A stretch of 64,000 nucleotides of DNA, from the NCBI GenBank assembly GCA_963575745.1, contig CAUYUJ010019102.1, positions 123,548-187,547 on the forward strand. Direction: 5' to 3'. Made by a program: the position numbers and the translations under genes. The notes below the pieces were generated by a model that saw only the letters and a list, made by a program, of their open reading frames with translations, was not told where the DNA came from and ran no database searches. Numbering within the stretch: the first letter of the stretch is position 1; each line of letters opens with the position of its first letter. Positions 1 through 64,000 of this stretch are shown here, one piece after another. This stretch comes from Prorocentrum cordatum. Taxonomy: Eukaryota; Sar; Dinophyceae; Prorocentrales; Prorocentraceae.

Positions 1-354
1 AGGCGCGCTGCGGCGGCCGCAGCAGAGGCCGCCGCCGGCGGGGGAGGGATCCCAGCCTGGCGCGGCAAGGGCTCGGGCGACAAGGGCGGCAAGGGCGGCA
101 AGGTCAAGGGCAAGTGCGCCGGCGCGACTGCCAAGGGCGCCGAGGGCCGCGGCAAGGGCGACAAGGGCGGCAAGGGCGGCTACTCCAAGGGCGACCAGGG
201 CAGCCGCGGCCCGAGCGAGCGTGGCAGGACCGGCGCGGGCAGCCGCGCTTCGAGGGGCGGCGATGGTGGCAGCCCCCGCAGCCGCAGTGAGCGCGGCGGA
301 GATCGCAGCGGCGACGAGGGCCGTGGCCGCCAGGGGGGCGCGCCATCCATCTAG
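1..354 (+). CDS. Gly/Lys/Arg-rich protein, C-terminal part (5' end outside window)
   Basis: The frame starting at base 1 is open for 117 codons and ends at the TAG at 352-354. The peptide begins with an Ala run, then has repeated GKG, DKGGKGGK and RGKG steps, then an Arg/Ser/Gly-rich stretch with SRSERGG-like steps. Such Gly-Lys/RGG tails are common on RNA-binding proteins in dinoflagellates, so a nucleic-acid-binding tail is a reasonable inference. No folded domain is visible. No start is in the window, so this could also be the last exon of a longer gene. The main doubt is that GGC/AAG-rich DNA can stay open by chance. Confidence 0.45.
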   Translation, partial: RRAAAAAAEAAAGGGGIPAWRGKGSGDKGGKGGKVKGKCAGATAKGAEGRGKGDKGGKGGYSKGDQGSRGPSERGRTGAGSRASRGGDGGSPRSRSERGGDRSGDEGRGRQGGAPSI

Positions 355-771
355 GCGTGGCAGCGCCCCGCATCCCGACGCCAGCGACCGCGGCATCGCG
401 GGCTGCGGGCGGAAGACAGCGGCCCACTGAGGCGGACCGCCAATCGGGCCCAGGCCCGTGAGTGAGAGGTTGACTTGAGCATGGCGCGCACGTCGCGCGC
501 TATGCGGCCCCCTTCTTCCTGCGCGCTGCGCGGGCGGGGCCACGCTTGCGCTCTGCGCCTGGCGCATCGCGCGCCGCTTCGTTTTTCTTTCTTACTTTGC
601 GCTCTTCGCGCACGCGCCGCGCCCGCGCTCTGGGTGCGCGGGGCGCGGAAGGCCTCGAGGGTGCAGGCTAGTGGCCGCGCGCGCGAAGCTCGCCGGGCCT
701 CGAGCCCCGCCCTGTGCCTCTGGCGGGGCGGCCCTGCGCGCGCTGCTGCGTTTTTACTTTCTCGTGGCCGT
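355..771. other. GC-rich spacer, nothing recognised
   Basis: Very GC-rich, with many GCGCGC steps. Overlapping open frames exist on both strands but none has a recognisable domain. Possible 3' flank of the preceding coding region. Confidence 0.4.
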
Positions 772-1335
772 GCGGCCGCAGGCGTGCCAGAGCGCGAGCG
801 CGTGGGCCGTCAGGGCCCACGCGCGCGCGCCGGGCGTGGGCCGCCAGGGTCCGTGCCCGGGTGGAGGTGCGCGTCGCCGCGCTGCCATGAGTAAAAATAT
901 CTCCCCTCCGTGCCTGTCTCCTCTCCTCCTCCTCCTCCTCCTCCTCCTCCCCTCCCTCCGTTGAGTGCATGCGTATCTCACTTAATTTGCATAGTCTGAT
1001 AGGTTTGTAGACTGCAGGTTAAGTGGGAGGGGGTGTGGGCCCAGGTAGCCATTGTGGGTCCGTAGCGTTCGGCTCAGGCCGACGCGCGGGTGCCCACCCA
1101 CCCCGCCTTGCTCCCTGACGCCTGGGCCGCGCGGCCGCAGGCGTGCCAGAGCGCGAGCGCGTGGGCCGTCAGGGCCCACGCGCGCGCGCCGGGCGTGGAC
1201 CGCCAGGGTCCGTGCCCGGTTGGAGGTGCGCGTCGCCACGCTGCCATGAGTAAAATATCTCCCCTCCGTCCCTGTCTCCTCCTCTCCTCCTCCTCCTCCC
1301 CTCCCTCCGTTGAGTGCACGCGTATCTCACTTAAC
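772..1335. repeat. Direct duplication, two ~205-214 bp copies 359 bp apart
   Basis: Copy 1 is 772-985 and copy 2 is 1131-1335. Both start at GCGGCCGCAGGCGTGCCAG and end at GCGTATCTCACTTAA, with few substitutions and length change only in the CTC tract. Each copy holds a strong hairpin (GTGGGCC-GTCA-GGGCCCAC, at about 805-825 and 1164-1184) followed by CG steps. The 145 bp between the copies is unrelated. Confidence 0.85.
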
Positions 1336-1625
1336 CAGACATCCGGCTTGCAGGGGTCGGGTGCACGTGCGGTTGCGTACCAGAGGAACGGTGTCCGGGG
1401 ATGGGGCGGAGGATGTATTGCGCGGAAAACAAAGTTCGGGCGAGATGGACGCGGAATGCCCGCCTCCTCCCTCTTCTTTCTGCCATCATCCATGCTCTCT
1501 CATTGCGTGCTTTTCCCCCGCCCTTTCCAGGTGGTGGCGTGGCTGCAGAAGTGGATGCGCGGTGCGTAAAAGCCCGCCGCAGGCGCCGATTTTTCAAACG
1601 CATCTACGCACCAAATATGAAGAGA
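1336..1625. other. Spacer, nothing recognised
   Basis: Unique-looking sequence between the duplication and the GAT tract. No supported gene. Confidence 0.4.
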
Positions 1626-2310
1626 GGAGAGGAATGCTGATGATGATGATTACTATGGTGCTGATGCTGATGGTGATGATGTTGGTGATGATGATGATGC
1701 TGCTGATGATGATGATGATGATGATGATGATGGTAATGATGCGACTGATGGTTATTGTTGCTACTATGATGGTGATTCTGATGAATGTGATGTTGTTGAT
1801 GATGATGATGTTGATGATGGTGCTGGTCATGATGATGATGTGGATGATGATGATGATGCTGATCATGATGGAGAGGATTATGATGATGCGGATTATGATG
1901 ATTATGATGATGATGCTGACGATGATGATGAGGAAGAGGAGGAGGAATAGGACGAGGAGGAGGATCATGCAGAGGAGGAGGGGGAGGAACAACAATAAGA
2001 GGAATCTATGGAGGAGGAGGAGGAGGAGGAGGAGGAGGAGGAAGAGGAGGGGGGGACGTGGAGGAGGAGGGGGAGGAAGAGGAGGGGGAGGAGGAGAGGG
2101 GAGGAGGAGGAAGAGGAGGAGGAGGAGGAGACAAAGGAGGAGGAGGAGGAGGAGGAAGAGGAGGAGTAGGAAGAAGAGGAGGAGGAGGAGGAGGGGGAGG
2201 AGGAGGTGGAAGAGGAAGAGGAAGAGGAGGAGGAGGAGGAGGAGGAGGAGGAAGAGGAGGAGGACGAGGAGGAGGAGGGGGAGGAGGAGGAAGAGGAGGA
2301 GGAGGAGTCA
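1626..2310. repeat. GAT microsatellite followed by GGA/GAA-rich tract
   Basis: Imperfect (GAT)n covers about 1636-1930 and imperfect (GGA)n about 1925-2310. The long open frames here are low-complexity (Met/Ile/Asp, or Arg/Glu/Gly, or Pro on the other strand) and follow from the 3-bp period. Confidence 0.95.
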
Positions 2311-2570
2311 TAATTATATTGATCATACTATGAATAAGAAGAAACAAGAGAAACATATAAATATGAATATTAATAATAATACTATTCATGCTAACGCTAA
2401 GACTAATAATAATAATAACATTGAAACCATGATAGTACTAATCAGAAAAATCCCGATACTAATGCTAATAATAAGGAAACGAATGATACTAGTACGAAGA
2501 AGAAGACGAATACTAACAATACTGATACGAAAAAAAAGAATAATTATGCTAACGGAGTTCCCCACATGAA
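2311..2570. repeat. AT-rich trinucleotide-derived stretch (AAT/ACT/AAG)
   Basis: Low-GC sequence made mainly of AAT, ACT, ACG and AAG triplets, a sharp drop in GC from its neighbours. It resembles the larger block at 4085-5415. Confidence 0.7.
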
Positions 2571-3740
2571 GAGATTAACGGTTTCGTGGGACCCATTTTC
2601 TTGATGCCCTCCTCGCTTTGGCGGGGCCCCGCTTGGGAGGGACACGAAACCATGTAAATAGTATGGTTTGCGGATACCCTCCTCGCTCAGGCGGGGCCTC
2701 CCTGGAGGGGTGGGAGGGGCACGAAACCATGTAAATAGTATGGTTTGCGGATACCCTCCTCGCTCAGGCGGGGCCTCCCTGGAGGGGTGGGAGGGGCACG
2801 AAACCATGTAAATAGTATGGTATTCCGATACCCTCCTCGCTCAGGCGGGGCCTCCCTGCAGGGGTGGGAGGGGCACGAAACCATGTAAATAGTATGGTTT
2901 TCGGATACCCTCCTCGCTCAGGCGGGGCCTCCCTGGAGGGGTGGGAGGGGCACGAAACCATGTAAATAGTATGGTTTTCGGATACCCTCCTCGCTCAGGC
3001 GGGGCCTCCCTGGAGGGGTGGGAGGGGCACGAAACCATGTAAATAGTATGGTTTGCGGATACCTTCCTCGCTCAGGCGGGGCCTCCCTGGAGGGGTGGGA
3101 GGGGCACGAAACCATGCAAATAGTATGGTATTCGGATACCCTCCTCGCTCAGGCGGGGCCTCCCTTGCTGGGGTGGTAGGGACAACCTGGTAAATTAAGA
3201 TGGTTTGCGCGATTACCCTCCGCGCTCAGGTCGGGGCCTTCCCTGCTCAAGGGTGGGAGGGCACGAAACTATATAAATAGTATGGTTTGCGTATACCTCC
3301 TCGCTCAGGGGGGCTCCCTGGATGGGTGGTGGGCACGAAACCATGTCAAATAGTATGTTTTCTGGATTTACCTTCCTCGTAGGTATGCCAGTGGGTGGGA
3401 GGGGCACGAAACCTGTAAATAATCTGGATTTCGGATACCCTCCTCGCTCTGGCGGGGCCTCCCTGGAGGTGTGGGAGGGGCACGAAACCATGTAAATAAT
3501 ATGGTTTTCGGACGCCTTCCTCGCTCAGGCGGGGCCTCCCTGGAAGGGTGGGAGCGGCACGAAACCATGTAAATAGTATGGTTTGCGGATACCCTCCTCG
3601 CTCAGGCGGGGCCTCCCTGGAGGGGTGGGAGGGGCACGAAACCATGTAACTAGTATGGTTTGCGGATACCCTCCTCGCTCAGGCGGGGCCTCCCTGGAGG
3701 GGTGGGAGGGGCACGAAACCATGTAAGTAATATGGTTTTC
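2571..3740. repeat. 77-bp tandem satellite, about 15 copies
   Basis: The unit contains ACGAAACCATGTAAATAGTA, GATACCCTCCTCGCTCAGG and CCTGGAGGGGTGGGAGGGG. Copies are near-identical at about 2650-3130, degraded with indels at about 3130-3480, then regular again to about 3740. Short minus-strand open frames recur every 77 bp and are by-products of the repeat. Confidence 0.95.
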
Positions 3741-3985
3741 GGTATGGAGTGGTATGGAATGGTATGGTAGGTATGGTATGGTACGGTATGGTATGATATG
3801 GTATGGTATGGTACTGGAGGTATGGTATGGTATGGTACGGTGTTGCATTGGTGTGATATGGTATGGTATGCTATGGTACGCCATGGTATGGTATGGTACG
3901 GTATGGTACGTATGGTGTGGTATGGCATGGTATGGTATGGTATGGTATCTGTGGTAGGAGCTATGGTATGGTATGGTGTGTGTGG
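3738..3985. repeat. TATGG pentanucleotide array
   Basis: Imperfect (GGTAT)n with GTACGG variants, directly abutting the 77-bp satellite. The last satellite unit runs into it at GGTTTTCGGTATGGAG. Confidence 0.95.
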
Positions 3986-4084
3986 TAGGAATAATATTGT
4001 GCTGTATGGAAGATGGATCGGGAGGTGGGTGGGAAGGAGAGGGTGTTCTGGGAAATCAAGAACCCCACTCAGGCTGTGGGGAAT

Positions 4085-5415
4085 ACTCATGCTAGGATCA
4101 CCAATAAGAATACCAAGAAGAAGAACAATAATAATAATCTCACGAACAATTAATACTCAAAATAATAATGCGAACACTAAGAATAAGAAGGCGACTGCTA
4201 ATAACAATAATAATAATACTACCAAGAATACGAAGACGAACCCACATAATACTAATAAATTTAGTAATACTTATAAGAATAATAATACTAATATTATTAC
4301 TAAGAAGAAGAAATATAAGAATAGTAATAATAATAATACGAATAATAATACGATTCATAATGCTAGTAGTAGAAATAATGAGAATACAACTAATGATATT
4401 GCGACTACGAATAATAGTACTAAGAATCATAAGAATAGGAATCATACCAAGAATAATAAGAATACGAATAATAATAAACATAAGATGAATAAGAAGACGA
4501 CTAATAAACATATCAGGAAGACAATAAGATGCATACTAATAATACTAGTAGTAGTAATACTATTAATAAGACTAATAACAAGAAGAAGACAGACGAACAC
4601 TAGTAATAAGAGTAACACGCATACTAATACTATAAACAATAAAACTAAGCAGGCGAAACTTAATCCTGAGAATAAGAAGGATACGCATAAGAATAATAAT
4701 ACGAACCATACTGCGACNNNNNNNNNNNNNNNNNNNNNNNNNNNNNNNNNNNNNNNNNNNNNNNNNNNNNNNNNNNNNNNNNNNNNNNNNNNNNNNNNNN
4801 NNNNNNNNNNNNNNNNNGAGGAGGAGGAGGATGAGGAGGAGGAGGCGGAGGGGGATGAGGAGGAGGAGGAGGGGGATGAGGTGGGGGAGGAGGAGGGGGA
4901 GGAGGAGAAGGAGGAGGAGGAGGAGGAGGAGGAGGAGGGAGGGAGGAGGAGGAGGAGGATGAATATGCATAATACTAAGAATAAGGCGACGAAACATACT
5001 ACGAATACGCATAATAATGATACTAACACTACTAACTATACCACTACTATTACGAATAATAGTAATACGACGAATACTGATACGAATCTTAATAATAATA
5101 AATCGAAGAATAAGGCGAATACTAATACTGATATTGCTAATACTAATAATACCAGTACGAAGAGTAATACGACGATTAATAATAATAGTACTGGTAATAA
5201 GAATAACAAGGGTACTAATACTAATACGAATAAGACGAATACTACTACGATCAATAACAATACTACTACCAATAATATACGACTAATACTAATAAGAATA
5301 ATGCTAATAGTATTAATATTACTAATAGTAATACTACGGGTCATACTAATATTAAGCAAACTAATACTACGACTAGTACTAATACTAATACTGGTATTAA
5401 TACTATTAATAACTG
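4085..5415. repeat. AT-rich trinucleotide block (AAT/ACT/ACG/AAG), split by an assembly gap and a GGA tract
   Basis: About 1.2 kb consists mostly of NNT/NNG triplets such as AAT, ACT, ACG, AAG and AGT kept in the same 3-bp phase, so one plus frame stays open for nearly 600 codons. It encodes Asn/Thr/Lys-rich low complexity and is not a credible protein. A (GGA)n tract lies at about 4818-4960 just after the gap. Interpretation: a decayed trinucleotide satellite. Confidence 0.8.
4718..4817. other. Assembly gap (100 N)
   Basis: Exactly 100 N, a placeholder length, so true size is unknown. It lies between an AAT-type and a GGA-type repeat, a likely place for assembly to fail. Confidence 0.99.
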
Positions 5416-5974
5416 GAGGAATAGGAGGAACAGGTGGCGGAGGACAGTACACTACAAATGGATGTGATTCTGAAAGTGACGGCGATGATGGTGATAATGG
5501 CGAATCTGGTGGATTGGATGGTGATAGTGGTCGCGATGATGGTGGGGTGATCCAGAGTCAGCCTGCGATGCGCTAGTTTTGACGTAATGCGCTGCCCCGT
5601 CCCACTTCGTCTCGCAATGGTTCAATACGCACATTGTGCCTCATGTCGGGACGCGCTCCCTTTGACGGACGAGCTCCTTTTTCGGCTTGCCATTCAGGCG
5701 GGTACGCCTTCCATACGTTAATTTTACACCATGCATAAGCGTGTTATATTACATGGCAGGTCACCGAACTGCTTACTGATATCCACATGTTGCAACATAG
5801 CGGCCGTCCGTCCGTGTAAAGTTTGCACAACTTGTTTGTAGTGCTCCAACATCGAATCGTGCAAACAAAGAGCATAACACAACGCTTTAAAAGGCTCCCA
5901 AACGCGACCTGCATCCCCATGACGAGCGTTTTTTCTTCTTGGGCCAGGACCTTGGTTTGAAGTCTTGAGCAGAC
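5416..5974. other. Spacer, nothing recognised
   Basis: Starts with short GAT/GGT-rich low complexity (about 5465-5550), then unique sequence with no supported gene on either strand. Confidence 0.4.
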
Positions 5975-6700
5975 GCGTTCGAGATAACCGCCGTCGGATC
6001 CCATGAAGGTCAAGCGGATCCAATTGTGGTGTCGGTTATTGTTTGTGTGGATCCGATTTCCGTCCGCGCGGATCCGATGTTGGGTTTTCTAGATCCACGT
6101 CGTTTTTTTGTCCTCAGTTTGTTGTTGTTGTTGTTGTTGTTGCCGTTTTTTTTTACGGTGGATCCGATTTCAGCCCCGTTGGGCCCAGAACGACGGTTTG
6201 ACCTTTTGAGCTGACGCGTTCGAAATAACCGCCGTTGGATCCCATGAAGGTCGAGTGGATCCAATTGTGTCGGTTATTGTTTGGGTGGATCCGATTTCCA
6301 TCCGCGCAGATCCGATTCCTGATTTTCTGGATCCGCGCCCGTTTTTTTTTTTTTTTTTTTTTTTTTTGATTTTTTTTTTTTTTTTTTTTTGTTATTTTAT
6401 TTTTTTTCCGTTGGGTTCGATTTCAACCCAGTTGGGCCCGGAACGACGGTTTGAAATTTTGAGCCGAGCGTTCGAGATAACCGCCGTCGGATCCCATGAT
6501 GGTTGAGCGGATCCAATTGTGGTGACGGTTGCTGTTTGGGTGGGTCCGATTTCCGTCCGCGCGGATCGGATTTCGGATTTTCTGGGCCCCCCTCCCGCCT
6601 TTTTATCTACGGTGGATCCGATGTCAACCCCGTGTTAATTTTGTTATTTAATGAAAACGGGGAGCTGGACGAAGTCGGATCCGTGGACCCCAGAACGGGC
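5975..6700. repeat. ~245-bp tandem repeat, three copies, with BamHI-type GGATCC periodicity
   Basis: The marker GATAACCGCCGTYGGATCCC recurs near 5984, 6225 and 6477, giving periods of about 241 and 252 bp. Each copy contains several GGATCCGATTTC-type words and a homopolymer-prone section: (TTG)n plus T run in copy 1, long T runs at about 6340-6410 in copy 2. Copy 3 decays from about 6600. Confidence 0.85.
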
Positions 6701-6821
6701 CCGTGTTCAGTTCCTGGGGAGGAAAATGGGTTCGGTCATCACTGTCCCTGGATGGGTCCTGCGTTGTCTCGTGCGCCCCCCATCAAGTTTCCGCGCGCAG
6801 GAGCCCCGTTCAACATAATCC

Positions 6822-7573
6822 CACCAGCCCTCCTTGCGCAGGTGGTCTAATTCGTTCATCCAAAAACCCCTCTTCACCCACTGGGAAGGATTTATCCTTT
6901 TCCGTACCCCCTCCCCCGGACTTTTTTGGGGGGTTCCGCAAGGTGTCAGGGCGTCCAAAACGGCCTCGGCGAGGAAGCCAAAATCAGTGGTTGCACTAAG
7001 GTTTTAGCTCCATTTTGGCCTCTTTGGGGGGGGGACTCAACGTTGCACCATGTCCTCAAATGATCGATGGCCTTCAAGATGGCCCCAAGAGGCCAGGGCT
7101 CCCAAGAGGGCCCCAAGAGAGCCCCAAAAGGGTCCCCAAAGGGCCCCAAGACTTCTAAAAGAGCCCCCAGAGAGCTCCAATACCTTCCCAAAGAGCCCCA
7201 GGAGAGCTCCACGAGGCGATCTTGAGGGCTCCTGGGAAGGGGCCGACTTCGAGGACCTCCCATGTATTGATCGATGCTCTCCTAGATGGCCCCAACAGGC
7301 CTTCCAGGGCACCAGCCGCAGGCTAGCCGGGCAAAGGAAAAAATAAAACCGGGATCACACTCTTTGGATCCCTCCACCTCTTCCTCCTCTTCCCCTCGCC
7401 CCCACGCGGCCCCCAGTGATGGCCCGAAGTGGCCTTCCAAGGCCACCCCCTTGCTCCCAGAGATCTCTCGGTTCATCCTGGTTGCTCGCTTTGTTTCCCT
7501 CGATGTGTCCTTTCGTCCCTTTTCCCGTCAGCTCTCGTGGGCAGGACTTCTGAATGGATTGGTGGGGATATTT
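6822..7573. mobile_element. MITE-like element with CCCACCAGCCC termini (copy 1 of family)
   Basis: Left end ATCCCACCAGCCCTCC near 6825; right end GGATTGGTGGGGAT near 7556-7571, nearly its reverse complement. The interior has the family's GGCCCCAAGAGG-rich block (about 7070-7210). The same termini and interior occur at 39957-40481 and 41155-41692. No protein is encoded, and no clear target-site duplication was found. A non-autonomous DNA transposon is the likeliest reading. Confidence 0.55.
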
Positions 7574-8418
7574 TTGGTTCACGGCCTCGTGAAGCGGGTC
7601 AAAAGGCGTCCAAACTCTAGCCGGGCCACGACTATGCAGCGGAAAAGCAAGACAGGCGCAGCAAACGGGCGGCAGCTCAGAAGGGCGAAAAGAACCGGTA
7701 GACCCATTCCCGGTGGCGTCCGAAAATCCCGGTGGCTACCAGCGAGTAGACGCAGCCAAAATGGCGCGGTGGCGCGACCAAAATCACGTAGAGGTCGATC
7801 ATTCGGTGTGAGTCAGTCGGACGGCAACGTCAGAGACGAACGAGACCGACAAGCACCCCCAGATGACATCCGTGAAGTGGACAAACACAAATGTCGAAAC
7901 ATCGTGTCAGCGCAAGAGTGAAGAGGGGCAACCTCGTCACAGGCAGGACTGCAAACGGCAGTAACTCTTGTTTGTACAGCAGTGGCACTTGTCGAAAGCG
8001 GAGTCCTTGCAGGAGAAAGGAGCCGACGGGCGCACAGAGCCACACATGCCGAACCCGAAGTCCTTGCACCGTAGAGGTCGGCAGCGTAGCGAGATCCCAC
8101 TGAACCCGTTCGGCCATCAGTGGAGGCCGACACCAGCCAGGAGCAGGCCAGGGGGCACCTGACCGCCCATTCCCAGTGTGATCCTTGCATGGAATCCAGG
8201 CTGTCATAGCACCATCAGACAGCGGCATTGGCGGCAACCCCGGCCGCGTGTGATAAACTTGGTGAAACAAAGGAGAGGAGGGCAAGTGCACGCCAGGCAC
8301 GGTAGGCACCCTGGTGTGGCAGCTAACCGCTGCAGCATTAGGATGCAGGAGGGGAGGAAGTCCACGCCAGGCACACGGTGTGAGAGGAAAGGAGAATAAT
8401 AGTATAACATTTACTCGA
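7574..8418. other. Spacer, nothing recognised
   Basis: About 850 bp of mid-GC sequence with several overlapping frames of 60-210 codons on both strands. None has a recognisable domain or clear coding bias. Confidence 0.35.
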
Positions 8419-9115
8419 GCAGTTGTTGCAGACTATGCCAATCGTGGCTGTGCCATTTCCGATCGCGCTGACTATGCCAATCATGACTGTGCCAACCCTG
8501 GCTATGCCAACCCTGACTGTGCCAACTGAGCTCCCGTGGAAAGCGACGCGCTCTTATCGACTACGTACCCTGTGCGCCGGAGCGCCCCAGGTAGCTGAGG
8601 TGAGAGTGCCAGGCCACGTTGTCGTGCTGCTTGTCCCAGTGGTACTGGTTAGCGACGTGCTGCTCGATCCGGTTGAGCTGGGGCCCACGCAATTGGACCC
8701 TGGTGTGCTCAGCAACGTCGTGCTGCACGACTCTGGTGATCGTTGCCGTGTTGCTTGTCGCGGTGGCGCTGGTCAGCGACGTGCCCCTCGACTCCGTTGT
8801 GCTGGAGCCCGTGGTGCTCATCAACGTCGTGCTACTAGTCTCATTGTTGCTCGTTGCCGTGCCGTTTGTCTTGGCGGTGCTGGTCGGCGACGTGCTGCTC
8901 AGCCCCGTTGTGCTTGGGCCAGTGGTGTTAGGCCTTATGGTGCTCGTCAGCGCAGCGCTGCTCGTCCCACTTGTATTCGTCGCCGAGCAGCTTGTCTCCG
9001 TGGTGCTGGTAAGCGGATGCAGAGGCCGCGGGAGGAGAAGAGCGACTCGCCGTCGCAGCCTTGGAAGAAAATCAGGAAGGGGAGGTGGAGGCAGCTTGCC
9101 ACGGTGGGCCGTTGA
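8419..9115. repeat. Degenerate minisatellites (TGCCAACC type, then GTGCTGCTCG type)
   Basis: At about 8430-8530 a ~20-bp motif (CTATGCCAAYCNTGACTGTG) repeats. From about 8590 to 9020 a ~30-60 bp motif built on GTGCTG, CTCGTC and GTTGTG repeats imperfectly. The plus frames read Val/Leu-rich and the minus frame Ser/Thr-rich; both are repeat shadows. Confidence 0.65.
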
Positions 9116-9552
9116 CTCCATGGTAAGTGCCACTCCCCATAACCAGCTGTGCGTGCCATCTATATTACCAAAGCCTGGTGAAAGAGGGCGCAGCCGCAAG
9201 GCGGCGGGGACTTCCCGGTGTGGGGGGGGGCAGCGCGCCAGGCTGGCTCCCTTGGCTGTGGTAGGCACGCCGGGCCTAGAGTGGAGATAATACGGCCACC
9301 TTTCCCGGGGGGCAGTCAGGGGGCGGTCGCGCGCCAGGCGCCGAGGGGGGGGGAGATGGCAAGTGATCACTGAGCCCTTGAGGAACTCCAGGCGCACTCA
9401 GCCCATGCCCACTTGCACGGGGCACCCGCGCTCGGATGCCCGGTGCGAGAAGGCGCAGCAACAAGGCGGCGAAGGACTTCCCTGTGTGGTGGTGGGTGGG
9501 GGGGGGGGCAGCGCGCCAGGCTGGCGGCACTCCATGCTTAAAGTGGGGCGGG

Positions 9553-10875
9553 TCAGCGTAGGTGGGGGCCCCAGGCCGCTGCCGCGCCCGCGGGAACGTA
9601 GACCGACGTCCTGTCGTGCCCGGCGCGAGCGCGCGTGAAAGCGACGATGACGTGCATGGGTACGCTGTAGGGCTGGGCTCTGCCTTTGCCAGGCTTCTTG
9701 TTGTCGATGGTGTGCCACTCCCACTGTGCAAGGCTATCCGGGGACGAGCGAATGGCGCCCCGAACGCGCTCCATTAGAGAACGGCGGCTCATCGTGGTGA
9801 GGGCCGGTTCGGAATAGTCGTCGCAGTTTGGGTGTTTCCCCGTGAGCGCTAGGAACCGGCGGAGGACGTCAGGCTCGTGGCGCGCGAGATCGTAGGCGCC
9901 AGGGCCCCCCATCGCCTTGTTGGCGCGACAGAAGTCATGCCACTGGTGTGCCCCCCGCGTCCTTTGCCACGCCTTGACCCGCTCCACGATGGCTGGCGGG
10001 TCGTCCGCGAGCGCCCTGGCCCCCGAGGCAGACTCGTCAGGCGACTGCTCCGCTGCTTGGCCCTCGTCCAGCTCTGCGCTCGTACGAGACACGTTCGCAT
10101 CGGGGGGCGAGGGCATAGTTAGCGATGCGTCCAGGCCCGCCCCTTCTCCGCGGGCAGGCAGCACGAGCGGGGGCGAGTCAGCGCTGGCGGTCGTAGCGGT
10201 GGCAGCGGTGATCGTCGGGGTCGACGTGGTCTTCGGCTGGGCCAGCGCAGTTCGGACGCTGGGTCGCCATCGGCTGGAGGAGTCAGCGGCGGCTGACGGC
10301 TGGGGGTCCCCGTCGCCTTGTGGCTCCGCACGGTCCGTCGAAGGCGGCGCCAGTGCAGGGGTGATCTCGCGGGCAAAGCCTGCCCGCCGAGGCGGCGTGT
10401 CCGCGTTTGCAGCGGGCGGGGCATGCAGTGGGCTGGTCGCATGCTCGGGCACGGTGGCCCCTGGTGGACGTGGGGTGGAGGGGCGGAGAGCAGCGAATCG
10501 CCCGCTGTCCACCATTCGCCGGGCCGCGGCCTCGTCATCCAAGGTCCCGTTCACTCTTTCCACCATAATGCCCAGGTCGTCCTCCGGGATGCTCTCGCTT
10601 TCCTCGTCCTCGCACTTCTCCTCCAGGGGCTCCTCCGCCGCTCCCTCGATGGTCTCCTCGATGGTCTCCTCCCCAGCGGTGGGCCCCTTCCTCCTGCGAC
10701 TCGCGACTATCTTCGCACTCCTCCCAGTGGAGGCGACTGACCGTCGCAGAGTCTGTTGGAATCCGTAGCCTGTTGGGGGCGTCTTGGAGCGTCTTGGCGG
10801 TTTCGTGGGCCGTCTTGGGCCCATCTTGGGCGTCTTCAAGCGAGCATTCGGCGATTCTGTGCTCTCTTGGGTCAT
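9553..10875 (-). CDS. Hypothetical protein with a conserved-looking C-terminal block (WHDFCR...DLARHEPDVLRRFL)
   Basis: A 440-codon minus frame. The first ~70 codons overlap the G-rich minisatellite and are probably not native coding. The middle is acidic, then Ala/Pro/Thr-rich and probably disordered. The last ~130 residues look folded: VKAWQR, HQWHDFCR, AYDLARHEPDVLRRFL, then RSLMERVRGAIR and QWEWHTIDNKK. From memory, many dinoflagellate proteins carry a motif of this type (W...C...DP.RH...L..F) of unknown function; that is recall, not a search. It could be a host gene, a retroelement-borne domain or a decaying copy. The start is uncertain; a true 5' limit nearer 10650 is plausible. Confidence 0.5.
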   Translation of the reverse strand: MTQESTESPNARLKTPKMGPRRPTKPPRRSKTPPTGYGFQQTLRRSVASTGRSAKIVASRRRKGPTAGEETIEETIEGAAEEPLEEKCEDEESESIPEDDLGIMVERVNGTLDDEAAARRMVDSGRFAALRPSTPRPPGATVPEHATSPLHAPPAANADTPPRRAGFAREITPALAPPSTDRAEPQGDGDPQPSAAADSSSRWRPSVRTALAQPKTTSTPTITAATATTASADSPPLVLPARGEGAGLDASLTMPSPPDANVSRTSAELDEGQAAEQSPDESASGARALADDPPAIVERVKAWQRTRGAHQWHDFCRANKAMGGPGAYDLARHEPDVLRRFLALTGKHPNCDDYSEPALTTMSRRSLMERVRGAIRSSPDSLAQWEWHTIDNKKPGKGRAQPYSVPMHVIVAFTRARAGHDRTSVYVPAGAAAAWGPHLR

Positions 10876-11420
10876 CTTGGGGGTGTCCTGGGAGGCTCCA
10901 AGCCGAGCTTGGGGAGCCCAGGCCGCCCCGGGTGAGTTCAGTCCTGGGTTTATTGTTGCTTTTTGGTGGCTGTTGGGAGCTTCTTGGGGCTTCTTGGGGG
11001 CGTCGTTGGGCCTCCCGGGAGCCTCTTAGGGCGGAATATTCGAATTCTGAGTTCGAGGTCCCCCTCTTGGGCCATCTTGGGGCTCTCTTGGGAGTCTCTT
11101 GGGCCCTCTTGGGGCGCTGTTGGCGGCCTCCTGGGCCGCTTTCATCGCAGTGAAGGAGGAAGAGTCGTACATGCCATAAACAAACGTTTCCCCATAGGAG
11201 TCTGACGATTTTGGTTTCTTGGGCCTCTCTTCGCTAGCCTGTTTGAGGCGTCTTGGAGCGTCTGGGCGGCTTCATGGGCCGTCTTGGGCCCATCTTGGGC
11301 GCCTTCAAGCGATCATTTGGCGATTTTGTGCTCCCTTAGGCCATCTTGGGGGTGTCTTGGGAGTCTCCAAGCCGAGCCTGGGGAGCCCAGACCGCCCAGG
11401 ATGAGTTCAGTCCAGGGTCG
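10760..11420. repeat. CTTGGGGGCCTC-type degenerate minisatellite
   Basis: Short imperfect motifs such as TCTTGGGCCATCTTGGG, GCTTCTTGGGG and GTCTTGGAGCG repeat at about 10770-11140 and again at 11215-11400. A second, similar block (AGGCCATCTTGGGGGTGTC at 11337) duplicates part of the first (10870). The same texture fills the MITE-like elements and 46660-47030. Confidence 0.7.
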
Positions 11421-12450
11421 AAGTGGGCGAGGGGGGGGATCACATTGCCGGTTTGGGGTTCCCAGGGGGGGGGGCTTATGGGGGGGTGTTTTTTGGTCTT
11501 TCCTTTTTCTTACGTATGTGTGTATTGGTACGTTTGTTTTGCTCTGAATTTGCAGGCCTGTATATTTCGTGGCATGAGGCGTCGGACGGAAGAGCCTGAG
11601 GAGAAACGGCTCTAAGTTTCCTGAATGTCCCCCTCGCCTCTTCAGCTGAGGGGATTTTCCAGGGAACTTGAAACCGCCCGTATCCCTTCTCCACCTCCTC
11701 CCTGTCGTCCTCTTCCGCACCTCCCGTTGGACTCTCGCTCTTCTGGTCGTCGCGACTTCTCTTGTTTTTTCTAATCATGGTCGCTCCTCCTCCTGGATCC
11801 TCTTTCTCCCCCCCGTCCTTCTTTTCGTCATTCTTGATTCTTCCTTTTCGTGGTCGTGGATCTTCTCTCCTGGATTCGCCGCCTCTTTCTCCTTCTCGTA
11901 GCCGCGCGTGGGGTGAAATTGACAGTTTGACATGTCCACTGCGCTCGTCGGGGCGCAATCGGACAGTCGGGTTCCACTGTCAAGAGGGTGTAGGAGCCAG
12001 GAAGAAGGCTTTATATTCACTCGGCCCAATGTAAAATGCACATTTTCTCTGCGACCGTCTGAGGGACATGATTTGCGTGGATTAGTTTGTTCGGAGGCGG
12101 CGTGCAACCAAAGGGCAGTCCTTGGGTGCATAGATTGTCAGCCCGTGACAAGCACACACGGAGCCCAGGGGACCGAGGGGACTATGGTAACCACTGTCGA
12201 CAGAGACGCATGACAGCCATCCTAATTTGATCGTGGAACCCCATTTTCCGGAGCCCTCTGCCGCGTTTGGGCTTACACCATTCGGCCCACGGGGATGGGG
12301 AGGAGAAAAGGGGAATATCGCACGCCGACGACGCCCCAAGGGGTCGGGGAATTGTCTCTTGAGTTGATTCCGCGAATCTTGGGCGTCCTGACAGCTACAC
12401 GACTGGAGGGAGGGTGGTCCTCAAAGCGAGGCTCTCGCCTTTGCGGCCTC
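11421..12450. other. Spacer, no supported gene
   Basis: A minus frame at 11476-11958 reads as a Lys/Arg/Glu-rich low-complexity peptide and is not convincing. G runs at 11430-11490 and C/T-rich text at 11690-11900. Nothing recognised in 11960-12450. Confidence 0.35.
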
Positions 12451-12454
12451 CCCC

Positions 12455-12973
12455 GTGTTCTTTCCAAAGCCTCCTTACAGCGTGATGCACCTGACACGCC
12501 TGACAAGCACAGCGAAGACGGCGAAAGACAGCACCACCGCAGACGAAATGGAACCATGGGTCGACTACATCCAACGAGCGACACGACGCGCAGAGCACCT
12601 CATGAAGCTCCACCACATCGACAATTGGGAGACGCTGCACAAACGGAAAGTCTGGCGCATGGCGTCACGAGTCGCAAACCACGACTGGACGAGGTGGACA
12701 TGGGGAGTGCTGCGCTGGCACCCAGTCCTCAACCCGCGCCAGCAGGGACAAAGGCAGCACAGTGGCCAAAACAAGCGCTGGGACGACGAAATCACCACTT
12801 ACTTACGTCAACGCAGACCAGACCTCCACCGACCGCCCACGCAAGCCCATTCGAAAGGACAACCGAACGACATCACATGGACGCAAACAGCCCAAGACAC
12901 CGAAGCATGGACAGCGCTCGAGCACCACTTCACCGACCTCACGTCGACCAGCACCCGGGACTCAGACCAATGA
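12455..12973 (+). pseudogene. LINE ORF C-terminal tail (5'-truncated)
   Basis: The 172-codon frame ends in the pattern typical of the end of endonuclease/RT-type LINE proteins: EPWVDYIQRATRRAE, then RMASRVANHDWTRW..GVLRWHP, then QNKRWDDEITTYL, then a final W..TA.D...W..LEHHF. That tail usually follows the reverse transcriptase. No RT motif lies upstream, so this is the remnant of a 5'-truncated copy, which is usual for target-primed insertion. The first ~20 codons are probably flanking sequence. The match is by motif memory only. Confidence 0.6.
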
Positions 12974-13407
12974 CGTAATCTCGCACAACCCGCGCCGACA
13001 CCGACACCAAGGACTTTCTTTTCCTCCTCCTCCCCTTCACCTCCTAACTTTTTACATGTCTCGCATTGCATGAATCCAGACGCCTCAGATTCTAGAGGCC
13101 ATGGCCGCACCCACCTGGTCTGCCCTAGGCCCGGACGCTGTCCGCAACGGTGGTCGCATCGCATCGCATCGCATTTTGCTTTTTTGACTTGCAAGTTGCC
13201 CACCAGTTCCGCGGATTGGGGGCAGGTGCGTCACGCACATGCGTCATGCAAGTTTTCCAACAGTCAGACGGGTGACATGCGTCATGCAAGTTTCCAACAG
13301 TCAGACGGGTGGTGGGCGGTTCTTTTTCAATATCGGGCTCTCGCTGGAGACATCAATAGGAGCTTGGTGCAACAACTGCGCTGATGGAAGAGTGCTGTCT
13401 TTTCAGA
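12974..13407. repeat. Spacer containing a short ~37-bp tandem pair
   Basis: At about 13240-13312 the words TGCGTCATGCAAGTTT and CCAACAGTCAGACGGGTG occur twice, 37-38 bp apart. GCATC repeats at 13156-13176. The rest is unassigned. Confidence 0.7.
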
Positions 13408-14088
13408 TTGTCTACCGCCTTAGCTTTTGTCAAGTTTAGTGTCTAGCACCTTGCGGCCCGTGCAGCACGTTTGAGGATGGAAGGCGCTTCTTTTCCAAAA
13501 CGCGGCTCTCGCGACATCGACGTGGTGCTCATGATCGTTCATCACGTTTTCACTTGTTGTATGCAGCTGCAGTTGTGCAGGGCTGCTCCGTTTCAAACGG
13601 GGCTTCCGCCCGAGTGGCAGGCCTGTGGGGCGCTCGTCTGTCAAGGGACGATCCATGTAGCGAATGCGAAAGCATGTAAGACCTGCATGGGGATGAGATG
13701 GGAGCGGGAAGAACACATCTGTTGCATCATCGTGGGCCAATCGTTGGTTGTCTACCGCCTTAGCTTTTGTCAAGTTTAGTGTCTAGCACCTTGCGGCCCG
13801 TGCAGCACGTTTGAGGATGGAAGGCGCTTCTTTTCCAAAACGCGGCTCTCGCGACATCGACGTGGTGCTCATGATCGTTCATCACGTTTTCACTTGTTGT
13901 ATGCAGCTGCAGTTGTGCAGGGCTGCTCCGTTTCAAACGGGGCTTCCGCCCGAGTGGCAGGCCTGTGGGGCGCTCGTCTGTCAAGGGACGATCCATGTAG
14001 CGAATGCGAAAGCATGTAAGACCTGCATGGGGATGAGATGGGAGCGGGAAGAACACATCTGTTGCATCATCGTGGGCCAATCGTTGGT
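13408..14088. repeat. Exact 340-bp tandem duplication
   Basis: 13409-13748 and 13749-14088 appear identical base for base, from GTCTACCGCCTTAGC to GGCCAATCGTTGGT. Each copy has a ~93-codon plus frame and a longer minus frame; neither has a recognised domain. A (CCT)n tract follows at 14089-14125. The identity points to a recent duplication, or to an assembly artefact. Confidence 0.95.
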
Positions 14089-14125
14089 CCTCCTCCTCCT
14101 CCTCCTCCTCTTTCCTCCTCTTTCC

Positions 14126-16269
14126 TCCGTGAGGTAAGCGGAGGGCGTGATGCGCGACTGATCGAAAAGCTAACTCTAGCGGCGGTATAGAGGTTCGGGT
14201 TGCCCGCTTCTTCCAGACTTGTTTCGTCGGCGGCGAGGCAAATGTACCAGCAAAAGAGCTAGACGGGGGCACCGAAAAGCGAATTGGCCCAGCATGCAAG
14301 AGTGAGAAGAGGGCAGGCAGGCGGGAGCGGGGGGGAGGAGAAGAAGAGGCCGCTCAGAGGTGGAAGAGTTCGCACCTGAGTGTGCTGGCGCGGCGAGCCG
14401 CGTCGGCTGGAACCATGGCATCTGCCGGGCCGCGGCGCCAGGGCACCCACGGGCGCTGACGGGGCCCAGCGCGGGTAAGGCAAGTAGGCGAAGCAGTGAC
14501 GCCGTCGAAGTAGTACACGAGGTGCTAGGTCAACGGGCGAGGGCCGCAGGTCGCCCAGGTATGTGGCATGTGACAAGGTCTGGCAAGTACATGTGCAGTC
14601 TAGGTTGGACCGCAACCAGCAAAATGCTGGGCGCGCGGAGGGGACAAGCCCAGGTGCCCACCGCGTGGGGAGGCTGCCAGCTGCGGCAGCCTCGCGAGCG
14701 CCGTGGCGGCGCGCGGAGGGAGGGACGGAAAGCGAAAGGCCGGATTTTTTTGGATTGCCTGCTCGTTGAGGCAACTAGCCTGTCGAGTTACGGTGGCGCT
14801 GTGGCTAGCGATGCAACTGAAATAGTTAGATCGCACGGGCACCTAAGGATAGCAGTATACAGTACCAGTACACCAAACCCACCTCTCCTTAATCCGCCCA
14901 CCTCCACGCAAAATCCCCCACCCTTCAACTGGGCAACTGGACGGCAAACGCGAAAAGCTGCGACAGTGGCTTGCTGTGCCCGTCCAGGGCATTCGGGCGG
15001 AGGGGCGGAGGGATGGAGGGGGAAGTAATAACGTAAAGCGGGAAGGAGGAAGGCTGGGACGCAGACCACATTCCCTATTCGAGGTTGCCGACGAATGGCA
15101 ACGATTCAGCTTGGCATCTATGAGGCATGGCGGTACCGCAGTGGGAACACCATGCGGAAACTCTATGCCGAGACAGGTGGCCGTCAAAGCGGCCGCCGGC
15201 CGAGGAGGTAGATCCATCGCACGGCACTCGCAGGAGGAATCTTCGCACCTACGCACGGCACTCCCTTTCCGATCCAGCCTGAACCCCCACCCTCAACAAT
15301 ACGCAGCTTGGCCGGCAAACGCTAAAGGGGCTTGCTGCAACGGCCTGGGCACTGTGGAGTAGGGGCGGGAGGAGGAGGAATAATGCTGATGAGGAAGACG
15401 AGGAGTGGGTAGGGCTGGGACGCAGACCTGGGCCCCAATCCCTCTTCTTTCTCGCTCGCCGGCCCTCCTCTGCGAGAACACACCGGCTCTGTAATCGAGC
15501 AGTGCTCGCGAGAGTGCACGGGCCGCGCCGAGACACGCCTCCATCCCGATACTCACCTCCTCAGACAAATAATCCCGCCCACCAATCCGACCCATATGCA
15601 CGAGACGCACCGCGGTCTAAGACACGCAGGAGAGTAGCGTTAGCTGACAGCCGTGGGGCTCGACCAGTGCGGCAGGGCGAAAGGCGAACAGGCTCGCTTG
15701 GCAGCGATTGAAAAACGTGGTCTGAGCTAGGACTGGGGACTGGGACGGGCAAGGCGGCAGGCTGCGCAACGGGAGACGGCGGTCCTGCAGGCTTTGTGTC
15801 GCTTGTTCCCTGTCCATGAAATCACATAGCGATAAGCTGCCCAAATGGCGCTGTCTTGTGTGCAAGAGAGTACGCACGCTGACTGTCCGATCCTGCCCAA
15901 CAGCCCGACTGACCCGCCAAGCATCCGTCCCTTCAAAGAGAAAGAGAGGCGGGCAGCATGCAACAAGAGACAGAGGGCATGCTCGCTAGCAGGCTGGCGA
16001 GAAGTCCGCTGTACCTCGCGGGCGGGGGGGGGGGCGATACGGAACTGCCCCCCACTGGGGAGGGGCCGAGGGGCCGGGGGGGGGGAGAGGGCGAGGAAGA
16101 GTAGCGCCCCGCCAGTAGGGTGATCCCCCCAGGCGGGGCGGCAGCGCCGGCGCCAGCGCCGGCGGCCGGAAGGCAGCTTGCCCGCGCACTGTCCTGCTGC
16201 GGACGCTTGCGCTGCCCTGGAAGGCAGGCCAGGGCTGCCGCGGCACGTCCAGGGCTGCCAAACATGGGG
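14126..16269. other. GC-rich region with a diverged duplication, no supported gene
   Basis: Two diverged copies of a ~165-bp segment lie at about 14917-15085 and 15285-15450. Both run from CCACCCTYAAC through GGCAAACGC, GGCTTGCTG and AGGGGCGG(A/G) to GGGCTGGGACGCAGACC. Long G runs occur at 16022-16088. Open frames on both strands overlap and have no recognisable domain. Confidence 0.45.
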
Positions 16270-16710
16270 CAATAAAAGGACGTGTCAATACCAAAAACTG
16301 GCCGAGGCCGCGGGGCTGTGCGCTGCCAGGGTGGACAGTGCAGGCCGGGACTAGGGGCACCAGTGCAGGCCAGGACTAGGGGCACCTAACCGGTGGAAAT
16401 GAAGTGAGAGAGTCGGCTGAGGCTGGGAAAGGCCGCTCGCTGCCAGGGTGGCCAGCGTGCGGCCACGTCACCAGGCCTGTCAAAACTGCGGCCTAGGCCG
16501 AGAGGCCGCGCACTGCTGGGGAGGACAATGCGGGCCAAGTCAAGAGGCACCTAATCGATGCAGGAGCTGCTGAACTGAAGCGGACGGGGCAGAGGGGAGG
16601 ACCGCACGCCGCCCGGGTGGACAGCACGCGGCCGGGGCGCCAAGGGAGAGGGAAACAGAGGCGGGAGGGCCAGAGCGTGGAAAGGTGCCACACGCCGCCG
16701 GGGTGGTTGG
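16270..16710. repeat. Degenerate ~100-bp repeat (GCTGCCAGGGTGG / AGGGGCACCTAA)
   Basis: The words CTGCCAGGGTGGACAG, GGCACCTAA and GGCCGAGGC recur at about 16320, 16440, 16510 and 16610 with drift. The 27-bp step GGCACCAGTGCAGGCCAGGA is tandemly doubled at 16338-16387. No coding support. Confidence 0.5.
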
Positions 16711-17059
16711 CGCGTCGCGACTAGGTCCGCCGAGAGGCTCAGAGGTCGATGAGAAGGTGGTGCTGGGACTTCGTGCGCCTCGCCGCTTCTTCCAGACAAC
16801 TAAAGCAGCTTGCGGGGCATTGCTCTTCAGGGTGAGCAAGACCTCTCGGCCTCGCTGTCCTCCTCTCCCTCTTCCCCCTCCGTGTTGACCGCTTCCCCCT
16901 CGTCCTTCTCCTCCTCGCTCGCCCTTCCCGCTGCTCCTCCTCATCTTCCGCACTCCTCTTTCCCCCTCTTTTCCCCCCTCCCGTCCTCTTTTGCCTCCCC
17001 CCACTTCCCTTTCCTCTCCACAGTTGCTCAATGCTGGCCAGCGTGGGCCCCAAACAGTG

Positions 17060-17375
17060 TGTTCTAGCATGCCAGGTGGTGCAATCCATGTGGTGCAAGC
17101 CATGTGGTGCAAGCTGTGTGGTTGAAGCTAGGTGAGCACTCAACGTGGTGCAAGCTATATGGTGTAAGCTGTGTGGTGCACGTTTTGTGGTGGAATCTAT
17201 ATGGTGTGAGCCATGTGGTTCTAGGTAGGTGGTGCAATATATGTGGTAGGAGCTGACGCACTCATCTACGTTTTGTGAGTTGTGTGGTGTAAGCTGTGTG
17301 GTGGTTCGATCTATGGGGTGTGAGCTATGTGCTGTAATATAAGTGGTGCAATCTATGTGGTGCGATCTACCTTGC
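17060..17375. repeat. GTGGTGCAATCTAT-type 14-16 bp minisatellite
   Basis: Many imperfect copies of TGTGGTGCAAGCTATG and TGTGGTGCAATCTATG. The same family appears as linker before other macrosatellite units (25723-25755, 30060-30290, 31630-31740) and alone at 47120-47210. Confidence 0.85.
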
Positions 17376-17385
17376 CGGACTTGAA

Positions 17386-17947
17386 GTCGTCATCTCCACT
17401 GCTCGCGCAAACATCCCACCCACCCACCCGCAACTTGGTTTGCAAAACCTGTTAAGACCGACTACGACGACACCGACGACAACGACTAGGACGACACCGA
17501 CGACGTCTCCGACGACTTCGACGACGACAACGACGCCGACGACGACACCGACGAAGACGACGACCAACGAAGGCGACGACGAGGGAGGCGGAAGGACGAC
17601 GACGGCGACAACGACGACAACGACGACAACGACGAGGGAGGAGGGAGGACGGCGACGACGCGAACGACGACGAAGGAGGAAGGACGGCGACGCCGACGAC
17701 GACAACGACGAGGGAGGAGGGAAGACGACGACGACAACGACGACGACGACGGCGACGAAATAGGAGGGACGACGACGAGACGCCGACGACGGACGACGAC
17801 GACGACGAGGGAGGAGGAGGAAGGACGACCACGGCGACAACGACGACGGAAACGACCACGACGCCAAAGAGGACGACGACGACGAACACGAGGAAAGACA
17901 GAGGACGACGTAGGCGACGACGACGACGACGACGCGGGAGGAGGGAG

Positions 17948-17978
<31 letters not shown>

Positions 17979-18641
17979 CAAGAGCGCGCGCGCACGCTTT
18001 TGTTGAAAATCCGTGTTGCGAAACCTTGCGTTTTTGTAGGTTTTTTGGGCGCACGATTTTGAAATCCTTCCGAAACCGACGGGTTTTGAAGGTTTTCGGC
18101 ATACGCCCGCGACGACGCGCGCGTCTGCACTTCGTCTTCTTTTTTGCAGAGGATTCTCGCGACGGTACACGCGCAAGGGCGTTCGACAGATTTCGACATG
18201 AGCGCGCGCGAAGCCCGTTTGGTAACATTTTGTGAAAATTTTGAAAAACCTATGGTTTTCTTAAGATTTCGCAAGAGCTCGCGCGGAAGTTTTTTTAGCA
18301 ACTCTGTGTTGCGAAACCCGGTGTTTTTGTATGTTTTTTGGAAACTCGATTGTGAAATCCTTCCGGACCGAAGGTTTTTGAAGGATTTCGGCATGCGCGC
18401 GCGACGACGCGCGCGTGTGCACATCGTTTCATTTTTTGCAAGGGATTCGTGAACAAGTGTTCTGTTAAAACAAACATGTCACCGCACAGTGTTTTTACAA
18501 GGGAGCCTCAGGGGGGGGAAACCGGCCTAGCTGGGATGGTCTGATTTCATATTTAGGATGGACGCGTTTGCAGTATATATATATATATATAAAATCATAC
18601 GATCCCAGGGGGAACCGGTAAGTCCAGGGGGGGGTAGAGTC
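17386..18641. repeat. Macrosatellite unit 1 (interrupted at its 3' end by the retrotransposon)
   Basis: Order within the unit: conserved lead CCACTGCTCGCGCAAACATC (17396); (GAC)n-type tract, about 17455-17980; a first ~295-bp module from GTTGCGAAACC (18014) with the palindrome-like GCGCGACGACGCGCGCGT; a diverged second copy of that module from 18309; then ACCTCAGGGGGGGGAAACCG, an AT dinucleotide run and TAGAGTCTA. The unit stops at the TAT at 18642-18644, where the retrotransposon starts. Open frames in the GAC tract encode only Asp/Thr/Arg/Val runs. Confidence 0.9.
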
Positions 18642-18643
18642 TA

Positions 18644-18752
18644 TGTTAGTGCGTGCACGGGAATGATGAGAAAGGTTTTTCGGGTGTCGTGTCCAGGCTT
18701 GGCCCCCCGCGTTGCTCATCGCAACCGCTCGGGCTCAAGCGTCAAAAGGCAC
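18644..18752 (+). repeat. Split direct repeat A1
   Basis: 109 bp, from TGTTAGTGCGTGCACGGG to GCGTCAAAAGGCAC, identical to A2 at 25431-25539. Left boundary shares TAT with the flank (18642-18644). Confidence 0.95.
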
Positions 18753-18766
18753 GGGTTTGTCGCTCG

Positions 18767-19240
18767 ATGGCTGTCACGCCATCCCAGGTGGTACTCTTCG
18801 CCTGGATCGCCGTGATAGCCCCCTCGCTCTCCGGCTGGCTGGCCGGCTCCGCTGCTGGCCGCTCCGCGCCGGCAGTCCCAGGCCGCGCGGCGGCCGTCGA
18901 CTGGTGTTGGGAGCCCCCGCCGTGGGACTGCTCCTGCTCCTGCACCTGCCCGTCGTCGGCGGCGCCCGAGCCGCCGGTCCCGCCCCCGCTGGGGGCCTCG
19001 GTGCGGCTCGCGCCCGACGGAGCCGCGGCGATCGAGGTGGTCTGGCCGTGGCTGGGAGGCCTCGCGGTCTCGCCCGACCTCGCCCTCGCCGGCTGCCTGG
19101 GGTTCGGGATCTTCGAGGTCCTCTTCGTGCTGTATTGGTGCCGCCGTGCTGCACGGCCCGACCCGACGCAGCGCCGTGTGATCCACAATGGAGCAAGACT
19201 GGCTGCCGGGGACGCAGCTGCTCGTATCGTTCGTCACTGA
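18767..19240 (+). CDS. Small hydrophobic ORF at the 5' end of the DIRS-type element
   Basis: 157 codons from the ATG at 18767, just after A1. The peptide has a hydrophobic N-terminal segment (VVLFAWIAVIAP), a Cys/Pro-rich middle (DCSCSCTCPSSAAPEPPVPPP) and a second hydrophobic segment (LAGCLGFGIFEVLFVLYW) followed by a basic end. That suggests one or two membrane segments. The frame overlaps the gag-like ORF start (19188) by 53 bp. No known DIRS protein matches it in my memory. The GC-rich context means the frame could be open by chance, but its position and membrane character argue for a real product. Confidence 0.45.
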   Translation: MAVTPSQVVLFAWIAVIAPSLSGWLAGSAAGRSAPAVPGRAAAVDWCWEPPPWDCSCSCTCPSSAAPEPPVPPPLGASVRLAPDGAAAIEVVWPWLGGLAVSPDLALAGCLGFGIFEVLFVLYWCRRAARPDPTQRRVIHNGARLAAGDAAARIVRH

Positions 19241-20693
19241 TCCTGGGTTCAGGCACGAGCGCGTCATCGTGTGGCCGTGTCACGAGGGATCTTGGATCGT
19301 GTACACGGGCGGCGGCGACCTGTACGTGGAGGAGGAGAAGGACTGGGACAAGGTGTACCTCATGACGGCGGGTCAGCCGCCGAGGTCTCTGCCAGACGAC
19401 GGGGCCAAGATCGTGCAGTTTGCGAAGTTCCCGACGGACGACGAGCTGCGCGGGCTGATCGCGGAGGCCCGCGCCGAGGTGGCGCCCTTGCGGGAGTCTG
19501 AGCCCGATCGCCGCGTGCCGGCGGACCCGACCTACTTCTTGTCGGAGGATGGGCGGCAGCACCCGCTCCTTCGCCACCGCCTCCAGGGCAAGCAGGTGAG
19601 GCGCGCCGGCAAGGAAGGCAACCCACCTGTCGCCGATGCGGGCGCTGGGGCCGCCGAGTCCCTTGGCGGCGCCGGCGATGCGGGCGACGGCGTGCTGGCC
19701 GCCGACGGCGAGCGTCATCGCTGGCTAGTCAGCGAGCCTGGTCTGGTCTGGGAGTTGGGTACCCCTGTGCCGCACGCATGCGTCATGATCAGGCTGGGTG
19801 ACCGCGGCGTCGCCGACATCAACGGCGAGACGGTGCCAGTGCAGAGCGTTCCCGAGGCGGACGTGGGCGACTACGCGTCCATGAAGACCTCGGCCTACGA
19901 GGTGGCGATCCGCGACGCCGACGGCACGCCCACTGACTTCGGGCGGCGTGTCGGGATCGTGCCGAGCCACGCGCCTTCTCACGGCGAGGGGGCCAAGCCG
20001 ACCGCCCCTGTGGATGCCGCCGAGCCGAGCGATGTTCGCACCTTGTGGGTGGACACTGACGCCATGAACGTCCGGTTCAAGTCTTGGCGTAACGTGGTCA
20101 TGGAGAGCTACCCCACGGTGTGGACCGACAGCCCTGTGGAGGGGCCGTCTAGCCTAATGTAGATCCTCAGGCATTCTGATCGGCACGGTGGCAACATCAG
20201 GATGTGGCTCGACCCCTGGTCCCGCTCGAAGAACCTCGGGCCGGGCGAGCGGGTCATGCACGAGCTCTCCGTCCTCTGCGAGGTCATCTACGTGGGGGGC
20301 ACCTACGACCAGCTCAACATGCCGTCGCTGGTCAGCTTCGAGATCATAGCGCGCCGCATCCAGAGTATCGTGGACGCGTACTCGGGCGACCCCTCTCGAC
20401 CGCAGTGGGCCAACGCGAGGCTCTACTCCGGCGTGGGCTCTGCGGTGGACATGGTCGCGCCCGAGCTGAAGCACTACTTGGCCAAGAGGGCCAAGGACGA
20501 GGCCGAGGTCGAGTCCATGCGGGTCCGAGCCCGCAACCTTCCGATCGCTGCCGACGCCGTCGCCGCTGGCGGTCTTCCCGCCGCTGGACGCGGTGCACCT
20601 GTCGCCGCCGCGGCGGGCCAGCCCTCCAAAGGGCCGGGCCGTGGTGCCCCGAAGGGAGGCAAAGGCGCCGCTGCCGCGGCGGAGACTCAATGA
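19188..20693 (+). CDS. Gag-like ORF of the DIRS-type element, interrupted by in-frame TAG at 20160-20162
   Basis: The frame starts at ATG 19188 (MEQDWLPGTQLL), runs 324 codons to a TAG at 20160-20162, and continues in the same frame to a TGA at 20691-20693 (about 177 codons more). The first part is acidic with a W-rich N-terminus. The second part (RMWLDPWSRSKNLG, HELSVLCEVIYVGGTYDQLN, SFEIIARRIQSI) resembles a helical domain I recall from dinoflagellate retroelement ORFs, and it ends in a Lys/Gly/Ala tail that could bind nucleic acid. The domain seems to begin before the stop, since ILRHSDRHGG, directly after the TAG, looks like part of it. Either a nonsense mutation or a read-through stop. 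The 3' end overlaps the next start as ATGA. Confidence 0.75.
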
Positions 20694-23659
20694 GTGATAT
20701 GACCCTCGGCGGTGGGACTGGCCCAACCTCCGCCGTTCGCCTTCCTGGGCTTGCACGCGGATCCGCGGAGATCTTCCCGTTGCCCGACGACCCCAGCCTC
20801 GTCGCGGACTTCTGGATCCACCTTCAGGGGCGTGCCCAGCGCCGGTTCGTGAGGGACTGGCGGCAGTGTGTGCGTTCGCTAAATTGGTTGTGGGGTGCTG
20901 GACATCGTGAGGCCGCCCGTCGTGCTCAAGGTGACGTCCATCCATGCCGTTTTCGACTTCAACGGGAGGTGCTGGTGCGAATCGCCCAGGGGGTCCAGAT
21001 CTACTTGGACCCACCCTCCGACCTCTCTCCGAAGGAGGCCTTTCAGGGGCTACTTCGAGGCCGCGGGGTCTACGACACCGAGACGGCCTACACTACCCTG
21101 GCACCCTACCAACGGGGCGCGGTTTCTCTTCCCTGTGACGTCTCGACGGCCCCGGCTGTGGGAACCCTGGTCACGGGGCGCGCCCTCGAGTATCTGGTAG
21201 AGGCAGAGGAGCAGATGATCAGGGCCGATGCTGAGGTCCAGCTTGACCGTGAGACGAATGGCGAAATCAAGACCTACACCGACCCCCTGCTCGCCAATAG
21301 CCGCCGCCGGTACTCCACCTTCGTGAAGGACCTGAAGCGGAAAGGCTTGGTGGGCTTCACCCGCGATCCCAAGGAGTTCGTAGGTGTTTTCTTCGTGTGG
21401 AAGAAGGAGCGCGCCTCCATGAGAATGGTGCTCGACTGCCGCCGCTCTAATCAACGTTTCGTGACCCCTGCTGGGGTCGAGCTGCTGTCGACAGAGGGGC
21501 TTGGCCGGATCGAGTGCGACGCGGAGCAGACCGGCACGTTGCCCATCTTCCTGGGCAAAGCTGACGTGAAGGACTGCTTCCACCGCATGATGTTCGGCAA
21601 CCACCTCTCCAAGTACTTCTGCTACCCGGGCGGCCTCGCCAAGGAGTTTGGCATCGTCGGGCAGCTGGTGTCGGGGGTGCCCGCTCGCGCTGACGACTAC
21701 CTCTGGCCGTGCGCCCTCGCGCTGCCCATGGGCTGGACGTGGTCGCTCTACTTCGCTCAGGTGGCCAACCTCGGCCTGGTGGAACGGGTCCCCGCGGTCG
21801 CGTCGAGCTGCGTGGCTACCGATCGGGGGCCCCCTATCGTGCTGTCTCCGACCTCCTCCTGGCACTACGTTTACGTCGACAATGTGGGGCTCTTGTCGCT
21901 CGACGCCTCCTACGTCAAGGGGGCTCTGGCGGACACCATCGCGGCCTTCGACGCCGCGGGCCTCGTCATGCATGACATCTCGGTGGACTCCGACGCCGCC
22001 GAGGCGCTGGGAGTGACGCTCGATGGCCAGAAGCACCAGACCCTCGTCAACCACCGGCGCTACTGGAAGGTCAGACTGGGCCTCCGGTGGGTCCTCTCCT
22101 TGCGGCGCCTGGCAGGGCGGGAGCTCGAAGTTTTGCTTGGCCACTGTACATTCGTCGGCCTGATGTGCCGGGAGACCCTGTCCGTGTGGCACACCGTCTA
22201 CACCTTCATCCGCGAGCGGTACTGGGCCAAGAGCGACGTGTGGGACTCCGCACGTCAGGAGCTCGAGTGCTTCCTCGGGCTGATGCCGCTCCTTCGCTCC
22301 GAGTGGGATCGGCCGTGGCTCGCGCAGGTACTGTCCGTGGACGCCAGCCCGTACGGCTGGGGGATTGCCAGCTCCGAGTTCGGAGTGTCGACGGTGAAAA
22401 AGCAGGGCAGGATCCTCGAACGATCTCGTTTCCGTCGTCTCGGAGGGTTGCCGGCTCGGGCCAGTGCCCTCGCTGCCGCGGGGTTCGTCTACTCGCCCAG
22501 GCAGGTCGACGACGAGAAAGAGCGTGACCCCTCGGACGTTCGGGAGGCTGGAGCCTGGGAGATGCGTAAGGACTTCCCTGAGATTCCTGGGGCCCTCCTC
22601 CACGGGGATCGGTGGCGCTTGATTTTGCATGGCAAGTGGGCCTACTCCGAGGATATCCTGATTCTTGAGGCCCGCGTCCTGGTCAAAGCTGTCGCAAGAG
22701 TTTGTAATTGTGTTCCAGGTGGATTCTGCAGAGTATTGTTATTTGGAGATAATATGTCAGTTATATTAGCTTGTGAAAGATTTCGGGCCCGCAGCTTCGG
22801 GCTCTTGGTGCAGATCAGACGAATCGCGGCCTACGCTCTGGCCCGAGGGGTTCGATTTGGGTTCAGGTGGCATCCCTCAGAGCTCAACAGTAGCGACGCT
22901 GGGTCCCGTATCTACGACCCCAACTACGACTCCACGAAGGATCTCACTCGCCTAGTGGCTGACGGACACGGACCCGGAGACGTCCTGCCTCAGCCTGCGG
23001 ATCCACCTCGATCCGACGACGTGCCGGCTCAAGTTCCCGAATCGCTCGAGACCCCTGATCCTTTCGCCTGCACCGTATTCCACGACTGCCATGAAGCGGA
23101 CCCGCACCCTGGAGGCGCCGAGCCACACCATCGCTGGCCAGAAGAGCCGGCGCACGACGAGCAGTGCGCGTCCGACGGCGACTTCCTGTCCGCCTTCAGC
23201 GACCCCGGGGCCATCGAGGACGCGTACCCTCCCGCGACCGGAGATACGCTCGAAGCTGGACGCTGGGAAGGTGCCCCCGGCCAAAGGGTCCCTGGAGACG
23301 CTGGCGGTCAAGGGGCCCGCGTGGGCTACAGCAGCAGTCACGGCCGCTGCCACCGCCGCGGCCGCCGACGTGGACAGCGATGGCACTACTACGGCCGACG
23401 AGATGGAGAGGGGACCCGACGGCAGGTCATCTCAGCAGCGGGTCCGAACCCTGCGTGCCGACCGGCGCGCGCGCAGGTACCTGCAACTAGCCGAGACCCT
23501 GCCGCCGCAGTCGTCGGTGCTGGAGGAGATGGCCGTCTCGGTGCGCACGCAGCGCCAGTACGTCATGGAGCTGCAGGGGTTCGTGGACTTTGCCTACCTG
23601 CGGCAGCTGCGCACCACCACGTCCGCGCTCACCGACGCCGCCCTGGTGGAGTACATTAA
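20690..23659 (+). CDS. Reverse transcriptase - RNase H polyprotein (DIRS-type Pol)
   Basis: The start chosen is the ATG at 20690, which overlaps the gag stop as ATGA and opens 989 codons; the frame is open further upstream but there it shadows gag. An N-terminal region of about 200 residues is followed by the RT: motif A ADVKDCFHRM (Asp about 292), motif B ALPMGWTWSLYFAQ, and motif C YVDN (Asp 397, Asn 398) instead of the usual YxDD. RNase H follows: LSVDASPYGWG (Asp 551), Glu 660 in ILEARVLVK, Asp 687 in LLFGDNMS and the closing NSSDAGSR. After about residue 750 the frame is a Pro/Asp-rich tail that overlaps the recombinase frame. The protein would copy the element RNA and remove RNA from the hybrid. 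Confidence 0.9.
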   Translation: MSDMTLGGGTGPTSAVRLPGLARGSAEIFPLPDDPSLVADFWIHLQGRAQRRFVRDWRQCVRSLNWLWGAGHREAARRAQGDVHPCRFRLQREVLVRIAQGVQIYLDPPSDLSPKEAFQGLLRGRGVYDTETAYTTLAPYQRGAVSLPCDVSTAPAVGTLVTGRALEYLVEAEEQMIRADAEVQLDRETNGEIKTYTDPLLANSRRRYSTFVKDLKRKGLVGFTRDPKEFVGVFFVWKKERASMRMVLDCRRSNQRFVTPAGVELLSTEGLGRIECDAEQTGTLPIFLGKADVKDCFHRMMFGNHLSKYFCYPGGLAKEFGIVGQLVSGVPARADDYLWPCALALPMGWTWSLYFAQVANLGLVERVPAVASSCVATDRGPPIVLSPTSSWHYVYVDNVGLLSLDASYVKGALADTIAAFDAAGLVMHDISVDSDAAEALGVTLDGQKHQTLVNHRRYWKVRLGLRWVLSLRRLAGRELEVLLGHCTFVGLMCRETLSVWHTVYTFIRERYWAKSDVWDSARQELECFLGLMPLLRSEWDRPWLAQVLSVDASPYGWGIASSEFGVSTVKKQGRILERSRFRRLGGLPARASALAAAGFVYSPRQVDDEKERDPSDVREAGAWEMRKDFPEIPGALLHGDRWRLILHGKWAYSEDILILEARVLVKAVARVCNCVPGGFCRVLLFGDNMSVILACERFRARSFGLLVQIRRIAAYALARGVRFGFRWHPSELNSSDAGSRIYDPNYDSTKDLTRLVADGHGPGDVLPQPADPPRSDDVPAQVPESLETPDPFACTVFHDCHEADPHPGGAEPHHRWPEEPAHDEQCASDGDFLSAFSDPGAIEDAYPPATGDTLEAGRWEGAPGQRVPGDAGGQGARVGYSSSHGRCHRRGRRRGQRWHYYGRRDGEGTRRQVISAAGPNPACRPARAQVPATSRDPAAAVVGAGGDGRLGAHAAPVRHGAAGVRGLCLPAAAAHHHVRAHRRRPGGVH

Positions 23660-24656
23660 CCACATGTTCTTCCGTGGCGAGCAGGCGTTCAGTGGCGAGA
23701 AGCTCCTCGCCGCGGTGATGGCCCGCTCACCCGAGTTCTCGAGAGTTGGTCTCAGCAAGATGCCGAGGGCCTGGCGTTGCCTGAAGGGATGGAGGCGCCT
23801 GACTCCAGGGCGCTCCCGCAAGCCCGCTCCCCTGCCGGTCTGGTGTGCCATCGCGGTGGAGTTCGCGAGGCGGGGCATGCTGGCCATGGGGCTCGCCGTG
23901 ATGATCGGAGTCAGCTGCTACCTCAGGCCCTCGGAGCTCCTCAACCTTACCTCGGACAACCTGGTGGCCCCGGCATCGCCTGTGTCGCAGTACTGGAGCC
24001 TCCTTTTGCATCCTTCGGAGGGGGAGAAGAGGAGCAAGACCGGGGATGCGGACGACTCGCTGATCATCGACTCGGCCTACATGCTGCCGTGGGTGCACGA
24101 CTTCCTCCAGGCCTTGAAGGAGAAGGGCGGCCGGCTGTGGTCCTTCGACTATCTCACCTTCTTGGCGGAGTTCAAGACTGTGGCCAAGATGCTGGGCATG
24201 CCGCACCTTGTGCCCTACCAGATGAGACACTCGGGGCCGTCGATAGATCGCCTCAAGCCGGATCGCAGCCAGGAGGAGTGTCAGAAGCGCGGAAGGTGGA
24301 AGAGCTGGAAAAGCCTCGTGCGCTACGAGAAGAGCGCCCGCCTCGGAAGCTTCTGGAACGAGCTCCCTGCCGAGATGCAAGCGCACATGCGCCTGTGCGA
24401 GGACCAGCTCGTCGAGTTCCTCTGGTCGCCCGAGCGTGCCCCAAGGCCACCGCCCGTCCGCGGCTGGCCAAAGATGGCACCTACATGGCCGACCTGTTCT
24501 CCGGCTCGGGCAAGGTTGCTCGGGCAGTCATGCGGCTGGGGTTCTCAGCCAAGGCTTGGGACATCATCCACGGGCCCAACCATGACATCACCGACCCGGC
24601 TGTGCTTCGGCTACTGCTCTCGGACATCCGTGACGGCAAGATCTTCGCCGCCATGA
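23091..24656 (+). CDS. Tyrosine recombinase (integrase of the DIRS-type element)
   Basis: 521 codons, in a different frame from Pol and overlapping it by up to 569 bp; true translation may begin later than the ATG at 23091, because the first ~90 residues are low complexity. A SAM-like helical N-domain (RTQRQYVMELQGFVDFAY) precedes the catalytic domain: Arg 279 in SCYLRPSELLNL, Arg 379-His 380 in YQMRHSGPSIDR, and Tyr 412 in LVRYEKSARL after KRGRWKSWKS. These match the R...RH...Y set of phage-type recombinases found in DIRS elements. It would insert a circular cDNA without making a target duplication, which fits the flanks. The last ~57 codons overlap the methyltransferase. Confidence 0.92.
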   Translation: MKRTRTLEAPSHTIAGQKSRRTTSSARPTATSCPPSATPGPSRTRTLPRPEIRSKLDAGKVPPAKGSLETLAVKGPAWATAAVTAAATAAAADVDSDGTTTADEMERGPDGRSSQQRVRTLRADRRARRYLQLAETLPPQSSVLEEMAVSVRTQRQYVMELQGFVDFAYLRQLRTTTSALTDAALVEYINHMFFRGEQAFSGEKLLAAVMARSPEFSRVGLSKMPRAWRCLKGWRRLTPGRSRKPAPLPVWCAIAVEFARRGMLAMGLAVMIGVSCYLRPSELLNLTSDNLVAPASPVSQYWSLLLHPSEGEKRSKTGDADDSLIIDSAYMLPWVHDFLQALKEKGGRLWSFDYLTFLAEFKTVAKMLGMPHLVPYQMRHSGPSIDRLKPDRSQEECQKRGRWKSWKSLVRYEKSARLGSFWNELPAEMQAHMRLCEDQLVEFLWSPERAPRPPPVRGWPKMAPTWPTCSPARARLLGQSCGWGSQPRLGTSSTGPTMTSPTRLCFGYCSRTSVTARSSPP

Positions 24657-25237
24657 TTGCCCTCCCTTGCACCTCGCTGACTATCGCTCGAGATAGGACC
24701 TTTCAGATACGTTCACGCACTCAACCATGGGGGACTGACCTTACTGATGCTACCGATCGTGACCGGGCCTCGCTCGAGACTGGTAACAAGATAATTCGGG
24801 CCGTACTTCGCATTCTTAGACATCTCAATCGCTACAAGATTCCGTGGATACTTGAGAATCCGTCAACTTCCCGCCTGTGGTTCATTCCAGAGATACTTGC
24901 TCTGTGCAGTCAGGCGCGTGCTGAATGGCGACTTGCAGATTTCTGTCAATGGGGGACGCCGTGGCGAAAAAGGACATGGCTGGTTTGCGGCAACATGGAC
25001 CCTGAGGACACTTGCTCGCTGGACAGAGTCTGCACTGGAAAAGCAGGTGTGTGCTCTCGCACTCTCCGCCGTCTTATCGAGCTGAGTGGCCGCAATGACC
25101 AGAATGTTCTGTGGTCCTCAATTGCCCAGCCTTACCCCTCTCGCCTGGCCACTGCTCTGGGTAAGTCTCTCGCTGCTAAGAAGCACGCCTCCTGCTCGTA
25201 CAACTCGGGCGGCCCCGTCCGTACCGGGGCCCAATGA
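24485..25237 (+). CDS. C5-like DNA methyltransferase domain protein of the DIRS-type element
   Basis: 250 codons from ATG 24485, in the +1-shifted frame relative to the recombinase, with a 172-bp overlap. It opens directly on an AdoMet-binding motif (ADLFSGSGKVARAV, residues 2-15). An acidic second strand (AWDI..GPNHDITD) follows, then ALPCTSLT with Cys 62 where C5 enzymes carry the PC catalytic motif, and WILENPSTSRLW with Glu 124 where they carry ENV. No DPPY/NPPY of N6-adenine methylases is seen. It is short and lacks a clear target-recognition domain, so sequence specificity cannot be read. DIRS elements often carry a methyltransferase, usually described as Dam-like; this one looks cytosine-type. 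GC content falls through its second half. Confidence 0.8.
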   Translation: MADLFSGSGKVARAVMRLGFSAKAWDIIHGPNHDITDPAVLRLLLSDIRDGKIFAAMIALPCTSLTIARDRTFQIRSRTQPWGTDLTDATDRDRASLETGNKIIRAVLRILRHLNRYKIPWILENPSTSRLWFIPEILALCSQARAEWRLADFCQWGTPWRKRTWLVCGNMDPEDTCSLDRVCTGKAGVCSRTLRRLIELSGRNDQNVLWSSIAQPYPSRLATALGKSLAAKKHASCSYNSGGPVRTGAQ

Positions 25238-25322
25238 GGCTCTTGCCTTGGGTGCTTTCGCTTTTCCCCTCCTCTCTTCCCCTCCTTCGCCCCTGTGAAC
25301 CCTTTTCAATTCGGGATGTTTG

Positions 25323-25431
25323 GAATGCCTTGGACGTGTGATTCTAACGATCTCACGTCGTCCCAGCTGTGTGTTGTAACCCTGTCAGATAGTAGCAGAT
25401 CTTCTCCGCTGGAAAAACACGGTCTCATTAT
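25323..25431 (+). repeat. Split direct repeat B1
   Basis: 109 bp, GAATGCCTTGGACGTG to CACGGTCTCATTAT. One mismatch to B2 (GTGATTCTAAC versus GTGATGCTAAC). Directly abuts A2, as the B2-A1 junction of a circle would. Confidence 0.95.
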
Positions 25432-25539
25432 GTTAGTGCGTGCACGGGAATGATGAGAAAGGTTTTTCGGGTGTCGTGTCCAGGCTTGGCCCCCCGCGTT
25501 GCTCATCGCAACCGCTCGGGCTCAAGCGTCAAAAGGCAC
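25431..25539 (+). repeat. Split direct repeat A2
   Basis: 109 bp identical to A1. Followed by a 52-bp spacer (25540-25591) before B2. Confidence 0.95.
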
Positions 25540-25591
25540 CCGCCCTTTCGAACAATGTTCTCCCATCCCTTACTTCATTCAATGCTTTGCA

Positions 25592-25700
25592 GAATGCCTT
25601 GGACGTGTGATGCTAACGATCTCACGTCGTCCCAGCTGTGTGTTGTAACCCTGTCAGATAGTAGCAGATCTTCTCCGCTGGAAAAACACGGTCTCATTAT
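25592..25700 (+). repeat. Split direct repeat B2 (right end of the element)
   Basis: 109 bp copy of B1. Ends in CATTAT at 25700, and the macrosatellite resumes with TCTCTTTTTAGAAGGGAG. Confidence 0.95.
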
Positions 25701-28207
25701 TCTCTTTTTAGAAGGGAGAACCTATGTGGTGTAAGCAATGTGGTGTAATCAATTTCTGATCGCAGTGCGTTGTCCACTCCACTGCTCGCGCAAACATCCC
25801 ACCCACCCACCCGAAATTTGGTTTGCAAAATTTCTTAAGACCGTGACGGTGGGTACCACATGGCACTTGGCAACAACAGCGACGCCGACGACGACAGCGA
25901 CAACGACGATGACGACGCCGCCGAAAACGACTACGACGACACCGACGACGTCTCCAACGACTTCGACGACGCCGTCAACGACGACGACGACGACACCGAC
26001 GACGACGACGACGACACCGTTGCCGACGACGACGACGATGACAACGATGACGACGATGACGACGCCGACGACGACGATAACGACGACATCGACGACGACG
26101 ACGTCAACGACGCCGACGACGACGACGACGACGGCGGCGACGACGACGACGCCGACGTCGACGACGACGAAGACGACAACGACGCCGACGCCGACGACGA
26201 CGACGAAAACGACGACGACGTCGCCAACGAAGACAACGAGGAAGGAGGGAGGACGACGACGGCGACAACGACGACAACGACGAGGGAGGAGGGAGGACGG
26301 CGACGACGCGAACGACGAAGAAGGAGGAAGGACGGCGACGCCGACGACGGCAACGACGAGGGAGGAGGGAAGACGACGACGACAACGACGACGACGACGG
26401 CGACGAAATAGGAGGGACGACGACGAGACGCCGACGACGGACGACGCCGACGACGAGGGAGGAGGAGGAAGGACGACCACGGCGACAACGACGACGGAAA
26501 CGACCACGACGCCAAAGAGGACGACGACGACGAACACGAGGAAAGACAGAAGACGACGTAGGCGACGACGACGACGATAACGACGCGGGAGGAGGAAGAC
26601 GACGACGTCGACGAGGACGACGCAAGAGCGCGCGCGCACGCTTTTGCTGAAAATCCGTTTTGCGAAACCTTGTGTTTTTGTAGGTTTCTTGGACACACGA
26701 TTTTGAAGTCCTTCCGAAACCGATGGGTTTTTAAGGTTTTCGGCATACGCGCGCGACGACGCGCGCGTCTGCACTTCGTCTCGTTTTTTGCAGAGGATTC
26801 TCGCGACGGCACACGCGCAAGGGCGTTCGACAGCTTTCGACATGAGCGCGCGCGAAGCCCGTTTGGTAGCATTTTGTGAAAATCTTGAAAAACCCATGGT
26901 TTTCTTAAGATTTCGCAAGAGCTTTCGCGGAAGTTTTTTTAGCAACTCTGTGTTGGGAAACCCTGTGTTTTTGGATTTTTTTTTGAAACTCGATTGCGAA
27001 ATCCTGCCCGCACCGAAGGTTTTTGAAGGATTTCGGCATGCGCGCGCGACGACGCGCGCGTGTGCACTTCGTTTCATTGTTTGCAAGGGAGTCGCGAAAA
27101 AAATGTTATGGTAGAACAAAAAATGTCACCGCATAGTGTCTTTTACAAGGGAACCTCAGGGGGGGGAAACCGGCCTAGCTGGGATGGTATGGTTTCATAT
27201 TTCGGATGGACGAGTGTGCAGAATACATAGTATATATATATGAAACCATATTATCACAGGGGGAACCGATAAGTCCGGGGGGTGGGGGGTAGAGTCTATT
27301 TTTTTTGGAAAGGAGAATCAATCACTTGCTCAACTTGAAGCTGTCCTCTCCACTGCTCGCGCAAACATCCCACCCTCCCACCCGCAACTTGATTTGCAAA
27401 ACCTCTTAAAACCGACTACGACGACACCGGCGACAACGATTAGGACGACACCGACGACGTCTCCGACGACTTCGACGACGACAACGACGCCGACGCAGAC
27501 GACGACGAAGACGACGATGACGACGCCAACGAAGGCGACGACGAGGGAGGAGGAAGGACGACGACGGCGACAACGACGACAACGACAACAACGACGAGGG
27601 AGGAGGGAGGACGCCGACGACGCGAACGACGACGAAGGAGGAAGGACGGCGACGCCGACGACGACAACGACGAGGGAGGAGGGATGACGACGACGACAAC
27701 GACGACGACGACGGTGACGAAATAGTGACGACGACGGTGACGAAATAGAGCCGACGACGAGACGCCGACGACGGACGTCGACGACGACGTGGGAGGAGGA
27801 GGACGGACGACCACGGCGACAACGACGGCGGAAACGACCACGACGCCAAAGAGGACGACGACGACGAACATGAGTTTAGACAGAGGACGACGTAGGCGAC
27901 GACGACGACGACGACGCGGGAGGAGGGAGGACGGCGACGACGACGACGACGACGCAAGAGCGCGCGAGCACGCTTTTGTTGAAAATCCGTGTTGCGAAAC
28001 CTTAGGTTTTTGTACGTTTTTTGGACGCACGATTTTGAAATCCTTCCGAAACCGATGGGTTTTGAAGGTTTTCGGCGTACGCCCGCGACGGCGTGCGCGT
28101 CTGCACTTCGTTTCGTTTTTTGCACAGGATTTTCCCGACGGCACACGCGCAAGGGCGTTCGACAGATTTCGACATGCGCGCGCGCGAAGCCCGTTTGGCA
28201 GCATTTT

Positions 28208-28263
<56 letters not shown>

Positions 28264-31200
28264 AAAAACGCAAGAGCTCGCGCGGAAGCTTTTTTAGCAA
28301 ATCAGTGTTGCGAAGCCCTGTGTTTTTGTATGTTTTTTTTGGAAACTCGATTGCGAAATCCTTCCGGCACCGAAGGTTTTTGAAGGATTTCGGCATGCGC
28401 GCGCGACGGCGCGCGCGTGTGCACATCGTTTCATTTTTTGCAAGGGATTCGCGAACAAGTGTGATGTTAGAACAACAAATGTAACCGCATAGTTTTTTTT
28501 GCAAAACAACAAAGGGAACCTCAGGGGGGGAAACCGGTTTGGCTGGGATGATATTTGTCATATTTCGGATGGACGAGTGGTCATAATCAGATATGATTTA
28601 CATACCCGAAAGGGGAACGGATAAGTCCGGGGGGGGGGGGGTAGAGTCTAATTAGAAAAGGAGAATCTAAATTGCGTCGTATGTACAGTGCAATTCACTT
28701 TGACCGTCTTGAAGCTGTCCTCTCCACTGCTCGTGCAAACATCCCACCCTCCCACCCGCAACTTGGTCGCAAGACCTCGTAAGACAAGACCGTGACGGTA
28801 GGTACCACATGGCACTTGGCCACGACACCGACGCCGACGACAGCGACAGCGATGACGAGACACCGACTACGACGACACCGACGACGTCTTCAACGACTTC
28901 GACGACGACAACGACGACGACAACGACGACACCGACGACGACGACGACGACGACGACGAGGGAGGAGGGAGGACGACGACGGCGACAACGACGACAACGA
29001 CGACAACGACGAGGGAGGAGGGAGGACGGCGACGACGCGAACGACGAAGAAGGAGGAAGGACGGCGATGCCGACGACGACGACGAGGGAGGAGGGGAGAC
29101 GATGACGACAACAACGACGACGACGACGACGACGGCGACGAAATAGGAGTGACGACGACGAGGCGCCGACGACGGACGATGACGACGACGAGGGATGAGG
29201 AGGAAGGACGACCACGGCGATAACGACGACGGAAACGACCACGACGCCAAAGAGGACGACGACGACGAACACGAGGAAAGACAGAGGACGACGTAGGCGA
29301 CGACGACGACGACGCGGCAGGAGGGAGGACGGCGACGACGACGACGACGACGACGCCGACGACGCAAGAGCGCGCGCGCACGCTTTTGTTGAAAATCCGT
29401 GTTGCGAAACCTGGTGTTTTTGTTTGGTTTTTTGGGCACTATTTTGAAATCCTTACGAAGCCGATGGGTTTTGAAGGATTTCGGCATACGCGCGCGACGA
29501 CGCGCGCGTCTGCACTTCGTTAAATTTTTTACAGAGGACTCGCGACGGCACGCGCGCAAGGTCGTTCGACAGATTTCGACATGCGCGCGCGCGAAGTCCG
29601 TTTGGTAGCATTTGGTGAAAATTGTGAAAAGCCTATGGCTTTGTCTTAAGATTTCGCAAGAGCTCGCGCGTCAGTTTATTTAGCAAATCAGTGTTGCGAA
29701 ACCCTTTGTTTTTGCATGTTTTTTTGTTTTGGAAATTCGATTGCGAAATCTTTCCGGCACCGACGGTTTTTGAGGGATTTCGGCATGCGCGCGCGACGAC
29801 GCGCGCGTGTGCACTTCGTCTCGTTTTTTGCAAGGGATCCGGGCAAAAGCTTTATGTTAGAACAAAACTTGTTCCCGCGTATGGTTTTTCACAAGGGAAC
29901 CTCAGGGGTAGCGACCCCGGCCCCCCTGGGATAGTGTAAAATCATATTTAGGATGGACATGTGGTCAGAATCATATGTGATCTACATACCCGAAAGGGGG
30001 ATTGATGACGCCGGGGGGGGGGGGGTAGAGTAGATTTTTTTGGTGTTTAGAAAAAAGAATATACGGTGCGAGCTACAGTGGTGCAACCTATGCAGTGCAA
30101 TCTGGGTCGTGTAATTTACCTTGAGCAGATAATTTGGTGTAAGATATTACGTGGTGCGAGCAGTTTTGTGCAATCGTGCAACTCATGTGGCGCAATCTGT
30201 GTGGTGTGGGCTCCGTGACATAAGGCATGTGTTGCAATCACTGTGGTACAATGTATATGGTGTAAGCTTTGTGCTGCAATTAATATTTGGCCGTCTTGAA
30301 GCTGTCCTCTCCACTGCTCGTGCAAACATCCCACGCTCCCACCCGCAACTTGGTCGCAAGACCTCTTGAGACAAGACCGTGACGGTGGGTACCACATGGC
30401 ACTTGGCCACGACACCGACGCCGACGACGACAGCGACAACGACGACGACGGCGCCGCCGACACCGATTACGACGACGTCTCCAACGACTTCGACGACGAC
30501 AACGACGACGACGACACCGACGATGACCACGCCGACGACGACGACGGCGACGAGGGAGGAGGGAGGACGACGACGGCGACAACGACGACAATGACGACAA
30601 CGAAGAGGGAGGAGGGAGGACGGCGACGACGCGAACGACGAAGAAGGAGGAAGAACGGCGACGCCGACGACGACAACGACGAGGGAGGAGGGAAGACGAC
30701 GACGACGGCAACGACGACGACGACGGTGACGAAATAGGAGGGACGACGACGAGACGCCGACGACGGACGACGACGACGACGACGACGACTAGGGAGGAGG
30801 AGGAAGGACGACCACGGCGACAACGACGACGGAAACGACCACGACGCCAAAGAGGACGACGACGACGAACACGAGGAAAGACAGAGGACGACGTAGGCGA
30901 CGACGACGACGACGCGGGAGGAGGGAGGACGGCGACGACGACGACGACGCCGACGACGCAAGAGCGCGCGCGCGCCGCTTTTGTTGAAAATCCGGGTTTT
31001 TGTAGGTTTTTTGGACACGCGATTTCGAAATCCTTACGAAACCGATGGGTTTTGAAGGATTTCGGCATACGCGCGCGACGACGCGCGCGTCTGCACTTCG
31101 TTAATGTTTTTCCAGAGGACTCTCGCGACGGCACACGCGCAAGGGCGTTGGACAGATTTCGACATGCGCGCGCGCGAAGTCCGTTTGGTAGCATTTTGTG

Positions 31201-31625
31201 AAAATTGTGAAAAACCTATGGTTTTTCTTAAGATTTCGCAAGAGCTCGCGCGTCAGTTTTTTAAGCAAATCAGTGTTGCGAAACCCTTTGTTTTTGTATG
31301 TTTTTTTTGGAAGCTCGATTGTGAAATCTTTCCGGCACCGAAGGTTTTTGAGGGATTTCGGCATGCGCGCGCGACGACGCGCGCGTGTGCACTTCGTCGA
31401 TTTTTTTTGCAAGGGATTCGCGAAAAAGTGTTATGTTAGAACAAACAATGTCACCGCATAGTGTTTTTTACAAGGGAACCTCAGAGGGGGGGATGCCGGC
31501 CGGCCTGGGATAGTGTAAATCATATTTAGGATGGACATGTGGTCATAATCATATGTGATTTACATACCCGAAAGGGGGATTGATGACGCCGGGGGTGGGG
31601 GGGGGAAAACCTTGTTTTTAGAAAG
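25701..31625. repeat. Macrosatellite units 2-5
   Basis: Four more units with the order described for unit 1: unit 2 about 25701-27302, unit 3 27303-28655, unit 4 28656-30038, unit 5 30039-31625. The lead CCACTGCTCG recurs at 25779, 27350, 28724 and 30311, with spacings of 1571, 1374 and 1587 bp; unit 1 minus the retrotransposon gives about 1326. Units 2, 4 and 5 have GGTACCACATGGCACTTGGC ahead of the GAC tract; units 1 and 3 lack it. Each unit has two related ~295-bp modules and ends at an ACCTCAG(G)n / G-run / TAGAGTCTA block. Long open frames are GAC-tract shadows. Confidence 0.9.
28204..28268. repeat. Perfect T9-(TA)n-A palindrome inside macrosatellite unit 3
   Basis: Nine T, then a TA dinucleotide run, then ten A form a near-perfect palindrome. 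It replaces the ~40 bp (GTGAAAATTTTGAAAAACC and following) that other units have here. Confidence 0.9.
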
Positions 31626-31739
31626 GAGACTCTATGTGGTCCAATCGGCGTCAAGCTATAGATATGTGTTGCGCCTTGTTGGGTGCAGTCGACGTGAAAC
31701 AATTTGTGTGATGCAAGTTATGTGGTGCAAGATATGGGT

Positions 31740-32320
31740 GCACAGCACTGCAACGCAATGCAATGCACAACAATGCAAAGCATTGCACATTAATGCAAAT
31801 CGCGAAATCAATACACGTCAATGCAATTCAATCTAAATCAATGCACATTGATGCAAACACTTCGACGCAATGCAAAGCAACGCAACGCAATGCAACGCAA
31901 TGCAACGCAATGCAACGCAATGCAACGCAAAGCACTGTAACGCAATGCAGAGCAATGCAACGCAGCGCAATGCAACTGAATGCAACATGCAACTCAATGC
32001 GCCGTAATGCAACTCAGTGCACAGCAATGCACAGCAATGCAAAGCACGGCGGAGCAATACAAAGCAATGCAACGTAATGCGATTTCCATGCGATTGCAAT
32101 GCGATTGCACTGCAATGCGATTGCACTGGAGTGCAATACGATTGCACTGGAGTGCAATGCGATTGCAATGCACTGCGATTGCAATGCAACGGGGGTGGGT
32201 GTGTGCAACTGGGCGGCGGCGACTGGTGGGAATGGGGCCGCAAACGGGGCCGCAAACGGGCCTTTCCAATCGATTGCAATCGATTGGATTGCAATCGATT
32301 GCATTGCAACGTTTCGACTG
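31740..32320. repeat. GCAATGCAAC pentamer-based array, ending in GATTGCAATC steps
   Basis: Imperfect GCAAT/GCAAC pentamers to about 32090, then (GCGATTGCACTGGAGTGCAAT)-like and CGATTGCAATCGATTG words to 32310. Flanked on the left by the GTGGTGCAA minisatellite. Confidence 0.9.
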
Positions 32321-32339
32321 CAACGTGGGGGTGCATCGG

Positions 32340-32580
32340 GGCGGCGGCGACGGGGCGGCGACGGGTCGCGTCGACGGGGGGAAGCGACGGCGACCACAAG
32401 GCGGCGGACCCGACAACGGAGCCCAGACGACGGGCGGCGACGAGTCGGCGACGGAGCGTCGACGGCGACCACAAGTCGGAGGACCCAACAACAGATCCCA
32501 GTGGACGGGCGGCGACGAGGCGGCGACGGGGCGGCGACGGCAACCACGAGGCGGCGGACCCGACAACGAAGCCCAGTTCC
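32340..32580. repeat. ~75-bp tandem repeat, three copies
   Basis: The words GACGGCGACCACAAG, GGCGGACCCGACAAC and GGGCGGCGACGAG recur about every 75-76 bp (32385, 32461, 32536). Confidence 0.8.
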
Positions 32581-33929
32581 TTAGAAAAGAAACAAGGACT
32601 CCTAAGTGCAAGCGCTGCTAGGGGAATATGAATACTACCCTCCTCTCTCCCCGAAGATGGCTGGAGAGTGGCGCAATTCCCTCCGCGTATGTTTTTGTTG
32701 CAGGCTGGTGCGAGTTTTTTTTTGTTCTTCGGTGTTTTTCCAATCCCGTCGTTCTCGGTCCTGCCAACATGGTGCTACCGCTGCCGCGTGGGCCTTCTTG
32801 TAGGATCTGGGCTCTGCCCTCGTCGTTCAGAATGGCGCTTTGAGCCCCAACGCGGGCCACTTTTCTGGATCCGAGTCCTTCCTCATCGTTGTCGCCCCCC
32901 TCCATTCCCCTCCTCCGCATTCCCCTGGTCCTCCTGCTTCTCCCGCTGCTTCCATTCCAGTTCCTGTTGCTGCTGGTGGTGCTGCTGCTGCTGCTCCTCC
33001 TCCTCCTTCTTCCCCAACTCGTTATCCTCCTGCTCCTCCTGCTCCTGCTCCTGCTCCTCCTCCTCCTCCTTCAGCCCCGAGGGTGGGGGCCTGGCACCTG
33101 TTCTCATGGTGTCAGCGCCACACACTCCTCGGGGCACACTGTCAGTGTCAATTGCATGCGGCGGCTGGGGGCAGATAGCCCGGCTTTCGTCGTTCTTGCA
33201 CCAGCCACGTGGCACTTTGCCCGTGGCAGCGGCGCGTTAGCTGCGCCCGTGACCTGGAGATGGGTACCAGGCACGGGGAGTGTGGATTTGGTTGAGAGGC
33301 GGGCCATGTGGTCCGTAAGTCCCTTGGGACCTTGTGTCCGCTCACCCTGGGGTACAAACCCAGTTGCGCATGCCATCCGATTCGGCAGGGGTGACGGTCG
33401 GGCTGTGACGCGGTGAACCGGCTGTCCCCCTACGCACCACGCCGTCTCGGTTGGGCAGCGAATCGTTGAGCGACGAGGTATCTGCCTTTCCCCTGACTGT
33501 CGGTGCTGGCGTCTGCGGGCCCGTTCCTCCTGTCTGGGAGGCCGAAGGTGATGGTTGAGCCTCGCTCGCCGTTCATTTCTTGGGTCTATGACACTCATGA
33601 CACGCCTCCTCCTCCTCCTCCTCCACCTCTTCCTCCTCCTCCACCTCCCCCTTTTGTGTACGCAACTGTCCTTTTCCGATTGCGCATAGCACGATCGGGT
33701 CTTTTTGGGGTCTCATGTCCGCTATGAGACGCGTCCGTGGATAGATAATTAATCAATGCAATGGGAAAGGTTGGAGCCCGTTTCTTTATTGCTTGGGGCA
33801 TGACGGGCGTCATGGCCCCCGCTCCCCCCCCCCGCCCTATGACGTAACGCTCCCCCCCCAGTGCGTTCCGGGCAGTGCCGCCGTGCGCATTGGGATCCGC
33901 GTAGGAATCTGCATAGGTGTCTGCTCCGC
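32581..33929. other. Spacer with CTC/CTG-rich low complexity, no supported gene
   Basis: CTG/CTC triplet-rich stretch at 32940-33075 and (CTC)n at 33605-33655. The rest has no recognisable coding region; Leu/Pro/Ser-rich frames are shadows of the triplet bias. Confidence 0.4.
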
Positions 33930-33931
33930 AG

Positions 33932-33978
<47 letters not shown>

Positions 33979-34050
33979 CGTCGTCGTCGCTCGTGGTTCG
34001 TCGCTCGTCGCTCATCGTCGTCGTGCGCGCGGACGCGGCTGGAGCATGTT
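33930..34050. repeat. (GTC)n microsatellite with GTTCGTCGCTCGTCGCTC tail
   Basis: Pure GTC run at about 33930-33977, then TCGTCGCTC variants. A second copy of the same segment in the same orientation lies at 35385-35440. Confidence 0.85.
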
Positions 34051-34169
34051 TTTAAGTCCGGGCCGATGACGGCAATCATCTAGGGGGGGGGGGGGTCGAT
34101 GACGTCACGTTTCGCGCCGGCGGCGTTTGGGAATGCTTAGGAATGACGGAGGACGGGTAGCACGAACAT

Positions 34170-34475
34170 GTAGGTGGCGATATGCACCACAACGCCTGTG
34201 TACATCACAGTGCCCGCGTGCACCACAGCGCCTGTGTACACCACGCCGCCGATGTACACCACAGCAGCCGCGTGCAACACGGCGTCAGTTTGGGCCATCG
34301 TGCCCGCGGGCACAGCAGCTCCTGTGTACACCACAGCGCCTCCGTACAACACATCAGCCGTGCGCAACACAGCACCAGTGTACACCACAATGCCTGCGTG
34401 CATTGCAGTGCGTGTGTGCGCCACGGCGCGTGTGTGCACCGCATCAGACGTGTGCAACACAGCACCATTGTTGTG
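34170..34475. repeat. Minisatellite (GTGTACACCACAGCGCCT), plus orientation
   Basis: Roughly 12-15 imperfect copies of a ~24-30 bp unit. The reverse complement array is at 35085-35360. Confidence 0.85.
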
Positions 34476-34756
34476 TATAGAATTTCACAAAGGGATCCTT
34501 GTGACAAAATGGAGCGCGTGTGGATTCCAGAAAAAACAATGGAAAACAAATCCTCATGGACGAAGGAGCGCCGCTGGAATCGACGAGTCCCCCCGAGTCC
34601 GCCCGCATCACCCTAACTTTCATTTACGTCCAGGAGGCTCCAGTTAAACTGGCCGTCCGAGAACCAACTGGACCGATTCAATCGACCATTCTGCGGTGCA
34701 CGCTGAGATGCGCACGTGCGTTGTAACGCCAAGCCGCACGACAGGAGGTACGAAGG
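34476..34756. other. Spacer, nothing recognised
   Basis: Unique-looking sequence between the minisatellite and the GGA tract. Confidence 0.4.
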
Positions 34757-34992
34757 GGGAATTGGAAGAGGAGGAGGAGGAGGAGGAGGAGGAGGAGGAG
34801 GAGGAGGAGGAGGAGGAGGAGGAGGAGGAGGAGGAGGAGGAGGAGGAGGAGGAGGAGGAGGAGGATGAGGAGAGGAGGATGAGGATGAGGATGAGGATGA
34901 GGAGGAGGAGGAGGAGGTGAGGAGGAGGTGAGGATGAGGCAGGAGGAGGAGGAGGAGGAGGTGGAGGAGGAGGTGGAGGAGGAGGAGGAGGG
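34757..34992. repeat. (GGA)n microsatellite
   Basis: Almost pure to about 34862, then with GAT interruptions. Confidence 0.97.
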
Positions 34993-35084
34993 AGGAGGGA
35001 AAAACGTCGCATTCGATTCTCAGAACTTTCCTGGCGTGGCGTTTAGTTGTCAACAGCAGATCCTGTCGTACATGCTCCTTCTAC

Positions 35085-35360
35085 CTGTCCTATGCACGCT
35101 TCGTTGCACGCGGGTGCAGTGGTGTAGACAGGCGCTGTGGCGTGCGCAGGCGCTGCGGTGCACGCGAGCACAGTGGTGTACATAGGCGTTGTGTTGCACA
35201 TGGGTGCTGCGGTGTATGTACACCAGCGCTGTAGTGCTCCCAAGTACTGTGGTATACACAGGCGGTGCGTTGCACGCGGCTGTTGCGGTGTACGCAGGCG
35301 CTGTGGTGCTCACGCGCGGTGTGGTGCACGCGAGCGTTGTGGTGTACACAGGCGCAATGG
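35085..35360. repeat. Minisatellite (AGGCGCTGTGGTGTACAC), minus-orientation copy of 34170-34475
   Basis: Same family as 34170-34475 read on the other strand, so the two arrays face each other across the GGA tract. Confidence 0.85.
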
Positions 35361-36235
35361 GCAGATCGCCATACATGCTGCTCGCGTCGTCGTCGTCGTT
35401 CGTCGCTCGTCGCTCGTCGCGTCGTGCGCGCGGGCGCCGCTGTGGTGCCGGAGCCACACGGCAGGGGGGGGCGTCACGTCATACCCCCCCCGCCTCCTCC
35501 CCCCCATGACGCCCGTCATCGCCGAACATAAAGAAACGCGCTCTTGGGTGGGAGGAGTAGGATGCTAGGTATGGTTTGCCTCCCCCCTCTGCTCTTCCGC
35601 CCTCCCCCCTCCCCCCAGAAAATGCTCCCGATCCTTTTGGAAGTCGACCGCCCCCGCGAGGCACCCCGCCCCTCTCTCCCCCCCGCTTTCGCCCGCCGCC
35701 GTCGCCGTCGGTTTCGTCGGCGTCGTCGGCCTCCTCGTCGCTGCTGTCGTCCGACGCGCCTCCGCGCGCGAGGGGAAGGGGTCCAGCGTCGATCCGAGAA
35801 CAGTCCGCGCGGACCTCCGACAGTCTATGCTTTTGCCGACTTTTCTTCTTCTACTCCCGTGGCTGCTGGCCGAGGTCTTCCGCCCCTAGTGTTCGTCAAG
35901 ACCCAGATCGCGGCGACGAGCTCTGCGACCGGCACGCCCTGCGACTCTATCAAGGCGCGCGCGCGCGTTCCGCCCCTGCACTGGTCCAGGACCGCCGGCC
36001 CCCTCCTGTCCGAGCAGGGAGGAGAGAGGCGGGGTAGGGGGTAGGGGGGAGGAGGGGGAGAGGACGGAGGAGGGGGGGAGGTGGTGGGGAAGGTGGGAAG
36101 GGAGGGGGGGACGGGGAGGATGGGGAGGGAGGGGGAGGAGGGGAAGCAGGAGCAGGTTGAACAGGATGAGGAGGAGCACTCCCACGCAACAGCTGTGCAG
36201 CTTGAGTCAGTACAACTGTGTCAGTACAACGCAAA

Positions 36236-36266
<31 letters not shown>

Positions 36267-36430
36267 GGAGGAGGAGGAGGAGGAGGAGGAGGAGGAGGAG
36301 AAGCAGGGGCAGGAGGACCAGTGTGGACCAAAAACGCATCCACGATGTTGCAATAAGCCCTCTTTCTCTTCAGTAACCTCTCCATGGGTCTCTACAATAA
36401 TTAGTTTTCATTGCGGGAAGTGGTCCATGA
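35361..36430. other. GC-rich spacer with G/GGA tracts, no firm gene
   Basis: Plus-strand frames at 35544-36044 are Pro/Arg/Ser-rich; a stretch reading TVYAFADFSSSTPVAAGRGL could be coding, but nothing is recognised. GGGGAG tracts at 36025-36160, (GGA)n at 36236-36303. Confidence 0.35.
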
Positions 36431-36910
36431 GAGGACAACCGTTTGAGAAACTTCAATCGTGCCCAAACACCAAAGTTGGGATTTCAAAGCCGCGGATCAA
36501 CGTGAATTTTGCGTCCTGACAGTCTTAATTCGTGCCATGACACCGGTCCTGGGACATCAATGCCGCGAATAAACGTGCTTGTCGCGCCCGGACAATCGAA
36601 AATCGTTTCAGAACACATCCCGGGACTTCCACCATACACAAACCCTTACACTGTTCCAGCATTTGTAGACGAATGTGCACGGCGCCAGGGCGAGAGTGAC
36701 ATTTCGACAAGGAGTCGCCCTCCAGATGTGAAGCTGCTGCGAACTTTTAAGACCAATATGCGTGGGGCCAAGGCGAGAGCCACATTTTGAAAAGGAGCCG
36801 TCATCCATATTTGAAGCTGGTGCACACTTTTCAAACATGTGCGCGGCGCTCAGGCGAGAGCTACATTTTGAAAACCCTCCGCCCTCCATCCCTGAAGCTG
36901 TCGCAAATTC
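36431..36910. repeat. Degenerate ~75-85 bp tandem repeat
   Basis: One family gives GCCGCGGATCAACGTG (36490) and GCCGCGAATAAACGTG (36565). A second gives GGCGAGAG..ACATTTTGA with CCTCCATC/TGAAGCTG at about 36690, 36775 and 36860. Confidence 0.65.
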
Positions 36911-37076
36911 CAGGCTTCAGGATCATGAATGGTGAGGAATTCTGAGGCGAAGCGCCCGCCCCGCCCTACCAACACGTCTGGGGTGCGACAGGGGGGAAGC
37001 ATTTATAAGGAACATGGATGGATGAGGAGGAGGAGGAGGAGGAGGAGGAGGAGGAGGAGGAGGTTTTTTTTTGACG

Positions 37077-37725
37077 TCAGACGACACACAACACACAAAC
37101 ACACAACATCAAGAGAAAAAAGGGGTCTCCGTTTAGCACTCTGGCTCCGTGAGAGCCCATGGCCCGACCTCGACTGTGACCAGGTCGCGCTTGGGATTGC
37201 GGCCATCTTATGCGATTCCAGGAGTGCATCCTGCCCTGGGCCCCCGTTCGGGGGATGGGGTGGCACTCCTGGCGGAGACCTCGCACTTGACCTCCGCTGG
37301 TGTAATACTTGCAGCGAAGGCAAACAAAAATGAACGAGTGATCGTTGGCGTCCAGGAACAGCATCGAGTGGCCCAGCTCCAAAAACTTCGGAGCTTCGAA
37401 ACCACGGATCCCGACCCCAGGACCACCACGGCAAACACCAGGAGAAGGGCGGAGGGCGGCCCTGGACCCACGGAAACAACGCTCACACTGCCAGAACTTA
37501 CCCTGCCAACTCCACACATGCCCGTCAACTGCCGGCTTTGCTGGAACGGGCGTCTTGACAAAAACGGCTCGCGACAGGTTGAGCCTCGGACAGAGCGGCA
37601 GCATCTTTCTTGCCAGCTTGCAGGCAAGCTTGGACAAGCTGGCGGTCAAGTATCTCGCATTCTTGAGGCGAGGGGCATGGGTGTCTGGATGCGGCACTCT
37701 TGGCCAAGGCATCCGCAGCATCGTT
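37077..37725 (-). pseudogene. LINE C-terminal Cys/His-rich domain
   Basis: On the minus strand, WSWQGKFWQCERCFRG is followed by LGHSMLFLDANDHSFIFVCLRCKYYTSG and LRQECHPIPRTGAQGR. The paired CxxC and spaced His resemble the zinc-binding end found after RNase H in dinoflagellate LINEs. The frame differs from the RNase H frame just upstream, so a frameshift lies near 37700. Likely role in the intact protein: nucleic-acid binding. Confidence 0.6.
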
Positions 37726-38379
37726 ACCTAGCTTGTCACACTTCAATTCGTCCGACATATCAGGTCCTCTGGAGCGTGCCTTTTGACTTTCTTGACTGAG
37801 ACAAACCCCGTGGGCTGCAAAGTTAGGAAACTGCCACTGTACGGTCATTTGTATGACAACTGCTCCTTCTGCGGCAAATAAAACTGACGGACCACGTTTA
37901 GGCAATTCGAAAAACCTCTGGAATCAGGAATCGCGAATTGCTCTGCAGCACAGATGGCTAAACATTCGGCAGCCTGGGGCGTCTGAGGGTTCGGGGCCCA
38001 GACAGGGGCCGAAACATGTCCACAAACATTTTCGATCGGAGTCGTAGCAAATAAACCCCCATCCCCTCCTGGACAGTTCGGGAATCACATGCCTATGACA
38101 GCAACCGTCGAAATGGAAATCGCCCTGAGCCCTGAACCCGTCGATGCCCACCACCTCGAAGCCGCCCTCGGTCAGCGGCCTGTGGAAAGTGTCACCTGGA
38201 TGTTCAAATATGCTTCGGGTGAACAGGAGTCGCTCGGGTGGGTCCTGGAAGTCGATGTCGGACATATTCGGGCGGTTATCTCTGAGCTTCGCAAGGATAT
38301 CTTCACGCCCCTCTTCACATGATGGGCAGAAGTAAAGTCTGTGCACCAGCGTGTCTGGGGGCAGCTCTGCACAGCTCAC
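37726..38379 (-). pseudogene. LINE RNase H region with nonsense codon
   Basis: The frame reads PELSRRGWGFICYDSDRKCLWTC..., then hits a stop at about 37924. It continues in the same frame to LKCDKLGNDAADALAKSAA, the usual last RNase H motif (GN..AD..A). Upstream, the CPSCEEGREDILAKL segment is a zinc-like linker between RT and RNase H. The interrupted frame supports a dead copy. Confidence 0.65.
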
Positions 38380-39660
38380 ATAATAAGTCTTCCTGCTGGT
38401 CGCCTCTCTCCTTTGTCACTTGTTTTTGTCCATGTGCGCCCGCAGTGCATGGCTTTGATGCAGCCTTTTTGCAGGGGAGTGAAGCTGGGTGAATTTAGCT
38501 GAGCCCTGACCTGGTCGTAGCACAATCGCCGCACTTCTGGCAGCGGGCTCGACGCGCTGGACCTCTCCAGCGCCCTCGACACAGCAGCGTGCAGGGCTCG
38601 CTTGATGAAAGCTGGGCTACAGAGGGTCATCTGGACAACGACCCCGAAATCGTCTATCAGCTCGGTGAAAGATCGCATGCGCCAACCTATCCCCTGGAAG
38701 GGCACCTTCGCGGCTGACAGAGGCCCCGACGCCCTTCTCCAAGAACCTGCATCAGGATTGCCTTCGAAAGCCTCCTGCCAACCATCTCGAAGTTCCTGGA
38801 AAGACAAACAGAAAGGGTACGATCGGGTCAAAGCCGCCCAGTTTTCCTTGCAACAGCGAACGATAGGACTTACAGCGGCGTACCAAACCGGGTCCCTCTC
38901 CAGGATGAGGAGGGAGGTGAGGGATCTCTGACCTGCACTTGGCTGGCAGGTCGCACCAAAAGATCTCCTTGCCAACTCGAGCTCGTGATTCGAAAAACCT
39001 CGCACTTCACTCCCGTGGACCAGCCCATGCAGCGGCCCAGATGCGAAAACCATCCTCGTGAAGCGGCCCAGGACCTTTTGTTCCCTCTCAGACGTCTGAC
39101 GTTCTTCTGGAGCTTTCTGAGACGGACCTGGAACTTCTTTGATCTCCCACCTGATCTAAAAGCGCGGCCGCAGGCATGGTCGATGCCTAGGCTCATAGCA
39201 GATCTGCACGCTCCGCCCGCTAGGTCCCCCAGCGCGGCTCGGATGCGCGCTGCATGTCGAGGAGGGGATGCAACCGAAGATGCCTTCTCCATTGAGACCT
39301 GCGCGTGCAAGTCCTTCAGTATAATATCGTGTATGATGTGCTGGTCCTCGACTATGCCCTCATATGCGAGCGATTCACTCCCCGTAGCACGGATCCCATA
39401 ATCATCAATGTAAACGTCCAGCCTAACATTGCGAGGCAGCGGAGCCTTGTAGATGCTGACGACGATGAAAGCCCGAATCAGCGTGGTAGCCCTGGAACAA
39501 CCAGCTATAACCCCATTACTAGCATAGTAAGGCCCAGTGGCGAGGCCCCCCATGGAAAGGCAACGGGGACAGCGGTAAAACGCAACAGCGAGACGGGCGA
39601 TGCGAAGGGGAAAGCAAACTTCCGAGCACCTCTGCAATAGAACATCTAGCGGAATGAGCT
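38376..39660 (-). pseudogene. LINE reverse transcriptase, C-terminal half (YIDD motif)
   Basis: From about 39650 downward, frame 1 reads YELIPLDVLLQRC, GVIAGCSRATT (the motif B region) and VRLDVYIDDYGIRATG (motif C, YIDD). Near 39020 the reading moves to another frame (HGSEVRGFSNHELELARR, then RCCKENWAALTR and onward), so at least one frameshift separates palm and thumb. The front half of the RT lies at 40482-41154, beyond the inserted element. It has the usual LINE type of catalytic aspartates. Confidence 0.75.
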
Positions 39661-39685
39661 CGTAAAATTCTAGACGCTTCGTGTA

Positions 39686-39956
39686 TCCCCACCAGCCATT
39701 TTGGCTGCGACTGGCTCGCCCTGAGGGCTGTCCTCTCAGACTCCCTGGGTCGCAGCTTGCACGACCTCTCAGGTTGCTGACCTTTCAGACTCCCTGGGAT
39801 TGCACGTCCGCCTGGCCTCTCAGACGCCCTGGGTTGCTGCCCCCCCCCGCCGCCTGATCCGCGGCCCCCGCGCGCGCCCGGGAATTTAGTCGCGGCCGCA
39901 GCCCGACCGTGACTGCTCGCCGCCGGCGCTTCCGCCTGCGGCTGTAAAAAAGAATA
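39686..39956. other. Segment with a third TIR-like start, next to the MITE-like copy
   Basis: Begins TATCCCCACCAGCCATTTTGGC, so it shares the family terminus, but its interior (CTCTCAGACTCCCTGGG repeated three times at about 39740, 39785 and 39815) differs. It may be a partial or hybrid copy. The 16-mer AATTCTAGACGCTTCG just left of it (39666) recurs inverted beyond the far copy (about 41713). Confidence 0.5.
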
Positions 39957-40481
39957 TCCCCACCAGCCCGTCCAGAAACGACGCCCAGGCGAGTAGAGGG
40001 TCGTCCTGAGGGGCTTTTCGGCGTCTTGGGTGTCTCGGGGGGGCCTCTGTGGGCGGTTCGGGATCCTCTTTGGGGCCTCCTGGGGGCCTCTTGGGGCCTC
40101 TTGGGGCCATCTTGGGGCCTTTGGGGGCCTCCTGGGCGCTTCTTGGGGCCTCCTGGGCGCTTCTTGGGGCCTCTTGGGGGTCTCTTGGGGGCCTCCTGGG
40201 GGCCTCTTGGGGGGCCTCGGAGCCATCTTGGAGGAGATCGATCAACGAAGGGGGGGTCCCTAATTCCAGTCCCCCCCTCAGGAGCCACGATCCTCGTGAG
40301 GGGTGTCGAATTTTAGCCCTCCCAGGGGTCGTTCTTGGACGCTCTAACTACCCGCGGCCCTCCCTGTCCAGGTCAGTGGGGAGGGGGTAGGGGGAGGGGT
40401 AAACCCCTCCCCGAAGGGGAAGAAGGAGGGGTGGAAGAGGAAACTCGTTAAACCACCGACGCCCAGAGGGCTGGTGGGATT
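39957..40481 (+). mobile_element. MITE-like element, copy A
   Basis: About 525 bp with terminal inverted repeats ATCCCCACCAGCCC / GGGCTGGTGGGAT. The interior is CTTGGGGCCTC-type minisatellite plus an AAGGGGAAGAAGGAGGGG segment. Nearly identical, in reverse orientation, to 41155-41692. It interrupts the LINE RT. It has no coding capacity, so it would need a transposase in trans. Confidence 0.7.
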
Positions 40482-41154
40482 TGAATAGATCCCAAAGAGG
40501 CGTAACAGCAGCGTCTCCAGAAGATTTCGCACTCTCCGCTCTGAAGGCCTGGCGCCAAACCACGTCGGATGCCGATGCGAAGCTGCTGCCCGCCAAGTAG
40601 TCTCTCTCAAAAGGGGCGTTCCACTTGGATGCGAAGCCCCTGCGGCAGCGCCCCCAGAGGCGGTGGCAGGATACAAAGATGCCTATCGGTCGGAACCCGC
40701 CCGCTGGTTTGGCCTGCATGGCCGTCGCAATCACTTGCAGTTGCTTCGGCACTCGACCTGACCAAGCTGAGCACCTCGAGGCATTGGTCGCTCAGCGAAG
40801 CGTAGTGACGCATGTGCAAACCATATTCTGAGGTCGCTGTGTGCTCCGCGTAGGTTTGGCTGGTACACCGAAGCTCCTCGGCCGACAAAGTCGTAGAGGC
40901 TCCAGCGGCTGGAAAGTGCCTGGCAACTGCGGCGCGTCCGAGCAAGCCTGCCAGGAACTTGAAAAACGAGCGGCCTCGGACTCGGAGTGAGAGAGGGTCT
41001 GCCAATGCGTTCCCATCCCTCGACAGTGTAGTTGTTGGCCTCCATGGTTCCGTACCCCTTATGACATCATGAGCTTTCCGTCCCCTCTTATCGATCTTAT
41101 CGAGGATGAAGCGTCTCCAGTCCTGAGCCGAGCGGATCCTATCAGCAGCAATAA
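40482..41154 (-). pseudogene. LINE reverse transcriptase, N-terminal half
   Basis: The minus strand reads SLSDQCLEVLSLVR, then after a frame change near 40752 PKQLQVIATAMQAKPAGGFRPIGIF, the usual RT motif 1-2 region, and then SCHRLWGRCRRGFASKW. Flanked by MITE-like copies on both sides. The two frames prove at least one indel here. Confidence 0.7.
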
Positions 41155-41692
41155 TCCCACCAGCCCTCCGGGCGTCGGTGGTTTAACGAGTTTCCTCTTC
41201 CACCCCTCCTTCTTCCCCTTCGGGGAGGGGTTTACCCCTCCCCCTACCCCCTCCCCACTGACCTGGACAGGGGGGGCCGCGGGTAGTTAGAGCGTCCAAG
41301 AACGACCCCTGGGAGGGCTAAAATTCGACACCCCTCACGAGGATCGTGGCTCCTGAGGGGGGGACTGGAATTAGGGACCCCCCTTTCGTTGATCGATCTC
41401 CTCCAAGATGGCTCCGAGGCCCCCCAGGAGGCCCCCAAGAGACCCCCAAGAGGCCCCAAGAGACCCCCCAGAGGCACCCAAGAAGCGCCCAGGAGGCCCC
41501 AAGAAGCGCCCAGGAGGCCCCCAAAGGCCCCAAGATGGCCCCAAGAGGCCCCAAGAGGCCCCCAGGAGGCCCCAAAGAGGATCCCGAACGGCCCACAGAG
41601 GCCCCCCCGAGGCACCCAAGACGCCGAAAAACCCCTCAGGACGACCCTCTACTCGCCTGGGCGTCGTTTCTGGACGGGCTGGTGGGGATACG
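41155..41692 (-). mobile_element. MITE-like element, copy B (opposite orientation to copy A)
   Basis: Begins ATCCCACCAGCCCTCC (41155) and ends GGGCTGGTGGGGAT (41692). Close to the reverse complement of copy A throughout, differing by a few substitutions and an 18-bp-scale change in repeat number. It separates the LINE linker from the RT. Confidence 0.7.
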
Positions 41693-42316
41693 CGAAGCGT
41701 CTAGAATTTCTTGCAGCGCCTCGTCCATTCTATCCAGCAGGGCATCGCCTGCATTCCAGTCAAAAACAGGTCCGTTCACAATAAACATGTGGGCTTCAGT
41801 GAACCACTTCCTGGAGGCCCCGAGGTGCTTTTGAACGTGTCCTGGAGGGTCCCTGAACGGGTTGCCGAGGCCCCCGAGATGCTGCGAGTCTGGCTCGGGC
41901 GCTGCTACCATCAGAAAAACTCGAAACTTGCTCACCGTCCACTTGGCTGCGTGTGCAGGGCCTGCTTGGTCATCAGGCCTGTTGGGCTTAATGAGGGTCA
42001 CCCAACGCAGAGCTGGGAGCTTACCCCGAGCATCAATGCAGGGGATAGTAGTCTGCCTGGCTTTCATCGGCTCCTGCTCTGCAGTGTTGGCCCGCGCCCG
42101 ACGCGGCGCTGTGAGACCATCGGATACTGGCAAAGATCGGCCTGCATCCACGAGTGTCGCCGCCCGTCTCGCTTGCTCCGTGATGGCATCCCACTGCGGA
42201 GGAGGAGGGGGAGGAGTATGAGGAGGGTGAGGGCCGAGAGCTTCTCGCACTGGCAGGGGGGGCGGCCTGCGAAACGTAGGCCCAATCAACGAAGCCGACA
42301 TGCCGTGGCAATTCAT
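41693..42316 (-). pseudogene. LINE linker between endonuclease and RT
   Basis: Minus-strand frame from CMNCHGMSASLIGPTFRR through a Pro run to WTVSKFRVFLMVAAPEPDSQ and DRMDEALQEILDAS. It joins the ISPHTPV end of the endonuclease in frame upstream (about 42335). No catalytic motif; the spacer length is typical. Confidence 0.55.
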
Positions 42317-43020
42317 GCAGACTGGCGTGTGCGGCGAAATGCATGGCGCGTGAACAGCTTGAACATCCTTGATGGCCTTCTCGAGGCCCCCTGTGACCAG
42401 GAATTAATCTTAAAGCTTCAGGCCTCCAGTTCCCGAACAGGTACCAACAACGTTGCCGCGGAAAACGGCTCGGCCCCCGAGTCGATCCATAGCGCCTGAC
42501 TTTCGAAAGTGTCTGGAGACATGTTGAAATCCGCTCCCACCACCGTCGGCTGGCCTACCGACTCGCTGTAAGAAGCGACCCTATCTATGATGTCGACGTT
42601 GCTATATGACAAGTCCTGGCTGTGGTGCAGGTGCATGCTGCAGCAGCAGATCGTGCGACTGTCTCTAGGGAGGTGCGCAAGAAAAGCCATGGTCCTTCCT
42701 GGGACTAAGGTGGGGTCTCGATTTTCCTGGAACATGACCCCCATGAAATCACGGACCAGGACCCCGACTCTCCCAGACGAACCGGTGCTATCCGTGCGGA
42801 GGGCGGGGGAGAGGCAGGCAGACCAACCTTGCCGTTTGGCCCACCTGACAGCAGTATTGATGGCGTCCTGGGAGACGAGGTGGTGTTCCTGCGCGAGCAC
42901 TAAGGTGGCCGACGTCTGAGGCAACCATAGTTTGAAAGATGACCATGAAGTAGAGTTACCTGTTTCGATAGCCAGATCAATGGGTTCCTGTCCAGAGGTT
43001 TCAGGGACTACGGGGAAGGC
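42317..43020 (-). pseudogene. LINE AP-type endonuclease domain
   Basis: The minus strand reads VLAQEHHLV (metal-binding Glu motif), CSMHLHHSQ, and VVGADFNMSP (GxDFN, catalytic Asp/Asn). After a frameshift between 42418 and 42400 it reads ISPHTPV, equivalent to the final S(D/P)H motif. This is the exonuclease-endonuclease-phosphatase fold that nicks the target for LINE insertion. The frame is open upstream from about 43020 without a clear Met; a fused or recoded junction with ORF1 is possible. Confidence 0.75.
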
Positions 43021-43191
43021 GATCTACCAAAATTGACGGGACTGATACGCTGGGTGGCAGAAACCTGAGTTTTCCCAACCGCGCTCAAGGACCCAGACGT
43101 CGTCCACCTAGGACTAGATGGGATAACCCCCTCCTGGCCTGGAAGGGAGGTGCAAAACTGATTTGCTATCTGCTGTCCGCAACAATGCATG

Positions 43192-44308
43192 CTAAAGATC
43201 GTCCTCTGGGCGGCCCCTGCCTGCGCCCTTGGCTGCCAGAAGCTGCTTGGCGCGCCCCTTGGCCGACGAGGCGGCAGGGGGCCCAGCTCCAGAGGCCGAT
43301 GCCGAGGATGCCTGCGAGGCGCCTGCAGAAGACTTCATCCCCTGCGATGGCCGCTCTCCCGCTGGTGCCTCGGCGGCGGCCTTGTCGTGCGTGGCGGCGG
43401 TCCCGTCGTTAAACTTCCTCTTCTTGCCCTCGAGGCGAGGCAGCATGCTCTTGTGCTCGGCGCGCAAGTCCGCGGTCTTGCCGCGAATCGCTCCGAACAG
43501 CTGCGTGCCGATCTCCCTGATGCCTGCCGAGAGGGCCTTCGCGCGCTTCTCGGCCCCCTCAATCTCCTCCTTGCTGAGGTCGTGGTACTCTGAGAGGCCG
43601 AAAAGCGACCGACATGAATTCTCCAACTTATCAAGATTGGCGTCCATAATGTCGTCGCACGTGATGCCGTCGCTCGCGGGCTGAGGCTCATCGGGAACTC
43701 GAACTTGGGCATGCATCTCCGATGCCGCCGACTCGAGCTCACCCGGCGGTGATGCGACTGGCCTGCTGGGCGATGAACTTCGGACTGAGCGACTCGGCCA
43801 ACTGAATCTCCTTGTTGAGCTTGGCCTCGAGCTGCTGCCTGCGCCTGTCCGCCTCGGATGGCCCAGGGGCGCGGCGGGCAGCGAACTCGTTCCCGTGCTT
43901 GGCGGCCAGACCAGGGTTGCCCGACTTCTCCATGAGCTTCGCCGCCTGCTCGAGCTCCTCCAGGCCGAGCTCGGGGGCGCCCGCGCGGCCTGGGGCTCGA
44001 AGCAGCCGTGGTCCACCGCCTGCTCCGTCTGCGCCGCGGGGGGCTGAGTCCGCGGGTGCAGGGAGACCAGGGCGAGGAGGCAGACGAGGAAACTGTTGAT
44101 CATGCGGCGCGCCGCAGTGCTTGCAGTTCGTCCAGCTCGCTCTGTTCCTTTTGCAAGAGCACTGCGTAAGCGTCCACTTGCCTTCGTATTGCGGTGGGAT
44201 CCACGAACCGTCGGAGCCCAACTGCCATTGGTTCTGGTTATACTTGCAGCCATGGTAACGATAGTTCCGATTCTGCCAACCGTAACCCTGGAAGCCGCCT
44301 CCAGCCAT
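43192..44308 (-). pseudogene. LINE ORF1-like protein with zinc knuckle, one frameshift
   Basis: The ATG at 44308 (MAGGGFQGYGWQNRNYRY) starts a 189-codon frame with CSCKRNRASWTNCKHCGAPH, a CxC...CxxC knuckle resembling RanBP2-type fingers, then an Ala/Pro-rich linker and a coiled-coil-like LEELEQAAKLMEK ... QQLEAKLNKEIQLAES. Near 43745 the reading changes frame (stop after RITAG), and the other frame continues with ITCDDIMDANLDKLENSCRSL to 43192, ending in a Lys/Ala-rich tail. Either a frameshift mutation or a recoding site. Likely role: RNA binding in the element's particle. Confidence 0.6.
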
Positions 44309-44429
44309 CGGGGCGCTGGGGACGGGATGGGCGCTGGGGCTGGAATGGGTTCGGGTGAACGTGGCCCGCCAGTGCGTGCCGTTCTGAAGATCAGCACTGG
44401 CAAAGTCCAGAAAAGCCTGGACCAGAACG

Positions 44430-44560
44430 GCTGTGGAGGAGGGGGAGGAAGAGGAGGAGGAGGAGGAGGAGGAGGAGGAGGAGGAGGAGGAGGAGGAGGA
44501 GGAGGAGGAGGAGGAGGAGGAGGAGGAGGAGGAGGAGGAGGAGGAGGAGGAGGAAAGGGA
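44430..44560. repeat. (GGA)n microsatellite
   Basis: Almost pure GGA/GAG run next to the LINE 5' end. The LINE is thus bracketed by GGA tracts on both sides. Confidence 0.97.
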
Positions 44561-44818
44561 GGCAGGTAGCGAAGGGACGGAGGGGAGGGATGGTACGGAG
44601 GAGGAGAGAGGATGAGGAGGAGGAGGAGGGGCGCCAGCCTCGATGCAGGCCTAGGGCCTGGGGGTTCCTTGTTCTTACATTTTTATGTCGTGTTGGGTTC
44701 TCGCTGTGGATATGCAGCGCTCCGCTCCTCCTTCGTCCTCCCGCTTCTCCTCCCTCCCATTCCTGTCTCTGTTCTCTGTGTGTCCTCACCGCCATCACCA
44801 CGAGTTGAACAATAGTAA

Positions 44819-45420
44819 TTGGGGCTCGTGCAGGAGCAACGGCCCGCCGCCGTGTTCTTTGAGTTTCACCCCGAGGACGATCAACGGCACGTGGAGCGCG
44901 GGCCAGACCAGCTCTTCCGCCCCCGTTTATTACCACAGGGAAGCTGGCTGCAGGTGCACGGTTTTAAGGAGTCCCCGATCTACCAGGAGGTTGCCGAACT
45001 GGTGCTACAGGGCGCCGACGCTGACGACGACGGCCAGGCCGAGGCGCGTGCGCAGAGCTCGCTCATTTTCAGCCCCCACGAGCAGGAGCTCACTTGGCAG
45101 AGCTCGGGGCCGTGAGCCGTGCGCCGCTCGGGGTTAATGCGCACGTCTTATCTCACCTCCACGCTGTCGCAGGGTCAGACGCTGCACAAGGGCGTCACCA
45201 TCGATTGCGTTAGGGATGAGACCGCGGGCCGCGCGGGCAAGTTGGCCGCGCAACGGTGGCGGCACCTCTACGTCGTGTTATCCCGCGTCACCTGCAATCG
45301 GAATAGGCTGATCGTGCGGCCGCTCTCGCGCGGGTTTCTGAAACGCGGGCCGCCGGCGTCCTCGCGGAAGACGTTCGGGGAAATCGGCAAGAGAGCCTCG
45401 AACTCAAGGGCTGTGGCCGG
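44819..45420 (+). pseudogene. Pif1/RecD-like helicase C-terminal fragment
   Basis: From about 45125 the frame reads TSYLTSTLSQGQTLHKGVTIDC and, after RAGKLAAQ, RWRHLYVVLSRVTCNRNRLIVRPL. That is the closing part of Pif1/RecD2-type superfamily 1 helicases (a QGQTL step, then YV.LSRV). Another frame upstream (44830-45115: RPAAVFFEFHPEDD...) could be the preceding part after a frameshift. No Walker A motif is in the window. It may derive from a host helicase gene, a Helitron or a retrocopy. The rest, to about 45700, is Arg/Ala/Pro-rich and not assigned. Confidence 0.45.
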
Positions 45421-45699
45421 GCAGCCCGCCGCAGGGTTTGGCTTCGCGCTGCCTACCGCCTGGGCGCGGCCGCGCCCCGTTCGAAACCCGCGGAGCTTGG
45501 TCTCGCCCCAGCGGGTCGCGGGTTCGTCTCAAAGTCCTGGCTCGCGAGGTTGCCCCGGCGGCTTCGCAATCCGACCGTGCGAAAACGCGACCCTGCCGAC
45601 CGATGCGGCGATGGCGCCGCGGAAAATCGATGCGCGCGCCTTTGCAACAGGAGCGGGGGAATTGGCGGAAAAGGGAGGTTTTGCAGGAGGAGGAGGAGG

Positions 45700-46659
45700 A
45701 AGATGAGGAGGATGAAAGTGAGGCACGTCAGTGGGCGGGGGGAGGGCCTGCGCCAGAGGGATAATCAGTGGGCGGGAGGAGGGCTTGCGCCAGAGGGACA
45801 ATGAAAATGGCGCAATGGAGTATGATACAGCTTACGGTAGGTTTGCGTCGTGTCGACCAGCGGCGGCCCCAGCGCGGGCGTTCAAGGTTGAACGCCGCCG
45901 GCGACCCAGAATCGATCGATGTTGAACGATCGGACGTTGCGGAGACGGCCGATCGTTCAAGGTTGAACGATCCAGCGCGGTGTCAGGAACCAACGCCAGA
46001 GTCGACACGGCACGGACCTGCAGTATGCAATCACATCAACGACGATGAGGATCACCTCCATACTAACCGATAGTAGTAGCAGGTGGGTCTTGACGCAGAA
46101 GTATTGTTTCGATGGTTTCCCGTCCGCTGGCTCGACGAAAAGCGCCGAAAACACAGAAGGCGGATGATGATGACGATGATGATGATGAGGAGGAGGAGGA
46201 AGAGGGAGAAGATGAGGAGGAGGAGGAGGAAGACGAACAGCAGGCCGATGGAACGCTCGGGTTGTTGCGTGGTCGGCCCCTGGATAATTTACTTGGTATG
46301 ATTCCTCAATATTCGGATCGCGGAGAATCCACAGGACCATTGTGGATTTTTAGGGTCCGTTTCACTGCAGAGGAGTTCTACAGGACCATTTGGGTTCGCA
46401 AAAAAATCCTTACCGTTCCGAGCGATTCTTGGGAGTGGACTGGACGGGCTCGGCGTGCGGATTCGCGTGTGTTCCTGAGCATTTGTGTGGAGGCCAAATG
46501 ATTCCAGGCAGTTCCTCAAGATACTGAACATGCCCTAAGACGTATTTGACAATCCGTTGGACCAGTCGGAGGAATCGGAATTCCGACGGATTCTTTATGA
46601 TCTTATGGCCTTCGGCCCATCCCGCCACTGTGTTTGGGTCGTGGGCCATAGTCCTTAGG
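45700..46659. repeat. Spacer with short repeats
   Basis: A 36-bp pair (CAGTGGGCGGG(A)GGAGGGC..GCGCCAGAGGGA) at 45729-45803. A perfect inverted repeat GATCGTTCAA-GG-TTGAACGATC at 45951-45972, with related GTTGAACG words at 45885-45930. GAT/GAG microsatellite at 46160-46240. ACAGGACCATT..GG words repeat at 46330 and 46380. No supported gene. Confidence 0.6.
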
Positions 46660-47030
46660 ATGTTCGTCTGGATGTTACGGGAGGCCTCTTGGGGGCCTCT
46701 TTGGGGCCGTTTTGAAGCCTTTTCGGAGCCGTTTTGAGGCCTCCTGCTGCGTCTTCGGGGCCTCTTGAGAGTCTCTTGGGGCCTCGGGGGGGTCTTTTGG
46801 GGCTTTTTCCACCTGGGGGGTCTTCGGGCGGAAGGTTCAGCATTTCGGTTCGTGTTCCCCTCTTGGGCCCTGTTTGGGGCTGTCTTGGGGTCTTTTGGGC
46901 CGTCTTGGGCGCCTCTAGGACCGTCTTGGAGCCGTCTCAAGCTGTGTTGGGGCCCTCCTGGGGGCCTCTTGGGCCGTCCTGGGGCGGTCCTGAACGCCTT
47001 TTGGGCCGTTCTGGAGCGGGGGAGTAAAGC
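46660..47030. repeat. CTTGGGG-type degenerate minisatellite
   Basis: Imperfect GGCCTCTTGGGG and CCGTCTTGGGG repeats. Same texture as 10760-11420 and the MITE interiors. Confidence 0.7.
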
Positions 47031-47119
47031 TGCTGCCAATGAGGATGGCACCACAATCCGTACCAAGCAGTGGTATGTTCCAATACAGTTTGCGCAAATT
47101 GTCTGGTAGAATATATGTG

Positions 47120-47290
47120 AAGCCACCTCTTAGAAGCAATGCGTGGTGCAATCTATGGTGCACTCTATGTTGTGCAATCGGTAGTGCAACGTATGCTGTG
47201 CAATCTCGGTGAGCCGTCTTGGGGGAGCCGTCTAGGGTGGAGCCGCCTAGGTGGAACCGTCTAGGTGGAGCCGTCTAGGGGGGGTTGGCC
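47120..47290. repeat. GTGCAATCTATG minisatellite, then ~18-bp GAGCCGTCTAGG(T)GG repeat
   Basis: First block about 47130-47210; second block about 47208-47285 with 5 imperfect copies. Confidence 0.75.
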
Positions 47291-48190
47291 GTCTACGTTG
47301 TCCAGTATGGTTCGCCAGGGCCGCTTTGGCCCAAGGCTGTCATATTCATATGCATTCAGTTGTTGTGTATTATTTGCTTTGGTCTGCGCTCTACTGCGCC
47401 TTGCATTGCAGCCCGACGCCTTCTCCGCTGTCATATCTCACGAGGATGAAGCGACCTGGTCCACCTGGGACATCTGGCCAACAGAAGGGCAGGAAAAGCA
47501 AAGGAGGAGGATGAGGAGGAGGTTTCCCACCGTCGGCCTCCGACGTCTAGATGCCAAATGGCGGCGCGGCCATGGCTGACGCGGCGGTCTCCTCCTGTTA
47601 GCCGCCCCCGACGTTTGGTAAACCGACAGAGGCTCGCGGCTTGCGGGCGCGGGCAGCGGAAGGGCAACGCCGGGGTTTGTGGCAAAGCCGGAGGGACGAC
47701 GCCTACCAAGTCGGGGACATGGAGGCTCATCGAGCTTGCCCAGCCTCTGTCGGCAGCAGGTTTGGAGAGTTTCACTGGCGAATTCGTGGGCCCTGCCAAT
47801 GGCAAGTGCGAGCGGGCGGAGTGCGGCAACGCCTTGAAGCAGGCTCCAGAGCACCCGCAGTATGGGTGCAAGCAGTGGGGCGGCCACTAGATCCAGTGGA
47901 AGATGGAGGGCAGGCACTGGAAGAAGGACTTCGGCGCCTCAATGTTCGTAGTCGTATTCGGGACGTCCCCTGTGGATTGCCCCTCCAGGATGGCCCCGTC
48001 CATGATGGCCCCCCTCGGGATAGTCTGCCTCAGTGGCATTCTAGTTACTCCCTCAGGCAGTCTCCTCCAGGATGGCCCCATCAGGATGGCCGTCTCAACC
48101 CGCAGCAACATTCGGGTCTCCCCTCCACCCCCTCCCGGTTGTTTGAGGTCCGTGGGGCCCTCAGGACAATATATTTGAATGAAGGGGTAA
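47291..48190. other. Spacer, nothing recognised
   Basis: Several 60-180 codon frames on both strands, none with a recognisable domain. CAGGATGGCC(C) words repeat at 47988-48090. Confidence 0.35.
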
Positions 48191-48206
48191 CTTGGTAATC
48201 CGAATG

Positions 48207-48740
48207 ACGCCGATATTTGCTCTGGCCTGGGAGGTTCTGGTTCCTGCGGGTCCTCTGCGCTGGGATTGCGGCCCGACGGTGCGCTCCTTCTGCCGCCGCG
48301 GCACCCCGACCCAGATTGCGACGCAGTGCAGCGAGGTTCCAGAGTTCGACGGAGAGTTTTGCGAGGCGATGGTCAGCTTAAAGGTGCCTGGCGCTAGGGC
48401 GTTTTTCCCTGGCGACGTGGCCAGGGTCGCGCCGCGCGCATGCAAGCGGAAGCGGGGCCTCAGCTCTGAGGGATACAAGGACCTGGCTGGCGACCTAAAT
48501 GGCACCCCTCACACGTTCCGTTGCTCCAGAGATGTCTTGCGACTGCCTGCCTACCTGGTGCCACCCATGAGGGCTTTGCAGTACTCCACGGTGTTTCATT
48601 CAATCGTAGCAGTCCAAGTGCATATTTTCAATATTAGCTCAGTCTGCGAATTTCGTTGTTTTAGTAACGCGCAGTTAACTAGTGTTTGCAGCGTTGTTTC
48701 TACCAATCCTCATGCTCTGATACTGTTTGGATCTCATTGA
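48207..48740 (+). CDS. Hypothetical ORF
   Basis: About 178 codons from the ATG at 48207 (MTPIFALAWEVLVPAGPL). The N-terminal ~120 residues have balanced composition (CSEVPEFDGEFCEAMVSLKV, GARAFFPGDVARVAPRACKRK). The last ~50 lie in AT-richer DNA and are Ser/Val/Cys-rich, perhaps beyond the true coding end. No family recognised and no supporting context. Confidence 0.25.
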   Translation, partial: TPIFALAWEVLVPAGPLRWDCGPTVRSFCRRGTPTQIATQCSEVPEFDGEFCEAMVSLKVPGARAFFPGDVARVAPRACKRKRGLSSEGYKDLAGDLNGTPHTFRCSRDVLRLPAYLVPPMRALQYSTVFHSIVAVQVHIFNISSVCEFRCFSNAQLTSVCSVVSTNPHALILFGSH

Positions 48741-48864
48741 CAATATGCAACAGTAATATCTCATTAGGTTCTGCGTCCTTGTTGTTTGTCGATGTCCTCA
48801 TGACATTGTAATCGCGCGTCAACTATTTTTGAGCAAGCGTCGTAAGTATGCCCCGAACCGAGCC

Positions 48865-48879
48865 ACGGTTCATCATCAC

Positions 48880-48952
<73 letters not shown>

Positions 48953-49110
48953 GTCATCTCCACCCCCACCCTCATCATCCTCATCCTCATCATCCTCATC
49001 CCCATCCTCATCATCCCTGTCATCGTCATCCGTCTCCCCATCCTCTCTTTCATACGCATCCTCATCATCATCTTTCACCGCATCACCCTCTTCGTTATCA
49101 TCATGGGTGT
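48865..49110. repeat. (CAT)n microsatellite
   Basis: Pure CAT at about 48872-48951, then CATCCTCATC variants to 49105. Confidence 0.97.
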
Positions 49111-49299
49111 CTTGGGTCGGAGGTTGGGGGGTCAACTCGCAGTGGAACGGAGACCCCCGAACGGGAAACCGTTTTGTTTCGTTCATGTCGTGCGTGCGGG
49201 CGAGGCGAAGCTGCGTGGGCGCGCGATAGGAAAGAACCCGCCGTTGCTAGGGCGAAGTCAAGACAAATAATCCCCTCCCGCCCGCCCGCCCGTCTGGCG

Positions 49300-50100
49300 G
49301 TTGCTCGAGGTGGCTCGCGGTGTCCCATGGTGTCCCGTAGTGTCCCGTGGTGTCCCGTGGTGTCCCGTGGTGTCCGCCGTTGTCAGGGCGGAGTCAAGAC
49401 AAATGATCATCCCCCGCCCGCCCGTCCGTCCGTCCGTCCGGCGGTGGCTTGCGGTGTCCCCCGGTGTCCCGTGGTGTCCCGCGGTGTCCCGTGGTGTCCT
49501 GTGGTGTCCCGTTGAGTGGGAACGATAGTGAGATCGATAGTGAGATCGATAGTGAGATCGATGGTGAGGTCGATAGTGAGATCGATAGTGAGATCGACAG
49601 GTGTCCCGTGGTGTCCCGTGGTGTCCCGTTGAGTGAGACCGGTGGTGAGATCGATAGTGAGGTCGATGCTGAGATCGATGTGATGCCTCGGGGTGTCCCG
49701 TGGTGTCCAGTGGTGTCCCGTTGAGTGAGATCGATAGTGCGATCGATAGTGAGATCGACAGGTGTCCCGTGGTGTCCCGTCGTGTCCCGTTGAGTGAGAT
49801 CGATAGTGAAACCGATCGTGAGATCGATCGTGACATCGATGTGGTGTCCCGAGGTGTCCCGTGGTGTCCCGTGGTGTTTCGTGGTGTCCTATGGTGTCCC
49901 GTTGAGTGAGGTCGATAGTGATATCGATCGTGAGATCGATCATGCGATCGAGAGGTGTCCCGCGGTGTCCCGTGGTGTCCCGTGGTGTCCTGTTGAGTGA
50001 GATCGATAGTGAGATCGATAGTGTGATCGACAAGTGTCCCGTGGTGTCCCGTGGTGTCCCGTGGTGTCCCGTTGAGTGAGATCGAGTGTGAAATCGATTG
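49300..50100. repeat. Alternating GTGTCCCGTG and GAGATCGATAGT minisatellite blocks
   Basis: Blocks of (GTGTCCCGTG)n alternate at least six times with blocks of (GAGATCGATAGT)n, each joined through GTCCCGTTGAGTGAG. The unit is therefore a two-part higher-order repeat of about 100-140 bp. A related pre-array (GGTGTCCCATGGTGTCCCG) begins at 49312. Confidence 0.9.
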
Positions 50101-50169
50101 AGTCCGGTGTTGGTTCCCCCCCCCCTCTCTCCCCCCACTTCCCCCGCGACTTCCTTATCACCCCGAGGG

Positions 50170-50800
50170 TGGTCGTATGGGTATCTTGAGGGCCTTGGGT
50201 ATTTGGGATATCTATGGCATTTTAGGGGGTTTCGGCGGTGTTCGGGATCTTGGGGGTCTTGGGGATTGTGGGTGTATTCGGCATCTTGGGTACATGGGGT
50301 ATTTGTCGTATCGTATCTTCGGGATCTTGGGAATTGTTGGGTTCGTGGGGGTCTTGGGGGTCTTTTGGATCTTGGGGATCTCGGGGGTCTTCGGCGTCTT
50401 GCAGGTCTAAGGGGTCTTGGTGGCCTTGGGCGAATGGGGGCTCTGGGGGGGGAGGGGTCATGGCCATAAGGGTCTTGGGGGTCTCTGGGGTATTGAAGGT
50501 ATGGGGTATTTCGGTGATTGGGTATTGGGGACCCCTAAAGGGCACCGTGAGCGTATTGGCTATAGTGTGTATCTCTGGATGGTATCTGGTGTCTTACGTA
50601 TGTTGGGTATCTACAGTATTTTAAACGTTTTGGGGGCCGCATTTTTTTTCGGGTTTTAATATATATATATAGAATATAGAAATAAGCGTTCTCTCTATAT
50701 ATATATATATATATGTATAGTGGTATATGTAGTTATATCTGGTGTATAGCGGGCACCTTGGGTAACGTAGGTGGGTGTCCTGGGTATCTTGGGTGTCTTT
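50170..50800. repeat. Degenerate GGGTATCTTGGG / GGTCTTGGGG repeat with an AT microsatellite
   Basis: Imperfect 9-12 bp motif; (TA)n at 50659-50670 and 50695-50715. The motif resumes at 50750-50815 and at 52285-52340, on the far side of the 152-bp satellite. Confidence 0.75.
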
Positions 50801-50939
50801 GATATCTGTATCTTGGCACATTTGTCACTTCATTATTATTGCGAAGGCCTGACGGCCGGTGCCGCCGACCCTGTTCGCAATGCGCAGCAAGAGGCACGGG
50901 CTGTGGGATGGTTTGGGGGAACGGGGAGAAGGACGAGAA

Positions 50940-52170
50940 GGTGGGGGAGGGAGGTGTCGTATCTGACCCGGGACTTCCCCGGGACTCCCCCGGGACCCCC
51001 CCCGGGACCTCCTCTCCCCCCCCCGTCGGGGAAGGGAAAGGGAAGGGGCTTCCCTTCGACTCAATGACGACGTTGCTCAAGGTCGGTACGGGGGGGGGGC
51101 GTCGTATCTGACTCGGGGGGGGGGGGGTCGCTACCCCCCCCGCTACCTCCCCCCCCCTCCCGGCGGGGGAGGAATGAAAGGGAAGGGGCTTCCCTTCGAC
51201 TCAATTACGAGGTTGCTCAAGGTCGGCTTGGCTGGAGCCCAGGGGAAGAGGAGTCCCAGGGGGGGGCGTCGTATCTGACCCGGGGGGGGGGTCGCTACCC
51301 CCCCCCCCCTCCCGGCGGGGGAGGGATCAAAGGGAAGGGGCTTCCCTTCGACTCAATTACGAGGTTGCTCAAGGTCGGCTTGGCTGGAGCCCAGGGGAAG
51401 AGGAGTCCCAGGGGGGGGCGTCGTATCTGACCCGGGGGGGGGGGTCGCTACCCCCCCCCCCCTCCCGGCGGGGGAGGGATGAAAGGGAAGGGGCTTCCCT
51501 TCGACTCAATTACGAGGTTGCTCAAGGTCGGCTTGGCTGGAGCCCAGGGGAAGAGGAGTCCCAGGGGGGGGCGTCGTATCTGACCCGGGGGGGGGGTCGC
51601 TACCCCCCCCCCCCTCCCGGCGGGGGAGGGATCAAAGGGAAGGGGCTTCCCTTCGACTCAATTACGAGGTTGCTCAAGGTCGGCTTGGCTGGAGCCCAGG
51701 GGAAGAGGAGTCCCAGGGGGGGGCGTCGTATCTGACCCGGGGGGGGGGTCGCTACCCCCCCCCCTCCCGGCGGGGGAGGGATCAAAGGGAAGGGGCTTCC
51801 CTTCGACTCAATTACGAGGTTGCTCAAGGTCGGCTTGGCTGGAGCCCAGGGGAAGAGGAGTCCCAGGGGGGGGCGTCGTATCTGACCCGGGGGGGGGGTC
51901 GCTACCCCCCCCCCCCTCCCGGCGGGGGAGGGATCAAAGGGAAGGGGCTTCCCTTCGACTCAATTACGAGGTTGCTCAAGGTCGGCTTGGCTGGAGCCCA
52001 GGGGAAGAGGAGTCCCAGGGGGGGGCGTCGTATCTGACCCGGGGGGGGGGTCGCTACCCCCCCCCCCTCCCGGCGGGGGAGGGATCAAAGGGAAGGGGCT
52101 TCCCTTCGACTCAATTACGAGGTTGCTCAAGGTCGGCTTGGCTGGAGCCCAGGGGAAGAGGTCTCCCAGG
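50940..52170. repeat. 152-bp tandem satellite, eight copies, with G-run/C-run hairpins
   Basis: GCGTCGTATCTGAC recurs at 51099, 51266, 51418, 51571, 51723, 51873 and 52025, with an earlier variant at about 50955. From the third copy the period is 150-153 bp. Each unit carries (G)9-11 - TCGCTA - (C)9-13, able to fold back on itself, followed by CAAAGGGAAGGGGCTTCCCT. Copies differ mainly in G/C run length. Confidence 0.95.
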
Positions 52171-52344
52171 GAAAGGGAAGGACAGAGACGACGAGTACAA
52201 AGAATGACGGAGATGACGGCTCGAACGGAAAAGCCCCTCACACACGCCGACAGGGTCGGCGGATTTGGCACTTCATTCTTATTTGGCATATAGGATATTT
52301 GGGGTATCGTTGTTATCTAGGGTATATGGGATATCTTTTCGCGT

Positions 52345-52445
52345 TCAGAATTACATCGGTTGGATCGCGTGCGAACGCCGCCACCCAGGCCTTCGGCGGA
52401 GCTCCCTCTGGGACCCCGAAGCGCGTGAAGGGTGCGCGCAGAACT
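52345..52445. repeat. Single ~90-bp satellite unit left of the Penelope-like element
   Basis: CGCGTGCGAACGCCGCCACC followed by CAGGCCTTCGGCGGAGCTCC and a GCGCGCAG end matches the satellite at 60970-62000. The flanking satellite on the right resumes at about 59095. Confidence 0.8.
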
Positions 52446-52469
52446 GCTGGGGGGGTGGGGTTGGGGTGC

Positions 52470-52620
<151 letters not shown>

Positions 52621-53198
52621 TGTGGTTCGGTTTCGGTCTTCCTCCGGTCCTCTCCCTCTCCCTGGTTTGGTCTTCCTCCGGTCCTCTCTCTGGTCTGGCC
52701 TCCCTCCGGTCCTCTCCCTGGGTTTGGTGGTGGTTGGTATGCGCTTGATGCTGCTCGCGCGCGCGCTGAGGCAAACTTGTGTCAGCTTGTGTCGCTTGCA
52801 GTCGTGGCGTGCAGCCTCGCACACTTTAAGTTTTGTCCCTGGGCCGGCAAGCAGAATAATACATAGACAGCACGTGTGTGATTCCAGTGGTGCTCTCTGG
52901 GTTCGTGGGGGCCGGAGTCGCACAAATGACACAACTCTGAAGCCTGTATTTTCAATACTTCTGGGGAGCTACATGCTGTAACATAGTTATGTGAGTAATC
53001 TATGTCTCTGATTGTAGCTGTGGTGGCTCAGCCTGGTTTAGGCCACAGGCGCTCAAACCGTCGAGTACGGTGCATACTGCAGTAGGTCAGGTCGGGCCTC
53101 ACCGAACGGGGATGTTGCGACAGTGAAAACAGTCTCTTGGTCGATCCTTGGTTCTGGGTCTCACTTACTCGGATATCTCTCTCATCACTTTACGTGTG
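52621..53198 (+). repeat. Left pseudo-LTR of the Penelope-like element
   Basis: 578 bp, TGTGGTTCGGTTTCGG to CATCACTTTACGTGTG, constant offset of 5850 to the right copy with no indel. It includes a triple CCTCCGGTCCTCTC motif near its start and may hold the promoter. Confidence 0.95.
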
Positions 53199-53327
53199 GT
53201 CAAGTCCTCTGGAGCGGGTCCAAACCCTGGCCTGGTGTACCACTGACTTTGCCTTCGTCCATACATATATACTCATATTCACGTTCCTCCATATTACGTT
53301 CTACATTTTGGTATTAATTCAAACACG

Positions 53328-56300
53328 ATGCCACGAGTACCCAGGAAACTAACCTGTCTCTTCTGGTTCGTTGCCTGCTCAGTTATGCTCGGCGTGCAAG
53401 GTAGTGCAGTACAGGAACAACATGAACCACATCTCCGAGCCTTCCTCGCCACACGTCGCCCTCTATCTTGTTCAGGTACGAACTCCGAGATCGATGGGGA
53501 AATATGTCGGCAATGCGCCAACATTTCTTCTTTAGGTCTCGCGCTGGGGTTTTCATCTTCTCTGCTATTCGGACACAAACCTGATCGCTATTCGAATGAG
53601 TTCGTGAAGCTTTGGAGCACCATTCTCTGGCATCTTGTAGTTGAGCGTCCGTCGTCAAGATTTGTCCAGGCGATCGATACCATGCAAGCGGAACTCCTCA
53701 CCCTGGCAGGCGGCCCTTCAAAGCTACCTCGTCATAGTCTGGAGTTCCTTCTTACGCTCACTATTGCAAAAACCATGTTGCGTGTGCGTGCAAGCATACA
53801 TCAAGGACGCCGGCAGGTGTGGTGGAGCACACACGCCACGTCGGCCATTCCTCTTGACGTCCAGCAAGCACTCCTTCGTACAGGTGAAGCGTCAGTAGTT
53901 CATGTTATCGCACTGGTCCGTTTTCTTCGCCTTCAGGTTGCTGGAGTTTTTGGCTTTTGTCCTCGCGGAGGTGTCCAGCGCCATTTCATTTACCAACTCG
54001 GCTACCGGGGTCGATACATAGGGCAAGCACGTCAATACCGCTCTGTGGGGTCAGGTACGGGCCCACTGATGAGGTTTCGAGAGCATCTGCGAGATTGGTT
54101 TGGAACTCAACGCCGCGCTGTATGCCCTCAGACACAGAGATACTCCACCCTTCTTCAAAAAGATGGCCCTGGAAAATTTTACATGCTTTTCCTGACCCAC
54201 ACGGAGCCCGATAAGGTCTTTGGCCTTGAGTCTGCATTCATAAACATGTACCACCCTGAGGCGAATGACATCCCGAACCCCCCTGCCCTAGGACGACGAC
54301 GACGGCGAGAACGGATCCAACCTCGCCGACGACGAAACGGACGATTTGGTAGATCCCAGCAACAAGCACTCGAGCACGCTAGAGATTCAGATGACGTATG
54401 GCAGCAACGCACGTTGGAAATTATGTGCACTAAGTATGTTCGTCGACACGCATTTCTCACTCGACGTAGTGCTACGCAAAATGTTCTTCGTGGTACCCTT
54501 CATGATGTATATGCACACTATCTCGAAAGGCACTTTCAGCTTTCACGCACGTTTGGGCCCATAGATATACATATGGTTGGTGTTTTTCCCTTACTTATTA
54601 AACAGCTTGCCGTGAGGGCCCAGGATATCAATTGGGAACGAGCACGTGCATTACGCGCACATTCTGTCGATTTTCTTCATATTGTATGGTCTGCCTGCAC
54701 ACTGCTTCCTCACTACCAAGAGCGCATTCGAGCACGAGCGTATATAGCACACCTGGCGGCACGCGTGGGGAGCCCAGTTCCTCGTCCTACCCATCTTCTT
54801 GTGGCCAACCGATATTGGCGACAGTGTGTACGAAGGTGGATTAGTGAGGTCCTCGCGTTGTACGGCCGAGATCGCCCCCATTGGGTGTCGCTGGTAAGGT
54901 CTACGTTGCACTTGGATGTTGCTACTCCCAACCCCTTGAAAAAGCATATCGTTAACACGCAGCGCTATCTCCAAACAGTCAAGGAGGCTGATCTTCTCGC
55001 AATAGATCCTGATTTCCTGGCAGCGATGGTGGCCGGTGGGGATTTCAGTCGCCTTCCTGTACACGGTCGCACGCCGGTGCAACCGACGCTGAACGAGCAG
55101 CGGCGTGGAACACGACAGCGTTGTCTTGGGTGGTTGGCGCAAGCTGGCATTCCAAAGCATTTCATGGACTCCTTACCTTGCTCGATTCCTGCCTCAGGCT
55201 GTCACCCTTCCTCTTCAGCTGAAGGATTTGCCACGTGCACTTCGGACATGAATGCGTCGTTCCGGGAGGCTCGCACGAGCGTGGTTGTGTGCGTTGAAGA
55301 CAAAGACCCTAACACGCTCTGGATCGCGAACCCTCGGCTTCTCGTCTTGAGGTGGTTGTTTCTATTATCTCGCGTCCCTCATAGATGGCGTCTTCGGCTA
55401 GTGGGTGTGTCGTATGTGCTACAGTGGTACCGTATGCTATTGGACTTTACTGTGCCAAAACCGCTATTCAAGGGAAAATCCAGGATGAGTGCCAAAAACT
55501 TACCATATATTTACCCGACAGTAAAGGCAAAATGTTGGGAAACAAATGGAACTCACCGATGCCCCGACCCCAACCACAGCTGCTTCAGAAACATAGTCTC
55601 ATTCTGCAAGCTTCCTGGGCGCAAGATATATCGCCAAATTGGTCGGGGACTCCAGTACGTAGTTAACTACGTCTCTCCAGGATGGAGCCTCCAGGACATG
55701 AAGTCGGCCCTCGGTCGTCTACAAGATAGAGTTCGTAACTTGCAGCCGCCTATCTGGTCTGAGTCCCAACAGGCCTACCAGTGCTGCGAGTGCGGTGGTC
55801 CCATGTACCACCCCTCCCTTGTCGTTGCTGACGCTGGCCAGGCTTACGAAGATCTGGCCACGGAGTCAATCTATGAAGCGGTGGACAGGGTTTTCCAGCG
55901 GATCAGCCTTTTCACCAAGCATAAAACTTTGACTGTAATTGAGCTTGGGCAGGGACATCGAACGGTCTGGGGAGGCAATTTTGAGGTTCCATATTACGAC
56001 CGGGTTGTATTCTCCTTCGCGTCGATCCGAAGAAGTATTATCGGTTTCCTTGGAATGCGGTTTTATCGTCTCGGGGGCATCTTCGTTGAGCAGACACGGG
56101 GCATCCCCATTGGGGGCCCCCTCTCCGGAGGCATTTTGAACGTCGTTCTTAGTGACAAGGAAACGCAGTACGACCACAAGAACCCAAATCGTGCATCCCA
56201 AATGGCCTGCGGTCGTTACGTGGATGATTTTGTGTGCTTATCGTATGTGTTGTGTCGGTGCTGTCTGAAGCGGAAATTACCACAGATATATCAGGGCGTC

Positions 56301-57896
56301 GTTTTCTTTAAGGTGGATGAGGATTTTAGTACGCTCCCCGATGGCACTATCATCCAAAAGTTCCTCGATGTTGAACTTCACTTTCGTTTCCAAGTTCTTC
56401 GTCTAAATCCCGTTCATAAAAACGAGCAATTCGCATGGAGCGGAAACCAAGCACACTTGGTTAAGAAGAGCATACCCCCTTACACACACTCGCAAGATCC
56501 TCGCGTACTTCGGGCACATCGGGCCGAACTCCGCGGACGTGTTTGCAGATGGGAGCAGATAGGTGTACCTAATAGCATTCTGACCTATTTGATGCTAACA
56601 GACATGATGGTGTATCTACACTTGCACTATCCTTATCGTTTCTTATACAAGCTCTGGATTGGGTTATTTCCGCCCTCACCGCGTAAAGATATGGTATCTC
56701 TCTTACTTCGTCTTCTACCCCTCGCTTGTCCAGAACTCATTCGCCCTCGTGTGTGCCATCTTGGCTCTCACCACGATCATTGCGTCGAGGCTCAGAAGTT
56801 GGTCGAACGTGCCGCCAGCCCTCAACCAGCCGGTTTCGATCCAGCTCGCACGACCAGCGTCGCGCCTCTCCCAGCGATGGGCGGCAACGGCTACCAACAC
56901 GGGGGCTGGCAGCAGGGCGGCAGGGGTGGCCGCGGCAAGGGGGGTTGGCAGCCGCGTGCCCCGTACCAGCCGTACCAGCCGCCCTCCGGAGGTGGTGGCT
57001 TCGGAGGCTTCGCCTCCATCACGAACCAGTTCAACGACATGATGGGGAGCCTGGCGGCGCTGGGCCAGATGGCAAAGATCGGCACGGCGCTCTCCCGCCT
57101 CCACCAGGGCGGGTCGCTCCCGCAGAGCGGAGGCCAGCAGCCTCAGCCATCTCAGGCGGCTGCTCCGGCCCCTCAGGTGGGCACGCGCGAGGTGGCCGAG
57201 GCCCTCACGGGCATGCTCTCGGACGTGCAGCGCGACGAGCAGCAGCGGAACAGGGAGGGCGACTCACGCTTGACCACAACGATCCGCAGGCTCCAGGACT
57301 TCGTCGGACCTGACCCGCGGCAGCCTCGGTGTGCCACCAGCGAGGTGGACAATGTGGAGGCCTCCCCCGCGTTCCAACAGCTGCGCCGTCAAGTGCAGAG
57401 CCTCAGCGACACCCAGACGGAGCAACAGCGCACGATCGCGCGCATCGACAACACGACTTCCAACATGAGTTCCGACGTCCAGGCCGTCAGCAACATGATG
57501 CGTGAATTTCTCCAAGAGCAGCGTTCGCGTGGAGGTGGACCCGCGCGCCCTCCGGCTGCCGGGGCCGCTGCGGCGCACCCAGGGCCAATCATGAAAGCCA
57601 CGATTGATGCCGATTTGCACGACCGTGTCCTACCGCACATTGGCGTTACGACCGCCCGTCGCGAGGCGGCGGAGCTGAAAAACGACTGTCCGCTCAACTA
57701 CGGGGCTTGGTGGAGCCGTGCGGGCAGGCTTAAGTCTGTTGCCCAATGGTCTGAGAAGCTCCAGCGCCTGGGTGCATCGGCGGATATGGTTCGGGACCTC
57801 ACGATGGAGACGGCTGGCACGATATTGTACCAGCACTTGTCCAGCGACGGCCATGTGGTGGAGGATGTGCTCCAGGAGGCGCCGCCCCCGAACTGA
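53328..57896 (+). CDS. GIY-YIG nuclease - reverse transcriptase - gag-like polyprotein
   Basis: 1522 codons, ATG at 53328 (MPRVPRKLTCLFW). GIY-YIG domain: Tyr 222 (FIYQLGYRG), YIG 230-232, Arg 251/His 253 (RFREHL), Glu 301 (GLESAFINMY), Asn 313; all key positions are present. A long linker follows, with VEDKDPNTLW (about 658), similar to the DKG motif ahead of Penelope RTs. RT: Asp 835 in VVADAGQAYE (motif A), QTRGIPIGGPLSG (Gly 925, motif B) and YVDD 964-967. After about residue 1170 the protein turns Gly/Gln-rich (GGRGGRGKGG), then coiled-coil-like (LRRQVQSLSDTQTEQQRTI), then a folded-looking end (NYGAWWSRAGRLKSV). The last part suggests an RNA-binding gag-like module fused behind the RT, which is unusual for the family. 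No internal stop. Confidence 0.85.
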   Translation: MPRVPRKLTCLFWFVACSVMLGVQGSAVQEQHEPHLRAFLATRRPLSCSGTNSEIDGEICRQCANISSLGLALGFSSSLLFGHKPDRYSNEFVKLWSTILWHLVVERPSSRFVQAIDTMQAELLTLAGGPSKLPRHSLEFLLTLTIAKTMLRVRASIHQGRRQVWWSTHATSAIPLDVQQALLRTGEASVVHVIALVRFLRLQVAGVFGFCPRGGVQRHFIYQLGYRGRYIGQARQYRSVGSGTGPLMRFREHLRDWFGTQRRAVCPQTQRYSTLLQKDGPGKFYMLFLTHTEPDKVFGLESAFINMYHPEANDIPNPPALGRRRRRERIQPRRRRNGRFGRSQQQALEHARDSDDVWQQRTLEIMCTKYVRRHAFLTRRSATQNVLRGTLHDVYAHYLERHFQLSRTFGPIDIHMVGVFPLLIKQLAVRAQDINWERARALRAHSVDFLHIVWSACTLLPHYQERIRARAYIAHLAARVGSPVPRPTHLLVANRYWRQCVRRWISEVLALYGRDRPHWVSLVRSTLHLDVATPNPLKKHIVNTQRYLQTVKEADLLAIDPDFLAAMVAGGDFSRLPVHGRTPVQPTLNEQRRGTRQRCLGWLAQAGIPKHFMDSLPCSIPASGCHPSSSAEGFATCTSDMNASFREARTSVVVCVEDKDPNTLWIANPRLLVLRWLFLLSRVPHRWRLRLVGVSYVLQWYRMLLDFTVPKPLFKGKSRMSAKNLPYIYPTVKAKCWETNGTHRCPDPNHSCFRNIVSFCKLPGRKIYRQIGRGLQYVVNYVSPGWSLQDMKSALGRLQDRVRNLQPPIWSESQQAYQCCECGGPMYHPSLVVADAGQAYEDLATESIYEAVDRVFQRISLFTKHKTLTVIELGQGHRTVWGGNFEVPYYDRVVFSFASIRRSIIGFLGMRFYRLGGIFVEQTRGIPIGGPLSGGILNVVLSDKETQYDHKNPNRASQMACGRYVDDFVCLSYVLCRCCLKRKLPQIYQGVVFFKVDEDFSTLPDGTIIQKFLDVELHFRFQVLRLNPVHKNEQFAWSGNQAHLVKKSIPPYTHSQDPRVLRAHRAELRGRVCRWEQIGVPNSILTYLMLTDMMVYLHLHYPYRFLYKLWIGLFPPSPRKDMVSLLLRLLPLACPELIRPRVCHLGSHHDHCVEAQKLVERAASPQPAGFDPARTTSVAPLPAMGGNGYQHGGWQQGGRGGRGKGGWQPRAPYQPYQPPSGGGGFGGFASITNQFNDMMGSLAALGQMAKIGTALSRLHQGGSLPQSGGQQPQPSQAAAPAPQVGTREVAEALTGMLSDVQRDEQQRNREGDSRLTTTIRRLQDFVGPDPRQPRCATSEVDNVEASPAFQQLRRQVQSLSDTQTEQQRTIARIDNTTSNMSSDVQAVSNMMREFLQEQRSRGGGPARPPAAGAAAAHPGPIMKATIDADLHDRVLPHIGVTTARREAAELKNDCPLNYGAWWSRAGRLKSVAQWSEKLQRLGASADMVRDLTMETAGTILYQHLSSDGHVVEDVLQEAPPPN

Positions 57897-58355
57897 GTGG
57901 TTTCCGACAGCGGCAGTCCGACTACATCAGCTGACCCACCTAGTGGATCTCGGATCCGTAGCGCCGCTGCCCGCCAGGATGTGTCCCAGGGTACACGTAT
58001 CCCGTCGTTCCAGTTCTGCTTTCAGGCATGTGTAGTTGTAAGCACGCTGTTCTTCTTTGCCCAGATGTGCTTTGCAATGCGTGAGACGCGCCTTGCATTT
58101 GGAGATCTTCTGTTTAACCTCTCTCGCACCCTGCCCTCCCTCTTACTTTCGCTCGTGACCGCAGGAGTTTGGGGCGTTGCTGCGCGGGCCTTGCAGTGGT
58201 TAGTCGTTAGCGGCCCGACCGCCGAAGAGATCCCCGCCTTCGAATTCGAGGGGTTCCAGGAACCGCCGATACCCAAGGCGGGGGAGTCCTCCACCATGGC
58301 CTCTGTCCCACTCCTCCTCATAGGGTTCAGATTTCTGCGCCGCCGATACCAGTGA
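57897..58355 (+). CDS. Same-frame hydrophobic extension after the TGA of the polyprotein
   Basis: After the TGA at 57894-57896 the same reading frame stays open for 152 codons to a TGA at 58353-58355. It starts with GTG (VVSDSGSPTT), and its first ATG lies inside a hydrophobic segment (ACVVVSTLFFFAQMCFAM). A second hydrophobic helix follows (LPSLLLSLVTAGVWGVAARAL), then an acidic stretch and a basic end (FRFLRRRYQ). Two membrane segments are likely. With no upstream ATG, expression would need read-through, recoding of the UGA, reinitiation or splicing. It may also be a chance open frame. Confidence 0.45.
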   Translation: MVSDSGSPTTSADPPSGSRIRSAAARQDVSQGTRIPSFQFCFQACVVVSTLFFFAQMCFAMRETRLAFGDLLFNLSRTLPSLLLSLVTAGVWGVAARALQWLVVSGPTAEEIPAFEFEGFQEPPIPKAGESSTMASVPLLLIGFRFLRRRYQ

Positions 58356-58470
58356 TCCGCGCCGGTCCCAACCCAGCCCGAGGCAAGTGTAGAACGTGAT
58401 GAAGGCCCTCAGGGCATGAGACATCTTATCTCCCTCGCGGTCTTTTCTGGGTGGGCTGTGTGCGTGTGTG

Positions 58471-59048
58471 TGTGGTTCGGTTTCGGTCTTCCTCCGGTCC
58501 TCTCCCTCTCCCTGGTTTGGTCTTCCTCCGGTCCTCTCTCTGGTCTGGCCTCCCTCCGGTCCTCTCCCTGGGTTTGGTGGTGGTTGGTATGCGCTTGATG
58601 CTGCTCGCGCGCGCGCTGAGGCAAACTTGTGTCAGCTTGTGTCGCTTGCAGTCGTGGCGTGCAGCCTCGCACACTTTAAGTTTTGTCCCTGGGCCGGCAA
58701 GCAGAATAATACATAGACAGCACGTGTGTGATTCCAGTGGTGCTCTCTGGGTTCGTGGGGGCCGGAGTCGCACAAATGACACAACTCTGAAGCCTGTATT
58801 TTCAATACTTCTGGGGAGCTACATGCTGTAACATAGTTATGTGAGTAATCTATGTCTCTGATTGTAGCTGTGGTGGCTCAGCCTGGTTTAGGCCACAGGC
58901 GCTCAAACCGTCGAGTACGGTGCATACTGCAGTAGGTCAGGTCGGGCCTCACCGAACGGGGATGTTGCGACAGTGAAAACAGTCTCTTGGTCGATCCTTG
59001 GTTCTGGGTCTCACTTACTCGGATATCTCTCTCATCACTTTACGTGTG
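58471..59048 (+). repeat. Right pseudo-LTR of the Penelope-like element
   Basis: Same sequence as 52621-53198, preceded by GTGTGTGTG as on the left. Diverges after TACGTGTG, where the left copy goes into the element and the right copy into a GT run. Confidence 0.95.
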
Positions 59049-59085
59049 TGTGTGTGCGTGTGTGCGCGTGTGTGCGTGTGCGCGG

Positions 59086-62000
59086 GGTGGGGGGCGGGCG
59101 TCGACGCATTCGGCGGGGCTCATTCTGGGGCCCCGAAGTGCGCGATGTATGTGAATAAGTGCATGGGGGGGCGCGCGCGAACAGCGAACTCCGCCGCCAA
59201 GGCATTCAGTGGCGCCCTTCTCTGGGGGCCGAAGCGCATGCACGGCGCGCAGCGGGTGCTGCATAACTTTATGCGGGGGAGGCCGTGCGCGCCCGCCACT
59301 TATTTCGGCGCGCCCCCCGCGCGGTTCGCGGCCCCGTAGGGCGTTCAACCGAACGCCCAAATTGCGCAGGTTGCATGCGTCACCGCCAACCATGTCGGCA
59401 CACCCCCGACGCGGTTCGTGGCCTCATAGGGAGTTCCACCGAAGGCCGCAGTGGCGCCGGTTGCCTGCGCCCCCGCCAACAATTTCGGCGCACCCTTCGC
59501 ACGGTTCGTGGCCCCATAGGGAAGCTCCGACGACGACCCCACTTGCGCAGGTTGCATTCGTCTCCGCGTCCCGCTTCGGCACGCTCTCAACGCGGTGCGT
59601 GGCCCCATAGGGAGCTCCACCGACGGCCCCAGTAGCGCGAGTTGCATGCGCCCCCACCAACCATTTCGGCACACCCCTCGCGCTGTTCGTGGCACCACAG
59701 GGAGCTCCACCGAAGGCGCCAATGGCACAGGTTGCGTGCGTCCCCGCCGCTCATTTCGGCGCACCCCTCGCGCGGTTCGTGGCTCCACCACCGAAGGCCG
59801 CAATGGCGCGCGTTGCATGCGCCCCCGCCGCTTGTTTCCGTGCGCCCCCGATTCGTGGCCCCATAGGGGGCTCCACCGAAAGCCCCAGTGGCGCATGTTG
59901 CATGCGTCCCCGCGACGCAACTCGGCGCGCCCATTGCACGGCTTGCGCCCCGTAGGGAGCTCCACCGACGACCCCGCTTGCACAGGTTGCCTGCGTCTCC
60001 GCATCCCGCTTCGGCACGCTCTCAACGCGGTGCGTGGCCCCGCAGGGGGCTCCGCCGACGGCCCCAGTAGCGCAAGTTGCATGCGTTCCCGCCGCCCATG
60101 TCGGCGCGCCCCTCACGCGGCTCGTGGCCCCATCGGAGCTCCACCGAATGCCCCCGTGGCACAGGCTGCATGCGTCCCCGCCGTTCATTTCGGCGCACCG
60201 CTCACGCAGTTTGTGGCTCCGTCGGTGGCTCCACCGAAGGCTGCGCGGGCGCGCGTTGCATGCGTCCCCGCCGCCTGTTCCCGTGCACCCCTCAAGCGGT
60301 TCGTGGCGCCATTGGGGGCTCCGCCGAATGCCCCAGCGGCGCAGGTTGCATGCGTCCCCGCCACCCATTGCGGCCCACCCATCACACGGCTCGTTGCCCT
60401 TAGGGGGCTCCGCCGAAGGCGCCAGCGGCACAAGTTGCATGCGCCCCCGCCGCCCATTTCAGCGCGCCCCTCACGCGGCTCGCGGCCCCATAGGCAGCTG
60501 CGCCGACGGCTCCGGTGGCGCGAGTTGCATGCGTCCACGCTCAGAATTTCGGCGCCCCCCCCGCGCGGGTCGTGGCCCCATAGGGAGCTCCACCCGAAGG
60601 CGCCAGTGGCGCAGGTAGCATGCGTCCCCGCCACCCATGTCGGCGCACCCCGCACGCGGCTCGTGGCTCCATGTGAGCTCCACCGAATGCCCGAGTGACA
60701 AGGTTCGCATGCGCCCCGCCGCCCGTGTGGGCACGCCCCGCGCACGGCTCGTGGCACCATAGGGAGTTCCACCGAAAGCTTTAATGGCACAAGTGCGCAT
60801 GCGCCCCGCCGCCCACTTCGGCGCATTCCTCGCGCGGTCCGTGGCCCTATAGGGAGTTCCACCGAAAGCCCCAGTTGCGAGGTTCGCATGCGCCCGACGC
60901 CGACTTTGGCACGCCCCTCGCACGGTTCGTGGCCCCATAGGGAGTTCCACCGAAAGCGGCGCCCGCAATGCTGTGCTCGCAGCTGCATCTGGTTGGGGCG
61001 CCGAAGCGCTCGGTGATCGCGCAGCAATGCATGGGGCTGCGCGCGCGTACGCCGCCATTGAGGTCTTCGGTGGAGCCCCCTCGGGCCCCGACGTGCGTGG
61101 AGGACGTGCAGAAATGCGTGCGGTGCGCGTGCGAACGCCGTCGCTGAGGCATTTCGGCGGAGCTCACTCTGGGGTTCCGAAGCGCGGGGGGGGGGGCGCG
61201 TGCAGAAATGCGTGGGGGGGCGCGGGCGAACGCCATCGCTGCGGCTTTCGGTGAAGCACCTCAGGCGCCGGAGCGTTCGAGGGGCGAGAAGAAATGTGTG
61301 GGGGGCTTGCGAATGCCGCCTCTGCGGCCTTCGGTGGCGCCCCCCATATGGGGCCGCAAAGCGTGCGATGTGCGGGCCGAAGTACATGGGGCAACGCGTG
61401 CGAACAACATTGCCGCATGACCTTCGGTGAAGCTCCTCTGGGGCCCCGAGACGCGTGAGGGTGCGCCGAAATCCGTGGGCGGATGGGGGGGGGGGCGCAT
61501 GCGAACGCTACCACTAAGGGTTTTGGTGAAGCTGCCAGTGGGTCCACGAATCGCGTGAGGGTGTGCGTCGAAATCCAACGGGGGGGCGCGTTCGCATGCC
61601 GCCGCTCGGGTTTGCGGCGGGTCTCCGTATGAGGTCGCGAATTGTGTGAGGGGCGTTGTGAAATTCATGCTGTCCGCGTTCGAACGCCGCCGCTCAGGCC
61701 TTCGGTGGAGCTCCCTTTGGGGCCGCGAAGCGCGTGGGGGGCGCGGCGAAATGCACGGGAGTTGCGCGTGTGAACATCGCCACCGGGGCCTTCGATGGAG
61801 CTCTCCTTGGGGCCGCGAAGCGTGCGACGGGGCGTGCGTGCGTGGGCGGGGGGGGGGGGGGTATGCGAGCGCCGCGATTGAAGTGTTTCGGTGGGATCCC
61901 CTCTGGGGCGACGAAACGCGCGACGGCGCGTGCCGATGTGGGCGGGGGGGCGCATTCGAACGCCGCGAGTAGGGCCTTCGGCGGAGCTCCAGATGCGGAC
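59086..62000. repeat. ~90-bp satellite, large array with orientation switches
   Basis: Units of about 84-92 bp carry TTCGGTGGAGCTCC, GGGGCC(A/G)CGAA and GCGTGCGAACGCC on one strand. 59095-59270 is in the same orientation as the copy at 52345. 59300-60960 is reversed (CGCAGGTTGCATGCGTCCCC ... TAGGGAGCTCCACCGAA). From about 60970 to 61990 the orientation switches back. Nearly 30 units in all. Long Arg/Pro- and Gly-rich frames on both strands are by-products. Confidence 0.9.
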
Positions 62001-62905
62001 GTTTTTGGGGGTGTGTTCTGGAGTGGTTGGCAACCAGAGAGGAGGCGGAGCAGGGGGGGGGGCGCGGAGGGGTGACACGGGGCGTTGCCTATTCAAACCG
62101 CGAACAAATCACCACATGTTTTGGGGTTGTCTTGAAAACAATATCCAGGGAGGTAGCCTGAGGGTGCTAATCGGATTATTTTCAAACTTCATTGCAATCT
62201 GTAAGCGACCTATATGTCATGACCACGTTGCCAAGGCCCTCTCATTGATGGATCTAGGCTAGCCGACTTGGACAATTTCTCGCAGGGCTTGCGTGGCTTG
62301 TTCTTTGACCATGCTAGCTTTTCCAACGGCGTGCAAGACAGCGCCCGTAACTGTGTAATTGGGACCTGGGTCATCCCAAATGAGTCCTGTGTATGTTTTG
62401 CATTTCCTGCCGGAGGACTTCTTCGAGGAGTCGCGCAAGGTCAAGTGGGGTGGAGGCTGGGCCTGGTCGACAATCCCGATGACCCGACGTGCAATGTGCA
62501 GGCCATCGTAATGGCGTGCAGTCAGGGGCTCCGCGAGGCGAGCATCGGCATCGAGATCGAGCACGGCGCCCAGAGGTTAACGACAGAGTCGGAGTACAAG
62601 GTGAATTTATATGGTTTGGATGAGCCTGCATGCAGGCGCGCTCGTGTCGCCGCTCTCTCGCCTGCGGACTGCGCGGTGCAATCGCGCCCAGAGAAGAAGG
62701 TCGACGATGGCGCTGCCATGGGGGGAGGTGCAGAGGAGGGCGCCGATGGCAAGGACGGCGCACAGGAGGATGATCACATGGCCGCACCAAATCAAGATAT
62801 AGGACATTCGACACAATTTCATGCCGGGGACTGGGCCTTGTACACGCGTGCGCCCCATGCGCCTCTGACGACTGGGCGGCGGCTGGTGACGACGACGAGG
62901 CCACT
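62001..62905. other. Spacer, possible coding but undecided
   Basis: A plus frame (62268-62909) and a minus frame (62259-62564; RVIGIVDQAQPPPHLTL) both look moderately protein-like. I cannot choose between them and recognise neither. Confidence 0.3.
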
Positions 62906-63290
62906 GTGAGCACGGCATGCATTGCAGCCGACTTAGCCATCGAGCTCGGCGAGAATTTCGACCAGGTGCTCGCCGAGAAGCGCAAGGCCGTCAACCTCGC
63001 CACAATCGCGTCGGGGGTGTCCATGCTGGGCCACCGCCGCGCCAGGATGAAGTCGAAAAGGGATCAGTGTACTTTGTCGGCCAACGAACAGGGCAGCGAC
63101 GCGGCCAAAGTCGTCGCAGACAAATTGAATTTGGCTCAGGGCGCCGAGGACCTCGGCAAGCTTGAGCATATGTTCCCGATGAGTGACTCTGACTTTCTCG
63201 CGAAGCTCGAGGGGCTTGCTTCTGTGGGCAGGGTCATGCCGGTGAGCTTGGCAGTCGATCAACGACAGGGGGGCTTCCAGGGGTTTGGGG
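62906..63290 (+). CDS. Hypothetical protein, helical, probable exon
   Basis: ATG at 62906 (MSTACIAADLAIEL). The stretch LGENFDQVLAEKRKAVNLATIASG through MLGHRRARMKSKRD to KLEHMFPMSDSDFLAKLEGL looks like a soluble helical protein with third-position GC bias. The frame stays open to 63514, but after about 63290 it enters GC-rich low complexity and is probably not coding. Could be one exon of a spliced gene or the C-terminus of a retroelement protein. No family recognised. Confidence 0.35.
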
Positions 63291-63750
63291 CCGGATCTCT
63301 TCCCCCCCCTCCCTCTCTCTCCTCGGGCCGGCGCCGCCTGCGTCGGCGGCGGCTGCCGGCGGCGGCGGGGGCCTCGATTTTCTGGGCCGGCGCCGGCGCC
63401 TGCGGCGGCGGGCGGCGGCGGCGGGGGGCGTCGACGAGGGTCCTGAACATTCTGCGGGGGTGTAGATCAGGGGGTTTAGATCGTAAAGGTTTTTGCTTAT
63501 GGGGATGTCGATGATGATCATCAAATTCGTCACTGTGATCAATCCATCCGTTCGTCCATCTACCCATCCACATCCATCCTTTTACATGTTCGCCGCCATG
63601 AGAAATCGTCCATCCACCCAACCGCCCATCCACCCATCCACCCGCCCATGCGTATTCCCTCCATCAATTTTCGATGCCGTCTTCCACCCATCCTTCAATC
63701 CTGCTCTTCTTCCGCCCATCCTTCCATTGCCATTTCGGCCCCCTGGCATC
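63291..63750. repeat. GC-rich hairpin-prone stretch and CATCC-type repeat
   Basis: 63300-63440 holds GGCGGCGG and GCCGGCGCC palindromic steps. 63537-63735 holds imperfect CATCCATC/CACCCATC tetramer-pentamer repeats. Confidence 0.7.
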
Positions 63751-63755
63751 GCGCT

Positions 63756-64000
63756 GGCTCATCATCACCGAGAGTGGCGCAAGCCTCCTCGGATGCGGGT
63801 GCCAACTCATCCGGCGGCATGTGGCTGCAGCCGCAGCCGCCGCCGCAGCAGCCACAGCAGCAGCCGCAGCAACAGCGCCCCCAGCAGCAGCCCCAGCAGC
63901 AACCCCAGCAGCAGGACGCGAAGCCCAACCTCGGCGCTGGGGTGAAGGTCGGCGACGGAGGAGGAGGAGGAGGAGGAGGAGGAGGAGGAGGAGGAGGAGC
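63756..64000 (+). CDS. Gln/Pro-rich protein, partial (runs off the right edge)
   Basis: The frame containing ATG 63819 is open from about 63750 to the window end: SSSPRVAQASSDAGANSSGG, then WLQPQPPPQQPQQQPQQQ and similar, then DAKPNLGAGVKVGDGGGG leading into a GGA repeat. The CAG/CCG/CCC codon mix, non-pure repeat and unique peptide after the Gln block favour real coding over a plain microsatellite. It may be an internal exon. Gln/Pro tracts are common in disordered regulatory or RNA-binding proteins, but no function can be assigned. Confidence 0.35.

What the first reader, a model, noticed from the sequence alone, without database searches (positions are those of the whole stretch)
18642..25700. 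Complete split-direct-repeat tyrosine-recombinase retrotransposon carrying a methyltransferase
All four repeats (A1, B1, A2, B2) are exactly 109 bp, in the order A1-genes-B1-A2-B2, around RT-RNase H, tyrosine recombinase and a methyltransferase. The layout matches known PAT/Ngaro-type elements, but equal-length A and B repeats, the YVDN catalytic box, an extra 5' hydrophobic ORF and the C5-like methyltransferase together look like an undescribed lineage. A1/A2 identity and one mismatch in B1/B2 argue for recent movement.
Basis: partly seen in the sequence, partly recalled or inferred. Interest (0 to 1): 0.9.

Follow-up and report, generated by a model that had tools for sequence, protein, structure and literature searches.

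The report
Algal jumping gene with nested recombinase
This is a real jumping gene from a bloom-forming alga whose integration enzyme gene is hidden inside another gene in a second reading frame, and one of its lineages appears to have kept only its copying enzyme and a DNA-methylating enzyme in working order, which hints that the methylating enzyme is needed for the copying itself.

Summary
In detail: A1-genes-B1-A2-B2 with 109-bp repeats around reverse transcriptase-RNase H (RT-RH), tyrosine recombinase (YR) and a C5-fold methyltransferase (MT). The same repeats bound other copies in the host assembly (4.13 Gb, inferred to be Prorocentrum cordatum). Insertions show no target duplication, and a sister array unit shows the empty site.

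It is a DIRS-order, split-direct-repeat element. RT-RH and MT form one Pol frame, and YR lies wholly inside it in +1. Of 73 relatives with RT and MT, 57 could be tested and all 57 carry YR that way. SymbioDIRS-Dnmt3 (2018) already reports A-coding-B-A-B dinoflagellate elements with a C5 MT; in the searches and passages I saw, the nested YR is not described.

Main new result: 16 copies share a 393-bp in-frame YR deletion. Among them gag and YR evolve about neutrally (median dN/dS 0.9-1.8), while RT-RH and MT stay under purifying selection (0.14-0.19). This suggests Pol, MT included, acts in cis, with Gag and YR supplied in trans. One cluster of four young copies is uninformative.

The window copy is probably dead. 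MT activity is untested and no CpG-depletion footprint was seen.

The parts
18644..18752 (+). A1 split direct repeat (109 bp)
   Evidence: identical to 25431-25539; 5' edge from 20 copies
18642..18644 (+). 5' crossover triplet TAT; the last T is constant in 20 of 20 copies with a 5' end, the first two bases vary
18767..19240 (+). ORF1, small hydrophobic protein
   Evidence: 63% identity to the start of P. cordatum P0015; third-position bias among full copies, chi2 p=0.0085
19188..20693 (+). gag-like ORF, in-frame TAG at 20160 found in this copy only (1 of 20 covering it)
   Evidence: median dN/dS 0.20 among full copies
20690..25237 (+). Pol reading frame: RT-RH, linker over YR, MT; one stop (23657) in this copy, not shared by the other 7 full copies
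   Evidence: one open frame in 57 relatives
20690..22949 (+). reverse transcriptase (YVDN box at Pol residue 395) and RNase H
   Evidence: family HMM E=6e-287 (the HMM was built with the window included); relatives hit PF00078
23091..24467 (+). tyrosine recombinase, +1 frame, wholly inside Pol; frame open from 22956; usual stop 24465, lost here so the frame runs to 24656
   Evidence: best PDB matches Cre
23429..23821 (+). 393-bp stretch absent from the D copies (YR residues about 114-243), in frame for both readings
24485..25237 (+). C5-fold methyltransferase, Pol frame
25323..25431 (+). B1 repeat (109 bp)
25431..25539 (+). A2 repeat (109 bp)
25592..25700 (+). B2 repeat (109 bp), one mismatch to B1; ends in triplet TAT
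17328..18641 (+). host tandem-array unit (about 1.3 kb) at whose edge the element sits, left flank
25701..27302 (+). host array right of the element; another unit edge, near 27289-27300, reads GTAGAGTC-TAT-T, the empty form

Best explanation
A DIRS-order YR retrotransposon. Its RNA is translated into Gag, into one Pol polyprotein (RT-RH-linker-MT) and, from the +1 frame inside Pol, into YR. RT makes cDNA that is closed into a circle through the B1-A2 block. YR recombines the circle junction (CATTATGTTAG) with a short matching site, leaving no target duplication. MT is a C5-type methyltransferase used by the element on its own cDNA or circle. A derived lineage (D) has lost YR, and at least most of it Gag, and is moved with those proteins supplied in trans, but must encode its own RT-RH and MT. 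Shown here: anatomy, insertion outcome, nested frame and its conservation, the selection pattern. Inferred: circular intermediate, trans supply, cis action of Pol, the target of MT and its chemistry.
For: Repeats and genes. Copies bounded by the same repeats with different flanks; junction CATTATGTTAG in 14 of 15 readable; of 16 copies with two true ends, direct repeats beyond the triplet are 0 bp (9), 1 bp (6), 2 bp (1). Empty site in a sister array unit. Nested YR: 57 of 57 tested relatives, 0 of 57 in the other frame; window alone 1 stop against 7.8 expected, P=0.001; YR stop at 24465, before the MT start, in 7 of 8 full and 10 of 12 D copies. Selection among D copies: gag 0.96, YR 1.03, RT-RH 0.17, MT 0.14. 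Differences shared by two or more D copies, N:S, gag 313:104, YR 108:27, RT-RH 36:109, MT 21:55, neutral ratio about 2.4-3.0. Four further D copies agree. Within the largest cluster alone (7 copies) gag 1.00, YR 1.70, RT-RH 0.25, MT 0.19. MT C62 and E124 kept in 10 of 10 covered D copies while several YR catalytic positions decay. MT fold. YR fold.
Against: No expression, translation or enzyme data. Pairwise values are not independent. Cluster C3 (L020, L021, L033, L034) is uninformative: gag 0.91, RT-RH 0.66, MT 0.73, YR 0.89, and gag is frameshifted in only 1 of its 4 copies (9 of 12 D copies overall). No CpG-methylation footprint: CpG observed/expected 0.98 (full) and 1.00 (D); singleton C>T/G>A at 83 of 1337 CpG sites against 161 of 2905 other C/G sites. 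The window copy lacks the MT histidine kept in 72 of 76 sequences. 3 of 12 D copies carry a stop in RT-RH or MT (L022, L025, L026) and 3 a frameshift there (L021, L034, L032); full copies have such lesions too. How YR is translated is unknown.
Confidence: 0.7

Rival explanations
1. It is simply another SymbioDIRS-Dnmt3 element (de Mendoza 2018), the MT being a captured eukaryotic Dnmt3.
For: Same host group, same A-coding-B-A-B order, C5 MT in Pol with RT, YR in a separate ORF. Foldseek's lowest PDB E-values are DNMT3 chains (about 1e-4, TM 0.41-0.44).
Against: That paper found its DNMTs with PF00145 and places them in the Dnmt3 clade; here the window MT gives no Pfam hit at E<=1 and 5 of 37 sequences give a weak one, best 0.0061. 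Profile matches are to small phage methyltransferases, and the best viral-library fold match is lower in E (6.8e-8, unnamed). VIA-align ties HhaI, DNMT1 and DNMT3. No nested YR in the parts of the paper read.
Confidence: 0.25
2. The D pattern is not cis-action: RT-RH and MT of D copies look conserved because gene conversion from full copies keeps refreshing them, or because RT/MT serve the host.
For: Full and D copies coexist in one genome; conversion is common among repeats (general knowledge).
Against: D copies differ from full copies by many synonymous-position majority changes in RT-RH (92 at third positions) and MT (64), so they are not simply overwritten. Singletons are closer to neutral than shared changes, as expected for copies that decay after insertion. 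Conversion tracts were not mapped.
Confidence: 0.15
3. The open Pol frame over YR is a by-product of GC-rich coding and has no function; MT is translated on its own from its ATG.
For: GC is 64%; out-of-frame openness is common in GC-rich genes; MT has an ATG at 24485; 4 of 8 full copies carry one stop in this stretch.
Against: Synonymous shuffling keeps codon content and still expects 7.8 stops where 1 is seen (P=0.001), while RT controls show no deficit (gag controls P 0.04-0.06). 57 relatives spread over the RT tree have RT-linker-MT as one frame.
Confidence: 0.15

Closest known systems
SymbioDIRS-Dnmt3 (Symbiodinium; PMC5890265, abstract, sections 6 and 7 and passages read)
   Same: dinoflagellate DIRS-order element, A-coding-B-A-B repeats, C5-type MT in Pol with RT, YR in its own ORF, purifying selection on MT
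   Different: their MT is assigned to Dnmt3 by PF00145 and a tree; here the sequence matches are to phage MT profiles; no nested YR and no gag/YR-less lineage in the parts read
PAT-like elements (passages in PMC3266345 and PMC6681497)
   Same: split direct repeats A1..B1-A2-B2, YR, RT-RH; sister to DIRS1-like, which carry MT
   Different: YR wholly inside Pol in +1 and upstream of MT; C5-fold MT; RT position in a reference tree untested
DIRS1-like elements (passages in PMC3266345)
   Same: Gag, YR, Pol = RT-RH-MT; long Pol/YR overlap in half of 28 elements there
   Different: inverted terminal repeats and ICRs instead of split direct repeats; catalytic YR domain outside the overlap; Dam-type MT (PMC5890265); YL/IDD box in 25 of 28
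Ngaro / VIPER (passages in PMC3266345, PMC6681497)
   Same: split direct repeats
   Different: no MT and usually no ORF overlap (PMC3266345)
BARE-2-type elements (recalled, no call)
   Same: Gag supplied in trans to an element keeping its own Pol
   Different: LTR elements with DDE integrase and no MT

Membership tests
DIRS order (YR retrotransposons) | RT-RH plus tyrosine recombinase in one element | tested here: met
   family HMMs; YR model best matches Cre, E 2e-4, TM 0.35/0.46; R279, R379, W403, Y412 in 8, 8, 8, 7 of 8 full copies
DIRS order (YR retrotransposons) | integration without target duplication at a short shared core | tested here: met
   16 of 16 copies with two true ends; empty site
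PAT-like | split direct repeats A1-B1-A2-B2 | tested here: met
PAT-like | RT/RH clade with PAT reference elements | not testable with these tools
   no Repbase sequences at hand
DIRS1-like | inverted terminal repeats with internal complementary regions | tested here: not met
   direct repeats at the ends; none of the 4 inverted pairs of 30 bp or more lies there
[quoted passage not shown]
   YR ends at 24467 inside Pol (20690-25237) in most copies
Ngaro/VIPER | no MT domain | tested here: not met
   MT 24485-25237
SymbioDIRS-Dnmt3 | MT belongs to the Dnmt3 clade | tested here: inconclusive
   fold tied among HhaI, DNMT1, DNMT3; weak PF00145; phage profiles; no Dnmt3 sequence compared
C5 cytosine methyltransferases | class I fold with PC (motif IV) and EN (motif VI) | tested here: met
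   C62 72 of 76, E124 72 of 76, N125 71 of 76; model matches. Motif names recalled
C5 cytosine methyltransferases | methylates cytosine C5 | not tested
   needs enzyme assay

The most novel reading that the evidence does not exclude
The methyltransferase is a core, cis-acting replication function of these elements: a lineage that gave up selection on Gag and recombinase still keeps MT under the same constraint as RT. A phage-type C5 methyltransferase, fused to RT and wrapped around a fully nested recombinase gene, marks or protects the element's own cDNA or circle before integration.
Probability: 0.45. Interest if true: 0.82.

Novelty: new variant of a known kind. Interest (0 to 1): 0.7.

Why it matters
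The role of the methyltransferase in DIRS-type elements has been called unknown (passages in PMC3266345 and PMC6681497). Here a natural experiment separates the parts: copies that no longer maintain YR, and mostly not gag, still maintain RT-RH and MT. That makes the question testable and suggests MT acts in the element's own copying. A whole recombinase dual-coded inside Pol, kept in relatives from dinoflagellates and unnamed or metagenome assemblies, is also an unusually long overlap of two enzymes' frames.

Tried and rejected
DNA of relatives: viral contigs gave none with the RT protein and none confirmed with alignment A1; genome contigs gave one contaminant contig with RT only. So the nested frame in relatives was tested on proteins by asking which +1-frame residues their codons allow. 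Left out of the 57: 13 proteins in which RT, YR and MT all match in one predicted protein (several look like intron-joined gene models; not resolved; P0152 has a different order) and 3 with under 300 residues between RT and MT (P0044, P0062, P0147). One protein, P0025 (235-residue stretch after RT, no MT), showed no excess (501 against 500); the two RT controls showed none.

Idea dropped: weak Pol-frame constraint on the linker of D copies. The same position order appears in gag of D copies and follows base composition by codon position, so it is not evidence.

Idea dropped: a methylation footprint; none seen. A PDB search by MT profile found only weak C5 matches. The MT profile scored phage Bobby114, which has the ENV motif, as high as the best ENP-type phage proteins, and missed 3 of 10 (BKO1-3, BU241P2, E. 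coli Dcm) at E<=10. So 'phage-type' rests on phrog_757/2882, shared motifs and a profile comparison (E 1e-15) that had no canonical C5 control. tblastn of the window MT on phages gave only two matches, E 0.6 and 3.

Rows set aside: L030 (3' truncated) from the F/D groups; L042 (partial) from the replication; L029 and L034 lack MT; L023 lacks the 5' half (its listed 5' end is internal) and L033 has a truncated B2, so both were dropped from the two-ended count (18 to 16). L025 and L028 have one A and one B only.

Full report
CHECK. The repeats and order are as described. The maximal A match is 111 bp and identical, B is 109 bp with one mismatch, in the order A1-genes-B1-A2-B2. Copy comparison sets the A edge at TGTTAG, so A is 109 bp too. 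Neither repeat has another match in the window at E<=1e-3.

HOST. The window lies in G000, 4,128,499,153 bases in 21,875 contigs; P. cordatum is given as about 4.15 Gbp (PMC10449503, abstract in a listing). The closest named proteins are P. cordatum (RT 88%; MT 85% over 39% of the query). The contig of one copy (L030, 294,067 bases) has the length listed for a P. cordatum protein's contig (P0150). I take the host to be P. cordatum; this is inference.

GENES. ORF1 18767-19240; gag 19188-20693; Pol from 20690, overlapping the gag stop; YR from 23091 (frame open from 22956); MT 24485-25237. Pfam gives nothing but one chance-level hit (E 0.24) for the window's proteins. Three searches of 5.8 billion proteins gave 152 proteins (candidate lists capped in the last two). 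Those with names are mostly P. cordatum and Symbiodiniaceae; most have no name. The RT box is YVDN in 115 of 143 RT-bearing proteins; 19 had no match to my pattern and 9 had other boxes.

NESTED RECOMBINASE. RT-RH and MT are in the same frame and YR is +1 to it. Of 73 proteins with RT and MT, 57 have a 378-553-residue linker and no YR in that frame (the other 16 are told under Tried and rejected). Asking which residues their codons could encode one base on, 57 of 57 fit the YR profile far above shuffles (excess 287-603, shuffle sd at most 34), and 0 of 57 did so in the +2 frame. In the window the Pol frame has 1 stop over 464 YR codons where synonymous shuffling expects 7.8 (P=0.001); RT controls show no deficit, gag controls P 0.04-0.06. 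In 7 of 8 full and 10 of 12 D copies YR stops at 24465, before MT begins; the window copy lost that stop. The nested form occurs in both large branches of the RT tree and near the RT-MT-RH group, but not in the branch of P0056-P0060, where no MT was seen (68 tips, support not examined). A few distant relatives place MT between RT and RNase H (P0062, P0147, P0152).

RECOMBINASE. The model (pLDDT 79) matches Cre best (E 2e-4, TM 0.35/0.46). R279, R379, W403 and Y412 are kept in 8, 8, 8 and 7 of 8 full copies. The window has Tyr (PYQMRH) where YRs usually have His of HxxR (motif recalled).

INTEGRATION. The last T of the 5' triplet is constant in 20 of 20 copies with a 5' end; the 3' triplet is TAT in 14 of 17. 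Among 16 copies with two true ends, direct repeats beyond the triplet are 0 bp (9), 1 bp (6) or 2 bp (1). The element sits in an array of about 1.3-kb units; the edge of another unit reads GTAGAGTC-TAT-T, the unoccupied form. This is the outcome expected of YR joining of a circle. The circle itself was not seen.

TWO LINEAGES. 20 further copies were fetched. With the window, 8 are full (F), 12 share an exact 393-bp deletion (D), 1 was set aside. Median dN/dS: F gag 0.20, RT-RH 0.18, YR 0.16, MT 0.10, ORF1 0.37; D gag 0.96, ORF1 0.96, YR 1.03, RT-RH 0.17, MT 0.14. Codon-position tests agree: third-position excess in D is 2.29 for RT (p 1e-14) and 3.17 for MT (p 1e-11), but 0.81 for gag and 0.76 for YR. 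Changes shared by at least two D copies are N:S 36:109 (RT-RH), 21:55 (MT), 313:104 (gag), 108:27 (YR), neutral expectation about 2.4-3.0. Frameshifts against the window inside gag: 9 of 12 D copies; in ORF1: 12 of 12, in 4 of them only near its end. Seven more copies were then fetched: 2 F, 4 D, 1 partial. The new D copies give gag 0.89-0.92, YR 1.15-1.77, RT-RH 0.16-0.19, MT 0.18-0.19; new F comparisons give gag 0.39, RT-RH 0.42, YR 0.12, MT 0.14. By cluster: the largest (7 copies) gag 1.00, YR 1.70, RT-RH 0.25, MT 0.19; between the two larger clusters 0.99, 0.93, 0.16, 0.14; within C3 (4 close copies) 0.91, 0.89, 0.66, 0.73, that is, mostly decay after insertion and no information on which genes were kept. 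At least 40 places in the assembly match the 3' block, 31 at 94% or more.

READING. D copies kept moving after losing YR and, at least in most, Gag; those were presumably supplied by others, while RT-RH and MT had to be their own. MT therefore behaves as part of the copying machine. Against a simple CpG self-methylation story, neither lineage is CpG-poor; the 2018 paper likewise found no significant CpG difference for SymbioDIRS-Dnmt elements.

LITERATURE. Nine searches led to A-coding-B-A-B C5 MT elements in Symbiodinium (PMC5890265). I saw no nested YR and no gag/YR-less lineage in the listings and in the passages read of six papers. 'Prorocentrum' with 'DIRS' gave 0 papers. Subscription papers, supplements and Repbase were not seen.

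Noticed in passing
52607-53198 and 58457-59048: 592-bp direct repeats with one mismatch flank a 1549-aa frame (53247-57893) with no Pfam hit at E<=0.01; perhaps another retroelement.
   Followed up: partly
17328-31603: Array of about 1.3-kb units rich in GAC-type trinucleotide stretches, the landing site of the element.
   Followed up: partly
L031 and L032: Two D copies share the same 5' flank (25 bases seen) but have different 3' flanks, perhaps from recombination or duplication.
   Followed up: no
L025 and L028: D copies with a single A and a single B repeat, as if B1-A2 had been lost.
   Followed up: no
P0062, P0147, P0152: Relatives with MT between RT and RNase H, a second domain order.
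   Followed up: partly
39955-40481 and 41153-41690: Inverted repeats of about 538 bp, 96% identical.
   Followed up: no
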